Of a DNA stretch of 64,000 nucleotides, positions 1-64,000 are shown one piece after another. A model generated the notes under the pieces. The model ran no database searches and had not been told where the DNA came from. It was given only the letters and a program-made list of their open reading frames with translations. The stretch spans positions 62,001 through 126,000 of the forward strand of contig NZ_BONW01000034.1 of the NCBI RefSeq assembly GCF_016862915.1, written 5' to 3'. The translations under genes and the position numbers were made by a program. Position 1 is the stretch's first letter. Every line of letters begins with the position of its first letter. The DNA comes from Plantactinospora endophytica (lineage in GTDB: Bacteria > Actinomycetota > Actinomycetes > Mycobacteriales > Micromonosporaceae).

Positions 1-296
1 CGAGCAGTTCGGTCCGGGCGATCCGGTCCGGCCGACCCGGCTCGGCGGTGGTGGGCGGAAACCGTTCGGCCAGGGCGGAGACGGTGGCCTGCAACGCGGA
101 CACGTTGGTGTAGCCGTCGTCGACCAGCGCCGCGCCCACCTCCCGGGCCGCGACCAGCCCGTCGGTCGAGCCGACCATCCGTTCGGCATGGCCGAGCAGG
201 ACCTGGCCCAGGTCGTCCAGCCGGACGGGTACGTAGCTGGTCCGGGCCATCGACCGGGCCCAGTGCCGGGCGAACTCGTCGAGGGCCGCCGACACC
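1..296 (-). CDS. N-terminus of a probable GGDEF/EAL cyclic-di-GMP protein (partial)
   Basis: Open reading frame that runs off the left edge, so only the first 98 residues are visible. The start is a GTG at 294-296, 25 bases after the stop of the upstream methyltransferase on the same strand. The visible part is all-helical, with a run reading ARTSYVPVRLDDLGQVLLG and then VGAALVDDGYTN. This resembles the N-terminal sensory bundle of actinobacterial bifunctional diguanylate cyclase/phosphodiesterases. Catalytic GGDEF and EAL domains would lie outside the window, so the assignment rests on the N-terminal pattern only. No other identity fits as well, but this one is not proven. Confidence 0.5.
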
Positions 297-321
297 GGCT
301 CAGGCCCACGGCCCGGCCGGG

Positions 322-1128
322 TCACCGCTTGCGTCCCACTCCGGCGTAGATCAGTGCGCCCCGGTAGCGGTCGTCGACCGTCTCGGTCGGATCCGGGCGC
401 CAGTCCGGCAGGTTCACCAGCCCCGGCTCCACCAGCTCGAAGCCGGTGAAGAACCGCTCCGTCCCGGCCCGGTCGCGGGCGGTCAGCGGTGTCGGCGTAC
501 GCCGGTAGAGTTCTTTGATCTTCTCGTCCGACTCGTCACTGGCGCCGTGCGCGCCCTGGGTCACCACCAGATAGCTGCCCGGCGGCAGCCCGTCGGTCAG
601 TCGGTCGATCGCCCCGTGCGGGTCGTCCGCGTCCGGGATGAAGTGCAGCAGCGCGACCAGCAGCAGCGCGGTCGGCTGACCCAGGTCGAGCAGGCCGGCG
701 TCGCGTACCTGGTCGAGGATGTCCTGCGGGCGCCGCAGATCCGCCTGGAGTACGGCCGTGCGCTCGTCGCCGCGCAGGATCGCCCGGCTGTGCGCCACCG
801 CCACCGGGTCGATGTCCACATAGACCACCCGGGCCTCCGGGTCGAACTGCCGGGCGACCTCGTGCACGTTGTTGGCGGTCGGGATGCCGGAGCCGATGTC
901 CAGGAACTGCCGGATGCCCTGGGCGGCGAGAAAGCGTACCGCCCGACGCAGGAAGGCGCGGTTGGCCCGGGCGTAGCGGACCGCGTCCGGCCAGGCCAGC
1001 TCGGTCTTGCGGGCGATCTCCCGGTCGACCTCGAAGTTGTGCGATCCGCCGAGCCACACGTCGTAGATCCGTGAGGCACTGGGCCGATCGATGTCGATGT
1101 CGTCGGGCGCCCAGTCCGGTTTGCTCAC
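322..1128 (-). CDS. SAM-dependent methyltransferase, SAV2177 type
   Basis: A 268-residue member of the actinobacterial S-adenosylmethionine methyltransferase family PF04672. The start is the GTG at 1126-1128 because GGAG lies seven bases upstream; a longer frame upstream is not protein-like. Near residue 85 the SAM-binding loop reads LDIGSGIPTANNVHEVAR, and about 30 residues on comes VVYVDIDPVAVAHSRAIL, the acidic strand that holds the ribose hydroxyls. The N-terminal SASRIYDVWLGGSHNFEVDR is typical of the family. The substrate of these enzymes is generally unknown. It is followed closely on the same strand by the probable cyclic-di-GMP protein, and this pairing suggests co-transcription. Confidence 0.85.
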   Translation of the reverse strand: MSKPDWAPDDIDIDRPSASRIYDVWLGGSHNFEVDREIARKTELAWPDAVRYARANRAFLRRAVRFLAAQGIRQFLDIGSGIPTANNVHEVARQFDPEARVVYVDIDPVAVAHSRAILRGDERTAVLQADLRRPQDILDQVRDAGLLDLGQPTALLLVALLHFIPDADDPHGAIDRLTDGLPPGSYLVVTQGAHGASDESDEKIKELYRRTPTPLTARDRAGTERFFTGFELVEPGLVNLPDWRPDPTETVDDRYRGALIYAGVGRKR

Positions 1129-1395
1129 CGTCACACTCCGCCAGTTCGGTGTTCGCCGTCCGGCCCGGACCCTGCCACCGCATCCTGGCCAGCCCGCGTC
1201 CGCACCGGTATCCGAAGTCGACAGCGTACCGATCAGAACCCGGCCGACGAACCCGCAGACATCGAGACACGCCACCGTCTTCGCCCGGCGACGGCGCCGA
1301 GAACCCTTGCCCCGACAGGGCTCCCGCCGTTCACCTGCCGCGACACTCCGCCGGGCGTGATGATCACGGTCCCGGGCCGGCGTTAAGGTACCCGG

Positions 1396-1767
1396 ATGGA
1401 AAAGCCCACCGTGGGTCTGGTCGACGGTCCGCCGCCGGCCGACCTCGTCATCGAGGACATAACGATCGGGAATGGCCAGGAGGTCCAACCGGGCCAATGG
1501 GCCGTGGTGCACTACGTCGGAGTCTCGTTCGACTCCGGCGAGGAGTTCGACTCGTCGTGGAACCGCGGTTCGCCGTTCAGCTTCCCCGTGGGTGGCGGCA
1601 AGGTCATCGAGGGTTGGGACCAGGGCGTACTCGGGATGCGGGTCGGCGGCCGGCGCAAGCTGGTGATCCCGCCGCAGCTCGGCTACGGCAACCAGGGCGT
1701 CGGCAACCGGATCAAGCCCGGCGCCACGCTCGTCTTCGTCGTCGACCTGGTCGACGTCAAGTTCTGA
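1396..1767 (+). CDS. FKBP-type peptidyl-prolyl cis-trans isomerase
   Basis: A 123-residue single-domain FKBP with no signal peptide, so cytoplasmic. It catalyses cis-trans isomerisation of Xaa-Pro bonds during folding. The family pattern is intact: VVHYVGVSFDSGEEFDSS, then a segment reading VIEGWDQGVLGMRVGGRR and VIPPQLGYG, which supply the hydrophobic active-site pocket (Tyr, Phe, Val-Ile, Trp, Tyr). AAGG lies seven bases before the ATG. It stands alone between a divergent methyltransferase and a convergent hydrolase. A strong hairpin follows the stop. Confidence 0.95.
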   Translation: MEKPTVGLVDGPPPADLVIEDITIGNGQEVQPGQWAVVHYVGVSFDSGEEFDSSWNRGSPFSFPVGGGKVIEGWDQGVLGMRVGGRRKLVIPPQLGYGNQGVGNRIKPGATLVFVVDLVDVKF

Positions 1768-1813
1768 TCCGTTCCGACGTCGAATCCTGACCCGGCCGGG
1801 TCCACCCCGGCCG

Positions 1814-1848
1814 ACGGGCCCCGGACGTCGACGACGCCCGGGGCCCGT
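1814..1848. terminator. Bidirectional terminator between FKBP and S15 hydrolase
   Basis: Perfect 11-bp inverted repeat (1814-1824 with 1838-1848, ACGGGCCCCGG in the left arm) with a 13-base loop, between two converging genes. There is no U-tract, as is usual in GC-rich actinomycetes. Confidence 0.6.
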
Positions 1849-1872
1849 GCAGCCGATCGGGCCGGTCCGCGC

Positions 1873-3744
1873 TCAGAAACCGAGCGCGGCCCGGCCGCCC
1901 ACCACCGGCAGGGTCAACGTGCTCGACTTGGGCAGCACGGTGAGCCGGGTGCCGGGCAGCGGCAGCAGGGTGTATTCCTGGTCACTGGAGAAGATCACCA
2001 GACCGAGCCGGTGACCCGCACGGAAGACGTAGTCCTTCGGCTCCATGGTCCAGCGGTAGTCGTTCATCCGTCCCGGCCGGACCGGTTGGCCGTGCGCCTC
2101 GCTGGTCCGGTTCTGCGGGTCCAGCCAGCCCCGGGTGACCACCACCGGCGCGTCGGTCGCCCCGGCCGGGCCGTAGTCGACCAGGTAGCCGGTCAGGTTC
2201 GCGGCCGTCCGGTTGTCGACCGAGAGGCGTACCCGAAGCTCCGGCCGACCCGAGATCCGCACGTCCCGGGCCAGCGCCGGGGAGGTGTAGACCAGCCGGT
2301 GCGGGTTGGCGCTCTCCGGCCCGGCCACCAGGTCGGCCGGCGCGATGGTCCGCCCCGAGTCGACCAGGCTCTGCGCGGCCCGGCCCCGCCCGCCGTGCCC
2401 GACCAGGCTGCCCGGTGCGGTCGGATCGGTCGCGGAGAGCCCCAGCGACACGTTCCGGGCGGCCGGATCCGGCCAGTCCCGGTACGTCGCGTAGACCCGG
2501 TCCTCCCGCTGCACCACCGCCCTCGGCTCGGCCATGATGTCGTTCTTGACGCCCCACAGCCAGTAGTCGAACCAGCGGTTCTCGGTCTGCTTGTAGGTCC
2601 ACGACCGGCCGTCCGGCAGGGTCACCGTGGCGGCGCTGCCCGGCCCACCGTGGCCACCCTGGTGCAGCCACAGCTTGCGCGGCACGCCGTACCGGTCGAG
2701 TTGGTCCCACCAGTCGGCGAACTGCCCGGTCTTCACGTTCCAGTCGTTCAGCCCGTGCACGACGAAGACACTCGCCCGGACCTTGCGTACCCCGGGCAGG
2801 TAGTCCCGGTCCTGCCAGAACCGGGTGTAGTCGCCGGTCACCCGGTCCTGTTCCTCGGTGATCGCTGCGATCTCGTCGGCACAGGTGCCCTCGGACCGGG
2901 CCTGTCCGGCGGTGTACATGGTCAGGATGTCCGCGTCCTCACCCTGGTATCCGCCGGGCGCCACCACCAGGCCGTTGGCCCGGTAGTAGTCGTACCAGTT
3001 GCTGATCGCGGCGACCGGGACGATGGTCTTCAGCCCCTCGACGCCGGTGGTCGCCACCATGTTCGGCAGGGTTCCGTTGTAGGAGACCCCAGTCATCCCG
3101 ACCGCACCGGTGGTCCAGCCGGCCCGCACCGGTACGCCGCTGGCGTCGTACGCCCTGGCCCGACCATTGAGCCAGTCGATGATCGCCTTGGTGCCCAGCG
3201 TCTCGGCCGAGTCACCGGTGGTCGGGCAACCGTCCGAGTCGCCGGTGCCGACGCTCTGGCCGAGCACCACCGCGTAGCCGCGCGGCACGTAGTAGTCGTC
3301 GAGCTGTCCGGGCAGGTTCGCCTTGGCCCGCAGGATGCTCGGCTCCTCCGCCCGTCGCGCCGACGAGCCGGCCGACGCGTTCTGCGGAAGGTCGTCGACC
3401 AGGACGCTCGGATAGGGTACGTCGTCCCAGGTGTCCTTCCGGTACGGCGAGTGCTCCAGGATCACCGGCACCCGCAGTCCGGCCGTGTCGGTCTCCCGGG
3501 GCCGGGAGATGTCCGCCACCACCCGGTCACGCCGGCCGTCGTGGTCGGTGTCGAGGGTGGTCTCCACCCACACCCGTTCCTCGATCGCGTCGGCGAACGA
3601 GAAGACCGGTTGGGTCATGCCGTCCTGCACGACTATGCCCGGTGGCGGCGCGGCCGGCGCGGCGCTGGCCGGTACCGGTGCCGCGACCAGGGCCAGTCCG
3701 ACCGCGTACGCCCCGAGAATCTTCACGGGACCTGCTGTTGGCAT
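1873..3744 (-). CDS. Secreted Xaa-Pro dipeptidyl-peptidase / CocE-type hydrolase (family S15)
   Basis: A 623-residue secreted serine hydrolase. The ATG at 3742-3744 is chosen because GAGGAG lies just upstream and the frame then begins with a signal peptide (hydrophobic residues 8-22, Ala-rich cleavage site near 30). The alpha/beta-hydrolase nucleophile is Ser221 in GMTGVSYNG. The acid is in VHGLNDWNVK and the histidine in LWLHQGGHGG, followed by the C-terminal jelly-roll domain of X-Pro peptidases and cocaine esterase. It probably trims proline-containing peptides outside the cell; ester hydrolysis is an alternative. It is monocistronic. Confidence 0.9.
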   Translation of the reverse strand: MPTAGPVKILGAYAVGLALVAAPVPASAAPAAPPPGIVVQDGMTQPVFSFADAIEERVWVETTLDTDHDGRRDRVVADISRPRETDTAGLRVPVILEHSPYRKDTWDDVPYPSVLVDDLPQNASAGSSARRAEEPSILRAKANLPGQLDDYYVPRGYAVVLGQSVGTGDSDGCPTTGDSAETLGTKAIIDWLNGRARAYDASGVPVRAGWTTGAVGMTGVSYNGTLPNMVATTGVEGLKTIVPVAAISNWYDYYRANGLVVAPGGYQGEDADILTMYTAGQARSEGTCADEIAAITEEQDRVTGDYTRFWQDRDYLPGVRKVRASVFVVHGLNDWNVKTGQFADWWDQLDRYGVPRKLWLHQGGHGGPGSAATVTLPDGRSWTYKQTENRWFDYWLWGVKNDIMAEPRAVVQREDRVYATYRDWPDPAARNVSLGLSATDPTAPGSLVGHGGRGRAAQSLVDSGRTIAPADLVAGPESANPHRLVYTSPALARDVRISGRPELRVRLSVDNRTAANLTGYLVDYGPAGATDAPVVVTRGWLDPQNRTSEAHGQPVRPGRMNDYRWTMEPKDYVFRAGHRLGLVIFSSDQEYTLLPLPGTRLTVLPKSSTLTLPVVGGRAALGF

Positions 3745-4166
3745 GGAGTTGCTCCTCTCGACCAGTCCTCGTGGGCCGGCGCCGGCGCCGTACTGCCCGG
3801 CGGTCCGGACCGGTTGTCGCGGCCGTCGGACCGGGCACTGTCCGCATCGGACGATGCGGCGCATTCCGGGGTTGTCGGAATGGTCGGAGCGGGCCGCGCC
3901 GAGAACGGGCTTGACTACGGCGGAAAAGAGATTGCCGATGGTGGGGACATTGACGGCTCATCCTAGATAGCCCAGCCCGATACGTCGATTGCTGGGGTGT
4001 CTTCGGCAGGATCACGGCAGCACCTGGCCCGGCCGGGACTTGGCTAACCGCCATACCGGGAGGTAGCTTGACCGCCGACATCGTAGACAGTTCGTACCGA
4101 CGTGACCGTTGACGGGGCCGGGAGCGCGACGGCGGCGAGTTCGTGCTTATTGGAGGCTGCATCCCG
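3745..4166. other. Intergenic region between divergent genes
   Basis: 422 bases between the S15 hydrolase and the Lys-rich protein. It must hold both promoters. No convincing -35/-10 pair, operator or small gene was identified. The stretch 3900-3960 is less GC-rich than its surroundings. Confidence 0.5.
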
Positions 4167-5303
4167 GTGAGTTCCTACACAATTACGATTTCCCCGGACG
4201 ACCAGACGCGAGCGACCACGACGTTACGCATCGAGGTCACCGAGAACGCCACCAGGATCACCGAACTGGTGGTACGCGCCGGTGCGGGTGGCGGACTCAC
4301 GCCAGGCGAGCTGCCCACCGTCGACGTCAACCAACTGCTGCGCGCCGTGATGCCGACCCGTACCGCGCCGACGGCGGCAGCCGGTACGACCCCGCTGGTT
4401 CCGGTCGAGGCACCGGCCGACGATCCTGCCGAGTCCGCCCCGTCCACCGGTACGGCTCCGCCGGCCACCGCGCCGGAATCGCCGGCTCCCTCCTCGGAGT
4501 TGTCGGCCACCTCGTCGGACTCGTCGGGGGCGTCCGCCTCGGCCGCCTCGTCGGACCCGGTCGGGGCTGCACTGTCCGCTGTGGAGTCCTCGCCGGAGAT
4601 GGTCGTGGAGCCGCCGGCCGGGAGCGGCACGGCGAAGGCAACTCCGTCCAGGAGCGCTGCCAGGAAGTCGGCGACGTCGGTAGCCGCTGGCCGGGGCGGC
4701 ACGGCAACGCCGAGCGCCCGGAAGAGCAGCACCGCGAGCAAATCCACCCCGAGCAGGTCCGCCACGAGCAGGTCCGCCACGAGCAAGACCGCCGCGAAGG
4801 ACAAGGCCACCGCGAACAGCAAGGCCGTCGCGAACAGCAGGGCCACCGCGACGAGCACGGCTGACACGAAGAGCACGGTGAGCAAGAAGAAGGCGGCCAC
4901 CGCGAAGAGCACCGGTACCGCCAAGGGCACAGGCACCGCGAAGAGCGCAGGCACCGCGGGTACCGCCAAGAGGGCGGCCGCCGGTGTCGACGGGAAGAAG
5001 AGTGTGCCGGGGAAGGCTGCGGTGGCGACCGGCGCCACCGCCGGCAGGCGGGCCGGCGGCCGGGCGACGACGAAGGGCAGCTCCGACACCGGCCGGGCAA
5101 CCGGCCGAGGGAGTTCGTCCACCGTCACCGCCGCGACTCCGGCGGCGGGTCGCTCGTACCGGCGCGCTCCGGACGATCTCGCGCAGGTCTACGGGCAGGC
5201 CGGCACCGTCACCGCCGTCGCCGACCACTACGGCGTGCCTCGGCACACCGCACAGAGCTGGGTCCGGACCTGGCGCAGCCGCCAGGCGGCGGCAACGACC
5301 TGA
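4167..5303 (+). CDS. Low-complexity Lys/Ala/Ser/Thr-rich protein with C-terminal helix-turn-helix
   Basis: A 378-residue protein in three parts. Residues 1-60 (YTITISPDDQTRATTTLRIE) look like a small ordered beta domain. Residues 60-325 are disordered, first acidic (Ser/Asp/Pro-rich) and then strongly basic, with repeated SKS, SRSAT and TAKST steps like the tail of histone H1 or mycobacterial HupB. The last 45 residues (DDLAQVYGQAGTVTAVADHY and on to HTAQSWVRTWR) form a clear helix-turn-helix. The GTG at 4167 has GGAGG nine bases upstream; an ATG at 4143 is an alternative. The domain order suggests a nucleoid-associated or DNA-bridging protein. This is inferred; I do not recognise the family. 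Confidence 0.7.
   Translation: MSSYTITISPDDQTRATTTLRIEVTENATRITELVVRAGAGGGLTPGELPTVDVNQLLRAVMPTRTAPTAAAGTTPLVPVEAPADDPAESAPSTGTAPPATAPESPAPSSELSATSSDSSGASASAASSDPVGAALSAVESSPEMVVEPPAGSGTAKATPSRSAARKSATSVAAGRGGTATPSARKSSTASKSTPSRSATSRSATSKTAAKDKATANSKAVANSRATATSTADTKSTVSKKKAATAKSTGTAKGTGTAKSAGTAGTAKRAAAGVDGKKSVPGKAAVATGATAGRRAGGRATTKGSSDTGRATGRGSSSTVTAATPAAGRSYRRAPDDLAQVYGQAGTVTAVADHYGVPRHTAQSWVRTWRSRQAAATT
4715..4975 (+). repeat. Degenerate 15-nt coding repeats in the basic tail
   Basis: Repeated units such as GAGCAGGTCCGCCAC, present twice in tandem near 4750-4780, encode the basic SRSAT/SKT steps. They blur into looser Lys/Ala/Thr repeats downstream. Confidence 0.6.
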
Positions 5304-5447
5304 GCACTGATCGACCCGGATGGCCAGCCGCCCGGGGTTCGCCTGGCGGCCCTGCCGGGCGTGCCCCGGGTTTCGCACTCCGCTACCCGTCCACCCCACG
5401 TCCGTGCGGCCGCGCCAGTCGTACCGGGTCTATTCGGCCGGGGTGGT

Positions 5448-6341
5448 TCAGCCGGTGCCGGGCGGGCCGGTGACCGGGTCGGCCCGGCCGGCGGTCCGGA
5501 TGGTCAGCCGGGTCCAGGCACCGAGGTAGACACGGTCGCCGTCGCCGAGCGGGATCGGGGTGTTGGCCACGATCGGCGCTGCCGCCGGGTCGTTCAGGTA
5601 GGTGCCGTTCGCGGACTCCAGGTCCACCACGGCCCAGCCCTCGGGCAGGGGCACCAGCAGCGCGTGCAGGTGGGAGACCCCGGGGTCCTCGGGCGGACCG
5701 ACCAGGTCGATGTCCGGGCGTACGCCCCGGGAGCGGCTGCGTCGGCCGATCAGCAACTGCCGGCGTTCCAGGGTGAACCGACGGGGTACGACGAAGCGGG
5801 GAAAGCTCAGGCTGCCGGCGTCCGTACCGCCGAACGAGGTGACGAGGTCGAAGTATCCGCGATCGGCGTCGACCACCAGTTGCCAGGTGTCGTCGGCACC
5901 GGGAGCGGTGACCTCGACCGATCCGCTGGTGGCGGGTGCGCTCCCGGCCGGTACCCCTCCGGGGTTGTCGAAAGCCGACGGCTCCGGGGCGGTACCGGTC
6001 GGGCCGACGCCGCCCGCCCCGGGGGTGCCGGTCGGTGCGGGGCTGACCGGCGGGGCGAGCAGGAAGTCGTAGCCGTCCTCCTCGCAGAACCTGCCCGCCT
6101 GCGGGGCACCGCAGACCGGGCACGGGGTGGCCGGCGCGGACTCCCCCGCCGACTCCGAAGCACCGCCGGCCGGTAGGCCACCGCTGGCCTGCGCCGGTGT
6201 CCCGAACCCGGGTGCCGGTGCCGCTCCTTCAGTGCCGTCCGGAGCCGGTCCGGCGGCGCCACGCGACATCGGTACGCCGCAGACGTCGCAGTAGTCCACG
6301 GTCGTCGACTCGTGGCCCCGGGGGCAGGTCGTCGCCGTCAC
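5448..6341 (-). CDS. FHA-domain protein with two N-terminal zinc ribbons
   Basis: 297 residues. Cys6, His10, Cys18 and Cys21 make a first zinc ribbon. A second candidate (Cys74, Cys77, Cys86) follows a Gly/Pro/Ala-rich linker, and an FHA domain fills residues 180-290. The phosphothreonine-binding signature is intact: Gly-Arg at 199-200, Ser223 and His226 in VSHLHALL, and Asn245 in ESANGTYL. FHA domains read phosphothreonine, so the likely partner is the kinase encoded upstream. It is the last gene of the operon, with its ATG four bases after the VWA stop. In mycobacteria PknG acts on the FHA protein GarA; this one is larger and lacks an evident N-terminal TT phospho-acceptor motif, so equivalence is only a hypothesis. 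Confidence 0.9.
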   Translation of the reverse strand: MTATTCPRGHESTTVDYCDVCGVPMSRGAAGPAPDGTEGAAPAPGFGTPAQASGGLPAGGASESAGESAPATPCPVCGAPQAGRFCEEDGYDFLLAPPVSPAPTGTPGAGGVGPTGTAPEPSAFDNPGGVPAGSAPATSGSVEVTAPGADDTWQLVVDADRGYFDLVTSFGGTDAGSLSFPRFVVPRRFTLERRQLLIGRRSRSRGVRPDIDLVGPPEDPGVSHLHALLVPLPEGWAVVDLESANGTYLNDPAAAPIVANTPIPLGDGDRVYLGAWTRLTIRTAGRADPVTGPPGTG

Positions 6342-6345
6342 CGGC

Positions 6346-7638
6346 TCACCCCTGCTCCTTCTTGACCCGAACCGTCTTCACCGACCGTACGTCGGTCAAC
6401 TCCGTGTCCATCGTGGACACCTGTCGCTTGAGCTGGACCGTACCGGTCGGTGCGTCGATGACGTCGACCACCCGGCCGAGCAGCATCGCCGTCTCGTCGT
6501 GGCCCGACTCGGCGGCCAACTGGACGGCCCGGCCCAGCCTGGCGGTCGCCGTTTCCACGTCGCCGGCCTCCCGGGCCCGCAGCCCCTCCTGGATCGCGGC
6601 GGCGAGTTCGGCCTGACCGGTGTAGTGCGCCACCTGCGGGCTGATCCGGGTGGACAGCGCGGTGTCGTCGGTCCACCTGGCCAGGACCAGCCGCTCGGTC
6701 AGTGCCTGGCCGGCGCTGATCAGGCTGACCCGGGCCGCCAGCACCTCCTCGCCGACCGCGTCGGGTTCGAGGCTGACGGAGATGTGGTATTCGCGGGTCT
6801 CCGCGCCCCATGCGCCGGTCGGATAGTCGCCGATCCGGGCACTGACCGCCGAGCGACGCGCGGTGAGTTCCTCCACGTGCGGGAAGACCTGCTTCACCAT
6901 CCGTACCGTCGCGCCGGCCGGAGTCCAGATCCGCAGCGCGACGTCCGCCACCCGCTTGCCCATCGCCGCCGCCGTCATCGCCTGGAACGCGGCCGGCAAC
7001 TGTGCCGGATGTTCCAGTCCGTCGGCCGTGCCGAGCAGGGCCGAGGCGACCGTACGCAACTCGCTGGCCACCCAGCCGCTGCCGATCCCCCGGCTGTCAC
7101 AGACGAAGCGGCCCTCGCAGACGGCGAGTATCCGGCGCAGTTCCTCGGGCTTCTCGTGCTCGTTGCGGCCGTCGGTGAGCAGGATCGCGTGCCGTACCTC
7201 GGCGGGACAACTGGCGAAGAGCCAGTTGGCCAGGTCGAGCCAGCGGCCGATCGCGGTGCCGCCGTCGGCCCGCAACTCCGCCACCGCCGCTTTCGCCGCC
7301 GCCCTGGTCTGCACGTTCGCCGGCACCATGCCCGGCTGCGCCGGATAGACCATCCGGGCGAGCGCGGTCCCGGACACCACCGCGAAGGCGACCCCGTCGC
7401 GCAGAGTGTCGATCGCGACCGCCGTGGCACGTTTCGCCTCGGCGAGCTTGGTCGGCGGCATGGCCATCGAGCCCGAGGTGTCGATCATGATCACCTGCGC
7501 CGCCGTCGGGGCGGCCGCCGGGTCGCGCAGGTCCGGGCCGGAGGCGGTCACCGTCAGGATCGCGTCCACCACCTGGCCACCGGCCGGCAGGTACTCGTTG
7601 TGGTCCACCTCGGCGACGAACTGCGGCATCCCGGTCAC
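6346..7638 (-). CDS. VWA-domain protein (CoxE/TerF-like, MIDAS intact)
   Basis: 430 residues, cytoplasmic, with no signal peptide or membrane segment. The GTG at 7636-7638 is chosen because GAGGAG lies seven bases upstream; a longer open frame exists but overlaps the phosphatase gene. A von Willebrand A domain spans about residues 47-235, with metal-ion-dependent adhesion site Asp53-Thr-Ser-Gly-Ser57, and LLTDGRNEHE further on. A beta-rich domain and a C-terminal helical tail follow. VWA proteins of this kind scaffold metal-dependent complexes. Its place between a PP2C phosphatase and an FHA protein suggests a role in assembling or sensing the phospho-signalling complex. Confidence 0.9.
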   Translation of the reverse strand: MTGMPQFVAEVDHNEYLPAGGQVVDAILTVTASGPDLRDPAAAPTAAQVIMIDTSGSMAMPPTKLAEAKRATAVAIDTLRDGVAFAVVSGTALARMVYPAQPGMVPANVQTRAAAKAAVAELRADGGTAIGRWLDLANWLFASCPAEVRHAILLTDGRNEHEKPEELRRILAVCEGRFVCDSRGIGSGWVASELRTVASALLGTADGLEHPAQLPAAFQAMTAAAMGKRVADVALRIWTPAGATVRMVKQVFPHVEELTARRSAVSARIGDYPTGAWGAETREYHISVSLEPDAVGEEVLAARVSLISAGQALTERLVLARWTDDTALSTRISPQVAHYTGQAELAAAIQEGLRAREAGDVETATARLGRAVQLAAESGHDETAMLLGRVVDVIDAPTGTVQLKRQVSTMDTELTDVRSVKTVRVKKEQG

Positions 7639-7649
7639 CTGCCCACTCC

Positions 7650-9824
7650 TCACGCTCCTGCGGCGGGCGGGAACGGCAGTACCGCGACCGCGATGTTGTC
7701 GTGCCCGCCGGCCTCCACCGCGAACCGGGTCAGGTTCTGGGCGATCGCGATCGGCGTGGCACCACCCGGTCCCGGTACCCGGGCGGCCAGCGCTGCCGCG
7801 TTCGGCAGGTAGTGCGAGAGCCCGTCCGAACAGATCACCAGTCGTCCCGGCCGACCCGGCTGGAACGTCACCACCTGCGGCTCGGCATCGCCGGAGTCCG
7901 CACCGAGCCACCGGACGAGCGCTTTCGAGGTCGGATCCTGCTCGGCGCCGGGCGGCACCGGCCGGCCCGCCCGGATCTGGCCGACCACCGAGTCGTCGAC
8001 GGTCAGGCAGACCGCCTCGTGCACCGCACCGTCCGGACCGAGCCAGTAGGCCCGGCTGTCACCGATCCAGCCCACCGTCACCGAGCCGACGGTGACGACG
8101 GCGGCGACGAAGGTGCAGCTCGGCGGTACCTGTCCGTCGTCCGACACGGCGGTGGCCCGGGCCGCTCCGGCGGCGGCGCGGCCGGCCGCGCCGACGGCGT
8201 CGGGTGGGGGCGCTCCGCCCGCCAGAGCGGCGAGCATCGCGGAGAGGCCGGCCTCCGCCGCCGCGTGTGCGGCGAGGTCGGCGCGCAGCGAGGTAGACAC
8301 CCCGTCGCAGACCACGGCCGCGATCGTCGGCCCGAGGCGGCCGATCGTGACCGCGTCCTCGTTGCGCCGCCGCCGGGCCCGGTCCGTGACCGCCGCGACC
8401 GGGCCGAGGTCCAGGTCGGCACGGTCCCGGCCCACCGAGGAACGCCGTCCACAGTGGTCGCAGTGGCCCGCGTCGCCGGAGTTGCCGGACGGCGGGGTGC
8501 CGCAGCTCGGACAGGGCTGGTCGACCGCACGCGACGAGAGCCACGGTCCGGGCGGAACGGCGGAACCGGGCGTACCCACCGGGGAGCCCGGAGCGGCGGC
8601 CGGTACGCCGGTGGCAGCGAACGGTGTGCCGGTCGCGCCGGCCGGAACGGGTGGTGCACCGGTGGGACCGGCCGGAACCGGCGCGGCTCCGGTCGGACCC
8701 GCGAATGTGGGTGGCCTGGGCGGCACCACGGCACCGGTGGTCGACGGGACCGGGGTGTGCACACCGGCCGGGCCTGGCCATCCAGGTGATCCGGCGGCCG
8801 GACCGGACCAGCCGGGTGATCCGGCCGGTGCCGGCGGGCCGGGTGGAGGCGGCGTGGCCGGACCGGACCAGCCCGGCGACGGTGGGGCGGCCGGAGCAGG
8901 CCAGCCCGGCGACGGTGGAGCGGCCGGGCCGGACCAGCCCGGCGACGGTGGCGACGCCGCACCGGGCCGGCCCTGCGGTGCGGCCGCTCCGGGCGGTACA
9001 GGTCCGGGAGGTGCGGCCGGCGGGGCGTATCCCGCCCAGTGGCCGGAAGCGGCCGGAGGCGGGGGTGCGGCTCGGCCCGAGGCACCGGGCGGAGCGGCCG
9101 TACCCCGGTTCGCGGGCGGCGGTGGTGCCGGCGGCGGTGCGCTCGCGGCGGTACCGGACGGAGCATGCCAAGCCGTCGTCGCCGGCTGGCCGCCCTGGTC
9201 CGGTCGCCAGTCCGGGGGCGGTGGCGCCTGCGCCATGCCGACCGGATCGGACCACGCCGACCCTACCGGCGCGGCCGAGCCCGTCGGCCACGACGATCCA
9301 CTCGACTGCGTCGGCGCGCTCGGCGGGACGGCGGAGCTGGTCGGCCACTGCGATCCGCCCGACTGCGACAGGCTGCTCGGCGGCCCGGCCGAGCCCGTCG
9401 GCCACGACGACCCGCCGGACTGCGACGGCACGCTCTGTGGCGCCGACGAGCCGGTCGGCCGCGACGACCCGCCCGCCGACGACGACCCGCTCGGCGGCGA
9501 CGAGCCGGTTGGCCCGGCCAGTGCCTCCAGCCGGGACAGCGCGGTCGGGCCGGCGAGTTCGGCCAGCCGGGACAGCTCGGTCGACTCCGCCGACGCGGCC
9601 GGGGCGGGAACTTCGGCACGGCCGGTCGGAGCCGAGACGGCCGGGCCGAGGGAAGCGCCTGCCGGCGCCGGCCAACCGGACACCCCGGTCGCCTCTCCGA
9701 GCGGAACACGCTCCAGCTCCCGGCCGCAGACCTCGCAGTACCGGTGCCCCGGGTCGTCGGGTGCGCCGTGCTCGGGACAGGGTTTCGGCGTACTGCCGGC
9801 GGTGCCGGCTCCGGCGGTGCTCAT
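7650..9824 (-). CDS. PP2C-family Ser/Thr phosphatase with zinc ribbons and long Pro-rich linker
   Basis: 724 residues. The N-terminal zinc ribbon uses Cys16, His19, Cys30 and Cys33 (RYCEVCGRELE). About 400 residues of Gly/Pro/Ala/Ser-rich repeats (SGSSWPTGS and SPGWSGPAAPP units) follow, then a second Cys4 ribbon (CPSCG and CDHCG), then the PP2C domain over roughly the last 240 residues. Catalytic metal motifs are present: RRRRNEDAV, VVCDGVS, VGWIGDSRAYW, VICSDGLSHYL and GGHDNIAVAV. It should dephosphorylate Ser/Thr targets with Mn or Mg, opposing the adjacent kinase. The ATG overlaps the pknG stop by four bases, so translation is coupled. Confidence 0.92.
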   Translation of the reverse strand: MSTAGAGTAGSTPKPCPEHGAPDDPGHRYCEVCGRELERVPLGEATGVSGWPAPAGASLGPAVSAPTGRAEVPAPAASAESTELSRLAELAGPTALSRLEALAGPTGSSPPSGSSSAGGSSRPTGSSAPQSVPSQSGGSSWPTGSAGPPSSLSQSGGSQWPTSSAVPPSAPTQSSGSSWPTGSAAPVGSAWSDPVGMAQAPPPPDWRPDQGGQPATTAWHAPSGTAASAPPPAPPPPANRGTAAPPGASGRAAPPPPAASGHWAGYAPPAAPPGPVPPGAAAPQGRPGAASPPSPGWSGPAAPPSPGWPAPAAPPSPGWSGPATPPPPGPPAPAGSPGWSGPAAGSPGWPGPAGVHTPVPSTTGAVVPPRPPTFAGPTGAAPVPAGPTGAPPVPAGATGTPFAATGVPAAAPGSPVGTPGSAVPPGPWLSSRAVDQPCPSCGTPPSGNSGDAGHCDHCGRRSSVGRDRADLDLGPVAAVTDRARRRRNEDAVTIGRLGPTIAAVVCDGVSTSLRADLAAHAAAEAGLSAMLAALAGGAPPPDAVGAAGRAAAGAARATAVSDDGQVPPSCTFVAAVVTVGSVTVGWIGDSRAYWLGPDGAVHEAVCLTVDDSVVGQIRAGRPVPPGAEQDPTSKALVRWLGADSGDAEPQVVTFQPGRPGRLVICSDGLSHYLPNAAALAARVPGPGGATPIAIAQNLTRFAVEAGGHDNIAVAVLPFPPAAGA

Positions 9825-12517
9825 ACCAGCGTCCTCGGCCGTACCGCGTTCGCGTGGTCGACCAGCGCGATCCGCAGCTCCGGGTCGCGGGAGAGCTGGG
9901 CCAGGGTGCGGTACGCCCGCTCCAGCCCGAACCGCAGGCCACGCTCGGACAGCTCGTGCCCGAGCAGCCGGGCGACCGCAGAGGGAGGCGCCGAACGGCT
10001 CCTCACCCAGGCCAGGGCCACCTCCAGCACCTCGATGGTGAGCCGGGTCTGCCGCTCGACGTCGAGCCCGAGCCGCTCCAGCCGGGCGGACGCCCGTAGC
10101 AGGTCCTCCGGCCCCGTCCCGCCTGCGGCCAGCCCCGGCAGGCTCGCCCGGACGGCGGCGACCTGGGCGGCCACGTGCTGACTCGAACTGTCCGGCACCT
10201 GGTCCAGTACGGCGAGCGCGCCCGCGCGGTCACCGACCAGGAACCGGATCCGGGCCAGCCCGAACGCGGCACTCAGGTAGCCGTGGTCGGCCCGCCACAC
10301 CCGGTCGTACAGCCGGGTCGCCAGCTCCCGGTCACCGGTGCACTCCGCGCTCACGGCCAGCGCCAGCCGGGCGGCCGGCTCGCCGGGCAGCACGTCGTAG
10401 ACCGCGTCGAAGGCGACCCGGGCCTCGGCGGGGCGGTTCGCGGTCAACGCCGCCAGGCCCCGGTACCAGTCCACCCGCCAGTCGAACGGGTCGGCCTCGG
10501 CCAGCCGGTCCAGGTCGGTGCCGGCTCCGGCCAGGTCGCCGCCCTCGATCCGGGCCCGGGCCAGCCGCAGTGCCACCTCCACGCTGCGCACCGGTGCGGC
10601 GGTGAGCTGGCGGACCAGTTCCGCCGGGTCGGTCGCGCCGAGCGAGGCGAGGAAACCGGCACCGGGGTCGAGCACGTCGACCTGGGGCAGCGGCAACGCG
10701 GCGGCGACCACCGGCGGCGCCGGGGCGATCGCACCGGGTGGTACGCCACCACCGGCGCCCCAGGCCCGGCCGGCCACCGCCCGACCGACCTCGCCGGCCT
10801 CGGTGCCGAAGGCGCGCCGCTCCGGCGTGAACTGCCGGGACACCGCCGGCCGGGGCACCCCGTCGACGGCCGAGAGCACCTCGCGCAGTACGCCGAGCAG
10901 TTGCTCGCTCATCTCCCCGGCACTCTGGAAGCGCCGGTCCGGATCGGGGTGGGTGGCCCGGCGCAGCAGCCGGTGGTACGACATCTCGGCGGCGAACAGC
11001 GGTGCGTCGGCCGGCTCGGGCAGCCGGTTGGCGTACGTGCTGGAGAAGCCGCGGAAGTCGAGACTGAGCACTGCCAGCGCCCGGCCGACGGTGTAGATGT
11101 CGGAGGCGACCGAGGGGCCGAGCGTGCCGACCTCCGGCGCCTGGTAGCCGGGCGTGCCGAAGATGGCGCTGGCACTGTCGTCGACGTGGCGTACCGCGCC
11201 CAGGTCGATGAGTTTGAGCTGCTCCTCGGCGTGGATGACGTTGTCCGGCTTGAAGTCGCAGAAGAGCAGGTTCCGGTCGTGCAGGTAGTCCAGGGCCGGC
11301 AGGATCTCGACCCCGTAGGCGATCACCTCGGGCAGCGGCAGCGCCCGTTGGCCGGTGTCCCGGCGCCGGGCCAGCAGCATGTCGCGCAGGGACTGGCCGC
11401 CGACGTACTCCATCACGATGTAGCCGACCGGGGTGCCGGTACGCGGATCGGGGTGCTCCACGAAGTCGTGGATCTTGACGATGTTGGGGTGGTCCAGCTC
11501 GACCAGGAACCGGCGCTCGGCCACGGCCGAGGCCATCGCGTCCACGTCGGAGGTGTTGATCAGTCCCTTGAGTACCACCCAACGGTCGCTGACCGTGTCG
11601 CTGACGTTGCGGTCCCGAGCGAGGTAGATCCAGCCCAGGCCGCCGTACGCGAGCGCGCCGAGGATCTCGTAACGCCCGTTGATCACGTCACCGGGACCGA
11701 GCCGGGGTACGAAGGAGAACTGGGTGCCACAGTGCGGGCAGAAGCCCTCGGCCCGACCCGGCCGGTCGTCCCGCCCCCGCCCGACCGGCTTCTCGCAGCT
11801 CACGCAGAACCGCCGCGACTCGGCGACCTTCGGCTCGGCCATCACCGCCGTCGCCGGGTCGCGCAGCGGCACCCGGGCGATGTCGACCAGGCCGGCGCCG
11901 AGGCCGCCCCGGGACGCGCTCCGGGACCGGGTGGATCCCCGCGAGCCGGAACTTGACGTGCCCCGGCTCGGCATGGTGCCGACCCCGGTGGACGCCGACC
12001 CCCGCCCGGCGCCGGTCGACGCCGGACCCTGACCGGTGGACGCCGGACTCACACCCGGACCCTGACCGGTCGACACCGGACTCACACCGGGGCCGTAGCC
12101 GGTCGGCGGCACCTGCCCCGGGCCACCCGACGCCGGCCCCTGGCCCTGGCCGGTCGAGATCGGAGACTGGCCCTGGCCGGTCGAGATCGGAGACTGGCCG
12201 GTCGCTGCCACGGGCTGGGCGGGCACCGGGCCGTGTCCCGCCGGACCCCGCCCGACACCCGCACCGGTGGAGACGCCGACAGCGCCGGCCGGTACGACCG
12301 CCCGGCCGGTACCGGTCGGCACCGACGCCCGTCCCGTTCCGGTCGGTGCGGCGGCCCGGCCGGTGCCGGTCGGTGTCGCCACCGCGCCGGTACCCGTCGG
12401 GCCGGTCGTCTCGGGACCCGCCGTCGCCCCGGCCGGCGCCCGCCGACCGCACTCGTCGCAGTACCCGTCGGGGAGGTAGGAGCCTGGGCAACCGGGCCGC
12501 AGGCAGCGGGTGCTCAT
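9821..12517 (-). CDS. pknG: Serine/threonine protein kinase PknG
   Basis: 898 residues. In order: an extra N-terminal zinc ribbon (Cys5, Cys10, Cys20, Cys23), a repeat-rich linker (SPISTGQGQ units), a rubredoxin-like ribbon (FCVSCEK and FCPHCGTQF) near 240-275, a kinase domain about 280-560, and C-terminal TPR helices. Kinase motifs include GALAYGGLGWIYLARD, the lysine in WVVLKG, the catalytic loop YLHDRNLLFCDFKPDNVI and IDLGAV. DLG in place of DFG also occurs in mycobacterial PknG. Known PknG controls glutamate metabolism through an FHA protein. The stop of the coiled-coil gene overlaps the ATG by four bases. The first zinc ribbon is not part of the classic PknG plan and recurs in the phosphatase and FHA proteins of this operon. 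Confidence 0.95.
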   Translation of the reverse strand: MSTRCLRPGCPGSYLPDGYCDECGRRAPAGATAGPETTGPTGTGAVATPTGTGRAAAPTGTGRASVPTGTGRAVVPAGAVGVSTGAGVGRGPAGHGPVPAQPVAATGQSPISTGQGQSPISTGQGQGPASGGPGQVPPTGYGPGVSPVSTGQGPGVSPASTGQGPASTGAGRGSASTGVGTMPSRGTSSSGSRGSTRSRSASRGGLGAGLVDIARVPLRDPATAVMAEPKVAESRRFCVSCEKPVGRGRDDRPGRAEGFCPHCGTQFSFVPRLGPGDVINGRYEILGALAYGGLGWIYLARDRNVSDTVSDRWVVLKGLINTSDVDAMASAVAERRFLVELDHPNIVKIHDFVEHPDPRTGTPVGYIVMEYVGGQSLRDMLLARRRDTGQRALPLPEVIAYGVEILPALDYLHDRNLLFCDFKPDNVIHAEEQLKLIDLGAVRHVDDSASAIFGTPGYQAPEVGTLGPSVASDIYTVGRALAVLSLDFRGFSSTYANRLPEPADAPLFAAEMSYHRLLRRATHPDPDRRFQSAGEMSEQLLGVLREVLSAVDGVPRPAVSRQFTPERRAFGTEAGEVGRAVAGRAWGAGGGVPPGAIAPAPPVVAAALPLPQVDVLDPGAGFLASLGATDPAELVRQLTAAPVRSVEVALRLARARIEGGDLAGAGTDLDRLAEADPFDWRVDWYRGLAALTANRPAEARVAFDAVYDVLPGEPAARLALAVSAECTGDRELATRLYDRVWRADHGYLSAAFGLARIRFLVGDRAGALAVLDQVPDSSSQHVAAQVAAVRASLPGLAAGGTGPEDLLRASARLERLGLDVERQTRLTIEVLEVALAWVRSRSAPPSAVARLLGHELSERGLRFGLERAYRTLAQLSRDPELRIALVDHANAVRPRTLV
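12144..12197 (-). repeat. Two perfect 27-bp tandem units in the pknG linker
   Basis: Identical copies at 12144-12170 and 12171-12197 encode SPISTGQGQ twice. Related 33-35 bp degenerate units continue at 12020-12095. The repeat is in frame (27 = 9 codons). Confidence 0.85.
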
Positions 12518-13755
12518 GGTACGGCTCCCTTCGCGCCGGGCGTCGGACGCTCGGCGAGGTGGTTGAGATGACGCTGGTACGCGACCACGGCCCGGGTCGC
12601 CGCCGACAGGTCACACGGGCTGGTGTACAGCAGGTCGCGGGCCTGCCGGTACCGGGCGGAGAGTTCGGTGTGCTCGATCAGGCCGAGCCGGCCCGCCTTC
12701 GCCCGGTACGCGTCGAGCCGCCCCCGCAGCTCCGCCCGGCGCCGCAGCAGTCCGTCGGCCGCCTCGTGGAACTCGGCCGCCCGGCGCCGGGCGTCCGCCA
12801 CGCCGCGTTCCAGCGCGACGAGTTCGGCACCGACCTGGGCCCACCGGTGCTCGCGGTGCACCTGGCCGAGCTGGGCCAGTTGGGCACGCAGCGCCGGACC
12901 GGGATCCCGGGGCAACTCGGGCAGGGCCGAATTCGCGATCTTGGCCAGCGCCAGCGCGTGCACCCGGGCGGTCTCGGCGGCCGTCCCGGCCAGCTCGTCC
13001 AGTTCGGCCGCCAGCCGGGCGGCCCGGTCGGGGTAGCCGTCGCGGACCTGGGTCAGCTCGGCGAGCCGACCCGCCAGGTCGGCCAGCTCGGCCTCGAACC
13101 GTCGCAGCCCGTCCCGGAGACCGTTCCCGACCGAACCGGTACCGGCCGCACCGAACGGATCGGCCAACGCGTCCTGGTACGCCTCCTCGACCGCCCGGTC
13201 GAGCCGGTCGAGCTGGTCCAGCTCGACCGCGTCGACCCGCAGCCGGCGGAGCGCGTCGGTGAGCCGCCCGAACCAGCCGGCGAGCCGATCCCGGGCAGCC
13301 TCCAACTCGGACAGCGACCCAGCCAGCTCGGCTGCTTCCGCCTCGATCCGCCGGGCCAGTTCGGTCAGCCCGACCCGCTCGAAGGGTGCACCGGCGGCGT
13401 CGTCCAGTACGGTCCCGGCGGCGTCGAGCCCGACCACCGGGGCTCGCAGCAGATCGCCGAGTTCCCGCAGCTCGACGTCGCCGGGCCGGGAGCGCCGGGC
13501 GCGTACCTCGCGGGCCTGGCCCAGCACCTCGCCGAAGGCGGCGAACTGGGACCAGAGCGCGTCGGCCCGGGCCAGCAGGCCGGCAGCGACCTGCGCGGTC
13601 TCGCCGGTCTGGCGGGTACCACGCAGCAGGGCCAGCTCGGGCCGGCCGTCCAGGGCGTACATCGCGGCCGAGGCCCGATCGTGTGCCGCGCCGAGGACGT
13701 CGAGTACCCGGTCGGCCTCGGCGCGGCTCATCGGCGACTGCGGCGGCACGGTCAT
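12514..13755 (-). CDS. Helical/coiled-coil protein of the pknG operon, unknown function
   Basis: 413 residues, almost wholly helical. It is rich in Leu, Ala, Arg and Glu with heptad-like spacing (LRRFEAELADLAGRLAELTQ; RAQLAQLGQVHREH) and has no signal peptide, membrane segment or catalytic motif. The ATG at 13753-13755 begins a sensible N-terminus (MTVPPQSPMSRAEADRV). A GTG at 13842, one base after the glnH stop, would add 29 residues of poorer composition. Its stop overlaps the pknG start by four bases. Its position between the glutamate-sensing genes and the kinase suggests an adaptor that links GlnX to PknG. I do not recognise a named family. Confidence 0.8.
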   Translation of the reverse strand: MTVPPQSPMSRAEADRVLDVLGAAHDRASAAMYALDGRPELALLRGTRQTGETAQVAAGLLARADALWSQFAAFGEVLGQAREVRARRSRPGDVELRELGDLLRAPVVGLDAAGTVLDDAAGAPFERVGLTELARRIEAEAAELAGSLSELEAARDRLAGWFGRLTDALRRLRVDAVELDQLDRLDRAVEEAYQDALADPFGAAGTGSVGNGLRDGLRRFEAELADLAGRLAELTQVRDGYPDRAARLAAELDELAGTAAETARVHALALAKIANSALPELPRDPGPALRAQLAQLGQVHREHRWAQVGAELVALERGVADARRRAAEFHEAADGLLRRRAELRGRLDAYRAKAGRLGLIEHTELSARYRQARDLLYTSPCDLSAATRAVVAYQRHLNHLAERPTPGAKGAVP

Positions 13756-13843
13756 CGGCACCGCTAACCGGGGTTCGCGGAAACGGCCGGTGGTGCGGAG
13801 TCGCCGGTATCCCACCGCTGCGCTGGAAGGTCCACGAGACACG

Positions 13844-14836
13844 CTAGTCCCGGTAACGCGCGACCGGTGGCGCGGGCGCCGGACCCAGCGACGTCAGCCA
13901 TCGGCTGTAGAGCCGGGTCCACGTCCCGTCCGACCGGATCTTGGCCAGTACGCCGTTGACGAACCGGACGAGTTCCGGCGACTCCCGCGAGATCGCCACC
14001 CCGTACGGCTCGTCGCTGAACTTCGGGCCGACCACCTCGGTGTTCGGGTCCTGGGCGGCGAGCCCGACCAGGATGCTGTCGTCGGTGGAGACCGCGACGA
14101 CCTGGTTCTGCTGGAGCAGTACGAGGCAGTCCGTCCAGTTGACCACCGACACCGGCACGGTGCCCTTCTGCGCGATGTTCCGGATCGAGGTGCTGCCCGC
14201 CGCCGCGCAGACCTTCTTGCCGCGCAGGTCGTCGATGGTCTTCACCCCGGAGCCCCGGGCCACCAGGACGCGCTGACCGGCGGTGAAGTACTCGGTGGAG
14301 AAGTTGACCTCCTGCCAGCGTTCGCAGTTCATCGTCATGGTCCGCACCACCAGGTCGACGGTGCCCTCCTTGACCATCTTGATCCGGTCGGCCGAGCTGA
14401 TCGCCATGAACTGGATCCGGCCCGGGTCGCCGAAGAGGCCCCGGGCGATCTCCCGGGCGATGTCGACGTCGAAGCCGGTGAGCTGGCCGGTCTGGGGGTC
14501 GCGGAAGCCGAACTGGTAGTTGTTCTGGTCGACGCCGACGATCAGCCGTCCACGCTGGACGATCTTGGCCATCGCCGTACCGGAGGGCATCTGGCGGGGG
14601 CGGGGCAGCGCACCGGACGGGCGGAGGCTGGCCCGGGGGTTGCACGAACCGGACGACGCCGCCGGACCGGTCGGCACGACCGCCGGATCCTGCATGCCGA
14701 CCGGTCGGGGCGGGTCGGCCGCCACCTGGTTGGCGGGTAGCGCCTGCTCGCCCGTGCCGCAGCCGGCGAGACCCACCGTGGCGACCGCCACGAGGACGCC
14801 GGCCAGCAGCCGGCCGGAAATATGCCGGTGTCTCAT
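13844..14836 (-). CDS. glnH: Amino-acid-binding lipoprotein GlnH
   Basis: 330 residues. The ATG at 14834-14836 overlaps the glnX stop by four bases. A lipoprotein signal (VATVGLAGC) places it on the outer face of the membrane. The rest is a family-3 solute-binding protein, with RGRLIVGVDQNNYQFGF, TGFDVDIAREIARGLFG and VDLVVRTMTMNCERW forming the ligand cleft. In mycobacteria GlnH binds aspartate and glutamate and signals to PknG through GlnX. The same gene order is present here, and no ABC permease or ATPase is attached, which supports a sensory rather than a transport role. An extra Pro/Ala-rich stretch links the lipid anchor to the binding domain. Confidence 0.92.
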   Translation of the reverse strand: MRHRHISGRLLAGVLVAVATVGLAGCGTGEQALPANQVAADPPRPVGMQDPAVVPTGPAASSGSCNPRASLRPSGALPRPRQMPSGTAMAKIVQRGRLIVGVDQNNYQFGFRDPQTGQLTGFDVDIAREIARGLFGDPGRIQFMAISSADRIKMVKEGTVDLVVRTMTMNCERWQEVNFSTEYFTAGQRVLVARGSGVKTIDDLRGKKVCAAAGSTSIRNIAQKGTVPVSVVNWTDCLVLLQQNQVVAVSTDDSILVGLAAQDPNTEVVGPKFSDEPYGVAISRESPELVRFVNGVLAKIRSDGTWTRLYSRWLTSLGPAPAPPVARYRD

Positions 14837-16194
14837 CGGTACTCCGCAATCCGCCGCTGCATGCCCACCGCGACCCCGACCAGCAACACGAGGCCCAGTC
14901 CGACGATACCGATGTCGACACCGGTCAGGGCCCGCCCGGCACTGACCGCCTCGCGTTCGAACCGGTCCCCGTTGTGCGTGATGGCCAGCGCGAGCGCCTC
15001 GTCGAGCTGGTTGAAGATGGCGGCGGTGGTCTGCTCGCCGGTGCCCACGGTGGCGGCCACCGCCTTCGCGTACTCGCCGCTGTCGTCGAGGGCGCGCACG
15101 TTGCGGTGCGCCGCCGACCACTCCTTGCTCCGGGCGATCGCGGCCTCGACCGCCTGCCGGGTGGTGTCGTCCGGAGCCGCCGCGCGGGCCCGCGCCAGCA
15201 GGCCGCCCTCGCCGTCGGCACCGGCGAGCCGCTCCATCATGACGCCGTAGTTCTCCTCGAAGGCCGCACCGTTGCCCCGGGCGACCAGGGTCAGTGCCTC
15301 GTCGGCGCGGGCCTGCAACCCGGCGATCCGGGCCTCGGCGAGCAGGTTCACCTGGGCGGACCCCTCGTCCCGGCTGTCCCCGAGGTTGCCGGCCGCGACC
15401 AGCGCCGACCCGGTCAGCCAGGTCACCAGCAGCAGCGTTGCGCCGGTACCGACCAGCAGTCCCACGTTGAGCAGCCGGTTGGTGCGCCGGGTCAGGTGGA
15501 TCTGGGTCAGCACCAGCGCGGCCAGGGTCAGCACGGCGAGCAGCACCGCGACCCAGGGGAAGCCGGCCGCGCGGTCCCGCGCCTCGTCGAGCTCGGTCGA
15601 GGCCGCGGCGTACAGCTCCTGGGCGGCGGGAAGCAGCTCGTCGCGCATCAGGCCGGAGGCTTCCTGCAGATAGGCGACGCCGAGCGGCAGGCCCTGCCGG
15701 TTGTAGGTGCGGGCGGTCTCCACCAGGCCGCTGTAGACCGGCAGCCGGGCGGTGATCCGGGCGACCGCCGCCGCGCCCCGGCCGTCGGAGGAGACGGCGG
15801 CCGAGACGACCGTCAGCGCGGAGGCCGCGTCGGCCAGGTCCCGCTGGTAGCGGTCCCGCATGGCCGGCGGTTCGAGACCGTTGGAGAGGAAGGCGCTCGC
15901 GGCGGTGGCGTCGGCGTCGGAGAGCGCGCGGTAGAGACTCTGCGCGGCCACGGCGACTTCCCCGCTGCGCGCGGTCACCCCTCGGACCAGGTCCGCGCGC
16001 TGGCGGACACCGACGAACGCGACCACCCCGGTGAGCAGTCCCAGCACGACGATCCCGGCCAGGATCGCGGTGAACCGGCCGGGCGTACGCCGCAGCGGTG
16101 TGGTCAACCGTCGCAGCCGCTCCGGCGGGCGGGGTTGCGGCGCGACAGCCAACCGGCCTGGCGGGACAGCGACCGCCGACCCGTGCGAACCCAC
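14833..16194 (-). CDS. glnX: Four-pass membrane signalling protein GlnX
   Basis: 453 residues. The GTG at 16192-16194 has GGGGGAGG six bases upstream. Hydrophobic helices are near residues 38-60 (AILAGIVVLGLLTGVVAFV), 215-235 (VAVLLAVLTLAALVL), 245-270 (VGLLVGTGATLLLVTWLTG) and 425-445 (GIVGLGLVLLVGVAV). They bracket two helical extracytoplasmic regions of about 150 residues each, as in chemoreceptor-like four-helix sensor domains. Mycobacterial GlnX passes the GlnH signal to PknG; the neighbours are the same here. It is the first gene of the seven-gene operon, so the operon promoter should lie in 16195-16400. Confidence 0.88.
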   Translation of the reverse strand: MGSHGSAVAVPPGRLAVAPQPRPPERLRRLTTPLRRTPGRFTAILAGIVVLGLLTGVVAFVGVRQRADLVRGVTARSGEVAVAAQSLYRALSDADATAASAFLSNGLEPPAMRDRYQRDLADAASALTVVSAAVSSDGRGAAAVARITARLPVYSGLVETARTYNRQGLPLGVAYLQEASGLMRDELLPAAQELYAAASTELDEARDRAAGFPWVAVLLAVLTLAALVLTQIHLTRRTNRLLNVGLLVGTGATLLLVTWLTGSALVAAGNLGDSRDEGSAQVNLLAEARIAGLQARADEALTLVARGNGAAFEENYGVMMERLAGADGEGGLLARARAAAPDDTTRQAVEAAIARSKEWSAAHRNVRALDDSGEYAKAVAATVGTGEQTTAAIFNQLDEALALAITHNGDRFEREAVSAGRALTGVDIGIVGLGLVLLVGVAVGMQRRIAEYR

Positions 16195-16397
16195 CCGAGA
16201 CCTCCCCCAAGTCAGCACCGGGAATCCACCGGCCGGACACGGCCAGGCGGTCAGATCTTGCACGATCGGCTTCAAGGTAACCAATCGGCTCAACCGGTGG
16301 GGGGCGGCCCGCCCGGTGTCCCGCAGCCTACGGCCGGGCACCGACGGCCGGACCGGCACACCGTCCACTGTCGGCGGATCGTCCCGGCCCCGAGGAG

Positions 16398-16431
16398 GCG
16401 GGCCGCGCCCGTGACGTCCGGCGCGGCCCGC
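16398..16431. terminator. Terminator after snapalysin gene
   Basis: Perfect 12-bp stem (16398-16409 with 16420-16431, left arm GCGGGCCGCGCC) and a 10-base loop, starting eight bases beyond the snapalysin stop. Confidence 0.65.
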
Positions 16432-16438
16432 GCGGTAC

Positions 16439-17005
16439 TCAGCCGGTGGTCCAGACGTACGTGCCGGCGACGCTCGCCGCCGCTGTCTCGGCATACGCGG
16501 GCGCGAGGCCGCCGGCGAACAGCGAGTCGACCCGGGCCGCCTCCGCCGCGCTCGGGTACGCGTTGCGGCAGGAGACGGGTGCACTGCTGCCGGACATCAG
16601 ATCGGAGCAGAGCCCGGTGCGCCGGTCGGGCAGCCCGAGGATGTGCCCCAACTCGTGGGTGGCGATCCGGGTCCGGTCGTACCCCTGGTTCACGGCCTGC
16701 CAGCCCATGTAGACCCGGCCGGAGCCGAGCCCGGTGACGTACGCCCGCGGCCAGCCGCTGTCGACGTAGATCGTCACACTCGCCGGGGTGCCGGCGACCA
16801 GTCGTACGTTGCTGACGCTGCTGTTCCAGATCTGCGCGGCCTGGGTGAAGTTGGTGGTGAACTCCCCGGCCCGGCTCGCGTCGTAGTAGACGGTGCGTAC
16901 CGCCGGCGCCGCGCTGGCCGGCGCGGTGGCGACCTGGACCCCGACCAGCGAGGTGGCCAGGGTCAACAGGCCGAGCGTGGCCCGGAGGAGGTGGCGTCTG
17001 AGCAT
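16439..17005 (-). CDS. Snapalysin-type secreted zinc metalloprotease (family M7)
   Basis: 188 residues with a signal peptide (LLRATLGLLTLATSLVGV, Ala-rich cleavage near residue 32). The zinc site is ATHELGHILGLPD, the HExxHxxGxxD metzincin-like pattern of snapalysins, which lack a Met-turn glutamate. Two later cysteines (TGLCSDLMS and VSCRNAYP) match the family disulfide. It is a small neutral protease exported to the medium. Streptomyces snapalysins are usually paired with a divergent LysR activator; here the divergent gene is a LacI regulator 411 bases away, so that pairing is missing. Confidence 0.93.
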   Translation of the reverse strand: MLRRHLLRATLGLLTLATSLVGVQVATAPASAAPAVRTVYYDASRAGEFTTNFTQAAQIWNSSVSNVRLVAGTPASVTIYVDSGWPRAYVTGLGSGRVYMGWQAVNQGYDRTRIATHELGHILGLPDRRTGLCSDLMSGSSAPVSCRNAYPSAAEAARVDSLFAGGLAPAYAETAAASVAGTYVWTTG

Positions 17006-17416
17006 GGCGACTCCTTATGGGAGCGGGGAGGGTGAGGGCGCGGCCGCCCTCGATCGACGCTGATTAATCTAGGTGTCGAGTCTGGTGGCTCGCGCATAGC
17101 AGTTCCCCCATACCGGCGGACGCTCGGCTTGGCAGCGCCCGGGGAGAGCGTCCGCAGTGCCGAGGAAATACGGCGCGAGGAGCGCCGACCAGCGGTCGAC
17201 GGGACGCGGCGCGGAACCGGCGGACGGATCGGTCCGCACCGGCTGGCGGATCCGACCGACCGGCCGGGGCCGGTCGGGGAGCGAAAACGTAACCTGGTCG
17301 AAGGCGGATCGTCGCGACCGCCGAGCAGGATGATGGCGCTAACCTGGTTCGAACGTCCGGCGTCGCCGGCGGGGGTGGAAGGCGGTAGTCGGATTGTGCT
17401 GGCGGAGGATAACCAC
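17006..17416. other. Divergent intergenic region, snapalysin / LacI
   Basis: 411 bases holding the promoters of both genes. A local AT-rich patch (GATTAATCTAG, about 17060-17073) is the best promoter candidate for the protease. No clear palindromic operator was found. Confidence 0.4.
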
Positions 17417-18469
17417 GTGACCACACCGTCACGGGCCGGGCGCCCGGCGGTGATGACCGACGTGGCCCGGCTCGCCGGGGTGTCGCACCAGACGGTTTCC
17501 CGGGTGATCAACGGTCATCCACGGGTCCGGCCGGAGACCCGGGACCGGGTGGTCCGGGCGATGGCGGAGCTCAGCTACCGGCCGAACGCGATGGCGCGGG
17601 CGCTGGCCAGTCGTCGCTCCCGGGTGCTCGGCGTGGTGAGCTTCGACACCATCCTGTTCGGCCCGGCCTCGACGCTGCTCGGCATCGAACGCGCCGCCCG
17701 GGCCGCCGGCTACGGGGTCAGCATCGTCACCCTGGAGAAGGTGGACCGCCGGGGCGTACTCAGCGCCGTGGAGGCGTTGGACGGCCAGGGCGTGGACGGG
17801 GTCATCATCATCGCGCCGCAGATGGCGGCTGCCGCCGCACTGCACAGCCTGCCCCGGGGGATGGCGGCCGTGGCCGTCGAGGCCGGCCAGGACAGCGGGC
17901 TGCCGTCCGTCGCGGTGGACCAGGTGGCCGGGGCCCGGCTCGCCGTCCGACACCTGCTCGACCTCGGGCACCGGACCGTGTGGCACGTCTCCGGACCGAG
18001 CGACTGGCTGGAGGCGGGTGACCGGATCATCGGCTGGCGGCAGACCCTGGAGGAGGCCGGCGCCGCCGTACCGCCGATCATCTCCGGGGACTGGAGCGCC
18101 CGTTCCGGGTACGCCGCCGGCACCGCGCTGGCCGGGAACCCGGACGTGACCGCGGTCTTCGTCGCCAACGACCAGATGGCACTCGGCCTGCTGCGCGCCC
18201 TGCACGAGCGGGGCGTACGGGTGCCGGCCGACATCAGCGTGGTGGCCTTCGACGACATTCCCGAGGCGGAGTTCATGCTGCCGCCGCTGACCACCGTCCG
18301 GCAGGACTTCGACGAGGTCGGCCGGCGCGGCATGGCCACTCTGCTGCGACTGCTCGACGCGGCCGGTCGGGACGGCGGGCCGGTTCCCGTCCTGCCGAGC
18401 ACCGCGCCGGTCGAGCCGACCCTGGTGGTCCGGCAGAGCACTGCCGCACCGCCCGCCGACCGGAGCTGA
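17417..18469 (+). CDS. LacI-family transcriptional regulator
   Basis: 350 residues. The GTG at 17417 has GGAGG eight bases upstream. The N-terminal helix-turn-helix (VARLAGVSHQTVSRVINGHP) and hinge helix (NAMARALASRRS) precede a periplasmic-binding-protein-like sensor domain (ALGLLRALHERG, VVAFDDIPEAEF). It is closely related to the LacI gene at 50546: the two share SHQTVSRV, RPETRDRV and LPPLTTVRQDF, so they are probably paralogues. No sugar gene lies next to it, so its target is unknown. Confidence 0.93.
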   Translation: MTTPSRAGRPAVMTDVARLAGVSHQTVSRVINGHPRVRPETRDRVVRAMAELSYRPNAMARALASRRSRVLGVVSFDTILFGPASTLLGIERAARAAGYGVSIVTLEKVDRRGVLSAVEALDGQGVDGVIIIAPQMAAAAALHSLPRGMAAVAVEAGQDSGLPSVAVDQVAGARLAVRHLLDLGHRTVWHVSGPSDWLEAGDRIIGWRQTLEEAGAAVPPIISGDWSARSGYAAGTALAGNPDVTAVFVANDQMALGLLRALHERGVRVPADISVVAFDDIPEAEFMLPPLTTVRQDFDEVGRRGMATLLRLLDAAGRDGGPVPVLPSTAPVEPTLVVRQSTAAPPADRS

Positions 18470-18582
18470 CCGGCCGCGACGCGCCTTCGGGCGCCCGCAC
18501 CTGCTGGACCTGCCGCTACTGACACCGTCGTGGCGTGCCGGGCCGCACCGACCGGCCGCGCCCCGGCGAGTCCGCACGGCGA

Positions 18583-18637
18583 CCGTGTGCGGGTGATCCG
18601 CAGGGCAGCCGTGTGCGGGTGATCCGCAGGGCAGCCG
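18583..18637. repeat. Perfect 26-bp tandem repeat, 2.1 copies
   Basis: Identical units at 18583-18608 and 18609-18634, plus three bases of a third, between the converging LacI and LysR genes. It is non-coding. A GCGCC-TTCG-GGCGC hairpin at 18481-18494 precedes it and could terminate the LacI transcript. Confidence 0.9.
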
Positions 18638-18657
18638 GAATCCGCCCCGGCGGTCGG

Positions 18658-19551
18658 TCAGCGGCTGTGCCGGGCGAGCGCGTCGAGGGCGGCGCCGATC
18701 GCCGGTCGGGCGGTGGCGTTGGCCCGCCAGAGCGCGAAGATCCGCCGGGTCGGTGCCGGGTCGACGGGCACGAACCGGACCGACGGCGGCTCGGGTTCGC
18801 GGCCGAGCCGGGGAATGATCGCCGCGCCTAGACCGGCCGCGACCAGGGCGAGCTGCGTCGAGTGTTCGGACGCGGTGTGTACGATCCGGGGCCGCGACCC
18901 CTCGGCGCGCAGCGTACGCACCAGCCAGTCCGAACAGATCTGCCCGGTACTCCAGCCGATCCAGTCGTCGTCGGCGAGTTCCCGGATCGCCACGGCCGAC
19001 CGTTCGGCGAGCGGATGGTCGACCGGCAACGCCACGTCGAAGCGGTCCTCGAGCAGTTCCCGGCGAGCCAACTCGGCCGGTACGGCGAGTACGTCGTCGG
19101 CCCAGTCCTGCACGACGGCCAGGTCGAGATGCCCACGGCAGAGCGCGGGAACGGCCTCGTGCGGCTCCCGCTCGGACAGCGACACCGACAGGTCCGGATG
19201 GCGCGACCGCAGCTCTCGCAACACGCCGGGCAGCAGCCCCCGGGCGGCGGTGGCGAAGGCGGCGACGGCCAGCGGCCCGGCGACGGTGCCGCGCTGCCCG
19301 GCCAGGCCGGACTCGATCCGCTCGACCTGCGCCAGCAACTCCCCGGCGTCGTGGGCGAGCTGCCGGCCCGCCTCGGTCAGGCCGATTCCCCGGCCACGCC
19401 GCTCGACGAGCCGCTGCCCGACCTCCCGCTCCAGCCGGGCCATCTGCTGGGAGACGGCGGACGTGGTGACGTGCAGGGTCTGCGCGGCGCCCACCACCGA
19501 CCCGCTGACCGCGACCGCGTGCAGCACCCGGAGTCGCTCCAGGTTCAACAT
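18658..19551 (-). CDS. LysR-family transcriptional regulator
   Basis: 297 residues. The N-terminal winged helix spans residues 1-60 (VSGSVVGAAQTLHVTTSAVS, then MARLEREVGQRLVERRGRG). A two-lobed effector domain (AVAAFATAARGLLPGVLREL; IHTASEHS-like region; LGAAIIPRL) follows. It is divergent from an aldo/keto reductase gene across 122 bases, the standard LysR arrangement, so that gene is its likely target, with both promoters and the operator in the gap. Confidence 0.93.
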   Translation of the reverse strand: MLNLERLRVLHAVAVSGSVVGAAQTLHVTTSAVSQQMARLEREVGQRLVERRGRGIGLTEAGRQLAHDAGELLAQVERIESGLAGQRGTVAGPLAVAAFATAARGLLPGVLRELRSRHPDLSVSLSEREPHEAVPALCRGHLDLAVVQDWADDVLAVPAELARRELLEDRFDVALPVDHPLAERSAVAIRELADDDWIGWSTGQICSDWLVRTLRAEGSRPRIVHTASEHSTQLALVAAGLGAAIIPRLGREPEPPSVRFVPVDPAPTRRIFALWRANATARPAIGAALDALARHSR

Positions 19552-19673
19552 CGTAGCGATGCTACGCGATCAGGTTCAGGAAGCGTCACTTGTCCTACCG
19601 AGTTGCCGCGCGCAGAGTGAGAACCGACCGGCGCCGACCGCCGGGCACTCCCCTGTCGTTCCGAAGGAGAATC

Positions 19674-20546
19674 GTGCTGCGCCTCGCGGAGAACACCACC
19701 CTGACCATCGGCGGCGACCGGCCGGTACACCGGCTCGGTTTCGGCGCCATGCGGCTGACCGGCCGGACCGGGCCGGACCGGGCCGCCTCGATCGCCGTCG
19801 CCCGGCGGGCGGTCGAACTCGGCGTCACCTTCCTCGACACCGCCGACTCGTACGACCTCGGGGAGAACGAGAAGCTGGTCGCCGAGGCGCTGCATCCGTA
19901 CCGGCCGGGGGTGGTGGTCGGGACGAAGGGTGGGCAGGTCAACCTCGGCCGGGACTGGATACCGCTCGGCCGCCCCGAATACCTGCGCCAGCAGGCCGAA
20001 CTGAGTCTGCGGAGGCTACGGCGCGACCGGATCGACCTCTACCAACTGCACCGGATCGACCCGACGGTGCCGCTGGCGGACCAAATCGGAGCGCTGCGGC
20101 AACTCCAGGACGAGGGCAAGGTCCGGCACGTCGGCCTCTCCGAGGTCACCGTCGAACAACTGGTCGCGGCCACGCGGATCACCCCGATCGTCAGCGTGCA
20201 GAACCGCTACAACCTGACCGACCGCCGCTCCGAGGCGGTCCTCGAACACTGCGAGCGACACGGGATCGCCTTCATCCCGTGGCTGCCGATCGCGCCCAAC
20301 GTCCGGGGCGGCACCAGCCGCACGGACGCCGAGGGCGGCGCCGATCCGGTCGGCACGGTCGCGGACCGGCTCGGCGCCACCCGCAGCCAGGTCGCGCTGG
20401 CCTGGCTGCTCCGCCGCTCCCCCGTCATGCTGCCGATTCCAGGCACGTCCTCCCGGGCACACCTGGAGGAGAACATGTCCGCCGCGAACCTGCCGCTCGG
20501 CGCCGACGACTTCGCCCGGCTCTCGGCCGGCTGGGCCGACCGGTAG
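19674..20546 (+). CDS. Aldo/keto reductase
   Basis: 290 residues, a TIM-barrel NADPH-dependent oxidoreductase. The GTG at 19674 follows AAGGAG by a few bases. The catalytic tetrad is visible: Asp and Tyr in FLDTADSYDLGENE, Lys in VVGTKGG and His in LYQLHRID. The C-terminal cofactor loop reads LPIPGTSSRAHLEEN. The substrate is a carbonyl compound not identifiable from sequence. It is probably controlled by the divergent LysR protein. Confidence 0.93.
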   Translation: MLRLAENTTLTIGGDRPVHRLGFGAMRLTGRTGPDRAASIAVARRAVELGVTFLDTADSYDLGENEKLVAEALHPYRPGVVVGTKGGQVNLGRDWIPLGRPEYLRQQAELSLRRLRRDRIDLYQLHRIDPTVPLADQIGALRQLQDEGKVRHVGLSEVTVEQLVAATRITPIVSVQNRYNLTDRRSEAVLEHCERHGIAFIPWLPIAPNVRGGTSRTDAEGGADPVGTVADRLGATRSQVALAWLLRRSPVMLPIPGTSSRAHLEENMSAANLPLGADDFARLSAGWADR

Positions 20547-20615
20547 CCGGCCACCCGACGGCGGCGGCCGGGCCGGGCGCGGGCGTCACGGGCCGGCGGA
20601 CCGCCACGACGCGGG

Positions 20616-22211
20616 CTACGCCGCGGCCGGTACCCGCGTACCGGCCGGGGCGCCGCCGTGGCACGGGCAGCCGACCGCCGCGACCGTACCCTCGGGCGCC
20701 TGCTCGGACATTGCGGCAGCCGCCTCCGCCACCCCGCGCAGCAGCCGGTCCAGCGCCGCCCGGTCGAGGTACCGGCCCCGCACCACCACCGCCTCGATCC
20801 GCGTCGTGTTGCCGATCTCGGTGAGTGGGTTCGCGCCCAGCACCACGAGATCGGCGGCGCGGTTCCGGGCGATCCGGCCGGTCCGGGCGCCGAGGAAGCT
20901 CGCCGGCTCGGCGGTCGCGGCGTGCAGCGCGGCCATCGGGGTCAACCCGGCGTCGACCAGGAACCGCAGCTCGTCGTGCACGGAGAAGCCGGGGAACAGC
21001 CCGCAGGTGCCGACGTCGGTGCCGACCATGATCGGTACACCGGCCCGGTGCAGTTCGCCGACCATCCGCAGCCGGTGGCCGAACATCGCCGCCCACTCCG
21101 CGTCCTCGTCCGGCGACCGGTCCTTCAGGTACAGCTCGTCGAGGGCGTACTGGAGGCCGGCGAGGATCGGCGCGGGCAGGTAGCGGGCCCGGGGGTCGGC
21201 GGACAGGTCGAGGGCGCGGGCGTTGTCCAGCCAGTAGTGCATGGCCAGGGTCGGCACCTGCCGGGTACGACGTCCGGCCAGCCGGTCGAACACCCGGCGC
21301 GCCTTGGCGGGGCTGTAGGTGTGTGCCGCCGTCCACTCCACCGGATGGATCGCCTTGAACCACCCGCTGTAGTCACCCGTCTCCAGCCGGATCTGCGCGA
21401 TCCGGGCCCGGATTCGGGCCTCCTCGCTGGAGGTGTCGAACGCGGTCGAGAACATGTGCTCGACGCTCGCCTGCCCCAGCTCGGCGGCCTCGGTGACCGG
21501 TACCGCGTCCGGGCAGTGGCCGGCGAACGCGACCCCGAGCCGGCGACATTCCGCCGCCACCGCCCGGTACGCCGGCGGCGACAGCCGGGAGTAGACCTTC
21601 ACGAAGTCGGCGCCCTCCGCCACGACCTGCCGTACGGCCTGCCGTGCCTGCGCGGCGTCGGCCACGGACAGCACACTGAGCAGCATCGGGTCCCAGACCG
21701 TCGGCGCACCGTCGACGATCCGGCTGCCGATCGTGTAACGCGGGCCGAGCAGCGTGCCGGCCTCGATCCTGCGGCGCCAGTCGTGCACCGCCACGGTGCC
21801 GGACATCTCCCGTACCGTGGTCACCCCGTTGGCGACGCAGAGCGCCGGGTCGACCTGCTCCGCCAACCCGTGGGTGTGCATGTCGGCCAGGCCCGGGATC
21901 AGGAACCTGCCGCGCAGGTCTACCACGGTGGCGCCGGCCGGCACCCGGACCTGGCCGGAGCGGCCGACCTCGGTGATGGTGTCGCCGCGCACCAGCACGG
22001 TCGTGTCGGGCCGCACCTGGCCCGAGGCGGGGTCGATCACGGTGGCGGAGGTGAACGCGGTGCCGGCGTCCGACGGGCCGGAACTGTCGGCGACGGATCC
22101 GCCGCCGGGTTTCGCGGCCGGCGCCGCCGTGGCGACCGACGAGGTACCGGCGGTGGCGCCGACGGCGAGACCGGCGACGAGCATGCCGCGACGGGAGAGC
22201 TTCGTTGTCAT
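20616..22211 (-). CDS. Tat-exported amidohydrolase
   Basis: 531 residues. The ATG at 22209-22211 begins a twin-arginine signal (SRRGMLVAGLAVGATAG), so the enzyme is exported folded. The amidohydrolase-superfamily metal site is seen as GLADMHTHGL, a bridging-lysine region (GADFVKVYSR), FAGHCPD, ASVEHMFS and VGTDVGTCG. The C-terminus carries the usual small beta sandwich (RNRAADLVVLGANPL). Related proteins hydrolyse cyclic amides or dipeptides such as prolidase or imidazolonepropionase substrates. The exact substrate is unknown. Confidence 0.9.
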   Translation of the reverse strand: MTTKLSRRGMLVAGLAVGATAGTSSVATAAPAAKPGGGSVADSSGPSDAGTAFTSATVIDPASGQVRPDTTVLVRGDTITEVGRSGQVRVPAGATVVDLRGRFLIPGLADMHTHGLAEQVDPALCVANGVTTVREMSGTVAVHDWRRRIEAGTLLGPRYTIGSRIVDGAPTVWDPMLLSVLSVADAAQARQAVRQVVAEGADFVKVYSRLSPPAYRAVAAECRRLGVAFAGHCPDAVPVTEAAELGQASVEHMFSTAFDTSSEEARIRARIAQIRLETGDYSGWFKAIHPVEWTAAHTYSPAKARRVFDRLAGRRTRQVPTLAMHYWLDNARALDLSADPRARYLPAPILAGLQYALDELYLKDRSPDEDAEWAAMFGHRLRMVGELHRAGVPIMVGTDVGTCGLFPGFSVHDELRFLVDAGLTPMAALHAATAEPASFLGARTGRIARNRAADLVVLGANPLTEIGNTTRIEAVVVRGRYLDRAALDRLLRGVAEAAAAMSEQAPEGTVAAVGCPCHGGAPAGTRVPAAA

Positions 22212-22400
22212 ACCTGGAATCGTCGTGGCGGCGGGCCAGCCACACACACCTCCTGCCACCCCGATCATGGTGGTCCTAACTCCACCTCGGCAGCGCCGCA
22301 GGGCCGCGCGGCAACGCGGCCAGCCTGCTCGGCTCAATCGTCCGGGGCGGCCTACCCGCACGGTGCGGCGCGGCGTCCGGGCCGCATCCGCACGGCGGGA

Positions 22401-22434
22401 GTCCGGGGCCGCACCCGCCGGTACGGCCCCGGAC
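22401..22434. terminator. Terminator after the large secreted hydrolase
   Basis: Perfect 11-bp stem (22401-22411 with 22424-22434, left arm GTCCGGGGCCG), loop 12 bases, eight bases beyond the hydrolase stop at 22443. A second 7-bp hairpin lies at 22302-22321. Confidence 0.65.
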
Positions 22435-22442
22435 CGACCGGG

Positions 22443-25139
22443 TCAGCCGTCGGTCACCACGCCGGTCAGTGCCGTATCCGGCACCGGCCCCTCCGGCAGG
22501 TCGACGAAGTGCAGCTCGACCGACTCGTCCGGCTCGGCCACCGAATCGGCGATCGTCGGGACGGTCACCTCCCCGGTGGTCGCATCCGGATTGACGAACA
22601 GGTACGACACCAGCCAGGTCTGCGACAGCGGCCGGGACGGTTCCACCGGTTCGAACGAGTAGAGGGTGAACCATTCCGGGTCGACGTCGGTGGTGGACAA
22701 CTCCACGCCACCGGCCGGAGCCTCCGGCAGGGCGTACGCGAAGATGCCGGTCTCGGTCCGCGCGGACGAGGTGAAGCGCCAGGTCAGCGTGCCGCCCTCG
22801 GCGACCCGGGCGGAGGCGGACTCGACGGAGAGCGTCGGTTCCGGGTCGTCGTTGAGGGTGGCGACTCCGCCGATGTAGCTGCCGACCACGAACCCCTCCT
22901 CCGCCTTGGCCGCGAGCGTGTGCCGCTCGGTGTAGTTCCACACCGTGTCCCCGGTGACCTCGACCGGCACCGGGATGGTGCGCTGGTCGGGGCCGATCGT
23001 GGCCAGCCAGGTGCGACTGGTGAACGTGACGTCGTCGGAGAGGAACATCCGGACCACACCGCTGCCGCGTCCGGTGACGGTCACCGGGATCTCGTACGTC
23101 TTCGTGCCGGAGTCGCCCTCGGCGACCCGTAGGGTGCCGATGTCGAGCCGGGGCAGGCGTGCCGCGCCCGGATCGGGTGTGCCCGGCCGCCAGCCCCACG
23201 CGTCGAGCAGCCAGGCGCGGCCGTTCGCGGTACGCGGGGTGAGTTCGACGGCGGCCAGCCGCTCGGGTGCGCCGTCGAGCGGTACCCGCACCTCCTGACC
23301 CCAGTACGAGGTCGTCCTGTCGGTGCCGGGCAGGCCGTCGATCCGCACCTCGCCGAGCGTGCTGCGGCGGCCGTCCGTGCCGACGACGGTGACGCCGAAC
23401 CGGGTACCGGTGGTGTTCGGCGGGACGATGACCCGCAGCGCCAGGTCGCGGGCACCGGCGACGGAGACGGGTCGAGCCGGCGCCAGCCGGATGGGGCGGC
23501 CGGCGCTGGACCAGCTCAGCGCCGCCGCGTACCGGCCGGGCTCGGGAACGGTCCAGATGAAGGGTACGAAGTGCCCCAGGCGGGCGTTCGGGTCCTCCGG
23601 GTCGAGGCAGGACCGCGCCGTGTCGTCGGTGACCTGGTCACAGATCCGCGCCCCGCCGGAGACCGTCGTCGTCGGGTCCGGGGTGAGTACCGGCGTGCGG
23701 TTGCCGCCGAGCGCGTGGCTGAGTACCCGGGCCGGGTCGGCCGAGGGTGCCCGCCGGCCGCTGCCGTCGAACAGCGGCCGTACCCGGTCGTCGCCGTCGA
23801 CGAAGAGCCGGGCGGCGGCGGCGATGTAGGTCGCGCCGACGGTCTGCTGCTGCGCGGCGGTGAGCCGGGTCGGGGTGCCCGGGGAGCAGACCGGGTCCGG
23901 CGCGCCACCGAAGTCGTCGATGGACGGCGCCACGGACTGACCGGGCGTCCACTCGGTGTTGAAGAAGTTGTGGTTGGCGCCGATCACGTACAGCGCGCTG
24001 CGCAGCGCGCGACTCTGCCCGATGCCTCGGGTCTCGTCCACGAACATCTGACCCTGCAGGTCGGAGACGTCACCGTCGCAGCCGGGCAGGATCGTCGCGG
24101 ACGGTACGTCCGGCACCGGGTCGTGGCCGAAGATGGTGGGACCGATGAGCAGCATGCCCCGGATGGTCCAGCGGACCGGACCGGAGTAGCCGTCCTGTGC
24201 GGCCGGCGGCCGGGTGAGCGAGTCCATGGCCGCCCGGCTGACGCCCTCGCCGCCCCGGGAGTGTCCCATCAGGAACACCCGGGACATGTCGGCGCGCGGT
24301 GCGGTGCGGACGATCTCCGGAGCGGTGGCGCGGCCGGCACCGGCCCAGTCGGCCCACCTCGCCAGGTGCAGCCGGACGAGTGAGGAGCGGGCCTGGGCGC
24401 CGGCGTCGTCGATGTCCCGGTCCTGGCCGTTGACCCCGTTGGCCGAAATGGAGACGGTCAGGTAGCCCTGCGAGGCGAGCAGCCGCTGGGCTTGCAGGTA
24501 GCCACGGTGGCTCGGGATCGGGTCGGTGCCGGCCGGGCAGGGCCACACCATCGGCACCTCGTCGTCGCCGCGATAGCAGACGATGTGTCGCCCGTGCAGG
24601 AAGAGCGCGAGGGGCCGGGCGCCGGGTGCGCCCTGCGGCGCGACCACCACGGCCCGCATCTCGACCTTCTCCGGGAAGTCGGGCAACTTGACGGCGGGCA
24701 GGTCGTATTCGCCGGTGACGGATTGGTAGGGCCCGGCCAGCCCGGGATCGACGCTGGCGGGAGGCAGTGCGGCCGGCGCGGCCACGACCGGCGCGGACCG
24801 TCGGGTACCGGATGGTGGGGCCTGGTCGATCCGTCTGCCGCCGGCCCGCACCGACAGTTCGCCCGGCCGGACGGCCCCGCCCAGCGCGAGGCTGAAGGTC
24901 CGGCCGTCCGGGTGGGGGTAGGCGCGGCCGAGTCGCCGGTCGCCCGACCAGAACTCCACGACCGCGTCGCCCGCCGGCACGCGCTCGTCCGAGCGCCAGG
25001 TCAGCTTGCCGTCGACCACCGACCAGCCGACGGCCGCGGACTGTGGCGGCGGGCTCCCGGGCGGAGCCGCCACCGCCGGCCCGGCCGCCCCCGTCACCAG
25101 CGCCAGGGCGAGCCCGGCCGACATCAGGAATCTACGCAT
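22443..25139 (-). CDS. Secreted alpha/beta-hydrolase with Calx-beta-like C-terminal modules
   Basis: 898 residues. The ATG at 25137-25139 begins a signal peptide (RRFLMSAGLALALVTGAAG). Residues 30-120 are a small beta domain. Residues about 125-500 are an alpha/beta hydrolase with nucleophile Ser in VFLMGHSRGGEGVSRA and FLHGRHIVCYRGDDE near the oxyanion side. The last 250 residues hold two Calx-beta-like repeats (RVAEGDSGTKTYEIPVTV; ARVAEGGTLTWRFTSSA), more typical of adhesins. It is likely an extracellular esterase or lipase anchored or bound through the beta modules, possibly calcium-dependent. The fusion is uncommon. Confidence 0.85.
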   Translation of the reverse strand: MRRFLMSAGLALALVTGAAGPAVAAPPGSPPPQSAAVGWSVVDGKLTWRSDERVPAGDAVVEFWSGDRRLGRAYPHPDGRTFSLALGGAVRPGELSVRAGGRRIDQAPPSGTRRSAPVVAAPAALPPASVDPGLAGPYQSVTGEYDLPAVKLPDFPEKVEMRAVVVAPQGAPGARPLALFLHGRHIVCYRGDDEVPMVWPCPAGTDPIPSHRGYLQAQRLLASQGYLTVSISANGVNGQDRDIDDAGAQARSSLVRLHLARWADWAGAGRATAPEIVRTAPRADMSRVFLMGHSRGGEGVSRAAMDSLTRPPAAQDGYSGPVRWTIRGMLLIGPTIFGHDPVPDVPSATILPGCDGDVSDLQGQMFVDETRGIGQSRALRSALYVIGANHNFFNTEWTPGQSVAPSIDDFGGAPDPVCSPGTPTRLTAAQQQTVGATYIAAAARLFVDGDDRVRPLFDGSGRRAPSADPARVLSHALGGNRTPVLTPDPTTTVSGGARICDQVTDDTARSCLDPEDPNARLGHFVPFIWTVPEPGRYAAALSWSSAGRPIRLAPARPVSVAGARDLALRVIVPPNTTGTRFGVTVVGTDGRRSTLGEVRIDGLPGTDRTTSYWGQEVRVPLDGAPERLAAVELTPRTANGRAWLLDAWGWRPGTPDPGAARLPRLDIGTLRVAEGDSGTKTYEIPVTVTGRGSGVVRMFLSDDVTFTSRTWLATIGPDQRTIPVPVEVTGDTVWNYTERHTLAAKAEEGFVVGSYIGGVATLNDDPEPTLSVESASARVAEGGTLTWRFTSSARTETGIFAYALPEAPAGGVELSTTDVDPEWFTLYSFEPVEPSRPLSQTWLVSYLFVNPDATTGEVTVPTIADSVAEPDESVELHFVDLPEGPVPDTALTGVVTDG

Positions 25140-25210
25140 GCATCCGTGTCTATCCGACGCGCGCAAGGTCGCGCACCGGCGCCTCCTGACACTCCTGTTA
25201 CCCTCGCCCG

Positions 25211-25723
25211 ATGCCGGAGATCGCGCTGCGTCCCGCCGTCGCCGACGACGCCGAGGCGGTGTCGGCGATCTGGCTGGCCGGCTGGCGCGACGGGCACCTC
25301 GGGCACGTACCGGAGGCGCTCGTCGCGGTCCGTACGCCGGAGTCGTTCCGATCCCGTGCGGCGCAGCGCGTCGGCGACACGGTGGTGGCGGTCGCCGGAC
25401 CCGAACGCCGGGTCGTGGGCTTCGTGATGGTGGTCGGCGACGAGGTCGAGCAGGTGTACGTCGACCGGGCCGAGCGCGGTACCGGCGTCGCGGGCCTGCT
25501 GCTCGGCGAGGCCGAACGGCTGGTCGCCGCCGCCGGCCACCGGCGGGCCTGGCTGGCGGTCGCCCCCGGCAACGCCCGCGCCCGACGGTTCTACGAGCGG
25601 TCCGGGTGGGCCGACGACGGGGTGTTCGACTATCCGGCCGCCGTCGCGGGCGAGACGATGCCGGTGCCCTGCCACCGCTACGGCAAGCCGCTCGGCCCGC
25701 GCCCCGAGGCCGACGGCGGCTGA
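25211..25723 (+). CDS. GNAT-family N-acetyltransferase
   Basis: 170 residues, a single acetyltransferase domain. The acetyl-CoA pyrophosphate loop is in VYVDRAERGTGVAGLLLGEA, and the later strand and helix read LAVAPGNARARRFYERSGW. The acceptor substrate is unknown. It is divergent from the secreted hydrolase across 71 bases and followed 44 bases on by a DinB-like gene, possibly in one transcript. Confidence 0.93.
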   Translation: MPEIALRPAVADDAEAVSAIWLAGWRDGHLGHVPEALVAVRTPESFRSRAAQRVGDTVVAVAGPERRVVGFVMVVGDEVEQVYVDRAERGTGVAGLLLGEAERLVAAAGHRRAWLAVAPGNARARRFYERSGWADDGVFDYPAAVAGETMPVPCHRYGKPLGPRPEADGG

Positions 25724-25767
25724 AATAACCATTCGCCCGACGGATTCCGCAATGCGAGGATCGCGCG

Positions 25768-26295
25768 GTGCCCGCATCCCGTTGTGACCTACTCCGATGG
25801 CAGTTCGACCTGACCTGGTCGCTCTGTGAATACCACCTCGAACGACTGGCGCCCGCCCACCTCCTGTGGGAGCCCGCCGCACACTCCTGGACCGTACGCC
25901 CCGACGGCGCCGGCCGGTGGACGCCGGACTGGTCGGACACCGAGCCCGAGCCGGTCCCGGTCCCCACGGTCGGCTGGCTCACCTGGCACATCGGCTGGTG
26001 GTGGAGTGTGACCATCGACCACGCCCGGGGGCGGACCCCACGCGACCGTACCGAGGTCGGCTGGCCCGGCGACCTGGACACGACGATCGCCTGGCTGCGT
26101 GACCTCCGTACCGAGTGGCTGTCGGTGCTCGACGGGATGACCGAGGCCGACCTCGACCGGACCGCGCCGTTTCCGTGGCAGGACGATCCGGCACACACCG
26201 TCGCGCACATGGTGGCCTGGGTCAACGCCGAGCTGATGAAGAACGTCGCCGAACTCGGCCAGCTCCGGCTGCTGCACGACGCGCGGTCGGACTGA
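25768..26295 (+). CDS. DinB-family protein
   Basis: 175 residues forming a four-helix bundle of the DinB/YfiT type. The GTG at 25768 follows GAGG. Candidate metal-binding histidines are in LTWHIGWWWSV and TVAHMVAWVNAEL. Members include mycothiol- and bacillithiol-dependent enzymes and maleylpyruvate isomerase relatives. Actinomycetes make mycothiol, so a thiol-transfer role is possible but not shown. Confidence 0.85.
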   Translation: MPASRCDLLRWQFDLTWSLCEYHLERLAPAHLLWEPAAHSWTVRPDGAGRWTPDWSDTEPEPVPVPTVGWLTWHIGWWWSVTIDHARGRTPRDRTEVGWPGDLDTTIAWLRDLRTEWLSVLDGMTEADLDRTAPFPWQDDPAHTVAHMVAWVNAELMKNVAELGQLRLLHDARSD

Positions 26296-26447
26296 CGCTG
26301 TCCCAGCAGGACGGTCCATAGGGAACAGTCTGCTCCGGACGATCACCCCGGCCCGTCTTTCCGCAGGAAAACGGCTCTTGACTCGGCTCAGTATGGTGTC
26401 CGAGTCCTGAGCAAGATCGGCGGAAATGATGGTTGTGAGGTAGGTAG

Positions 26448-27674
26448 ATGCGGGGATTCCGAATTGCGGCGGCGATCGCGCTCGCGGCCGGCGGCCTTGC
26501 CGTCGGCGCCAGCCCGGCCAGCGCCGCGGCGGATACCACGGCACCGGTACTGGGCGACATCACGGTCACCCACGAAACGGTCGCGGTGGCCGGCCTGGAC
26601 CTGGTCCCGGTGACCATCGCGGTCGAGCTGACCGACGAGTCCGGGGTGAAGGTGGTCGACGAGTCCGGGGAGATGCGTCCCGGCATCGTGCTGAGCCGGG
26701 AGGGTGGCCCCACACCCGCCGACCGTGGAATATCGGCGGCCGACCTGAAGCTCACCTCCGGTACCGAGAAGGACGGGGTGTGGAGCGCGACCGTCCACGT
26801 ACCGTCCACCTGGGACGGACGGTGGCAACTGAGCCAGGTCATCGCCGTCGACACGGTCGGCAACCGTCTCGACGTCGACCCCCGCACCGTCGGCAAGACC
26901 CGGACCCTCCAGGTCGACGGCACCAACCTGCCGGCGGTGACGCTGCGGTTCACGCCCGACCCGGTGGTCGGCAACGGCCCGCTGACGATCGAGGGACGGT
27001 TCCACTACACCGACACCGGCGAGGGCATCGCCAACCAGCCGATCCTGCTCGGCGTCGAAGGGGGCTGCGTCGAGGGCCGGGCGAAGCCGAACCTCACCAC
27101 CCGGGCCGACGGCACCTTCTCGAAGGTGGAGTCCGCGCCGAGCCGCCTCACGTACTGCGTCGGCATCCTCCGGCCGCCGACCAAGGAGCACCAGAACGAC
27201 TTCATCGTCATCACGTCCGAGGTACCCCGGATCAAGCCGGCGGTCACCGTCGCCGCCAGCGAGACCACTGTCGCGCCCGGCACGAAGGTCACCTTCACCG
27301 GCACCGCGGTGCCGGCGGTCGCCAGCAAGGCGGAGCTTCAGGTGCAGGAGGACAGCACCTGGCGGACCGTCGACAGCGGCGACCTTGAGTCGCTCACCCG
27401 GTTCACCCTGGACGCCACGCAGCAGGAGGTCGGGACCTACCGCTACCGGGTCGTCGTACCCGACGACGATCCCGACCTGGTGGGCATCTCGGAGACGATC
27501 ACCGTCGAGGTGACCGAGTCCGGCGGTGGCGGCGCCGGCGGCGGAACCCTGCCGATCACCGGCGCGCCGCTGTCGGCCCTGCTGATCGGTGGGGCGGTGC
27601 TGCTCGTCGGTGGCGCCGGCCTCGTCGTGGCCGGGCGACGGCGTCGCGCACCGGTGACGGCGAGCGAAGACTGA
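26448..27674 (+). CDS. LPxTG cell-wall-anchored surface protein
   Basis: 408 residues. It has an N-terminal signal peptide (IAAAIALAAGGLAVGASPASA) and several Ig-like or bacterial beta-sandwich regions (DTTAPVLGDITVTHETV; VTVAASETTVAPGTKVTF). A Gly-rich hinge is followed by the sorting signal LPITG at about residue 366, a hydrophobic helix (LLIGGAVLLVGGAGLVVAG) and RRRR. Sortase would cleave after the threonine and link it to peptidoglycan. No sortase gene is in the window. The role is unknown; ligand binding or a structural role is likely. The ATG follows GAGG by about seven bases. Confidence 0.9.
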   Translation: MRGFRIAAAIALAAGGLAVGASPASAAADTTAPVLGDITVTHETVAVAGLDLVPVTIAVELTDESGVKVVDESGEMRPGIVLSREGGPTPADRGISAADLKLTSGTEKDGVWSATVHVPSTWDGRWQLSQVIAVDTVGNRLDVDPRTVGKTRTLQVDGTNLPAVTLRFTPDPVVGNGPLTIEGRFHYTDTGEGIANQPILLGVEGGCVEGRAKPNLTTRADGTFSKVESAPSRLTYCVGILRPPTKEHQNDFIVITSEVPRIKPAVTVAASETTVAPGTKVTFTGTAVPAVASKAELQVQEDSTWRTVDSGDLESLTRFTLDATQQEVGTYRYRVVVPDDDPDLVGISETITVEVTESGGGGAGGGTLPITGAPLSALLIGGAVLLVGGAGLVVAGRRRRAPVTASED

Positions 27675-27679
27675 TCCAC

Positions 27680-27717
27680 CCGGGTCGGGGTCCGGAACGA
27701 ACCGGTCCCCGACCCGG
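27680..27717. terminator. Bidirectional terminator, LPxTG gene / XRE regulator
   Basis: Perfect 11-bp stem (27680-27690 with 27707-27717, left arm CCGGGTCGGGG) with a further CCGG/CCGG pairing inside, between two converging genes. Confidence 0.75.
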
Positions 27718-27801
27718 CATCGTCGTCCGGCCCCGGGTCGGGCAACGACGGCCGGATGGCGGTCGGCCGGCTCCAGGTCGGGGGCCGGCGCGGAGGGATG
27801 G

Positions 27802-28653
27802 TCAGCCGGACACCACGCGCAGGCCGTGTGGGCGGTGGTGCAGGCCGTGGAGGGCGGCTCCGGTCGCGGCGTCGGCGGGCAGGTAGACGATCAGCCGCTG
27901 GTCGTCCTCGGCGGACAGGTCGAGCATCTCGTACGCCAGGCGCAGTTCACCCACCTCCGGCTGCACCCACCGCACGATGCCGCTGGACCTCGGTAACCCC
28001 GGCACCGTGCCGACCCGGCCCACGAACGCGTCACCGGCGCTCCGGGTCAACTCGTCGGCAAGACCCGCCACGTGCCGGTCCGCCCGGAACGGGCCCTGCT
28101 TGAGCAGCGCCACCTGCTCGTCGGCAACATGGTCCCAGTCGGGGTACGCGGTCCTCGCCCGCTCGTCCGTGAAGACGTACCAGGCGAAGTTCGGCATCGG
28201 CGCGTCCAGCAGGCCGATCGGTCCCGCCAGCCGCTCGAAGCCGGCCGTCCGGCCGACGATCTCGTTCAGCCGGTTGAGCAGGATGGCCGGGGTCGGCTCC
28301 AGCCGCTCCAACAGTGCCCGCACGGTCGGGCGTACGTCCCGGCCGGGAACGGCGTCGCCCATGCAACTGAAACCACTGCCGGACGCCTTGCTGAGCCGGT
28401 ACAGGTGGACCCGCTGGCTCGGGGTCAGCCGCAGCGCCTCGCCGAGAGCGGAGAGCACCTGCGGGGACGGGTGCCGGTCGCGGCCCTGTTCGAGTCGGGT
28501 GAGGTATTCCACGCTGACTCCGGCGAGCATCGCCACCTCGGACCGGCGCAGCCCCGACGTACGCCGCCGGGGCCCGGCCGGCAGTCCCACCTCGGCCGGA
28601 GTGATCGCCGCCCGGCGGCCCCGGAGGAACATCCCCAGCTCGTTCTCGCTCAC
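27802..28653 (-). CDS. XRE-family regulator with MmyB-like sensor domain
   Basis: 283 residues from a GTG start. The N-terminal helix-turn-helix (LRRSEVAMLAGVSVEYLTRLEQGR) is followed by an MmyB-like ligand-binding domain, about residues 100-275, which in this family binds fatty acids or related hydrophobic ligands (FAWYVFTDERARTAYPDW; AYEMLDLSAEDDQRLIVY). It is divergent from an FAD oxidoreductase gene across 151 bases. In actinomycetes such regulators commonly control a neighbouring redox enzyme, so that gene is the likely target. Confidence 0.92.
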   Translation of the reverse strand: MSENELGMFLRGRRAAITPAEVGLPAGPRRRTSGLRRSEVAMLAGVSVEYLTRLEQGRDRHPSPQVLSALGEALRLTPSQRVHLYRLSKASGSGFSCMGDAVPGRDVRPTVRALLERLEPTPAILLNRLNEIVGRTAGFERLAGPIGLLDAPMPNFAWYVFTDERARTAYPDWDHVADEQVALLKQGPFRADRHVAGLADELTRSAGDAFVGRVGTVPGLPRSSGIVRWVQPEVGELRLAYEMLDLSAEDDQRLIVYLPADAATGAALHGLHHRPHGLRVVSG

Positions 28654-28804
28654 TTTCCGAACCTAACAGCCGTACGGCGCCCCGATGGTGTCCCTGTCCC
28701 TACCACCATCGGCCCGGCCTTCCTGCCATCCGCCCCGGCTCGCAGAGTCGACACCGTGAGGGGCTGCGGAGACGATCGCGGCCCCGTTCCTCGGAGGGTG
28801 TGCT

Positions 28805-29893
28805 GTGGCTTCCACTGTGGTGGTAATTGGCGGCGGATACGGCGGAATCAGCGTGGCGAAAGCGCTCGACGACATCGCCGACGTCGTCCTGGTCGAGCCT
28901 CGGGAGACGTTCGTGCACAACGTCGCCGCGTTGCGGGCGGCCGTCGACCCGGACTGGACCGAGCGGATCTTCATCCCGTACGACGGTCTGCTGACCCGTG
29001 GCACGGTGCTCCGGGACAGTGCGGTCCGGGTCCGGCCGACCGCCGTGGAGCTCCGCTCGGGTACCCGGATCGTGGCCGACTACATCGTGCTGGCCACCGG
29101 CACGAGATCTCCGTACCCGGCGAAGCTCGACGTCGAGCAGGCCGCGGACGGCGCGGCCAAGCTCCGGGCCACCCGGGCGGAGTTGGCCCGCGCCGACCGG
29201 GTGTTGCTGCTCGGCGCCGGGCCGGTGGGGCTGGAGTTCGCCGGAGAGATCAAGTCGGCCTGGCCGGACAAGGCCGTCACGGTGGTCGACCCGGCCGCCG
29301 ACCTGGTCTCCGGCCGGTTCCCGGACGAGTTCCGCGCCGAACTGCGGCGCCAACTCGGCGAGTTGGGTGTGGAACTGGTGCTCGGCACGTCGCTGCGCGA
29401 ACTGCCGGGCACCGATCCCGGCCGGACCGGCGGTTTCACCGTGACGACCGGGTCCGGGGTCGAGATCACCGCCGACATCTGGTTCCCCTGCTACGGCGCA
29501 GCCATCGACACCGACTACCTCGGCCCGGAGTTGCGCCCGGCCCGCCGCGCCGACGGGCGTATCACGGTCACCACGGACCTGCGACTTCCCGGCCAGCACA
29601 CCGTCTTCGCCGTCGGCGACGTCACCGCGCTGCCCGAGTTGAAGATGGCCCGGGCCGCGCAGGCCCACGCCCAGGTGGTGGCCGAGAACATCCGCACGTT
29701 GCTCCAGGGCGGCGGCACCCTGGCCAGCTACCGGCCGGAGGAGGACGCCATCGTGCTGCCGCTCGGCCCGAAGGGCGGCGTCACCTACGCCTCCGAGGTC
29801 GGCGTACTGGGCGCCGGTCCGAGCGCGGATCTCAAGGGCGGCCTCTTCCTCGACATGTACCTCGAACTGCTCGGCGCGGTCGTCGCGCGTTGA
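28805..29893 (+). CDS. FAD-dependent pyridine-nucleotide oxidoreductase (NDH-2/AIF-like)
   Basis: 362 residues. The GTG at 28805 follows GGAGGG. The N-terminal FAD-binding Rossmann motif is VVVIGGGYGGISVAKAL, the second (NAD(P)) motif is VLLLGAGPVGLEFAGEI, and the flavin-contacting segment is TVFAVGDVTALPELKMA. It lacks active-site cysteine pairs, so it is not a disulfide reductase. It probably oxidises NAD(P)H and passes electrons to a quinone or an unknown acceptor. The last 15 codons and the stop are duplicated just downstream. Confidence 0.9.
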   Translation: MASTVVVIGGGYGGISVAKALDDIADVVLVEPRETFVHNVAALRAAVDPDWTERIFIPYDGLLTRGTVLRDSAVRVRPTAVELRSGTRIVADYIVLATGTRSPYPAKLDVEQAADGAAKLRATRAELARADRVLLLGAGPVGLEFAGEIKSAWPDKAVTVVDPAADLVSGRFPDEFRAELRRQLGELGVELVLGTSLRELPGTDPGRTGGFTVTTGSGVEITADIWFPCYGAAIDTDYLGPELRPARRADGRITVTTDLRLPGQHTVFAVGDVTALPELKMARAAQAHAQVVAENIRTLLQGGGTLASYRPEEDAIVLPLGPKGGVTYASEVGVLGAGPSADLKGGLFLDMYLELLGAVVAR

Positions 29894-29975
29894 CCGACCG
29901 GGCTCGGATCGCTCTCGACATGTACCTCGAGCTGCTCGGCGCGGTCGTCCCGCGTTGACCGACCGGGCTCGGATC
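29849..29975 (+). repeat. 65-bp tandem duplication of the oxidoreductase gene end
   Basis: Copy 1 begins at 29849 inside the last codons; copy 2 at 29914 repeats CTCGACATGTACCTCGA and the stop region to 29975 with two mismatches in 62 bases. Because 65 is not a multiple of three, the second copy is in another frame and lies after the stop, so the protein is unchanged. Confidence 0.95.
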
Positions 29976-30024
29976 CGTGCGGAGCCAGCGGGGTCGTCTT
30001 GCCCGACCCGGTTAACCTGGCGGA

Positions 30025-30486
30025 ATGCTGAAGGCCCGCAAGCTGACGGTCTGGCGCAGCCGTTACGAGGTCACGGTCCGGGGCCGGGTGGTGACGACCT
30101 GGGACGACGCGTTCTGGCGCAGCGGTGGTGAATTCGAGCTGGACGGCCAGCACTACCAGGTGCGGGGCAACGCCTGGGGGAACCGCTACCGGATGCTCGA
30201 CGCGGCGGGCGGAATCGTCGCCTCGGCGGACCGGGTCGGCCGCAAGCGATGGACGGTGCAGGCCGCCGAGCAGACGTACCACTTCCAACGGGTCTCGTTC
30301 TTCGGCAGTGAGCAGGAGTTGCACGCCGGCGGGCGCCGGGTCGGGTCGGTGCGGCGGACCAGCTTCTGGCGCGGGGACGTCGTCGCCGACCTGCCCGGCC
30401 TGCCACTGCCGGTGCAGATCTTCGTCCTCGGCGTCGTCATCACGATGTGGAACCAGCAGTCCGCCGCAGCCGCCGCGTCGAGCTGA
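30025..30486 (+). CDS. Conserved hypothetical protein, LURP-one/Tubby-like beta fold
   Basis: 153 residues with no signal peptide. It is made of short alternating strands (SRYEVTVRGRVVTTW; ELDGQHYQVRGNAWGNRYRM; IVASADRVGRKRWTV) as in LURP-one-related or Tubby C-terminal proteins, and ends with a hydrophobic segment (LPVQIFVLGVVITMW) that could insert in the membrane. Function is not known. The family resemblance is by pattern only. Confidence 0.7.
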   Translation: MLKARKLTVWRSRYEVTVRGRVVTTWDDAFWRSGGEFELDGQHYQVRGNAWGNRYRMLDAAGGIVASADRVGRKRWTVQAAEQTYHFQRVSFFGSEQELHAGGRRVGSVRRTSFWRGDVVADLPGLPLPVQIFVLGVVITMWNQQSAAAAASS

Positions 30487-30560
30487 AGCCGATCCGGCGT
30501 ACCCCGCCGGGCGGCCGAGTCGGCGTCCCGGGGATCGTCGGGCCGGCGCAGGTACCCGTG

Positions 30561-30701
30561 GCGCCACCGGGCGGGCGACACCCGCCCGGTGGCCACCCGT
30601 CCGTCCCGGATCGGTCTCCGGAACGCGTCGATATCGTCCGCACCTGGGAAACGACATCCCATCCCCACGACGGCGATAGCCGAACGAGCCCCCGATGTCA
30701 C
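30561..30701 (-). pseudogene. Remnant of a polyketide synthase ketosynthase N-terminus
   Basis: From a GTG at 30701 the minus strand reads ARSAIAVVGMGCRFPGADDI and then DAFRRPIRDGRVATGRVSPARW. This is the opening of a type I polyketide synthase ketosynthase domain (IAVVGMGCRFPGA is diagnostic). The match fades after about 45 residues and the active-site Cys, His and His regions are absent; beyond, the frame overlaps an unrelated gene on the other strand. It is therefore a decayed or recombination-derived fragment, not a functional enzyme. A phosphopantetheinyl transferase gene lies 11 kb away but no intact polyketide gene is in the window. Confidence 0.8.
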
Positions 30702-31054
30702 CGCTCCAGTAGACCCGGTACGCCTTTCATCCGGCTTACATCCCGACGTCCCGACACCCCGACGACCGCGCCACCCGACCCATTCCCGGGCACCTGGCCT
30801 GGTCACCCGGCAGCCCGATCGGGGGTCACGCGGTCAGGGGTCGGGGCGGATCGGCGCTGTGGTGGTCGCGCGACGTCGGGCACAGGGCCAGCGTCAGCCG
30901 CTGTCGCGCCCGGCTCCGGTCGACTCAATCGGCAGCCAGACCCGCACGATCATCGTCAACATCTCCCCCACTCGTACTGCGCGGTCGGGCAGGCGACCGG
31001 GGCGGCGCTGACCAGGCCCGGCCGGACCGCACGCGGCATGTCCGGGTGAGCGAG

Positions 31055-31074
31055 TTCCGAAAACCTTTTCGGAA
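31055..31074. promoter_or_regulatory. LacI-type operator 1
   Basis: TTCCGAAAA-CC-TTTTCGGAA, a perfect 9-bp inverted repeat around a two-base centre, 122 bases upstream of the LacI start. It is the right size and symmetry for a LacI dimer. Confidence 0.7.
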
Positions 31075-31165
31075 GATAGCGAGCGGTTCACCCGACTGTC
31101 AACCCTTCCCGCGAAGGGGCAAAGTACGCCGAAGTCGGCCTAGACTAGAATCCTGATTGCTCGGC

Positions 31166-31196
31166 CTTTTCGAAAAGCGGTCCGAAAGGATTTCGG
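31166..31196. promoter_or_regulatory. LacI-type operators 2 and 3 over the start of the LacI gene
   Basis: CTTTTCGAAAAG at 31166-31177 is a perfect 12-base palindrome. CCGAAA-GGA-TTTCGG at 31182-31196 is another, ending on the GTG start. All share CGAAAA/TTTTCG half-sites with operator 1. Occupancy would cover the ribosome-binding site region and block transcription. Confidence 0.65.
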
Positions 31197-32272
31197 TGGT
31201 CAGACAACGTTCCCAATCAGTCACCCTGAGCGACGTGGCGCGACGGGCCGGGGTCTCGGTGGCCACCGCCTCCAAGGCACTCAACGCGCGCGACGAGGTC
31301 GCCCCGGCCACCCGCCGCCGGGTGTTGGAGGCGGCCGAGGAACTGTCCTTCCACCCCAACGCACTGGCCAAGGGGTTGATCTCGGGGCGTACCCGGACGA
31401 TCGGTCTGCTCACCGACGAACTCGGCGAACGATTCGCCTTCCCCGTGCTGCTCGGCATCGAGAACGCACTCGGCAACGAGCAGATGTGCGTACTGCTCTG
31501 CGACGCCCGGGGCGACGTCATCCGGCGCCGGCACTACATCCGTACCCTGTTGGCCCGGCAGGTGGACGGCTTCATCATCCTGGGCGACTCGAACGACATC
31601 CGTCCCTCGCTCACCCAGGACATCCCGGTCCCGGTGGTCTACGTCTACGGCGAGTCGGACGACCCGAAGGACCTCTCCGTGCTCGCCGACGACGCCGGTG
31701 GCGCCCGGCTCGCGGTAGAGCACCTCGTCTCACTCGGCCGGCGCCGGATCGGGCACATCACCGGCCCGGAGACCTACCGGGCCGCCCGCGACCGGGTGAC
31801 CGGCCTACACTCGGTACTCGCCGAGGCCGGACTGCCGCTGGCCGGCGGTGACCCGCTCTACGGCGAGTGGTCCCAGCGCTGGGGCAGGCATGCCGGCCGG
31901 ATGCTGCTCACCGCCGATCCGGACATCGACGCGGTCTTCTGCGGCAACGACCAGATCGCCACCGGCGTCGCCGAGACACTGCTCGACCTCGGCCGCCGGA
32001 TCCCGGACGACGTGGCGATCGTCGGGTACGACAACTGGGAGGTCTTCGCCGCCGACTGCCGACCGCCGCTGACCACCGTGGACCTGAACCTGCAACAGCT
32101 CGGCGCGACGGCGGTCAAGCAGCTCTTCGCCGCGCTGGACGGCGAACGGGCCGCCGGGGTGATCCGGCAGCCCTGCCGGCTGGTCGTCCGGGAGTCGACC
32201 GGCCCGGTCGCCTCGCTCGGCGCCGCCCGTGGCGCCCGAACCGACGTGATCCCACGGACTGTACCGACGTGA
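31196..32272 (+). CDS. LacI-family regulator, probably autoregulated
   Basis: 358 residues. The GTG at 31196 follows AAAGGA by five bases; an upstream ATG at 31157 lies inside the operator array and has no ribosome site. The helix-turn-helix (VARRAGVSVATASKALNARD) and hinge (PNALAKGLISGRTR) precede the sugar-sensor domain (GNDQIATGVAETLLDLGRR; DNWEVFAADCRPPLT). Three palindromes sit just upstream, which implies autorepression. The C-terminal tail runs into an 18-nt tandem repeat and stops there because of a five-base interruption; see findings. The regulated sugar genes are not nearby. Confidence 0.92.
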   Translation: MVRQRSQSVTLSDVARRAGVSVATASKALNARDEVAPATRRRVLEAAEELSFHPNALAKGLISGRTRTIGLLTDELGERFAFPVLLGIENALGNEQMCVLLCDARGDVIRRRHYIRTLLARQVDGFIILGDSNDIRPSLTQDIPVPVVYVYGESDDPKDLSVLADDAGGARLAVEHLVSLGRRRIGHITGPETYRAARDRVTGLHSVLAEAGLPLAGGDPLYGEWSQRWGRHAGRMLLTADPDIDAVFCGNDQIATGVAETLLDLGRRIPDDVAIVGYDNWEVFAADCRPPLTTVDLNLQQLGATAVKQLFAALDGERAAGVIRQPCRLVVRESTGPVASLGAARGARTDVIPRTVPT

Positions 32273-32389
32273 TCCCACGGACGGACGGCGTTTCACGGAC
32301 CGACGGCGCCCCACGGGCTGACGGGATCACCCGGGCGAACGGGGTTGCCCGGGCCAACGGGATCACTCGGGCCGACGGGGGTTGCCCGG
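32240..32389 (+). repeat. 18-nt tandem repeat, about 8 units
   Basis: Units such as ACCGACGTGATCCCACGG (32240-32257 and 32263-32280), then six degenerate units to 32389. Between the first two units lie five extra bases (ACTGT, 32258-32262). Read in one frame the units encode six-residue steps RTDVIP, RTDGVS, RADGIT and RANGVA. Confidence 0.9.
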
Positions 32390-32511
32390 GCCGATCGCGG
32401 GTAATCCGGGCGGCTGCCGCCGGCCGGTGCGGGCGGCGAAAACCGACAACCGCCGGACCCCCTCGCACCCCTGGGGCATGCTCAGGTGGTGGACGGCGGA
32501 GGGAATACGGC

Positions 32512-32823
32512 GTGAAGAACTACGACGACGACTGGACGGACGACCAGCGCGCGCTGTACGACGAGTGCTACGACCTGGGCGAGTCCTGGGCCGGTGATCC
32601 GGAGACCGACGCCGAGCAGCTCCAGGACGTGATCAACCTCGCCGAGGCCGACGAGGACGAGCTGGCCGACGTCGATCTCAGCTATCCTCCGCTGATCGAC
32701 GCGGTGGCCGAGGCGACCGGGGAACAGGTGACCAGCGTGACCGCGGATCGGGACGACCCGGCGTTCCGGGGCTTCGTCGACGGTGCACGACAGGGCGCCG
32801 AGGAGGACGTCTTCGGCCTCTGA
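32512..32823 (+). CDS. Small acidic hypothetical protein
   Basis: 103 residues from a GTG at 32512 with GGAGGGA upstream. It is very acidic (NYDDDWTDDQRALYDECYD; NLAEADEDELADVDL), with no signal peptide or membrane segment. I do not recognise the family. The open frame continues upstream through the 18-nt repeat to near the LacI stop without interruption, so it may once have been part of a longer protein. Its codon use (G or C in third positions) supports a real gene. Confidence 0.75.
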   Translation: MKNYDDDWTDDQRALYDECYDLGESWAGDPETDAEQLQDVINLAEADEDELADVDLSYPPLIDAVAEATGEQVTSVTADRDDPAFRGFVDGARQGAEEDVFGL

Positions 32824-32886
32824 TCCGGCGACAGCCGCTGGCCGTGGCGGAGGAGGTCGTCATGCAGGCGTCTGCCGGCGGCGGGA

Positions 32887-35800
32887 TCAGCGCGGCAGCC
32901 GGGCCGGCACGCCGAGCATCGCCATCGCCCGGTGGTAGCGCCGGTACGCCTCGTCCGCCTCGCCGTACCGGCCGACAGTGCTCAGTACGGAGATCAGCTC
33001 CTCGTGCGTCCGCTCGTCGTACGGGTCGATCTCCAGCGCCCGCCGCAACTGGTACGCCGCCTGCTCCGGGTCGCCCCGGTGCCGGGCCAGCTCGGCCAGG
33101 GTACGGACCACCCGTAGGTGGAGTCGGCGCATCTCCTCCCGCACCGGCACCGCCCAGTCGTCGTACGGGTCGTCGACCAGGAAGTCCCCCTGGTAGCGCT
33201 GCTCGGCCAGGGCCAGTACGTCCTGCGCCGAACCGCGCTCCCCCCGCTCGTACCGGCGCAGCCCGAGCAGCGCCTCGGCCTGGAACAGCTCCACATCGAG
33301 TTCAACGTGCGTGACGTCCAGCGCCAGGCTGGCCCGTTCCGCGACGACGTACCGGTCGAGCGGGCCGTGCCGGTCCGGGTCCAGCACGCCACGCAACAAC
33401 GAGAGCAGGACGGAAAGCCGGTGCCCGAGCCGCTCCGGCGGCTCCCCCGGCCAGAGCAGTTCACCGAGCTGTTCCCGGGAGACCGGGCGGCCCCGTCGGG
33501 CGGCCAGGATCCGGAGCAGGTCCCGGGCCTTGCGGGACTGCCAGGCCGAGGTGGGCAGCGGTCGACCGTCGACGCGTACCTCGAACCGGCCGAGCGTACG
33601 CACCGCCACGGTTCCCGCCGCGCTCGCCGGTACCGGAACCACCACCTCCAGCTCGGCGAGCCGGGCGGCGGCGACCTGGGCGTCGATCCGCTCCTCGGAG
33701 CCTGGTCCGGACAGCCGGCCGAGTAGTACCCGGACTCGGTCCGCGTCGACCCGCGCCCCGGCCTCCCGCAGGATCGCCCCGGCCTCCACCAGCGCCTGCC
33801 GGGCCGACACCGAGTCGTCGGTGGCGGCGGCCCGCAGCCGCAGCGCCTCGGCGAGACCGGCCCGGTCCTGGTGCAGCCGCGCGTGGTCCTCCGCCTCGGT
33901 GGCGAGCAGTGCCGCCCGGGGCAGGTCCGGCACTGCGACCGCCACCCAGCCCAGCGCGCACCGGGCCGCACCGCCGTCCGGGCCCCGGGCCAGCCGGACG
34001 GCCCGTTCGGCCAGCGCGGTCGCACCGGCCGGATCCGTCCCGGCGGTGACCCGGGCCAGTCCGACCAACGCGGGTACCAGCGCGACGACGTTTCCGGTCG
34101 ACTCGCTGACCTGCACCGCCTCCTGGTACGCGGCCCGGGCCAGGCTGTCCCGCCCACGCAGCAGGTGCACCCGGCCCAGACCGGTCAACGGCAGCACCAC
34201 GTACGCCGAGCCGAGCCGGTGGTGCAGCGCCAACGAGCGCTCGTGGTCGGCCACCGCCTCGGCGAGCCGGCCGAGCCGGACCAGCCCGCTGCCCCGGACC
34301 GTGAGTGCCAGCGCCAGCACCGCCGGGCACCCGGCGGTCTCGGCCAGCTCCACGGCCTCGTCAGCCAGGGTCACCGCCTCCCGGTAACCGGCCGCGCCGA
34401 ACCGGCCCACCGCGAGGTTCACCCTCGCCCAGGCGGCCAGCCCGCGATCGCCGGCCGCGTCGGCCAGCCGTACCGCCTCGGCGAGCTGGCCGGCCCCGGC
34501 CCCCCGGTCGCCGGCCAGCCGGGCGGTCAGTCCGGCCGCCACCCCGGCGGTCACCAGCGCCTGTGCCGTACGCAGCGCCGCGCCGACCGGCGGACCAGGT
34601 GCGGCCGGCGGTACCGGGGTCGGCGAAGACGACGGAATCGGCGGGGACGACGGCCGGGTCGGGACCGGGTGGGCCGGCCGGCCCGCACCCGGCACGGCGG
34701 AGGCGGCGGCCAGCGCCCGTCGGGCCCGGTCCTGACCGGTCGCTACGTCGCCGGAGAGCGCGTACGCGCACGCGGCCCAGCCGAGCAGGAGCACCTCGTC
34801 GGGGGTCCGACCGGCCCCGGCGGTAGCCCGTTCGAAGATGGCGATCGCGGCCAGCGGCTCGCCACGCATCAGGTGTACCAGGCCGTGCCGCCAGGCCAGT
34901 GCCGGACCTGGGCCGCTTCGCCGGCCGGCCTGCGACCGGTACACCTCGATCGCCGACTCCGACTCCCCGGCCATCCGTAGCGCGTCGCCGTGCAACTGGC
35001 GCAGTGGTGCCGGGCACCGGGCCACCGGCAGCGCCTCGACGGCGGTACCGACCAGCGCACACTCGCCCTCGGCCAGCAGGCTCGGGCCGTACCGGCGGAG
35101 CAGCCGGACGACCGGTTCGACCCGACCGGCAGCCAGGTAGCCGCGTAGGGCCGGTGCCGGCAGTGCGCGGTCGGCGTACCAGTCGGCGGCCCGGTGGTGG
35201 AGTGTAGCGGCCTGCTCGGGCGGCAGCGGATAGTGTCGCCGGGCCGCCTCCGCCACCAGCGGGATGGCCGAATACCCGGCCCCGTCCGGCCGCTCCGGAC
35301 CGAACAGGCCGGCCGTCGCCAGCCAGTGCAGCAGGCTGCCGGCCCGGCGCGGGTTCGAACCGGAGACGAGTTCGGCGTGCACCGGGTCGAGCCGGGCCGC
35401 CTGCCGGAGCAACTGTCCGGCCTCGGCGGGCAGCTCCCGGAACACCTCGCCGGCCAGGTACGCCACGGCGGCCACACTGGCGGCGGGGAGCATTGCCGGC
35501 CCGGCATCCCGAATCCCGGCATCCCGAATCCCGAAGTCTCGACTTCCGGAGTCCCAACTTCCGGAGCCCCGAATCCCGGCGTCCCGAATCGCGGCGTCCC
35601 GGCTTTCGGCGTCCCGGCTTTCGGCGTCCCGGAGGGCACCGGCGACCAGGTGCACCAGCATCGGCCAGCCGCCGGTGGCCCGGTGCACCGTCCTGGCCAG
35701 CGCCGGATCCGGCAGGTCGTAGCGGTCCCGCAGCAAGGTGAGCACGTCCCGCCGGGACAGCGCGAGGTCCACCGGGCCGAGCAGGCCCAGGTCGCCCCGG

Positions 35801-36303
35801 CGCAACCCGGCGGCGACCATTGCCGCTCCGGGCGGGCAACGGGTGATCACCACCAGGCGGCTCCGATCGGGCAACCGGTGCGCCGCCGCCAGCAGCGCAC
35901 GCAGCCGCGCCGGAGGCAGCGGGTCGACGTCGTCGAGCACCAGCCACCGGTCGTCACCGGCAGGCTCGTCGATGGCCCCGGCCAGCCGACCGAGGTCGAC
36001 GTCGGCCGGGACGTCACCGGAGCCGCCGAGCGCCGCCGTCCACTCCGCGCCGGAGTACCAACGGCTGGGGACCTGGGCGAGCAGTCGGCGTACCGCCGTC
36101 GTCTTGCCGTAGCCGGCCGCCGCCGCGACGAGTACGCAGCGCCAGCCCGCAGACCACGGCTGACTCGGCGGCTGCGGCCGGCGGACCGACGGTTGGCCGG
36201 CGTGCGGCGGCCGGCTCGACGGCTGCCGGGGCGGCGAACGCAACCTCCAAGCACCTCCCCGGTAACCGGACCTGACACGGTCGGGGGCGCCGAACGCCAG
36301 CAT
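32887..36303 (-). CDS. STAND ATPase with C-terminal winged helix and BTAD domain
   Basis: 1138 residues. The N-terminal P-loop (VLVAAAAGYGKTTAVRRLLA, about residue 60) and RWLVLDDVDPLPP belong to a MalT/LuxR-like signal-transduction ATPase. Helical and TPR-like repeats fill about 450-880. A winged helix (VRTLGRFEVRVDGRPL) followed by a bacterial transcriptional-activation domain (LELFQAEALLGL-like region, RRALEIDPYDERTHEELI) forms the C-terminus from about residue 900. SARP regulators normally have this pair at the N-terminus. The ATG at 36303 has no clear ribosome site; a TTG at 36243 with GGGGAGG upstream is a good alternative. It is probably a transcriptional activator. Confidence 0.85.
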   Translation of the reverse strand: MLAFGAPDRVRSGYRGGAWRLRSPPRQPSSRPPHAGQPSVRRPQPPSQPWSAGWRCVLVAAAAGYGKTTAVRRLLAQVPSRWYSGAEWTAALGGSGDVPADVDLGRLAGAIDEPAGDDRWLVLDDVDPLPPARLRALLAAAHRLPDRSRLVVITRCPPGAAMVAAGLRRGDLGLLGPVDLALSRRDVLTLLRDRYDLPDPALARTVHRATGGWPMLVHLVAGALRDAESRDAESRDAAIRDAGIRGSGSWDSGSRDFGIRDAGIRDAGPAMLPAASVAAVAYLAGEVFRELPAEAGQLLRQAARLDPVHAELVSGSNPRRAGSLLHWLATAGLFGPERPDGAGYSAIPLVAEAARRHYPLPPEQAATLHHRAADWYADRALPAPALRGYLAAGRVEPVVRLLRRYGPSLLAEGECALVGTAVEALPVARCPAPLRQLHGDALRMAGESESAIEVYRSQAGRRSGPGPALAWRHGLVHLMRGEPLAAIAIFERATAGAGRTPDEVLLLGWAACAYALSGDVATGQDRARRALAAASAVPGAGRPAHPVPTRPSSPPIPSSSPTPVPPAAPGPPVGAALRTAQALVTAGVAAGLTARLAGDRGAGAGQLAEAVRLADAAGDRGLAAWARVNLAVGRFGAAGYREAVTLADEAVELAETAGCPAVLALALTVRGSGLVRLGRLAEAVADHERSLALHHRLGSAYVVLPLTGLGRVHLLRGRDSLARAAYQEAVQVSESTGNVVALVPALVGLARVTAGTDPAGATALAERAVRLARGPDGGAARCALGWVAVAVPDLPRAALLATEAEDHARLHQDRAGLAEALRLRAAATDDSVSARQALVEAGAILREAGARVDADRVRVLLGRLSGPGSEERIDAQVAAARLAELEVVVPVPASAAGTVAVRTLGRFEVRVDGRPLPTSAWQSRKARDLLRILAARRGRPVSREQLGELLWPGEPPERLGHRLSVLLSLLRGVLDPDRHGPLDRYVVAERASLALDVTHVELDVELFQAEALLGLRRYERGERGSAQDVLALAEQRYQGDFLVDDPYDDWAVPVREEMRRLHLRVVRTLAELARHRGDPEQAAYQLRRALEIDPYDERTHEELISVLSTVGRYGEADEAYRRYHRAMAMLGVPARLPR
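35502..35632 (-). repeat. 15-nt tandem repeat inside the STAND ATPase
   Basis: Nearly nine units of 15 bases (CGGCATCCCGAATCC twice, then variants) encode five-residue steps of the type RDAGI/RDAES at about residues 224-267, between the ATPase core and the helical domain. Confidence 0.92.
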
Positions 36304-36550
36304 GTCTACACAGAGTGCGCATATACCAGCGAAAAGTCGGAACACCGACACTGCTGTCCCGGCCGACGCCCCCGCTCCCGACGCCCGTCCCACCGCCGCG
36401 CCGACCACTCCGGCCGATGCCCGGCCCGGCCGTAGTCCGGCCCTGATCCGGCACTGATCGCACCTGGACGGCACCGTGACGGGGATGACCACGCTGGACC
36501 GTGCGCCACCGCCAGATCCGGCGGCGGGCGACGAAGGGAGATCCGCAGCG

Positions 36551-37426
36551 ATGGCTGTCAAGTACACCTGGTGTCGGCGCGGAACCGTGTCGACACTGGC
36601 TCTGATCATGGTGGCGGGAACCGTCGGCACCGTCGGTCCGGCCCGGGCAGCCGGGCCCGACAGCCGGGTCGCCGCGCCGGTACGCATCTCCGTCACCAGC
36701 GCCACCAACTCGCTCGCGAGCAAGAGCGTCGTGGTCAACTGCCCGGCCGGGCAGCGCGTCCACGGCGCGGGTGGCGAGATCACCGGTGGCGGGGGCAACG
36801 TGACCCTGGACGACATCACCCCGAGTCTCACCCTGACCACCGTGCTCGTGACCGGCGTCGAGAACGGCGCCTACGCCGGCAACTGGAACGTGACCGGCTA
36901 TGCCATCTGCGGCGTCGACACGCTCAACCTGCAACGCGTGCACTTCACCGGGCCGGCCAACTCCGTCACGCCGAAGTCGGTCTTCGCCGGCTGCCCGTCC
37001 GGACTGCGCCTCTACGGTCTCGGCGCCGAACTCAACGGGGCGAGCGGCAACGTCTTCCTCGACGACCTCACCCCGAACGCGGCGCTGACCGGGGCGACGC
37101 TGACCGGGTACGAGAACGGTGCCTTCGCCGGCAACTGGAGCGTCACCGGGTTCGCGATCTGCGGCAACCCGTCGGCCAACATGGTCCGGCAGGCCGTCAC
37201 CAGTGCCGCCGCCTCGCCGGTGGCGGCCTCGGTCACCACGGCCGCCTGTCCGGCCGGTACCCGGGTGCACGGCGTCGGCGCCGAACTCAACGGTGCGCTC
37301 GGCGGGGTGGTCATCGACGACCTGCGCCCCAACGTGGGGCTGCCCACCTCCACCGCGACCGGTGCCGAGAACGGGGCGTTCGCCGGCAACTGGACCGTCA
37401 CGGCGTACGCCATCTGCTCGGCGTGA
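36551..37426 (+). CDS. Secreted protein with three repeated domains
   Basis: 291 residues. The ATG at 36551 follows GGGAG. The signal peptide is TVSTLALIMVAGTVGTVG, cleaved near the ARA-A site. Three repeats of about 83 residues follow, each with a Cys, then VHGAGGEITG or LYGLGAELNG, a LDDITP or LDDLTP step, and ENGAFAGNW-VTxYAIC at the end. The two cysteines per repeat probably form a disulfide. No catalytic residues stand out; carbohydrate or matrix binding is possible. It is divergent from the STAND regulator across 247 bases, which may control it. Confidence 0.85.
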   Translation: MAVKYTWCRRGTVSTLALIMVAGTVGTVGPARAAGPDSRVAAPVRISVTSATNSLASKSVVVNCPAGQRVHGAGGEITGGGGNVTLDDITPSLTLTTVLVTGVENGAYAGNWNVTGYAICGVDTLNLQRVHFTGPANSVTPKSVFAGCPSGLRLYGLGAELNGASGNVFLDDLTPNAALTGATLTGYENGAFAGNWSVTGFAICGNPSANMVRQAVTSAAASPVAASVTTAACPAGTRVHGVGAELNGALGGVVIDDLRPNVGLPTSTATGAENGAFAGNWTVTAYAICSA

Positions 37427-37450
37427 GACCACCTGGGCCGGGCTGTGCCT

Positions 37451-37484
37451 CCGCCGCCCTCCGGCCAGCACCGGAGGGCGGCGG
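37451..37484. terminator. Strong bidirectional terminator
   Basis: Perfect 14-bp stem (37451-37464 with 37471-37484, left arm CCGCCGCCCTCCGG) and a six-base loop, 25 bases after the secreted repeat protein and facing the converging SARP gene. Confidence 0.85.
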
Positions 37485-37522
37485 TCCACCCGCCGCCCCG
37501 GACCTGTCGCCGGACCAAGCGA

Positions 37523-37650
37523 AGTCAGTCTCCGGCGAGGTGGGTCTCCCGCCAGGTCAGTCTTCGGCCAGGTCAGTCTCCGGCCAGGTCAGCCTTCGGC
37601 GAGGTCAGCCTTCGGCGGAGTCAGTCATCGGCGGAGTCAGTCATCGGCGG
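37523..37650. repeat. 16-nt tandem repeat, eight units
   Basis: Units of 16 bases (GGTCAGTCTTCGGCCA and variants; the last two are identical) between the terminator and the SARP gene. The final unit contains the SARP stop codon at 37637-37639. Confidence 0.93.
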
Positions 37651-40600
37651 AGTCGTCTCTCGCGAGCGTCCGGAGCCGGTCGGTTGCCGCGCCCACCAGT
37701 CGCCGGTCCGTCGGATGGGCGGCGGCGAGGGCGTCCCGGTACCAGCCCCGGGCGGTGTCGACGTCCTGGGCCGCCTCGGCGAGCCGGCCGAGCCCGAGGC
37801 AGGCCCGGGACCGGATACCCGGGCGCCGCCACGCCGTCAGTTCCTCGGTCAACACACCTTCGAAGAGCCGTCGGGCCCCGGGCAGGTCGCCGTCGAGCTG
37901 GGCCAGTTCGCCGAGGCCGACCCGCGCCTCGGCGAGGATCTCCGGCGCACCTGCGGCACGGGCGAGTTCGGACGCGCGGAGGTAGTCGAAGCGAGCCGTC
38001 GCCGGATCGGCGGCCAGCAGACTGTGGCCGGCGTGCTGGCAGAGCAGGGTCGCCAGGTCGGCCGGGCAGTCGAGCTGGTCGGCCAGTTCGACCGCCTCGG
38101 CGGTGCACGCGACGGCGGTGGCGTACCCGCCGCGCCGCTCGGCGACGGTGCCGAGCGCGGAGAGGGCGAGTGCGGTACCCCAGCGCTCGCCGAGTGCCCG
38201 GAACCCCCGCAGGGCCCGGTGGAACGCCTGCTCCGCCGCGTCGGCGTCGCCGCCGAACAGCAGACCGTGGCCGATGCCCCACTGTTCCAGCGCCCGGCTC
38301 CACGGGTCCAGCTCGACCGGCGGACCGGCCGGAGCGGGCAGCGGCTGCCCGGGGACGGCCGCCCTGCCCCAGAGCATGCCCAGGAACGGGTGCCGGGGCT
38401 GCCTGTCCAGGCCGGCGACGATCGCCCCGGCCGCAGCCACCCGGGCCGCCGCGACGACGCTGTCCGGCTGCTTCGCCGCGTCGACGAGCAGGCAGAGGGC
38501 GTACTCCTGGGTCAGGCCCTCGGGTGGCCCGGCGGTGAGGCCGGCGAGCAGCTCCGCGGCGAGTACCTCGCAGGTGTGCCGACCGCCGCGCAGCCACCAG
38601 TACGGCAGCAGCGCGGCGAACAGCGGCAGCGCGATCCGGGGATCGTCGCGGATGGCCGAGCGGAGCGCGGCGTGCAGGTTGTCCCGTTCGGCGTCGAGCC
38701 GGCGCAACGCCTCCAACTGGGTGTCACGGAGCAGCCGGGGTTCGACGGCCCGGGTCAGGTCGAGGAAGTAGTTGGCGTGCGCCACCCGGAGTTGCCGCCG
38801 CTGCGTTGGACCGTCGAGCTGGTCGGCGCAGAAGACGCGGATCGTCTCGAGCATCCGGTACCGGAGGTCGTCGCCCGTGACCCGCTCGACCAGCGACCGG
38901 TCGGCCAACCCGGCCAGCAGGTCCTCCACCGCCTCGGCGCCGGCGCCGGCGGCGCAGACCTGCCGGGCTGCCTCCGGGCCGAACCCGCCGGAGAAGACAC
39001 TGAGCCGGCTCGCCAGCCGCCGTTCGGCCGGGTCGAGCAGGTCCCAGCTCCAGGCCACCGCCGCCCGCAGCGTCCGGTGCCGGGGTACCGCCGTCCGACT
39101 GCCCCGGGACAGCACCGCGAACCGATCGTCCAGCCGGGCGGCCAGTTCCGCGACCGGCAGCGCACGGATCCTGGCGGCGGCGAGCTCGATCGCCAACGGC
39201 AGGCCGTCCAGGGTGCGACAGATCCGGGACACCGTCGCGGCGTTCGCCGCGTCCAGCGTGAAGTCCGGCGCCACCGCGCCGGCCCGGTCCGTGAAGAGGC
39301 GGACGGCCGGATAGTCCGCGATCGCGCCGACCTCGGCCTCCGGTGGTGGCGCGGCCAGCGGCGGCACCGGACAGAGCGCCTCGCCGGTGATGCCGAGCGG
39401 CTCCCGGCTGGTGGCCAGCACCCGCAGACCCGGACACTCCGTGAGCAGCCGGTGGGCGAGCCCGGCGGCGACGTCCAGTACGTGTTCGCAGTTGTCCAGC
39501 AGGAGCAGCAGCCGGTGCTCCGCCAGTGCCGCGACGAGCCGCTCCACCGGTCCGGCGGCGGTCCGGCCGGCCGCCGTCGGAAGGGTCGCGTCCCGCAGGC
39601 CGAGCGCGCCGGCCACCGCCTGCGGCACATCGGCCGGCGGTACCGGAGCCAGGTCCACCAGGCAGGCGTCGCCAGGTTCCCGGGACGCGGCCTCGACCGC
39701 GAGCCTGGTCTTGCCGGTACCGCCCGGGCCGGTCAGCGTGACCAGCCGGCCCCGGCTGAGCAGCAGACCGATCCGGGCGAGTTCGTCGGCCCGGCCGACC
39801 AGGCTGGTCAGCGGGGCGGGCAGGCCCCGGCGCGGCTCCGCCCGGAAGGCGGGATCGGCACGGACCGGCACGTCCCCGGCCGGCACCGGCCCGGCAGCGA
39901 CGCCGGCCAGCGTCGAATCGGCAGCGCGGTCCGACACGTCCCCGGCCGACACCGAATCGGGTACCACGATCGACAGCGTCGGATCGGCAGCGCGGTCCGA
40001 CACGTCCCCGGCCGACACCGGACCGGGTACGGCGACCGACAGTGTCGGGTCGGCGGTGAGGATCCGCTGGTGCAGTCGCCGCAGGTCGGCGCCGGGTTCG
40101 ACGGCGACCTCGTCGACCAACCGGGTACGGAACCGCTGGTAGTGCTCCAGCGCGTCGACCTGTCGCCCGGACCGGTAGAGCGCGAGCATGAACTGGCCGG
40201 CCACCCGCTCGTCCCACGGCGACGCGGCGGCGACGCTACCGAGATCGGCGAGCAGTTCGGCGTGCCGGCCGAGCCGAAGTCCCCGGTCGGCGCGGTCCAG
40301 CCGGGCGGCCGTCCACTCTCCGTGCAACCGGTCGCGCAGCCCGCCAAGCCAGGGCGTGTCCGGCCCGGCGAGCGGACCCCGCCACAGTCGCAGCGCCTGG
40401 TCGAGCAGTTCCAGCGCGACGGCGTCGTCGTCGGTACGCCCGGCCCGGACGACCAGGTTCCGGAACCGGTGCACGTCGACGCAGTCCGGATCGAGCCGCA
40501 GCAGGTACCCGCCGGACTGCCGCTCCAGCACCACCCCGGGCGCGACGGCCAGGGCGCTGCGCAGCCGGGACACGTACCCGTACAGGGTGTTCCGGGGACG

Positions 40601-40774
40601 GCGCGGCAGTCGTACGCCCCAGACCTGGTCGACGAGTTCGTCGTACGGCACCGGCCGGTTCGCCGCCAGCAGCAGCGCGACCAGCAGCGCCCGCTGTCGC
40701 GGGTGCCCGATCTCCACGGCCCGGCCGTCGACGAGCGCCTCGGGCTCGCCCAGCACCCGGAACTCGGCCCGCAT
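37637..40774 (-). CDS. SARP/AfsR-type transcriptional regulator (wHTH-BTAD-NB-ARC-TPR)
   Basis: 1045 residues. The ATG at 40774 follows GGGGAGG and AAAG. The N-terminal winged helix (MRAEFRVLGEPEALVDGRAV; RNTLYGYVSRLRSAL) is joined to a BTAD domain (to about residue 240). A 22-residue tandem-repeat linker (DPTLS, VSAGDVSDRAA) runs to about 290. The NB-ARC ATPase has its P-loop GPGGTGKTRLA near residue 350, then LLLLDNCEHVLD, LATSREPLGITGE and GLPLAIELAAARI. C-terminal TPR-like helices follow. Such proteins activate secondary-metabolite or metabolic genes. It is divergent from a YceI-family gene across 188 bases; its target is unknown. Confidence 0.93.
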   Translation of the reverse strand: MRAEFRVLGEPEALVDGRAVEIGHPRQRALLVALLLAANRPVPYDELVDQVWGVRLPRRPRNTLYGYVSRLRSALAVAPGVVLERQSGGYLLRLDPDCVDVHRFRNLVVRAGRTDDDAVALELLDQALRLWRGPLAGPDTPWLGGLRDRLHGEWTAARLDRADRGLRLGRHAELLADLGSVAAASPWDERVAGQFMLALYRSGRQVDALEHYQRFRTRLVDEVAVEPGADLRRLHQRILTADPTLSVAVPGPVSAGDVSDRAADPTLSIVVPDSVSAGDVSDRAADSTLAGVAAGPVPAGDVPVRADPAFRAEPRRGLPAPLTSLVGRADELARIGLLLSRGRLVTLTGPGGTGKTRLAVEAASREPGDACLVDLAPVPPADVPQAVAGALGLRDATLPTAAGRTAAGPVERLVAALAEHRLLLLLDNCEHVLDVAAGLAHRLLTECPGLRVLATSREPLGITGEALCPVPPLAAPPPEAEVGAIADYPAVRLFTDRAGAVAPDFTLDAANAATVSRICRTLDGLPLAIELAAARIRALPVAELAARLDDRFAVLSRGSRTAVPRHRTLRAAVAWSWDLLDPAERRLASRLSVFSGGFGPEAARQVCAAGAGAEAVEDLLAGLADRSLVERVTGDDLRYRMLETIRVFCADQLDGPTQRRQLRVAHANYFLDLTRAVEPRLLRDTQLEALRRLDAERDNLHAALRSAIRDDPRIALPLFAALLPYWWLRGGRHTCEVLAAELLAGLTAGPPEGLTQEYALCLLVDAAKQPDSVVAAARVAAAGAIVAGLDRQPRHPFLGMLWGRAAVPGQPLPAPAGPPVELDPWSRALEQWGIGHGLLFGGDADAAEQAFHRALRGFRALGERWGTALALSALGTVAERRGGYATAVACTAEAVELADQLDCPADLATLLCQHAGHSLLAADPATARFDYLRASELARAAGAPEILAEARVGLGELAQLDGDLPGARRLFEGVLTEELTAWRRPGIRSRACLGLGRLAEAAQDVDTARGWYRDALAAAHPTDRRLVGAATDRLRTLARDDSADD
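39908..40048 (-). repeat. 66-bp tandem repeat in the SARP linker
   Basis: Copies begin at 39908 and 39974 (offset 66 = 22 codons), with a third partial copy from 40040. They encode the flexible linker between BTAD and NB-ARC domains and stay in frame. Confidence 0.9.
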
Positions 40775-40962
40775 CCGCTTTCCCGACCTCCCCGTGGTCT
40801 CCGCACCCGTCGACACCCCGACCGTGTCCCGGTTCGGAACTCCGCCCTCGCACCGCAAGCGTTCCCGAAGATCTGCCGAAGGTCACCCCGGCACAGTTCA
40901 TCCCGTCCGTACCGGTGCACGGGTACCGGTGTCACCGACCAGTGGAGAGGACGGGGACGGCC

Positions 40963-41511
40963 ATGACCGCGACCGACGACACCGAGCAGACCGGGAACGA
41001 CGCCGAGCGGGACCTGTCGCCCGGCGTCTACGTCATCGATCCGCTCCGGTCGGCGATCCGCTTCCACACCCGGGCGATCTTCGGCCTGTTGCCGGTGCGC
41101 GGCACCTTCCGGATCGGCACGGGCACGATCTCGGTGGCCGTACCGGTCGAGGAGTCGACAGCCGAGGCGCAGGTACTCGCCGACAGCTTCAGCAGCGGGC
41201 TGGCCCAGCGCGACGCGCATGTCCGGTCGGCCGACTACCTGGACGCGGCCGGTTATCCGTACCTGCGGTTCCGGGGTGAGCGGTTCGTGCCGTCCAGCGA
41301 CGACGGAGGCACCCTGCACGGGCGGTTGACGGTACGCACCGTCACCCGGCCGGTGGCGCTCACCGTCGACCGGGTCTGGGGCGGAACCGCGGAACTGACC
41401 GCCCGGGCCGACACGACGATCGACCGGTACGCGTTCGGGCTGACCACCGCCCGGGGCATGACCGGCCGGCACATCCGGCTGACGCTGGAGATCGTCGCGA
41501 CCCGATGCTGA
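40963..41511 (+). CDS. YceI-family lipocalin-like protein
   Basis: 182 residues with no signal peptide, so probably cytoplasmic. YceI pattern: PGVYVIDPLRSAIRFHTRAI, VRGTFRIGTGTI, a central RDAHVRSADYLDAAGYPYLRF and TIDRYAFGLTTARGM. These proteins form a beta barrel that binds polyisoprenoid or amphiphilic ligands. The physiological role here is unknown. It is divergent from the SARP regulator. Confidence 0.93.
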   Translation: MTATDDTEQTGNDAERDLSPGVYVIDPLRSAIRFHTRAIFGLLPVRGTFRIGTGTISVAVPVEESTAEAQVLADSFSSGLAQRDAHVRSADYLDAAGYPYLRFRGERFVPSSDDGGTLHGRLTVRTVTRPVALTVDRVWGGTAELTARADTTIDRYAFGLTTARGMTGRHIRLTLEIVATRC

Positions 41512-41600
41512 CGCCGGTCCGGACGAGGCGACCGAGGGAAGGGAGTGACGTGCGGAGAAGCCGAGTGGGGCCGGTTCGGACCGGTCAATGCGTGGCGACG

Positions 41601-41633
41601 GCCCCGGCGGGGCGACGACGTCGTGGCCGGGGC
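41601..41633. terminator. Terminator between YceI gene and phosphopantetheinyl transferase
   Basis: Perfect 8-bp outer stem (41601-41608 with 41626-41633, left arm GCCCCGGC), with ACGACGTCGT inside the loop able to pair with itself, between converging genes. Confidence 0.55.
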
Positions 41634-41732
41634 GCGGCGCTCGGCGTACCCGAATCGTGGTCGAGCCGGGCGCCACCGCCGACCGGGCCGGTGCCGGCGG
41701 CCCGGCACCGGTGTCGGCCGGATCGGGGCAGG

Positions 41733-42725
41733 TCAGGCCGGTCCGGGCGGCGGCGCGGCGGCCAGCGGCGCCGGGAGCTCCGCGCGGCTGATCCGGACCG
41801 GCAGGCTGGTCAGCACCGCGACGGCTGCCGTGTAGTCGGGGCCGGCGTCGAGGTCGTGCAGTTGGACCGGGGCGTCGAGCGGGGTGTCCGCCGCCCAGTC
41901 GAGCAGCCGGGCCGGCTCGTCCGGCGGGGTCAGCGTGATCCGGTTCATCGGCACGGCGAGCCCGTGCCCGGTCGCCTTCAGCAGCGCCTCCTTGCGGGCC
42001 CAGTAGCCGAAGAACGCCCGGCGGGCGGACTCCGCCGGCTGCGCGGACCACCACCGCAGCTCGGCCGGCGAGAGGACGGCGCCGCTCAGCGCGGTCACGT
42101 CGGTACCGTCGGTCAACTCCTGGACGTCCAGCCCGACCGGATCGGCCGCCACCGCGAGGGCGACCCAGCCGCCGGAGTGGGTCAGCGAGAAGTCGAGTTT
42201 GGTACTCGGCTGGTCGACCACCGGCTTGCCGTGCCCGGCGCCGCAGTGCCGGCAGTGCCGGGAGAAGGTGATCCGGTCGGCCGGTACGCCGAGATAGTGG
42301 CCGAGCAGCACCCGTACCCCGACGTGCGCGGCCTGGTACCGGTCGCGGTCGGCGGCCAGCCGGAAACGCGCGTGCCGCTGCCGCTCCTCCTCGTCGAGCA
42401 CGTCGAGCCCGGCCCAGTGCGCCGGCCCGATCGGCAGACGCCATATCTGGCACTCCCCCGGTACCGGCGCGACAGGCAGCGACGCGACCGGCTCGACCAG
42501 CAGCGACGGGACCGGCTCGACCGCCGACGGGGCGACCGGCTCGGCGGACGACGGGGCAACCGGCGCCTGAGCGACCGGCTCGACCGGCGACGGGGCGACC
42601 GCCCCGGCGGGCGACGCCGGGACCGGCCCGGCAGGCGACGGCGGGGTCGACTCCGACGGGTCGTCGGGCGGGCGGCGGGATCCGGTCAACAGGCACCACC
42701 AGGGTCGCGGGCGGACGGCGGACAC
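41733..42725 (-). CDS. Sfp-type 4'-phosphopantetheinyl transferase
   Basis: 330 residues. It transfers the phosphopantetheine arm of CoA to carrier proteins of polyketide, non-ribosomal peptide or fatty-acid synthases. Core motifs: RFRLAADRDRYQAAHVGVR, FSLTHSGGWVALAVA, GLDVQELTD and FFGYWARKEALLKATGHGL. The Mg ligand Asp and the WARKEA glutamate are present; the second acid of the usual DxE is Gln here. The first 95 residues are an unusual Pro/Val/Glu-rich repeated extension (EPVAPS units), with no internal ATG or GTG just before the core, so it is probably translated. No carrier-protein gene lies beside it, so it is probably a general housekeeping transferase. Confidence 0.88.
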   Translation of the reverse strand: MSAVRPRPWWCLLTGSRRPPDDPSESTPPSPAGPVPASPAGAVAPSPVEPVAQAPVAPSSAEPVAPSAVEPVPSLLVEPVASLPVAPVPGECQIWRLPIGPAHWAGLDVLDEEERQRHARFRLAADRDRYQAAHVGVRVLLGHYLGVPADRITFSRHCRHCGAGHGKPVVDQPSTKLDFSLTHSGGWVALAVAADPVGLDVQELTDGTDVTALSGAVLSPAELRWWSAQPAESARRAFFGYWARKEALLKATGHGLAVPMNRITLTPPDEPARLLDWAADTPLDAPVQLHDLDAGPDYTAAVAVLTSLPVRISRAELPAPLAAAPPPGPA

Positions 42726-42872
42726 ACCCTCGTGGCCGGCCCGCCGTCGTGGCGGTTCCTCGAACGTGGGCGGTCTGCCGTGCAGGTCTCACGCGCGAGC
42801 ATGCCAGCCGCCGGGTCGGCACACCAGCCCGGAGCCGGTGTGCCGACCCTGGACGTGAACGTCCGCCGGGCG

Positions 42873-43559
42873 TCAGCGCTGGCCGTAGACGCCCTGGTAG
42901 CGCTCGTAGAGGGCGTCGATATGGTGTGGCTCGATCGGCACCAGCGGGCCGCCGGTACGGGCGATGTGCACCGTACGGGCGACGTCCTCGCACATCACCG
43001 CGGCCTTCACCGCCGCCTTGGCGCTGGCGCCGATGGTGAACACTCCGTGGTTGCGCATCAGCACCGCCGGAGAGCGGTGCCCGTCCAGGGTGGCGACGAT
43101 GCCCTTGCCGATGTCGTCGCCGCCGATCAGCGCGAACGGCCCGACCGGGATCTCCCCGCCGAACTCGTCGGCCATCGCGGTCAGCACGCACGGGATCGCC
43201 TCGTCCCGGGCCGCCCAGGCGGTGGCGTACGGGCTGTGTGTGTGCACCACGCCGTTGACCTGCGGCATGTGCCGGTAGACGTACGCGTGTGCGTCGGTGT
43301 CGCTGGACGGCGAGTGGTTGCCGTCGACGACGTCCCCGTGCAGGGTCGTCACCACCATCGACTCCGGGGTGAGGTCGTCGTACGACACCCCGCTGGGCTT
43401 GATCACCATCAGGTCGGCGCCGGGCACCCGGGCGCTGACGTTGCCGCTGGTCCAGGTCACCAACTCCCAGCGGGTGAGCTGCTCGTGCAGCCGGCACACC
43501 TCCTGACGGATCCGGGCGACGGTGTCGCTGATCGTGCCGGTGAGTTCGCCGCTGCTCAT
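42873..43559 (-). CDS. araD: L-ribulose-5-phosphate 4-epimerase
   Basis: 228 residues, a class II aldolase-fold enzyme converting L-ribulose 5-phosphate to D-xylulose 5-phosphate. Zinc-site and phosphate-binding segments are visible: TSGNVSARVPG, KPSGVSYDDL, VHTHSPYATAWAA and LMRNHGVFTIG, with the last metal histidine in VHIARTGG. The ATG overlaps the araB stop by four bases. araA is expected in a normal araBDA set but is not in the window. Confidence 0.95.
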   Translation of the reverse strand: MSSGELTGTISDTVARIRQEVCRLHEQLTRWELVTWTSGNVSARVPGADLMVIKPSGVSYDDLTPESMVVTTLHGDVVDGNHSPSSDTDAHAYVYRHMPQVNGVVHTHSPYATAWAARDEAIPCVLTAMADEFGGEIPVGPFALIGGDDIGKGIVATLDGHRSPAVLMRNHGVFTIGASAKAAVKAAVMCEDVARTVHIARTGGPLVPIEPHHIDALYERYQGVYGQR

Positions 43560-45223
43560 CGGCGTACCTCCTCGCGTAGCGCGTGCAGCCGGTGCAGCAC
43601 GTCGTTGCCGCCCCGTCCGAAGTAGTCGTGCAGCCGCTCGTACTCGGCGTAGAGCCGGTCGTAGACGTCGGCGCTGGCCGGGTCGGGCTGGTAGACACCG
43701 CGCCGGACCTTGCCCATCGCGGCGGCCGCGGCGGTGATGTCCGGGTACGCCCCGGCGGCCACTGCGGCGTGGATGGCCGAGCCGAGCGCGGGGCCCTGCT
43801 CGGAGTCGATCACCGACAGCGGCCGGCGCAGCACGTCGGCGTAGACCTGCATCAGGAACGCGTTCCGGAGCAGGCCGCCGGCCACGATGAACTCGGTCAC
43901 CGGCACTCCCGCGTTCTCGAACGCGGCGACGATGGTCCGGGTACCGAAGGCGGTCGCCTCGATCAGCGCCCGGTACTGGTCCTCCGGCCGGGTGTGCAGA
44001 GTCTGTCCGACGATCACGCCGGAGAGGTCGTGGTCGACCAGCACCGAGCGGTTTCCGTTGTGCCAGTCGAGCGCGACCAGCCCGTGCTGCCCGGGACGCT
44101 GCGCGGCGGCCAACTCGGTCAGGTACTCGTGCACCCCGACGCCCCGCCGGGCGGCCTCCTCGGCGTACGCCGCCGGCACGCAGTTCTCGACGAACCAGCC
44201 GAAGATGTCCCCGACACCGCTCTGTCCGGCCTCGTAGCCGAGCCGGCCGGGCACGATCCCGTCCCGGACCACGCCGCACATCCCGGGCACCTCGGCCAGG
44301 GTGTCGGCGACCATCACGTGGCAGGTGGAGGTGCCCATGATGGCCAGCAGTTGGCCGGGCTCGACGGCGTTCGCGGCGGCGGCGGTGACGTGCGCGTCGA
44401 CGTTGCCGACCGCGACCGCGATCCCGGCCGCCAGCCCGGTGAGGGCCGCGGCCTCCGGGGTGAGCCGACCGGCCAGCCCGCCGAGCGGGGCGAGCGGGTG
44501 GGCGAGCCGGGTGTCGACGAAGTCGGCGAAGTCGGGGTGCAGCGCGGCCAGGTAGTCCCGGGACGGGTACCGGCCGTCCTGGTGGATGCCCTTGTAACCG
44601 GCGGTGCAGACGTTGCGGGTCTCCTCGCCGCAGAGCTGCCAGATGATCCAGTCGGCCGCCTCGATCCACCGTTCGGTGCGGGCGTAGACCTCCGGGTCCT
44701 CGGTGAGCACCTGGAGGGCCTTGGCGAACTGCCACTCGGCGGAGATCCGGCCGCCGTACCGGGGCAGCCACGGCTCGCCGCGCTGCGCGGCCAGCTCGTT
44801 GATCCGGTCGGCGTGCCGCTGCGCGGCGTGGTGCTTCCACAGTTTCGGGTACGCGTGCGGGCGGTCGGCGAGCCCGGGTACCTCGTTCAGCGGGGTGCCG
44901 TCGGCGAGGGTGGGCAGTACGGTGCAGGCGGTGAAGTCGGTGCCGATCCCGATCACCGCCTCGGGGGCCACGGAGGCGGCGGAGAGCGCCTTCGGCACCG
45001 CTTCGCGCAGTACCGCGCGCCAGTCCTCGGGCATCTGTAGCGCCCATCCGCCGGGCAGCGGGACGCCGGTCTCCGGCAGCCGTTCGTCGATCACGCCGTG
45101 CTGGTATTCGTGCACCGCCGAGCCGAGTTCGGCGCCGTCCGAGACCCGGACCACCACCGCCCGGCCGGAGAGCGTGCCGAAGTCGACACCCACCACGTAC
45201 CGGTCCGCACTGTTAGCGCTCAC
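43556..45223 (-). CDS. araB: L-ribulokinase
   Basis: 555 residues, FGGY-family kinase phosphorylating L-ribulose with ATP. The GTG at 45221-45223 is chosen because AGGAGG lies seven to eight bases upstream; an ATG two codons earlier would be too close. Motifs include VVGVDFGTLSGRAVVV (phosphate 1), GTDFTACTVLP, IMGTSTCHVMV and EFIVAGGLLRNAFLMQVYAD. The length and the TDFTAC step match AraB rather than xylulokinase. A LacI-type palindrome covers the start codon. It probably shares a promoter at 45230-45450 or the upstream transporter transcript. Confidence 0.95.
   Translation of the reverse strand: MSANSADRYVVGVDFGTLSGRAVVVRVSDGAELGSAVHEYQHGVIDERLPETGVPLPGGWALQMPEDWRAVLREAVPKALSAASVAPEAVIGIGTDFTACTVLPTLADGTPLNEVPGLADRPHAYPKLWKHHAAQRHADRINELAAQRGEPWLPRYGGRISAEWQFAKALQVLTEDPEVYARTERWIEAADWIIWQLCGEETRNVCTAGYKGIHQDGRYPSRDYLAALHPDFADFVDTRLAHPLAPLGGLAGRLTPEAAALTGLAAGIAVAVGNVDAHVTAAAANAVEPGQLLAIMGTSTCHVMVADTLAEVPGMCGVVRDGIVPGRLGYEAGQSGVGDIFGWFVENCVPAAYAEEAARRGVGVHEYLTELAAAQRPGQHGLVALDWHNGNRSVLVDHDLSGVIVGQTLHTRPEDQYRALIEATAFGTRTIVAAFENAGVPVTEFIVAGGLLRNAFLMQVYADVLRRPLSVIDSEQGPALGSAIHAAVAAGAYPDITAAAAAMGKVRRGVYQPDPASADVYDRLYAEYERLHDYFGRGGNDVLHRLHALREEVRR
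45211..45222. promoter_or_regulatory. LacI-type operator over the araB start
   Basis: TGTTAGCGCTCA, built on the self-complementary TAGCGCT(A) centre, overlaps the araB start codon. It matches the site at 45333 in the first ten bases. Confidence 0.65.
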
Positions 45224-45332
45224 TCGCATCCCTCCTGGGCCTTCCTTTCTCCTCGCCGGCCCGCACCGCCTGCGGCGCACCGACTCGCGGCGGGTCTGCC
45301 GGATCTTCCGCCACCCCGTCAGCCAACCATGG

Positions 45333-45346
45333 TGTTAGCGCTACCA
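45333..45346. promoter_or_regulatory. LacI-type operator upstream of araB
   Basis: TGTTAGCGCTACCA, close to the symmetric TGTTAGCGCTAACA, in the 228-base gap between yjfF and araB. Together with the site over the start codon, 122 bases away, it could allow looping repression of araBD. Confidence 0.7.
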
Positions 45347-45451
45347 CCAGCCCGGGTCGCCCTGGTCCGGCGCATCCGAGCCGATCGGCGTGGCGGCGGA
45401 GCCGGCCGGCAGGTCGTCGGGCCCGGATCGGCATCACCCGGCCCGCTCCGG

Positions 45452-46450
45452 TTACCGCTGCCGCCGGGTCACGGCGCGCTGGAGCACGATGAACACGAAC
45501 AGCAACACACCGATTACGATCTTGGTCCACCAGGAGCTGAGGTCGCCCTGGAAGGTGATGATGGTCTGGATCAGCCCGAGCACCAGCACCCCGAGCACCG
45601 TGCCGACCAGATAGCCCGAGCCGCCGGTCAGCAGCGTACCGCCGATCACCACGGCGGCGATCGCGTCGAGTTCCAGCCCCAGCCCGTGCCCGCTGTTGCC
45701 GGAGAGCATGTAGAAGCTGAGCAGTACCCCGCCGAGCGCCGAGCAGAATCCGCTGATGGTGTAGACCGCGATCCGGGTACGCGCCACCGGCAGCCCCATC
45801 AGCAGCGCCGACTGCGGGTTGCCGCCGATCGCGTACGTGTTGCGGCCGAGCCGGGTGTAGCCGAGGACGTAGATGCCGATCGCCACCACCACCAGTGCGA
45901 CGACCACGCTGGCGGAGATGAAGAAGCCGCCGAACCGGAACCGCTGCTGCGCGATCGACGTCCAGAACGGGTCACTGATCGTGATCGACGAGGTGCTGAT
46001 CGTGTAGCAGAGCCCTCGGGCCAGGAACATCCCGGCCAGCGTGACGATGAACGGCTGGATCTCGAAGTAGTGGATGATGCAGCCCATCCCGAACCCGAGC
46101 AGGGCACCGAGCAGCAGCACCAGCGGCAGCACCAGGTACGGCGACCAGCCCCGCTCCTCCAGCAGCGAGGCGGAGAGCATGGTGGTCAGCGCCACCACCG
46201 AGCCGACCGAGAGGTCGATCCCGCCGGTCAGGATCACGAACGTCATGCCGACCGCGACCACCAGCAGGAACGCGTTGTCGACGAAGACGTTCAACACGAC
46301 CTGGGTGTCGGAGAACCCGTCGTACCGCAGCACCCCGGCGCTGTACATCAGGACCAGCAGGGCGAGGGTGGCGAAGATCGGCAGGTACTTCTGCTGCGGG
46401 CGGAGCACCCGTGACCGGCCGTTGGCCACCGTACCCGGAACGGCGGTCAT
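45452..46450 (-). CDS. yjfF: Sugar ABC transporter permease YjfF type
   Basis: 332 residues with about eight to ten membrane helices (LPIFATLALLVLMYSAGV; LPLVLLLGALLGFGMGC; VIGGTLLTGGSGYLVGTV). The CUT2 permease signature is FVILTGGIDLSVGSVVALT. It resembles YjfF of the galactofuranose importer more than RbsC. The ATG overlaps the ytfT stop by four bases. It pairs with YtfT as a heterodimeric channel. Confidence 0.93.
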   Translation of the reverse strand: MTAVPGTVANGRSRVLRPQQKYLPIFATLALLVLMYSAGVLRYDGFSDTQVVLNVFVDNAFLLVVAVGMTFVILTGGIDLSVGSVVALTTMLSASLLEERGWSPYLVLPLVLLLGALLGFGMGCIIHYFEIQPFIVTLAGMFLARGLCYTISTSSITISDPFWTSIAQQRFRFGGFFISASVVVALVVVAIGIYVLGYTRLGRNTYAIGGNPQSALLMGLPVARTRIAVYTISGFCSALGGVLLSFYMLSGNSGHGLGLELDAIAAVVIGGTLLTGGSGYLVGTVLGVLVLGLIQTIITFQGDLSSWWTKIVIGVLLFVFIVLQRAVTRRQR

Positions 46451-47499
46451 GCCGGCACCTCCACCTTCGTCGGCTGCTCGCGGTCCGGCTGCGGCAGCGG
46501 GGGTTTCCGGCGTCGGCCGAACACCTTGGCCCGGAAGGCCGGCGACTGGAGCAGGCAGACCACGGTGACGACCAGGGCCTTGAACAACAGCGTCGTCTCC
46601 GGCGGGATGCCGATGGTGTAGATGGTGGTGGTGAGGGTCTGGATGATCAGCGCGCCGAGCACCGTGCCGCCGAGGGAGAACCGGCCGCCGGCCAGCGACG
46701 TACCGCCGATCACCACCGCCAGGATGGCGTCCAGCTCGATCCAGAGGCCGGCGTTGTTGCCGTCCGCGCTGGACACGTTGGAGCTGATCATCAGCCCGGC
46801 GACCCCGGCGCAGAACGCCGCGAAGACGTACCCGGTGAAGATGATCCGGCGGGCGTGGATGCCGGCCAACCGGCTCGCCTCGGCGTTGCCGCCCACCGAC
46901 TCGATCAGCAGCCCGAGCGCGGTACGCCGGGTCAGCAGCAGGGCGAGCCCGAAGACCAGCAGCGCGACCAGGATGGAGAACGGCACGGTCAACCAGTAGC
47001 CGCCGCCGATCAGCTTGTAGGGCGAACTGTTCACCGTGATGATCTGCCCGTCGGTGATGAGCTGGGCCAGCCCTCGGCCGGCGACCATCAGGATCAGGGT
47101 GGCGATGATCGGCTGGATGCCGACCTGGGCGACCAGCAGCCCGTTCCAGGCGCCGAGCAGTAGCGCCAGGCCGAGGGCCAGCCCCACCGCCATCAGCACC
47201 CCGACGACGCTGTTCTGGTCACCCAGCTCGCTGATCCGCAGGCAGGCCAGCGCGCCGCAGATCGCCACCACCGAGCCGACCGAGAGGTCGATGCCGCCGG
47301 TGGCGATCACCAGGGTCATCCCGAGGGAGACCAGGATCAGCGGTGCACCGAACCGGACGATGTCGACCAGGCTGCCGTACAGGTGTCCCTGCCGCACGTC
47401 GACCGCGAAGAAGTCGGGTGTGAAGATCAGGTTGCTGGCCAGCAGTACCACCAGCATCAGCAGCGGCCAGAAGAACCGGTGCCGTACGACGTTAGCCAT
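46447..47499 (-). CDS. ytfT: Sugar ABC transporter permease YtfT type
   Basis: 350 residues. The ATG at 47497-47499 overlaps the ATPase stop by one base (TGATG). Multiple helices begin with FFWPLLMLVVLLASNLIF. The signature LVIATGGIDLSVGSVVAIC and the following region with FAAFCAGVAGLMISSNVSSADGNNAG match YtfT. The second channel subunit of the CUT2 importer. Confidence 0.93.
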   Translation of the reverse strand: MANVVRHRFFWPLLMLVVLLASNLIFTPDFFAVDVRQGHLYGSLVDIVRFGAPLILVSLGMTLVIATGGIDLSVGSVVAICGALACLRISELGDQNSVVGVLMAVGLALGLALLLGAWNGLLVAQVGIQPIIATLILMVAGRGLAQLITDGQIITVNSSPYKLIGGGYWLTVPFSILVALLVFGLALLLTRRTALGLLIESVGGNAEASRLAGIHARRIIFTGYVFAAFCAGVAGLMISSNVSSADGNNAGLWIELDAILAVVIGGTSLAGGRFSLGGTVLGALIIQTLTTTIYTIGIPPETTLLFKALVVTVVCLLQSPAFRAKVFGRRRKPPLPQPDREQPTKVEVPA

Positions 47500-49097
47500 C
47501 ACGCCTCCTCCCCCAGGACGACCACGTCCGGGCCGTGCGGTCCCGGTGGTGCCTCCGGCGGGGCCGTACCGTTGCCACTGGCGATGATCGCCATGATCCG
47601 CTCCGCCGTCACCTCGTCGTCGTTGGCCAGCTCGTCGACCATCCGGCGATCCCGGAGTACGGCGATCTTGTGGCTGAGCCGGAGCACCTCCTCCAGCTCG
47701 GCGGAGATGAACAGCACCGCCATGCCGCCGTCGGAGAGGGTCACCACCAGGCGTTGGATCTCGGCCTTGGCGCCGACGTCGATGCCCCGGGTCGGCTCGT
47801 CCAGGATCAGCAGCCGAGGTTCGGTGATCAGCCAACGGGCCAGCAGCACCTTCTGCTGGTTGCCGCCGCTGAGCTGGCCGACCAGTGCCTCCGGGTTGGC
47901 CGGCACGATGCGCAGCGCCTTGACGTACCTGTCGACGAGTTCGTCCTGCCGGCGCCGGGGCAGCGGTCGGGACCAGCCCCGCGCGGCCTGTAGGGCCAGG
48001 ATGATGTTCTCCCGGACGGTGAGTTCGGCGACCAGCCCCTCGGTGCGCCGGTTCTCGGAGCAGAACGCGATGTCCCGGGCCATCGCGGTGCGCGGGCCGC
48101 GCATGTTGACCGGCTCGCCGTCCACCTTGAGCGCTCCGGCATCGGCCCGGTCCGCGCCGAAGAGCAACCGCGCCACTTCGGTACGCCCCGAGCCGAGCAG
48201 CCCGGCCAGCCCGACCACCTCGCCCCGGTGGATGGTCAGGCTGAACGGGGCGACCGCGCCGTTGCGGCCCAGCCCGGCGGCCTCGACCACCGGACGGTCC
48301 CGTTCCAGCGCCGCCAGCGAGCGCCGGGGCTGCTCCTCCAACTCCTCCAGCGCGGCGAGTTCCTTGCCGATCATCGCGCTGACCAGGTCGAGCTGGCTCA
48401 ACTCCCGGGTGGCGTACTCGCCGACCCGGCGGCCGTTGCGCAGCACCGTCATCCGGTCGGAGATCTCGTAGACCTGGTCGAGGAAGTGGCTGACGAACAG
48501 GATCGCCATCCCCTCCCCCTTGAGTTGCCGCATCACCCGGAAGAGCTGCCCGACCTCACCGGCGTCGAGGCTGGAGGTCGGCTCGTCCAGGATCAGCACC
48601 TTGGCGGAGATGTCGATGGCCCGGGCGATCGCGACCATCTGCTGTACCGCGAGAGAGAGGCTGCCGAGCGGGGCCGAGACGTCGACGTCCAGGCCCAGCC
48701 CGTCGAGCAGGTGCCGGGACCGACGCCGCAGCTCGCCCCACTGGATGGCGCCGAAGCGGCGCGGTTCCCGGCCGATGTGGATGTTCTCCGCGACGGAGAG
48801 GTTGGCGCAGAGGTTGACCTCCTGGTAGACGGTGCTGACCCCGGCCTGTTGCGCCTGTAGCGGGCCGGTGAACCGGACCGGGGCGCCGTCGAGCACGATG
48901 TCGCCCTCGTCCACGTCGTACACCCCGGTCAGCACCTTGATCAGCGTCGACTTGCCGGCGCCGTTCTCGCCCATCAGCGCATGGACCTCGCCGGGGAAGA
49001 GCCGGAAGTCGACCTCGTCGAGTGCCCGTACGCCGGGGAACCGCTTGCCGATGCCGGTCATGGTCAGGATCGCCCGGGCTTCCCCCGACGTCTCCAT
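47499..49097 (-). CDS. ytfR: Sugar ABC transporter ATP-binding protein, two NBDs
   Basis: 532 residues with two fused nucleotide-binding domains, typical of CUT2 importers. The first Walker A is GENGAGKSTLIKVL, signature LSLAVQQMVAIARA, Walker B VLILDEPTSSLD. The second half has a degenerate P-loop (GLLGSGRTEVARLLFG), LSGGNQQKVLLARWL and LLILDEPTRGIDVG. The degenerate second site and the changed signature in the first are normal for this class. The ATG at 49095-49097 has GGAGGAGGG upstream. It energises import with YtfT and YjfF. Confidence 0.95.
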   Translation of the reverse strand: METSGEARAILTMTGIGKRFPGVRALDEVDFRLFPGEVHALMGENGAGKSTLIKVLTGVYDVDEGDIVLDGAPVRFTGPLQAQQAGVSTVYQEVNLCANLSVAENIHIGREPRRFGAIQWGELRRRSRHLLDGLGLDVDVSAPLGSLSLAVQQMVAIARAIDISAKVLILDEPTSSLDAGEVGQLFRVMRQLKGEGMAILFVSHFLDQVYEISDRMTVLRNGRRVGEYATRELSQLDLVSAMIGKELAALEELEEQPRRSLAALERDRPVVEAAGLGRNGAVAPFSLTIHRGEVVGLAGLLGSGRTEVARLLFGADRADAGALKVDGEPVNMRGPRTAMARDIAFCSENRRTEGLVAELTVRENIILALQAARGWSRPLPRRRQDELVDRYVKALRIVPANPEALVGQLSGGNQQKVLLARWLITEPRLLILDEPTRGIDVGAKAEIQRLVVTLSDGGMAVLFISAELEEVLRLSHKIAVLRDRRMVDELANDDEVTAERIMAIIASGNGTAPPEAPPGPHGPDVVVLGEEA

Positions 49098-49119
49098 CCG
49101 CCCTCCTCCGTTCCGTCCT

Positions 49120-49207
49120 GCCGGTCCGCCGCGCAACCGTCCGCGGTGCCTGTTGCTGCCGCCCGGCTCTGGTACCGCCGGTCCGCCGCGCAACCGTCTG
49201 CGGTGCC
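49120..49207. repeat. 57-bp-period repeat between ytfQ and ytfR
   Basis: A 31-base element (GCCGGTCCGCCGCGCAACCG at its start) at 49120-49150 recurs at 49177-49207 with one mismatch. The 26 bases that follow also recur loosely up to the end of ytfQ. Confidence 0.88.
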
Positions 49208-49226
49208 CGGTGTTGCCGCTCCGGGC

Positions 49227-50210
49227 CTAGTACTGCCGGTTCGGCAGTGCCGCCTTCGCCTGCTCCTGGTTGAACGTGGTCTCCTCGGTGACCACCCGCT
49301 CCGGCACCGTCTCACCCGCGACGACCTTCTTGACCAGGTCCATGAGCTGTGGGCCGAGCAGTGGGCTGCACTCGACGATGAAGTTGATCTTGCCGTCGGC
49401 GAGCGCCTGCATGCCGTCCTTCACCGCGTCGACAGTGATGATCTTGATGTCGACGCCCGGCTTCAGGCCGGCACCCTCGATCGCCTCGATCGCACCGAGG
49501 CCCATGTCGTCGTTGTGCGCGTAAAGGACGTCGATGTCCTTGTTGGCCTTGAGGAAGGCCTCCATGACCTCCTTGCCCTTGGCCCGGGTGAACTCGCCGG
49601 TCTGCGAGGCGACCACCTTGAACTTCGGGTCCGCCTTGATGACGTCCGCGAAGCCGGACTTGCGGTCGTTGGCCGGCGCCGAACCGGTGGTGCCCTGCAA
49701 CTCCACGATGTTCACCGGCTCGGTCTTGCCCTGGTACTCGGTGACCAGCCACTCACCGGCCTTCTTCCCCTCCAGCACGAAGTCCGACCCGATGAAGGTC
49801 TTGTACAACGTCTTGTCCGGGGAGTCGATCGCCCGGTCGGTCAGGATGACCGGGATCTTGGCGTCCTTCGCCTCGCGGAGCACCGTGTCCCAACCGGACT
49901 CCACCACCGGGGAGAAGGCGATCACGTCGACCTTCTGGGTGATGTACGTCCGGATCGCCTTGATCTGGTTCTCCTGCTTCTGCTGCGCGTCGGAGAACTT
50001 GAGATCGATGCCCGCCTCCTTCGCGGAGTCCTGTACGGACTTGGTGTTGGCGGTACGCCAGCCGCTCTCGGCGCCCACCTGCGCGAAGCCCAGTGTGATC
50101 GTGCCGTCGTCGTTTCCGGAGCCGCTGCCCGCGCCGCCGTCGCCTCCGCAGGCGGCCATCGCGGTCACCATCAGTCCGCCGAGTACAACGGCGGAGATCT
50201 TTTTCAGCAC
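49227..50210 (-). CDS. ytfQ: Sugar-binding lipoprotein YtfQ type
   Basis: 327 residues. The GTG at 50208-50210 is preceded by GAGGGGG at five bases; an ATG eight codons earlier lacks a site. Lipoprotein signal ending MVTAMAAC. The binding fold reads TLGFAQVGAESGWRTANT, DAQQKQENQIKAIRTYI, FSPVVESGWDTVLREAKDA, LYAHNDDMGLGAIEAIEG and ITVDAVKDGMQALADGK, very close to the galactofuranose-binding YtfQ. In this araBD context the ligand may instead be an L-arabinose form. First gene of the transporter operon. Confidence 0.94.
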   Translation of the reverse strand: MLKKISAVVLGGLMVTAMAACGGDGGAGSGSGNDDGTITLGFAQVGAESGWRTANTKSVQDSAKEAGIDLKFSDAQQKQENQIKAIRTYITQKVDVIAFSPVVESGWDTVLREAKDAKIPVILTDRAIDSPDKTLYKTFIGSDFVLEGKKAGEWLVTEYQGKTEPVNIVELQGTTGSAPANDRKSGFADVIKADPKFKVVASQTGEFTRAKGKEVMEAFLKANKDIDVLYAHNDDMGLGAIEAIEGAGLKPGVDIKIITVDAVKDGMQALADGKINFIVECSPLLGPQLMDLVKKVVAGETVPERVVTEETTFNQEQAKAALPNRQY

Positions 50211-50545
50211 CGTTTCCCCCTCGCCTGAGAACATCGTTACCTGTCATGGTTACCGTTCACACGCGTGGCCGACCCGTACCCCTCGACACCACCTCGGCGA
50301 TGCCCGAGATTCCTCGATTCGGCCCAGTCTGCCACGGGGAACGCCGGCCTTCTGGGCACACCGGACGGTCCACAGGGCATCCTGTTTCGTGAGTGTTAAC
50401 GTTCTCATGCCGGCCGTCAAGGGGTACTTCCGGCGACGGTATGGATCCGTGATGCTGGAAGTCCGGTGGGTCGCCGCCGTGCATCCCGACGGCGGCGTCC
50501 ACGGCTCTCCACTCCGGACGGCTGACCGAGACGAAGGAGCGGCCG
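50211..50545. other. Divergent promoter region, ytfQ / LacI
   Basis: 335 bases holding both promoters. It contains TGTTAACGTTCTCA at 50394-50407 and a weaker ATGGTTACCGTTCA at 50246-50259, both similar in form to the araB sites. No small gene was seen. Confidence 0.6.
50394..50407. promoter_or_regulatory. LacI-type operator in the ytfQ / LacI gap
   Basis: TGTTAACGTTCTCA, near-symmetric about AACGTT, with the same TGTTA outer half-site as the two araB operators. It probably lets the adjacent LacI protein repress ytfQ and itself. Confidence 0.6.
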
Positions 50546-51598
50546 TTGACAGCTGACCGTGTCGAGACCGGCGACCAGCCGGGCGGCCCGCCGCCCCGGG
50601 CCCGGGGCTCGGTGATGCGCGACGTCGCGCGCCTGGCCGGCGTCTCCCACCAGACCGTCTCCCGGGTGCTCAACGACCACCCGAACGTCCGGCCGGAGAC
50701 CCGCGACCGGGTACTCGCCGCGATGCGGGCACTGAACTACCGGCGCAACTCGGCGGCCCGCACCCTGGTCACCCGCAAATCCCGCACGCTGGGACTGATC
50801 GCGTACGAGACCACCCTGTTCGGTCCGGCCTCCACCCTGTACGGCCTCGAACAGGCCGCCCGGTCCGCCGGGTACTTCGTCAGCGTGGCGAGCGTCCGGT
50901 CGCTGGACCGGGAGTCGGTGCTGGACGCCGTCGACCGGCTCTGCGAACAGTCCGTCGAGGGAATCGTGGCGATCGCCCCGCAGAGCAGCGTGGGTACCGC
51001 CCTGGCCCAGGTGCCGACCGGGCTGGCGGTGGTCGGCGTGGGTGGCGGCGGCGAACACGTACCGACGGTCTGCATCGACAACGCCACAGGTGCCGCGATG
51101 GCGACCCGGCACCTGCTCGCGCTCGGCCACACCACCGTGCAGCACATCGCCGGCCCGCCGGACTGGCCGGAGGCGCGCGACCGGATCGACGGCTGGCGGG
51201 AGGCGCTGCACTCCGCCGGAGCACCGGTACCGGCGCCCCGACCCGGGAACTGGAGCGCCCGGGCCGGCTACGAACAGGGCCGGCTGCTGGCCGCCGACCC
51301 GACGGTGACGGCGGTGTTCTGCGGCAACGACCAGATCGCGCTCGGCGCGCTGCGGGCACTGCACGAGGCCGGCCGCCGGGTACCCGACGAGGTGAGCGTG
51401 GTGGGCTTCGACGACGTACCGGAGTCGGGGTATTTCCTGCCACCGCTCACCACGGTCCGGCAGGACTTCGCCGAACTCGGCCGTCGCAGCCTGGACCTGC
51501 TCATCGAGCAACTCGAAAGCGGGATCCGGACCGACCGGCGGGTCTCGCTGACGCCTCGGTTCGTTCCCCGGGCGAGTTCGGGGGCGGCGCCGACGTAG
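50546..51598 (+). CDS. LacI-family regulator of the sugar locus
   Basis: 350 residues from a TTG start with AAGGAG six bases upstream. Helix-turn-helix VARLAGVSHQTVSRVLNDHP, hinge NSAARTLVTRKSR, and a sensor domain ending FDDVPESGYFLPPLTTVRQDF. It is divergent from ytfQ, and related palindromes occur in the shared gap and at araB, so it most likely represses transport and araBD until the sugar is present. It is the closest relative in the window of the LacI at 17417. Confidence 0.93.
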   Translation: MTADRVETGDQPGGPPPRARGSVMRDVARLAGVSHQTVSRVLNDHPNVRPETRDRVLAAMRALNYRRNSAARTLVTRKSRTLGLIAYETTLFGPASTLYGLEQAARSAGYFVSVASVRSLDRESVLDAVDRLCEQSVEGIVAIAPQSSVGTALAQVPTGLAVVGVGGGGEHVPTVCIDNATGAAMATRHLLALGHTTVQHIAGPPDWPEARDRIDGWREALHSAGAPVPAPRPGNWSARAGYEQGRLLAADPTVTAVFCGNDQIALGALRALHEAGRRVPDEVSVVGFDDVPESGYFLPPLTTVRQDFAELGRRSLDLLIEQLESGIRTDRRVSLTPRFVPRASSGAAPT

Positions 51599-51873
51599 CG
51601 GCGGCCGGCGGACCGGCGCCCGAAATGTGTACCACCGGATTAAACGAGATAGTGCGGAGGGCGGGCAATCACGCTCCGCCGACCCGCCATCCGGGCGCGC
51701 CGCCGGGATACCGCCGGCCGCCTTACTCCGCCCGGATACCGGCCAGGCCGGGCGGAAACTGAAGTCCCCCACACCGCCACGCCGAACCAGAAATGTCCAA
51801 TGTCTTGCAGAAATGGCATCCGATCAGTCAAACTCGACTCCTAGCAATAAATGTTCACGAGGAGTAATCGACC

Positions 51874-52221
51874 ATGGCGAAGCAGGTAATCACACTTCTG
51901 ACCGACGACCTCGACGGCGGCGAGGCCGACCGCACCGTCGAGTTCGGTCTGGACGGCGTCAACTACACGATTGACCTGTCGGACAAAAACGCGGGCAAGC
52001 TCCGCAAGGCGCTGGACGTTTACATCCACGCGGGCAGCCGGGTCGGCCGCGGCTCGGTGGAAAGCCGCCGCTCGGGTCGGCGCGGCACCGCCACGAGCCC
52101 GACCCGAAGTGACCGCGACCTGAACCGTGCCATCCGGGAATGGGCCGTCCAGAACGGCTACGAGGTTTCCGAGCGGGGTCGCATTCCGTCGAACGTGGTG
52201 CAGGCGTACAACAGCCGGTGA
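51874..52221 (+). CDS. lsr2: Lsr2 nucleoid-associated protein
   Basis: 115 residues. The N-terminal dimerisation domain has VITLLTDDLDGGEADRTVEF and YTIDLSDKNAGKLRKALD. The C-terminal DNA-binding domain ends with NGYEVSERGRIPSNVVQAY, where RGR is the minor-groove hook. Lsr2 bridges AT-rich DNA and silences foreign or specialised genes. The ATG follows GAGGAG. The upstream 60 bases are markedly AT-richer than the rest of the window. A very strong terminator follows. Confidence 0.97.
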   Translation: MAKQVITLLTDDLDGGEADRTVEFGLDGVNYTIDLSDKNAGKLRKALDVYIHAGSRVGRGSVESRRSGRRGTATSPTRSDRDLNRAIREWAVQNGYEVSERGRIPSNVVQAYNSR

Positions 52222-52306
52222 GCGGGTGGGGGCACGGGCGACGACCGTTCCCGATTTCGGCCGGCACCCCCTGCCGGCGATCCGCACCCCACCTTCCGGA
52301 ATGCCC

Positions 52307-52340
52307 GGTGCCACCGACGACGGTCGTCGTCGGTGGCACC
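52307..52340. terminator. 15-bp perfect hairpin after lsr2
   Basis: GGTGCCACCGACGAC at 52307-52321 pairs perfectly with 52326-52340 around a GGTC loop, between the converging lsr2 and L,D-transpeptidase genes. Confidence 0.88.
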
Positions 52341-52372
52341 CGTGTCGGAACCGTCCGCATCCGCGCGGCTGG

Positions 52373-53656
52373 CTAGCGACCACCGCCGCTCGACGTCGGA
52401 GTCGGGGTCGGCGTCGCGGGCTTGTCGGCTGCCGGCGGCCCGCCGTTCGCCGGTCCACCCGGAGCCGGCGACGCCGGCTTGATGTCGGCCGGCACCGGCA
52501 GCGCGCTGCCCTTGACGAACTCGTCCCAGCTCACGTTCCAGGCGGTCCAGCCGTTGCCCTGGTCGAGGGTGACCTCGGTACCCTTGATCGTCACCAGGTC
52601 GCCGACCCTGGTGGTCTTCATCAACCATTCCGAGTTCTCGTCCGACACGTTCGTGCAGCCGTGCGAGACGTTGGCGGACCCCTGGTCGCCGACGGACCAC
52701 GGCGCCGCGTGGATGAACTCGCCACCCCAGGTCAGCCGCTGGGCGTTGGCCACGGTGACCACGTAGGGGTCCGCGGAACCCGTGGTGTCGAAGACGGTCG
52801 ACTCGTGCTTCTCCATGATCACCATCTTGCCGCTCGACGTCGGCGTACTGCTCTTGCCCATGCTCACCGGGATCTTCTTGACCAGCACGTCGTCCTTGAA
52901 CACCGACATCTGCTTGGTGGCGTTGTCGATCTCCAGGAAGACCCGGTTGCCGATCTTCGCGGTACCGGCCCGGTCGGTGTCGCCGAAGCTGCCGCCGCCC
53001 ATCGGCACCCCGTCCAGTGCCGCCCGGACGCTGATCGTGGTACCCGGCCGCCAGAAGTCGGGCGCCCGGTAGGAGACCTGCCGGCCGTTCTCGTCCCAGG
53101 CCCAGACGCCCGGCTGCGGCGGGTCGGTGCTGACCGACAGTCGCCGCTGGATCCCCGCACGGGCGTCCTTCGGGACGTCGGAGTCGAATGAGACCGTTAT
53201 CGGCAGCGCCACCCCGTAGGTCTGGTCACTCTGCAGATTAAGGTTGGTCACGGTCCGCTTAGCCGGTTTGTCCATGGTGCTGAAGGTCGTCTTCTGGGTG
53301 ACCGCCTTCCCGGCGTCATTCTTCGCCGTTACCTGGGCGGTATAGGTCTGCTTGTTCGCCAACGCCTTGCTCGGCATCCAGCTCGTCCCATCGGCACGCA
53401 TCGCGCCGTCGACCCGTACCCCGGCGGGATCGGTCACGGCGACCTCGGTGACCTTCCCACCCGTCACCGCCGTACCGATCTCGACACTCGTCGGCAGATC
53501 CCTGCTATCCGGGGCGGGAGTTATCGCCAGCTTGGGTGGCGGCGGTGCCGGTCGGCCCACCCCCTTGAGCGGATTGCCCGTGCAGCCCGCCAGAACCAGT
53601 GGTATGGCGGCCATCACGAGCATCAGCAACAACACCGCTCGACGCCTCAGTACCAT
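52373..53656 (-). CDS. L,D-transpeptidase lipoprotein (YkuD domain)
   Basis: 427 residues. Lipoprotein signal with Cys25 in LVLAGC. Two Ig-like domains (about 45-140 and 140-250) precede the YkuD catalytic domain. The active-site motif is VSHGCTNVSDENSEWL, the catalytic Cys following HG, with the conserved His in GGEFIHAAPWS. It makes 3-3 cross-links in peptidoglycan, as mycobacterial LdtMt2 does. A Pro/Gly/Thr-rich tail ends the protein. Monocistronic. Confidence 0.95.
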   Translation of the reverse strand: MVLRRRAVLLLMLVMAAIPLVLAGCTGNPLKGVGRPAPPPPKLAITPAPDSRDLPTSVEIGTAVTGGKVTEVAVTDPAGVRVDGAMRADGTSWMPSKALANKQTYTAQVTAKNDAGKAVTQKTTFSTMDKPAKRTVTNLNLQSDQTYGVALPITVSFDSDVPKDARAGIQRRLSVSTDPPQPGVWAWDENGRQVSYRAPDFWRPGTTISVRAALDGVPMGGGSFGDTDRAGTAKIGNRVFLEIDNATKQMSVFKDDVLVKKIPVSMGKSSTPTSSGKMVIMEKHESTVFDTTGSADPYVVTVANAQRLTWGGEFIHAAPWSVGDQGSANVSHGCTNVSDENSEWLMKTTRVGDLVTIKGTEVTLDQGNGWTAWNVSWDEFVKGSALPVPADIKPASPAPGGPANGGPPAADKPATPTPTPTSSGGGR

Positions 53657-53891
53657 GCTCCCCCCACCCCATTCCTCCGCTCCCGGTCACAAAGCCTTTC
53701 GGCGCTGGACGGTCACCCCGCGCGTTGCGGCGAGAACCGCCATTACCCGGGGAATCGCCGCTCAACCAAGGGGTAAACCCTGGGCGGGCCAGCGGTTTCG
53801 GGCCGGGTGGGGCCAACTGCCCCGGCTGCGGACGAGCCGGAGGTCGCCGACGGTGCCCCCGGCCCGGCTCCGTTTCTGGCATCCTGCTCGG

Positions 53892-54500
53892 ATGCAGCAG
53901 ATCGACCTCGGACTGCCGACACCGCTGGACTGGGAGGTCGCGCCGCCCGACTGGGCCCGCGACGGCATCACCGGACTCAGCGTGAGCGCGCCGGCCCAGA
54001 CGGACATCTTCGTGGACCCGGCCGGCGGGGAGCCGACACTCTCCGCACCCCGGCTGCTGACCCCGGTACCCGAGGGCGACTTCCAGTTCTCGGCCCGGGT
54101 CAGGGTCGACTTCGCCGACACGTACGACGCCGGCTGTCTGCTGCTCTGGTCCGGTCCCCGGCACTGGGCGAAGCTGGCGTACGAACGCTCACCGCAGGGC
54201 GCCGGGATGGTGGTCTCGGTGATCACCCGGGACGTCTCCGACGACGCCAACGGATTCGTGGTCGACGACGGCGCCCCGCTCTGGCTACGGATCTCCCGAC
54301 TCGGTCCGGCCTGGGCGTTCCACGCCAGCACCGACGGGGCGTGGTGGGAGTTCGTCCGCCATTTCCGGCTCGACCCGGCCGCGACGCCGCTGCGGTTCGG
54401 ACTTTCCGCGCAGTCGCCGATCGGCGCCGGCTGCCCGGTCTGGTTCGACCGGATCAGCTACACCGCCGGCCGGTTGACCGAGCTGCGGGACGGCCGGTAG
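53892..54500 (+). CDS. DUF1349 beta-sandwich protein
   Basis: 202 residues with no signal peptide. Concanavalin-like DUF1349 pattern: LDWEVAPPDW near the N-terminus, FQFSARVRVDFADTYDAGCL, WAKLAYERSPQGAGMVVSV and WWEFVRHFRL. Members are thought to bind carbohydrate or act on it, but function is unproven. The start is the ATG at 53892; the longer open frame upstream is shadow. Confidence 0.85.
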   Translation: MQQIDLGLPTPLDWEVAPPDWARDGITGLSVSAPAQTDIFVDPAGGEPTLSAPRLLTPVPEGDFQFSARVRVDFADTYDAGCLLLWSGPRHWAKLAYERSPQGAGMVVSVITRDVSDDANGFVVDDGAPLWLRISRLGPAWAFHASTDGAWWEFVRHFRLDPAATPLRFGLSAQSPIGAGCPVWFDRISYTAGRLTELRDGR

Positions 54501-54533
54501 CCCTCGCCCGGGTCGTCACCGGGCCGGCTACCG
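54495..54533. terminator. Hairpin at the converging ends of DUF1349 and IclR genes
   Basis: CGGTAGCC at 54495-54502 pairs with GGCTACCG at 54526-54533. It overlaps both stop-codon regions. Confidence 0.5.
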
Positions 54534-55322
54534 CAACTGGCCGCCGCGCAGATCCTCCTCGATCCGCTTCGCCGTGGCCAGCAGCGGCGGCAGCAACTCC
54601 TTGCGGATCACCTCGGAACTGCCCCGGCTGGCGCGCGCGGAGACGTTCAGGGCCGCGATCACCGCGCCGTCGGCGTCCCGGATCGGCGCCGCCAGGGACC
54701 GCAGACCCTCCTCCAGTTCCTGGTCCACGATCGCGTAGCCCTGGCTGTGGATCCGGTTCAGCAGAGTCCGCAGCCGCGCCGGATCGGTGACCGTACGCCG
54801 GGTGAGCGGACGCAGCTCGGCGGTGTCGAGATAGTTGTCGAGCCACGCGGCCGGCTGGGCGGCCAGCAGCACCCGTCCCATCGAGGTGGCGTAGGCCGGG
54901 AACCGGGTGCCGACGCTGATCGCCACCGTCATGATCCGCTTCGTCGGCACCCGCGCGACGTAGACCACCTCGTCGCCGTCGAGCACCGACATCGAGCAGG
55001 ACTCGTGTACCTCGGCGACCAGCGTCTCCATGTGCGGCTGGGCCATTTCGGGCAGGCTCAGGCTGGACAGGTACGCGTAGCCGAGTTCGAGGATCCTGGC
55101 CCGCAGCGAGAAGAGCCGGCCGTCGGTACGCATGTAGCCCAGCTCGACCAGGGTGAGCAGGAAGCGTCGCGCCGCCGCCCGGGTGAGCCCGGTCGCCCGG
55201 GCGACCTCGCTCAGCGTCAACTGCGGATGGTCCGCGTCGAACGCCCGGATGACCGCGAGTCCCCGTTCCAACGACTGGACGAACTCACCGGTCCGGGCCG
55301 TCTCCTCGGTCACCTCGGTCAC
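54528..55322 (-). CDS. pcaR: IclR-family regulator of the pca operon
   Basis: 264 residues. The GTG overlaps the pcaC stop by four bases (GTGA). The N-terminal winged helix (LTLSEVARATGLTRAAARRF) and IclR effector domain (VAISVGTRFPAYATSMGRVL; YAIVDQELEEGLRSLAAPI; ALNVSARASRGSSEVIRKEL) match the PcaR/PcaU/PobR branch, which responds to 3-oxoadipate or protocatechuate. It is the last gene of the operon it probably controls. An inverted repeat upstream of pcaF is a candidate operator. Confidence 0.92.
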   Translation of the reverse strand: MTEVTEETARTGEFVQSLERGLAVIRAFDADHPQLTLSEVARATGLTRAAARRFLLTLVELGYMRTDGRLFSLRARILELGYAYLSSLSLPEMAQPHMETLVAEVHESCSMSVLDGDEVVYVARVPTKRIMTVAISVGTRFPAYATSMGRVLLAAQPAAWLDNYLDTAELRPLTRRTVTDPARLRTLLNRIHSQGYAIVDQELEEGLRSLAAPIRDADGAVIAALNVSARASRGSSEVIRKELLPPLLATAKRIEEDLRGGQLR

Positions 55323-55699
55323 CCGTCCTCCTGTCGCAGAGTCTCCTGGGCAACCTTGAATGCCCGGTTCGCCGCTGGAACGCCAGCGTAGACGCTCACC
55401 TGGAGCAGGACCTCGCGGACCTCCTCGCGGGTCAGCCCGTTTCGCAGCGCGGCCCGGACGTGCATCGCCAACTCCTCGTCGTGGTGCAGCGTGGCCAGCA
55501 CCGCGAGCGTGATACAGCTTCGCGTCCGCCGGTCCAGGCCCGGCCGGGTCCAGATGTCGCCCCAGGCGTACCGGGTGATCAGGTCCTGGAAGTCCGCGGT
55601 GAACTCGTCGGTGCCGGCGACCGCCCGGTCCACGTGCGCGTCGCCGAGCACCTCGCGCCGGACCACCATCCCGGCCGCGTGCCGCTCCCGGTCATCCAT
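55319..55699 (-). CDS. pcaC: 4-carboxymuconolactone decarboxylase
   Basis: 126 residues. The ATG at 55697-55699 follows AAGGAG by seven bases and overlaps the end of pcaD by eight bases. CMD-family motif: RYAWGDIWTRPGLDRRTRS, LATLHHDEELAMHVRAALRN and VYAGVPAANRAF. It decarboxylates 4-carboxymuconolactone to 3-oxoadipate enol-lactone. In some actinomycetes pcaC and pcaD are fused as pcaL; here they are separate. Confidence 0.95.
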   Translation of the reverse strand: MDDRERHAAGMVVRREVLGDAHVDRAVAGTDEFTADFQDLITRYAWGDIWTRPGLDRRTRSCITLAVLATLHHDEELAMHVRAALRNGLTREEVREVLLQVSVYAGVPAANRAFKVAQETLRQEDG

Positions 55700-56663
55700 C
55701 CACCCGCTCCTTCCCACCGCTGCGGACCGGCCGCCCGTCCTCGCCCGGATCGCGCTCGACGAAGTCGCTCCCCGTCGAGTCGCTCCCGATCGCGTCACCC
55801 CCGACCACGTCACCGCCGATCGCGTCACCCCCGACCACGTCGCCGCCGGTCGCGTCACCCCCGGCCACGTCACCGCCGGCCGGGCCGGACCTGGTCGGCT
55901 CGGTCCCGAGGTGGTCCAGGATCAGTCGGCCGACCCGATCCGGCTGTTCCACATTGGCCAGGTGGGCGGCGTCGCCGACCACCCGCAACCCGGCAGCGGG
56001 AATCCCGTCGGCCAGCACCCGGGCATGCTCGATCGGCGTCGCCGGATCGTGGGCACCCGCGATCACCAGGGTCGGCGCGGTGATCCGGGCCAGGTCGTCC
56101 CGCAGATCCATCCCGGCGATCGCCTCGCAGCAGCCGGCGTACCCCTCCGGCGGGGTTGCGGCGAGCATCGCCCGGTACGCGGCGACCACCTCGGGCCGAT
56201 CGGCGGCGAAGCCCCTGGTGAACCATCGGCCGACCACCACGTCGGCAATCGTCTCGACTCCACCGGCCCGGGTCGCGGCGGCCCGCTCCCGCCAGCCCTG
56301 GGCCGGGCCGAGCCAGGCCGAGGTGCAGAGCAGCACCAACCGGTCGATCCGGTCCGGGGCGTTGGCGGCCAGCCACATCCCGACCATCCCACCGAGGGAG
56401 AGCCCGGCGTACGACACCTTCGGCACCGCCAGGTCGTCCAGCAGCCGGAGCACCGCCCGACCGAGATCCGCGATGGTGTACGGGCCGGCCGGCACGTCCG
56501 AGTCGCCGTGACCGAGATGGTCGTACCGGACCACCCGGTGGTGCCGGGTCAGCGCCGGCAACTGCGGCTGCCACATCGCCCCGGAGGTGCCGAGCGAGCT
56601 GCCGAGCAGCAGCACCGGCGCGTCGGCCGGCCCGTCAACGCAGGCGTGCAGGCGGGATGTCAT
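55692..56663 (-). CDS. pcaD: 3-oxoadipate enol-lactone hydrolase
   Basis: 323 residues, alpha/beta hydrolase. The triad is Ser in YAGLSLGGMVGMW, Asp in VIAGAHDPATP and His in GDAAHLANVEQP. It hydrolyses the enol-lactone to 3-oxoadipate. The catalytic fold ends at about residue 260; a tail of GGDVV/GGDAI repeats, encoded by a 15-nt tandem array, makes it some 60 residues longer than usual. The ATG overlaps the pcaB stop by four bases. Confidence 0.94.
   Translation of the reverse strand: MTSRLHACVDGPADAPVLLLGSSLGTSGAMWQPQLPALTRHHRVVRYDHLGHGDSDVPAGPYTIADLGRAVLRLLDDLAVPKVSYAGLSLGGMVGMWLAANAPDRIDRLVLLCTSAWLGPAQGWRERAAATRAGGVETIADVVVGRWFTRGFAADRPEVVAAYRAMLAATPPEGYAGCCEAIAGMDLRDDLARITAPTLVIAGAHDPATPIEHARVLADGIPAAGLRVVGDAAHLANVEQPDRVGRLILDHLGTEPTRSGPAGGDVAGGDATGGDVVGGDAIGGDVVGGDAIGSDSTGSDFVERDPGEDGRPVRSGGKERVDG
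55758..55877 (-). repeat. 15-nt tandem repeat encoding the pcaD tail
   Basis: Six clean units from 55788 to 55877 (GATCGCGTCACCCCC alternating with GACCACGTCACCGCC, so a 30-nt higher-order period), plus two degenerate units from 55758. Confidence 0.93.
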
Positions 56664-58081
56664 GGTGCCTCTTCCGAATTCCGGTACGCCCCGGACGCCC
56701 GGTACTCCCCGAGCGCCCGGTCGACGAAGGTGGCGGCCGAGCCGAGCCAGTTGGCCGGATCCAGTGCCCGGTCCAGCTCCTGCTCGCTGAGGTGTTCCCG
56801 GACCGCCGGGTCGGCCAGCAACCCGGCCCGGAAGTCCGGCGCGGTGACCGCCCGGGCCACCGCGTCGTGTGCGTCGGCCCGGCCGAGCGCGGGGGCGAGC
56901 CGGGCGGCCACCGCCTCGGCCAGTACCCGGCCGCCGAGCGCGTCGAGGTTCTCCCGCATCCGCTGCGGACGCACGTCGAGCCGGGACAGCAGCCTGGCGG
57001 TCCGCGACGTCGCCCCGCCGGCCAGCCGCAGCAGGTCGAGCAGCGGCTCCCACTCGGCGTGCCAGCCACCGGTGGCCCGTTCGTGCTCGTGGACGGCGGC
57101 GGTGAAGAGCGTGGCTACCAGGTGCGGCCCGCGCCGGGCTGCCGCGCCGAGCAGGACGGAGTCCACCGGGTTGCGCTTGTGCGGCATCGCCGACGAGCCG
57201 CCCCGGCCCGGACCGCCGCCCTCGGCCACCTCGGCGACCTCGGTCTGGGCGAGCAGTCCGACGTCCAGGCCGACCTTGCCGGTGGCCGCCAGCAGGCTGC
57301 CGAGCGCGCCGGCCAGGTCGAGCAGGGGCTGCCGCCGGGTGTGCCAGGGCAGCGGGGGCGCGGCGAGGCCGAGCCGGGCGGCGAACCGGTCGGCCACCTC
57401 CGGTCCGGCCGGGCCGAGCGCGGCCAGCGTGCCGACCGCACCGCCGAGCTGTGCCGGCAGCGCGGACTGGGCTGCGGCCAGCCGGGTCCGGGCGTCCAGC
57501 AGGCCGAGCAGCCAGCCGGCCGCCTTCAGCCCGAAGGTGGTGGGCGCGGCTGCCTGGCCGAGCGTACGGGCCAGCAGCACGGTGTCCCGGTACCGCTCGG
57601 CGAGCCCGGCGGCGGCGCCGATCGCGGTGTCGAGCCGGCGTAGCAGCGGGTCACCGGCCCGGGTGGCGACCAGTACCAGCGCGGTGTCGAGCACGTCCTG
57701 GCTGGTCGCGCCGTGGTGCACCCAGGGCCGGGCGGCGGCCGGTACCGCCGAGGTGAGCTGGCGGACCAGCGGCACCACCGGGTTGCCGGCGGCGTCGGCC
57801 GCCCCGGCGAGCGCGGCGAGGTCGAACCGGTCCGGCCGGCACCGCTCCGCGATCGCCTCGGCGGCCTCGGCGGGCAGCACGCCGCAGTCGGCGCCTGCCC
57901 CGGCGAGCGCCCGCTCGACGTCGAGCATCGCGGTCAGCAGGGCCGGGTCGGCGAGTTCTGCGTCCACCTCGGCGGCACCGGACAGCCCTGAGAGCAGCCC
58001 GGCGCCGGCCAGCCCCAACAAGTCTCGCCCGGACGGCGGATCGGCCGACTCGTGGTCAGACGGCGAAGAAGACGGTTTCAT
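56660..58081 (-). CDS. pcaB: 3-carboxy-cis,cis-muconate cycloisomerase
   Basis: 473 residues, fumarase/aspartase superfamily. Signature GSSAMPHKRNPVDS with the catalytic serine loop, and HHGATSQDVLDTALVL near the middle. It cyclises 3-carboxymuconate to 4-carboxymuconolactone. The ATG lies 26 bases inside the end of pcaG, so translation is coupled; a slightly later start is possible. The C-terminal 90 residues after the core helices are characteristic of PcaB. Confidence 0.94.
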   Translation of the reverse strand: MKPSSSPSDHESADPPSGRDLLGLAGAGLLSGLSGAAEVDAELADPALLTAMLDVERALAGAGADCGVLPAEAAEAIAERCRPDRFDLAALAGAADAAGNPVVPLVRQLTSAVPAAARPWVHHGATSQDVLDTALVLVATRAGDPLLRRLDTAIGAAAGLAERYRDTVLLARTLGQAAAPTTFGLKAAGWLLGLLDARTRLAAAQSALPAQLGGAVGTLAALGPAGPEVADRFAARLGLAAPPLPWHTRRQPLLDLAGALGSLLAATGKVGLDVGLLAQTEVAEVAEGGGPGRGGSSAMPHKRNPVDSVLLGAAARRGPHLVATLFTAAVHEHERATGGWHAEWEPLLDLLRLAGGATSRTARLLSRLDVRPQRMRENLDALGGRVLAEAVAARLAPALGRADAHDAVARAVTAPDFRAGLLADPAVREHLSEQELDRALDPANWLGSAATFVDRALGEYRASGAYRNSEEAP

Positions 58082-58718
58082 CCGGGCCCTGTAGGTGGAT
58101 GTCGAAGCGGAACCCGTCCGGTTCCGGCCGGGCGACCAGGGTGGCCCGGCGGGCCGGGTCGACAGCCGCGAGTACCGGGTCGGTGCCGTTCGCCGCCTCC
58201 TCGTCCGGGAAGTAGAGCCGGGTCACCAGCCGGTGCAGCAGGCCGCGCGCGAAGATCGACAGGTTCAGGTGCGGTGCCTCGGTCTCGCCGTCCGCGTCGG
58301 GCAGGGCGCCGGGCTTGACGGTACGGATCTCGTACCGGCCGTCGGCGTCGGTGGCGCTGCGGCCGAAGCCACGGAATCCGGGTACCGCCGCCGGCCGGGC
58401 GCCCCGGGGATCGTCCGGGTGGTCGAACCGGCCGTCCGGATCCGCCTGCCAGGTCTCCACCAGTGCGTCCGGCACCACCGCCCCGGCACCGTCGAAGACC
58501 TGCCCACGGATCGAGATCGCGCCCGGCGTACCGGCCGGCACGACGTCCGGCCCGTCCGGCCAGAGCAGGCCGATGTGCAGGTACGGCCCGACCGTCTGGG
58601 ACGGGGTCGAGCCGAGCGACGGCGTCGGGTCGAGTGCCACGCCGGCCACCGGTGTCGGGTCGGTGCTGACAGCCGCACCCGTGCCGAAGGTCGGGGTGAG
58701 GTCGGGGTGCTCAGTCAT
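58056..58718 (-). CDS. pcaG: Protocatechuate 3,4-dioxygenase alpha subunit
   Basis: 220 residues. The ATG at 58716-58718 overlaps the pcaH stop by eight bases. Intradiol dioxygenase fold: TPSQTVGPYLHIGLLW, QVFDGAGAVVPDALVETWQ and PHLNLSIFARGLLHRLVTR. The alpha subunit lacks the iron ligands and pairs with PcaH. The complex opens the protocatechuate ring between the hydroxyls to 3-carboxymuconate. The first 35 residues are an unusual Thr/Pro-rich extension. Confidence 0.95.
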   Translation of the reverse strand: MTEHPDLTPTFGTGAAVSTDPTPVAGVALDPTPSLGSTPSQTVGPYLHIGLLWPDGPDVVPAGTPGAISIRGQVFDGAGAVVPDALVETWQADPDGRFDHPDDPRGARPAAVPGFRGFGRSATDADGRYEIRTVKPGALPDADGETEAPHLNLSIFARGLLHRLVTRLYFPDEEAANGTDPVLAAVDPARRATLVARPEPDGFRFDIHLQGPDETVFFAV

Positions 58719-59532
58719 CGTCCTCGCCGTCCTCGAAGGGGGTGGCCTCCCGGCCGCGCAGCACAATGTCGAACTCGAAGCCGAGCGCCCACTCCGGCTC
58801 GGTCACCGAGTGGTCGTAGCGGGAGATCAGCCGTTCCCGGGCCAGCGGGTCGCGGACCGAGTTGAAGACCGGGTCCTGGAAGAAGAGCGGGTCGCCGGGG
58901 AAGTACATCTGGGTGACGAGCCGCTGGGTGAATGCCTGGCCGAAGAGGGAGAAGTGGATGTGCGCCGGCCGCCAGGCGTTGGGGTGGTTGCGCCAGGGAT
59001 AGGCGCCCGGCTGTACGGTGACGAACCGGTAGTGGCCGTCGGCGTCGGTAAGCGTCCGGCCGACCCCGGTGAAGTTGGGGTCGAGCGGCGCCGGCCAGTT
59101 GTCGTTGGCGTGCCGGTACCGCCCGGCGGCGTTCGGCTGCCAGATCTCCACCAGGGTGTGCGGTACCGGGCGGCCGTTCCCGTCCAGCACCCGGCCGTGC
59201 ACGATGATCCGCTGGCCCTGCGGTTCTCCGGCGTGCTGCCGGGTCAGGTCGTGGTCCAGTTCGCCGAGCCGGCCCTCGCCGAGCAGTGGCCCGGTGACCT
59301 CGGTCAGCCGTTGTGGCAGCAGTGCGAGTGGCTGCTTCGGGGCCCGCAGGTTGGTCGAGCCGTAGTCGGGGAAGAGCATCGGCGGGTGGGTGTCCGGATC
59401 GTCGTGCCGGTAGCGCGGCAGCACCAGCCCGCTCGGGCGGGCCGCGCCGGCCACCGGAACGATCCCGTCGGCGTCGAACTCACCGTCACCGCGTTCGTTC
59501 GGCTCGGTGGCCCGGATGTGGTCGGTGGTCAT
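58711..59532 (-). CDS. pcaH: Protocatechuate 3,4-dioxygenase beta subunit
   Basis: 273 residues. The ATG at 59530-59532 follows GGAAGGA. Iron-binding residues are visible: Tyr in AAGRYRHANDNW, Tyr in GAYPWRNHPNAWRPAHIHF, and the two His of AHIHF. The signature GRVLDGNGRPVPHTLVEIWQ is intact. It forms the catalytic non-haem Fe(III) site with PcaG. Confidence 0.96.
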   Translation of the reverse strand: MTTDHIRATEPNERGDGEFDADGIVPVAGAARPSGLVLPRYRHDDPDTHPPMLFPDYGSTNLRAPKQPLALLPQRLTEVTGPLLGEGRLGELDHDLTRQHAGEPQGQRIIVHGRVLDGNGRPVPHTLVEIWQPNAAGRYRHANDNWPAPLDPNFTGVGRTLTDADGHYRFVTVQPGAYPWRNHPNAWRPAHIHFSLFGQAFTQRLVTQMYFPGDPLFFQDPVFNSVRDPLARERLISRYDHSVTEPEWALGFEFDIVLRGREATPFEDGEDDD

Positions 59533-59545
59533 GACCGTCCTTCCG

Positions 59546-60730
59546 TCAGGCTTCCAGGACGACGGCCAGGCCCTGGCCGACGCCGATGCAGATCGCGGCG
59601 AGACCCAGCCCACCACCACGGCGGTGCAGTTGCCAGGCGAGCGAGCCGAGGATGCGCGATCCGGACGAACCGAGCGGGTGACCGAGCGCGATCGCCCCGC
59701 CCTGCGGGTTCACGATCTCGGGGTCGAGGTCCTTCCACTGCCCGAGGCAGGCCAACGACTGGGCCGCGAACGCCTCGTTGAGTTCCACCACGGCCAGGTC
59801 GGACCAGCCGACACCGGCCCGCCGCAGTGCCTCCTCGGCGGCGCGTACCGGGCCGATGCCGAACAGTTGCGGCTCGATGCCGACGACCGCGCGGGAGACG
59901 ATCCGGGCCAGCGGGGTCCGGCCGGCGGCCTCGGCACCGGCCCGGTCGCCGAGCAGCAGTGCGCTCGCCCCGTCGTTGAGCGGCGACGAGTTGCCGGCGG
60001 TCACGGTGCCGTCCGGCCGAAACACCGGCTTCAGCCGGGCCAGCGCCTCGGTGCTGGTACCGGGTCGCATGCTCTCGTCGGTCTCCAGCTCGGTGCCGGG
60101 AACGGCGCTGACCTCGTCGGCGTACGCCCCGTCGGCCCAGGCTTTCGCGGCGCGCTGCTGGCTGCGTACGGCGAAGGCGTCCTGCTCGTCCCGGGAGATC
60201 CCGTACCGCTCGGCGAGGATCTCGGTGCACTCGCCGAGTGAGGCGGTCCACTCGGTCGGCATCGTCGGGTTGACCATCCGCCAGCCGAGCGTGGTGGAGT
60301 GCAGGGTCTCGTGCCCGCGCGGATAGCCGGTCTCCGGCTTGGGCAGCACCCAGGGGGCCCGGGTCATCGACTCGACGCCACCGGCGACGCAGATCGAGGC
60401 GTCGCCGACCGCGATCGCCCGGGCCGCCCCGATCACCGCCTCCAGGCCGGAGCCGCAGAGCCGGTTCACGGTCGCGCCGGGCACCGTCGGCGGCAGGCCG
60501 GCGAGCAGCACCGCCATCCGGGCCACGTCCCGGTTCTCCTCGCCGGCGCCGTTGGCGTTGCCGAGCAGTACGTCGTCGATCCGGGCCGGGTCGAGGTCGG
60601 GGCTGCGCCGGACCACCTCCCGCAGCACGTGCGCGGCGAGGTCGTCGGGGCGTACCCCGGCGAGGCCGCCGCCGTACCGACCGATCGGGGTCCGTACGGC
60701 GTCGAGGACGTACACGTCGTTCGTCACCAT
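59546..60730 (-). CDS. pcaF: 3-oxoadipyl-CoA thiolase
   Basis: 394 residues. Nucleophile Cys92 in VNRLCGSGLEAV, catalytic His in IALGHPLGSSGSR, second Cys in AAICIGVGQGLA and NEAFAAQSLA. In the pca context it cleaves 3-oxoadipyl-CoA to succinyl-CoA and acetyl-CoA. First gene of the operon, 13 bases before pcaH. AAGGAG is two bases from the ATG and five from the next codon, a GTG at 60727, which may be the true start. The CoA transferase PcaIJ needed before it is not in the window. Confidence 0.93.
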   Translation of the reverse strand: MVTNDVYVLDAVRTPIGRYGGGLAGVRPDDLAAHVLREVVRRSPDLDPARIDDVLLGNANGAGEENRDVARMAVLLAGLPPTVPGATVNRLCGSGLEAVIGAARAIAVGDASICVAGGVESMTRAPWVLPKPETGYPRGHETLHSTTLGWRMVNPTMPTEWTASLGECTEILAERYGISRDEQDAFAVRSQQRAAKAWADGAYADEVSAVPGTELETDESMRPGTSTEALARLKPVFRPDGTVTAGNSSPLNDGASALLLGDRAGAEAAGRTPLARIVSRAVVGIEPQLFGIGPVRAAEEALRRAGVGWSDLAVVELNEAFAAQSLACLGQWKDLDPEIVNPQGGAIALGHPLGSSGSRILGSLAWQLHRRGGGLGLAAICIGVGQGLAVVLEA

Positions 60731-60742
60731 GTCTCCTTACTG

Positions 60743-60772
60743 CCGGGATCGTCGGGTTGCCCGACCTCCCGG
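60743..60772 (-). promoter_or_regulatory. Nested hairpin in the pcaF leader
   Basis: CCGGGA (60743-60748) pairs with TCCCGG (60767-60772), and inside it GTCGGG-TTG-CCCGAC (60751-60765) pairs with itself. It sits immediately upstream of the AAGGAG ribosome site. Confidence 0.5.
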
Positions 60773-60948
60773 CGACCCCGGCCGGGCTGCCGGCTCGGGC
60801 GTCCCGCACCACCGGCCGTACTTGTCGGTGCGGCGGGCGGCCTGGTATGCCGAGAGGGGGTCCCGGGACGGGCTGTCGGGCGGCGGCGGCCGGCGACAGG
60901 GTAGCCAGTCATGTGCCCCCTCGCCGCGTCCGGCCTGCCGATCGACGC

Positions 60949-60986
60949 ACGTTCGATATGCGGACTCCCGTGCTTATGTCGAACGT
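60949..60986. promoter_or_regulatory. Candidate PcaR (IclR) operator
   Basis: ACGTTCGATAT at 60949-60959 and ATGTCGAACGT at 60976-60986 form an inverted repeat matching at 10 of 11 positions. GTTCGA/TCGAAC-type half-sites are in keeping with IclR-family operators. Confidence 0.65.
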
Positions 60987-61281
60987 AATCCCCGGCCCCC
61001 CGATCCGTCAACGAGCACCCCGACACCGGTCGACGAGGGCCCCGTGGGTGGTCGCACGCCGCCCCGGCAACGCCTCCGGCGAACCGTCGCCGCCGCTCGG
61101 CGCAGCGCCCGGGCAGGTCGCCGAGAAGTTGCGGAGCGCTTGTTGACGTGAACTCGGTCACTGTGCCAACGTTCCACATGAGAACACTCGTTCGGCTAGC
61201 GACCACCCGCCCACCCCCGAGGCTCCGTCAGAAGCCTTTCAGCCCCGGTCCCGACAGGACCGCCGGACGCCGGGAGACCCC

Positions 61282-62244
61282 ATGCGCCGTCTCGCCGCCA
61301 CCAGCACCGTCCTCGCCGCCCTGCTCGCCGTCACCGCCTGCGGCTCCTCGTCCGACGACTCGCCGGAGGGCGGTTCCGGCGGCGTGGCCAAGGTGAAGGT
61401 CGGTGCGATCCCCATCGTCGACGTCGCCCCGCTGCACCTCGGCAACGCGAAGGGCTTCTTCAAGGAGCAGAACCTCGAAATCGAGGTGGTCAACACCACC
61501 GGCGGCTCCATCGCCGTGACCGGCGTGGTGAGCGGCCAGTTCGACTTCGCGTTCGGCAACGTCGTGTCGCTGATCACCGCCCGTTCCCAGAACATCCCGG
61601 TCAAGGCGATCACCTCCGGAAACTCCTCCACCGGCAAGCCGGGCGCGGACTTCGGCGGCGTCGTGGTGCCGCCGGACAGCCCGATCACCGACGCGAAGGG
61701 CCTGGCCGGCAAGAACATCGCGATCAACAACCTGAACAACATCACCGACACCACCACCCGGGCGTCGATCCGCAAGGCCGGCGGCGACCCGTCGAACATC
61801 AAGTGGACCGAGCTGCCCTTCCCGGAGATGCCGGCGGCAGTGATGGGCAAGCGGGTCGACGCCGCGATGGTGGTCGAGCCGTTCTTCACCATCGCGCAGA
61901 ACCAGGGCGCCCGGGTCGTGGCCTACAACTTCGCCGAGGCGATCCCGGACATGACGGTGGCGGCGTACTTCTCCACCGAGCAGACCATCAACCAGAAGGC
62001 CGACCTCACCAAGCGGTTCAAGGCGGCGATGGACAAGTCCCTGAAGTACGCCCAGGAGCACCCGGAGGAGGCGCGTCAGGTGCTCCAGACGTACACCCAG
62101 ATCGACCCGGCGGTGGCCGCGAAGATCACCCTGCCGGCGTGGCCGGCCGAGATCAACCGTGAGTCGGTGCAGACCCTGGCCGACCTGATGGTGACCGACG
62201 GGTTGATCAAGGAGAAGGTCGACGTGTCGGAAATTCTCCCGTGA
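61282..62244 (+). CDS. ABC transporter substrate-binding lipoprotein (NMT1/SsuA-like)
   Basis: 320 residues. Lipoprotein signal with Cys20 in AVTACG. NMT1/SsuA-type fold: VGAIPIVDVAPLHLGNAKGF, VSGQFDFAFGNVVSLITAR, LNNITDTTTRASIRKAGG and DAAMVVEPFFTIAQNQGA. This family binds sulfonates, nitrate, thiamine precursors or aromatic acids. Being divergent from pcaF it may take up protocatechuate, 4-hydroxybenzoate or a phthalate-like acid. That is inferred from position only. Confidence 0.9.
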   Translation: MRRLAATSTVLAALLAVTACGSSSDDSPEGGSGGVAKVKVGAIPIVDVAPLHLGNAKGFFKEQNLEIEVVNTTGGSIAVTGVVSGQFDFAFGNVVSLITARSQNIPVKAITSGNSSTGKPGADFGGVVVPPDSPITDAKGLAGKNIAINNLNNITDTTTRASIRKAGGDPSNIKWTELPFPEMPAAVMGKRVDAAMVVEPFFTIAQNQGARVVAYNFAEAIPDMTVAAYFSTEQTINQKADLTKRFKAAMDKSLKYAQEHPEEARQVLQTYTQIDPAVAAKITLPAWPAEINRESVQTLADLMVTDGLIKEKVDVSEILP

Positions 62245-63092
62245 CCCGAGCCGCCACCGCAGCACCGCCCGCCGCGACCGCACCGGCCCCGGCCGGCCGG
62301 TCCGGCGGGACCGGTCGGCCGCGCGGCGGCAACGCCCTGCTCGGGCTGCTCGGCTTCGCCGCCTTCCTGGCGGTGTTGGAGGCGGTACCCCGACTCGGCC
62401 TGGTCTCGGCGGACTACCTCCCGCCGACCAGCGAGATCGCGGTCGCCCTCAACGAACTGCTCGGCGAGCCCCGGTTCTGGACGGCCGTCACCGACACGCT
62501 GCGCGGCTGGTTCCTCGGCCTGGCGATCGCGGTCGCCCTCGGCGTGCTGGTCGGTTTCGTCCTCGGCACCGTACCGGTGTTGCGCGAGTTCACCGCCTCG
62601 ACCGTCGAGTTCCTCCGGCCGATCCCCTCGGTCGCGCTGATCCCGCTCGCCGTCCTGCTCTTCGGCACCGACCTGCGCTCGGTACTGCTGCTCGTCGTCT
62701 ACGCGGCGTTCTGGCAGGTGCTCGTGCAGGTGCTGTACGGGGTCCGGGACGTCGACCCGGTCGCCCGGGACACCGCGCACACCTTCGGACTGGGCCGGTG
62801 GGCCCGGATCCGGCACCTGCTCTGGCCGACCGCGCTGCCCTACCTGCTCACCGGGGTACGGCTCGCCGCGGCGGTGGCGCTGATCCTGGCCATCACCGCC
62901 GAACTGATCATCGGTGCGCCGGGGCTGGGCAACGAGATCAACCGGGCCCAGTCCGGCGGCGCCGTCGACTCGATGTACGCCCTGATCATCGTCACCGGGC
63001 TGCTCGGGGTCGCGGTCAACGTACTGGCCCGGTGGCTGGAACGTGCGGTGCTCTCCTGGCACCCCTCGGTACGCGGCGAGGGCACCCCGTGA
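62241..63092 (+). CDS. ABC transporter permease 1 (SsuC/TauC-like)
   Basis: 283 residues. The GTG overlaps the binding-protein stop by four bases. About six membrane helices (ALLGLLGFAAFLAVLEAV; GWFLGLAIAVALGVLVGFVLG; VALIPLAVLLFGTDLRSVLL). The cytoplasmic ATPase-contact loop reads VARDTAHTFGLGRWARIRHL. It is the first of two permeases. Confidence 0.92.
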   Translation: MTRAATAAPPAATAPAPAGRSGGTGRPRGGNALLGLLGFAAFLAVLEAVPRLGLVSADYLPPTSEIAVALNELLGEPRFWTAVTDTLRGWFLGLAIAVALGVLVGFVLGTVPVLREFTASTVEFLRPIPSVALIPLAVLLFGTDLRSVLLLVVYAAFWQVLVQVLYGVRDVDPVARDTAHTFGLGRWARIRHLLWPTALPYLLTGVRLAAAVALILAITAELIIGAPGLGNEINRAQSGGAVDSMYALIIVTGLLGVAVNVLARWLERAVLSWHPSVRGEGTP

Positions 63093-63144
63093 GAAGTGGC
63101 CGGTGCTGTCGGCCCCCGCAGCGACGAACGGAACGAAGGCGGTC

Positions 63145-64000
63145 GTGAGCGTACGCAGTGAGACGGATTCGCAGCAGGTGGCGAAGCGACCCGCCGCGTC
63201 GTCGCCGGGCGGAGGACGGCGGATCGGTTCGGCGCTCGGCCGGGCCGCGTGGTGGACCGCTGCCGTCTTCGGGCTGCCGTTCGGGCTGCTCGCCCTCTGG
63301 TGGGTACTCTCCGCCGACAGCGAGACCTTCTACCTTCCTCCGCTGTCGGAGATCCTGGCCAGCTTCGACGACGTCTGGCTGCACAGCGACCGGCTGGCCG
63401 CCGACGTGCTGCCGAGCCTGCTCCGGCTCGCCGCCGGTTTCCTGCTGGCAGTCGTCGTCGGAGTCGGGCTCGGCGTGCTGATCGGCTCCTTCCGGCGGGT
63501 ACGCGCGTTCTGCGAGCCGGTGCTGGAGTTCCTCCGGGCGATCCCGCCACCGGTACTGGTGCCGGTGTTGATGCTCTTCGCCGGGTTCGGCAACACCATG
63601 AAGGTGCTGGTGGTGCTCTCCGGTTGCGTCTGGCCGATCCTGCTCAACACCGTCGAGGGGGTGCGGGCGGTGGACGAGGTGCTGACCGAGACCTGCCGCT
63701 GCTACGGCATCCGTGGCCCGGCCCGGCTCTGGCACCTGGTGGTCCGGTCCGCCTCCCCGCAGATCGTCACCGGCCTGCGGCAGGCCCTCTCGGTCGGCAT
63801 CATCCTGATGGTGATCAGCGAGATGTTCGCCGCGAACAACGGGCTGGGCTACACGATCATCCAGTTCCAGCGCACCTTCGCGGTCACCGACATGTGGACC
63901 GGCATCCTGCTGCTGGGTCTGCTCGGCTTCCTGCTCGCCATGCTGCTGCGGCTCTTCGAGCGGTCGGCCCTGCACTGGTACTTCGGCCTCCGCCAGTCAC
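63145..64000 (+). CDS. ABC transporter permease 2 (partial at window edge)
   Basis: At least 285 residues, still open at base 64000. The GTG at 63145 follows GAAGGCGG. Helices include LPFGLLALWWVLS, LAAGFLLAVVVGVGLGVLIG and MWTGILLLGLLGFLLAMLL; the ATPase-contact loop is ETCRCYGIRGPARLWHLVVR. It is similar in plan to permease 1, so the channel is a heterodimer. The ATPase gene should follow to the right. The frame is open and clean to the last base. Confidence 0.92.
   Translation, partial: MSVRSETDSQQVAKRPAASSPGGGRRIGSALGRAAWWTAAVFGLPFGLLALWWVLSADSETFYLPPLSEILASFDDVWLHSDRLAADVLPSLLRLAAGFLLAVVVGVGLGVLIGSFRRVRAFCEPVLEFLRAIPPPVLVPVLMLFAGFGNTMKVLVVLSGCVWPILLNTVEGVRAVDEVLTETCRCYGIRGPARLWHLVVRSASPQIVTGLRQALSVGIILMVISEMFAANNGLGYTIIQFQRTFAVTDMWTGILLLGLLGFLLAMLLRLFERSALHWYFGLRQS

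Follow-up and report, generated by a model that had tools for sequence, protein, structure and literature searches.

A seven-gene cluster built around the kinase PknG is conserved in many actinobacteria, and we put at about one in two the probability that it encodes an amino-acid-controlled phospho-switch resembling the archaeal ArnA/ArnB pair, except that one operon supplies the sensor, the kinase and the phosphatase. The copy analysed here lies in a window of 64,000 nucleotides (contig NZ_BONW01000034.1) from the 9.7-Mb genome of Plantactinospora endophytica, where the genes for GlnX, GlnH, a coiled-coil protein (cc), PknG, a PP2C phosphatase, a VWA protein and an FHA protein follow one another, densely packed, on the minus strand from position 16194 down to 5448. 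Gene combinations and orders are abbreviated below with the letters X, H, c, K, P, V and F, in that sequence of genes.

Organization of the PknG operon

The one-strand order of seven genes given in a preliminary description of this DNA was confirmed, with every gene in its place (Table 1), and gene content supports the compact operon of sensor, kinase, phosphatase and reader that it had proposed. Most junctions had been described as tight, and five of the six are (4-base overlaps or gaps under 15 bases): GlnX/GlnH, cc/PknG and PknG/PP2C overlap by 4 bases, and gaps of 11 and 4 bases separate PP2C from VWA and VWA from FHA, whereas the GlnH/cc gap may be wider: it measures 88 bases if cc starts at the ATG at 13755, and 1 base if the GTG at 13842 is used. 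No terminator-like sites were found between 5200 and 16700, a weak test since shuffled sequences are expected to yield 1.2.

Table 1. Features of the seven-gene PknG operon (positions within the window)
Feature	Position	Strand	Basis
GlnX-family transmembrane signal transducer, GTG start	14833..16194	-	NCBIfam NF058618, 420.5 bits against a cut-off of 250
GlnH-type amino-acid-binding lipoprotein, predicted Asp/Glu binder	13844..14836	-	SBP_bac_3; phmmer to M. tuberculosis GlnH 6h2t, E 2e-91
cc, all-helical coiled-coil protein	12514..13755 (alternative GTG start 13842)	-	Translation; alignments; AlphaFold mean pLDDT 94.7
PknG: N-terminal zinc ribbon, Thr/Gly-rich linker, rubredoxin, kinase, TPR	9821..12517	-	Pfam PF16919, PF00069, PF16918; 2pzi, E 1.5e-160
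PknG N-terminal zinc ribbon CLRPGCPGSYLPDGYCDEC, residues 5-23	12449..12505 (hand-computed)	-	Translation; co-occurrence with VWA across loci
PP2C phosphatase with N-terminal and pre-catalytic zinc-ribbon-like motifs	7650..9824	-	Pfam PF13672; metal-site motifs conserved in 130-sequence alignment
VWA protein: beta-sandwich, VWA, C-terminal helix bundle	6346..7638	-	Pfam VWA_3, VWA_3_C; predicted model; ArnB fold
FHA reader: two N-terminal zinc-ribbon-like motifs, C-terminal FHA	5448..6341	-	Pfam PF00498; 143-sequence alignment; conserved GR, VSxxH, NxT

The rubredoxin, kinase and PknG_TPR domains of PknG all score over their cut-offs, and the Lys and Asp that are presumably catalytic, together with four Cys that we take to belong to the rubredoxin, align by eye with those of 2pzi. 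The residues that we take to form the metal site of PP2C (130 sequences) and the pThr site of the FHA domain (143 sequences) are for the most part at least 95% conserved, some at 70%. The sensor genes combine membership of the GlnX family, albeit below the cut-off of the stricter GlnX equivalog NF041460 (222.3 bits against 780), with a GlnH in which five of seven named residues are identical and two conservatively replaced: at the aspartate-pocket positions of M. tuberculosis GlnH, taken from an excerpt of PMC6069109, R147, T162, R169, W232 and D250 are retained, and S164 and K161 are replaced by Thr and Arg (placed by eye).

The operon recurs across actinobacteria

Of 150 Micromonosporaceae genomes, 77 contain PknG_rubred matches, as do 36 of 396 genomes of the phylum, 27 of the latter above the cut-off. 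From outside the source genome we took 94 of 95 places in the family and 23 of 31 over-cut-off places in the phylum, and added the source genome's own second copy; together with the window, these 118 loci yielded 107 with full flanks, 12 being left out for short flanks. Counting genes within 9 kb of PknG irrespective of order, all seven are present in 55 of these 107 PknG-sampled loci. The remaining combinations accompanying PknG are XHPF (13), XH (9), XcV (7), XHcV (5), cV (4), XHcVF (3), XHVF (3), XHP (2) and six others seen once each.

Over all samples, the commonest order is XHcKPVF (79 of 193 loci), and the search for this order across actinomycetes that had been proposed earlier finds it well beyond a single strain. 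A scan with the cc profile named at least 80 loci which, being sampled for cc, say nothing about its frequency; among the cc matches listed, XHcKPVF occurs in Phytohabitans, Actinorhabdospora, Phytomonospora, Streptomyces, Streptacidiphilus, Actinocrispum, Kibdelosporangium, Amycolatopsis, Actinospica, Tsukamurella and Rhodococcus rhodnii, and relatives of Actinomadura have the set arranged as cKPVF-XH. The 58 full-flank cc-sampled loci among the matches listed comprise 25 with XHcKPVF and 20 with cKPVFXH. Homologues of each of the window's seven proteins occur in 113 to 164 of 164 other full-flank loci (PknG in all 164 by construction, and cc in 113, a count owed in part to 58 of the 164 having been found with cc). 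Seven ORFs neighbouring the operon recur in just 1 to 6 of the same loci, a control in which two ORFs overlap on opposite strands and the furthest may fall outside some of the 20-kb loci.

VWA and coiled-coil proteins track PknG and its zinc ribbon

That the VWA and coiled-coil proteins are true partners of PknG is supported by co-occurrence, by the restriction of strong VWA matches to PknG loci and by a correlation with the PknG zinc ribbon. Both genes are present in 76 of the 107 loci and neither in 24; VWA occurs alone in seven, and cc alone in none. In 20 genomes, the VWA profile has 13 matches that exceed 250 bits, all of them no more than about 5 kb from a PknG match, and the next-best match scores 61 bits. 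Across both samples (165 full-flank loci), PknG bears the N-terminal zinc ribbon in 132 of 141 loci with VWA, and eight of the other nine retain three of the four cysteines, the ninth (L117) having a split PknG frame. Without VWA, the ribbon is found in 2 of 24 loci: L017, whose close relatives possess VWA, and L043, whose tree neighbours are mixed. The clades devoid of both VWA and cc have no PknG ribbon (XHK, 0 of 10; XHKPF, 0 of 14, the latter a Micromonosporaceae clade that spans three genera, g247, g249 and g250, and makes up 13 of the 107 loci), and XHcKV paralogues combine a degenerate PknG ribbon with a C-terminal ribbon on VWA (4 of 4). Zinc-ribbon motifs are carried by the PP2C and FHA proteins too. 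The coiled-coil protein matched no family above cut-off when compared with family profiles; its alignments contain a conserved C-terminal motif, RxELRGRLDAYRAKA...APCDL.

A second PknG copy lies elsewhere in the genome (contig C5). There and in ten other loci, cc forms the C-terminal part of a trypsin-like protein, with PknG and VWA next in order and neither PP2C nor FHA present; the His and Ser motifs of the trypsin-like protein are kept in 11 of 11 loci, and Pfam assigns Trypsin_2 in the two that were scanned. Because the paralogue loci keep cc-PknG-VWA, this trio is what most forms share, the XHK and XHKPF clades excepted, and sensor, phosphatase and FHA, or protease are added to it.

The three-gene operon is probably a reduced form

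We built two trees of PknG cores, one with 148 sequences rooted on L102 (from a genome of another class) and one with 165 rooted on the Streptomyces-type paralogues. In both, the ten XHK loci form one clade (support 1.0) inside the larger operons. Against M. tuberculosis PknG (2pzi), the PknG of the XHK locus L087 reaches 1273 bits and that of the window 540, and the XHK clade is therefore of the mycobacterial type; in excerpts of PMC6069109 and PMC8546545, the published operon likewise consists of three genes, GlnX-GlnH-PknG. As the clade nests among larger operons under two rootings, the mycobacterial-type operon is probably a reduced form of the larger one, on trees with uneven deep-node support and no distant outgroup, of which the second places L102 within the ingroup and so casts doubt on the first root. 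The PknG of Rhodococcus rhodnii clusters with those of Amycolatopsis, Actinocrispum and Kibdelosporangium, apart from the XHK clade, a placement that suggests transfer.

The operon FHA protein is not GarA

As a GarA/OdhI orthologue, the operon FHA gene was rejected (17.9 bits to NF041660, cut-off 200). An orthologue scoring 206.9 bits lies elsewhere in the genome, on contig C12, and the operon module is for these two reasons a predicted addition to the classic PknG-GarA pathway. The N-terminus of the C12 protein reads DVTST, without the first Thr of ETTS, which we regard as the PknG-type acceptor because OdhI is phosphorylated by PknG at Thr14, adjacent to Thr15 (PMC2784874, in excerpt). ETTS is present in 7 of 7 mycobacteria-like (f2) and 5 of 5 Streptomyces-like (f4) genomes, both family names being inferred, and its first Thr is missing from the best-scoring GarA copy in 15 of 15 Micromonosporaceae genomes read; the GarA copy of G189 and the second copies of G444 and G451 fall outside this count. 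Two Micromonosporaceae genomes without a PknG_rubred match (G204 and G402) have the same change, which is therefore not tied to the operon.

The VWA protein has the predicted fold of ArnB

The preliminary description cast the VWA protein as a scaffold: the data support it as a real partner, and it is more than a generic scaffold, as over its full length it is predicted to adopt the fold of archaeal ArnB, in which VWA, beta-sandwich and C-terminal helix bundle form one fold. In sequence it resembles ArnB only weakly, with a profile match to 8s05 at E 2.7e-5 that covers the VWA part alone. By its sequence motifs, the FHA protein has the layout of ArnA, with an N-terminal zinc motif and a C-terminal FHA domain with pThr-site residues. 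At the edge of the disordered VWA tail stands a near-invariant Thr422, which is also present in 15 of 22 loci lacking FHA, FHA presence being confounded with VWA clade; a strict tail motif is kept in four loci without an FHA gene and missing in 33 of 119 with one. In ArnB the helix bundle is phosphorylated by a partner kinase and bound by the FHA partner, and the conserved tail Thr is the one candidate sign of such a role observed in the VWA protein. Kinase/PP2C/vWA stress modules include the TerY-P triad, which is defined by a TerY_C domain on its VWA protein; a Pfam scan of the VWA ORF returned VWA-type domains and VWA_3_C and no TerY_C at E 0.01, and this assignment was rejected. According to the authors of the ArnAB work, ArnB-like folds are found mostly outside multi-phosphorylation processes (PMC12852372), and a VWA structure, 4fx5, is cited in Arn papers as a structural match.

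A proposed phospho-switch and its rivals

In the proposed switch, periplasmic Asp or Glu would bind GlnH, and GlnX would relay the signal to the TPR domain of PknG, which would phosphorylate VWA on Thr residues of its tail or C-terminal helix bundle, Thr422 being the best candidate. The zinc-ribbon FHA protein would then bind phospho-VWA tightly, and PP2C would reverse the phosphorylation. Like the ArnA zinc finger, which docks on ArnB, the zinc ribbons of PknG, PP2C and FHA may be docking elements, with VWA as their hub, and the coiled-coil protein may hold PknG and VWA together. Gene content, gene order, co-occurrence, residue conservation and the predicted VWA fold are what this phospho-switch reading draws on. 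To a bolder version we give somewhat less than even odds: kinase, phosphatase and FHA protein all dock on the VWA hub via zinc ribbons, the mycobacterial operon is a remnant that lacks hub, adaptor, phosphatase, reader and ribbon, and a sister form adds a trypsin-like protease via cc.

The idea that the switch is self-contained holds only in part, since some variants lack VWA and cc and others PP2C and FHA. In the XHKPF clade, PP2C and FHA persist although VWA and cc are absent, and these two can thus work without a VWA hub; paralogue clades keep cc-PknG-VWA without PP2C or FHA. Furthermore, seven loci with VWA have no detected cc, L017 and L043 retain the PknG ribbon without VWA, and XHcKV has VWA with a degenerate ribbon. 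The XHKPF loci (13 of 107) also speak for the FHA protein, rather than VWA, being the direct substrate and output of PknG, as GarA/OdhI is in mycobacteria, with VWA and cc auxiliary; in the six of 14 XHKPF FHA sequences read, the residues of the pThr site are likewise conserved. We nevertheless consider this unlikely: PknG-cc-VWA exists without FHA, no ETTS-type motif occurs in any of the same six XHKPF FHA proteins, the window FHA falls outside the GarA family, and between the window and six distant loci VWA is more conserved (49-57% identity) than PknG (44-49%, lowered by the linkers in the alignments).

The cc-fused trypsin-like protease of the paralogue operons, with its intact motifs, raises the prospect of a stress or conflict module that steers assembly or proteolysis instead of metabolism, and a kinase-zinc ribbon/PP2C/vWA triad near GAP1-N2 GTPases has been described (Kaur et al., 2020; PMC7159879, in excerpt). 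Genes for a protease, MoxR or a GTPase are, however, absent from the window operon, which includes an amino-acid sensor pair with conserved ligand residues; apart from PknG, whose listed PADLOC matches cover the kinase part, none of its proteins matches PADLOC models better than E 0.0056, and we think such a role quite improbable. Least credible, in our estimate, is that the ordinary PknG-GarA pathway operates here and that the extra genes share its transcript while serving unrelated functions. The genome does encode a GarA/OdhI orthologue, and GlnX-GlnH-PknG-GarA is an established pathway, described for mycobacteria and Corynebacterium with a three-gene operon (excerpts of PMC6069109 and PMC8546545); yet GarA has lost its acceptor Thr in Micromonosporaceae, and from locus to locus VWA and cc go together with PknG and its zinc ribbon. 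Were the phospho-switch correct, other actinobacteria, Streptomyces among them, would have a second output of PknG built into the wider operon, a nutrient-controlled phosphorylation switch of archaea would be extended to bacteria, and the VWA structure 4fx5 would acquire a concrete biochemical role that is open to testing.

Comparison with known systems

The 4fx5 structure is that of caci_2163, a VWA protein of Catenulispora acidiphila, for which the excerpted published text makes no link to PknG; its family here sits in PknG operons. The triad of Kaur et al. (2020) places the same three enzyme and domain types side by side, in actinobacteria, but PknG occurs nowhere in the excerpt of that paper (PMC7159879), and the operon here has no GTPase gene and includes sensor, FHA and cc genes. 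With the GlnX-GlnH-PknG-GarA/OdhI pathway of mycobacteria and Corynebacterium, it shares GlnX, GlnH, the rubredoxin, kinase and TPR domains of PknG, the Asp/Glu pocket and a genomic GarA orthologue; it differs in its four extra genes and in the N-terminal zinc ribbon of PknG (0 of 10 in the three-gene clade), and the GarA of Micromonosporaceae, unlike that of mycobacteria (ETTS), has no PknG-type acceptor Thr. The FHA protein resembles ArnA in sequence motifs alone, a likeness that does not imply a RanBP2-type zinc finger, and the VWA protein shares a predicted fold and weak sequence similarity with ArnB, its phosphorylation here being a proposal. In the ArnA-ArnB archaellum regulators of Sulfolobus, the kinase is ArnC and the phosphatase PP2A, whereas here these parts would be played by PknG and PP2C, in bacteria rather than archaea, and with the sensor genes and the coiled-coil protein encoded in the same operon.

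PknG operons and a GarA/OdhI orthologue in the same genome

The P. endophytica genome carries a second PknG operon (locus L003), which comprises genes for a GlnH-like protein, a trypsin-like protease fused to a coiled-coil domain, PknG, a VWA protein with a zinc ribbon at its C-terminal end, and a GlnX-like protein. In all 11 loci with this form of the operon, the protease retains its His and Ser motifs. The GarA/OdhI orthologue, near which a gcvH-like ORF was recognized by eye, reads DVTST instead of ETTS, whose first Thr we take as the PknG-type acceptor; this Thr is missing in each of the 15 Micromonosporaceae genomes read, two of which lack a match to the PknG rubredoxin-domain profile (PknG_rubred).

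Features in the window and elsewhere in the P. endophytica genome
Feature	Location	Strand	Remark
Peptidase_M7 extracellular metalloprotease	window 16439-17005	-	immediately upstream of PknG operon
Large BTAD/TPR transcriptional-regulator ORF	window 32887-36840	-	BTAD domain C-terminal
Large BTAD/TPR transcriptional-regulator ORF	window 37637-40858	-	near the preceding ORF
Second PknG operon	L003 6829-14974, contig C5
GarA/OdhI orthologue	L103 1468-1929	-

Surroundings and distribution of the operon

A Peptidase_M7 homologue adjoins PknG in 4 of the 164 other loci, one of these outside the genus. At L017, a locus from a genus relative, the operon is cut down to glnX, glnH, pknG and the PP2C gene, and the adjoining region (803-5000), when compared by eye only with window positions 51874-60730, contains ORFs that start like the window ORFs at 51874, 52373 and 59546. 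The latter lie about 35 kb or more from the window's operon, which suggests rearrangement. The full seven-gene operon is also present in Rhodococcus rhodnii, whose PknG clusters with sequences from Amycolatopsis, Actinocrispum and Kibdelosporangium; horizontal transfer is possible.
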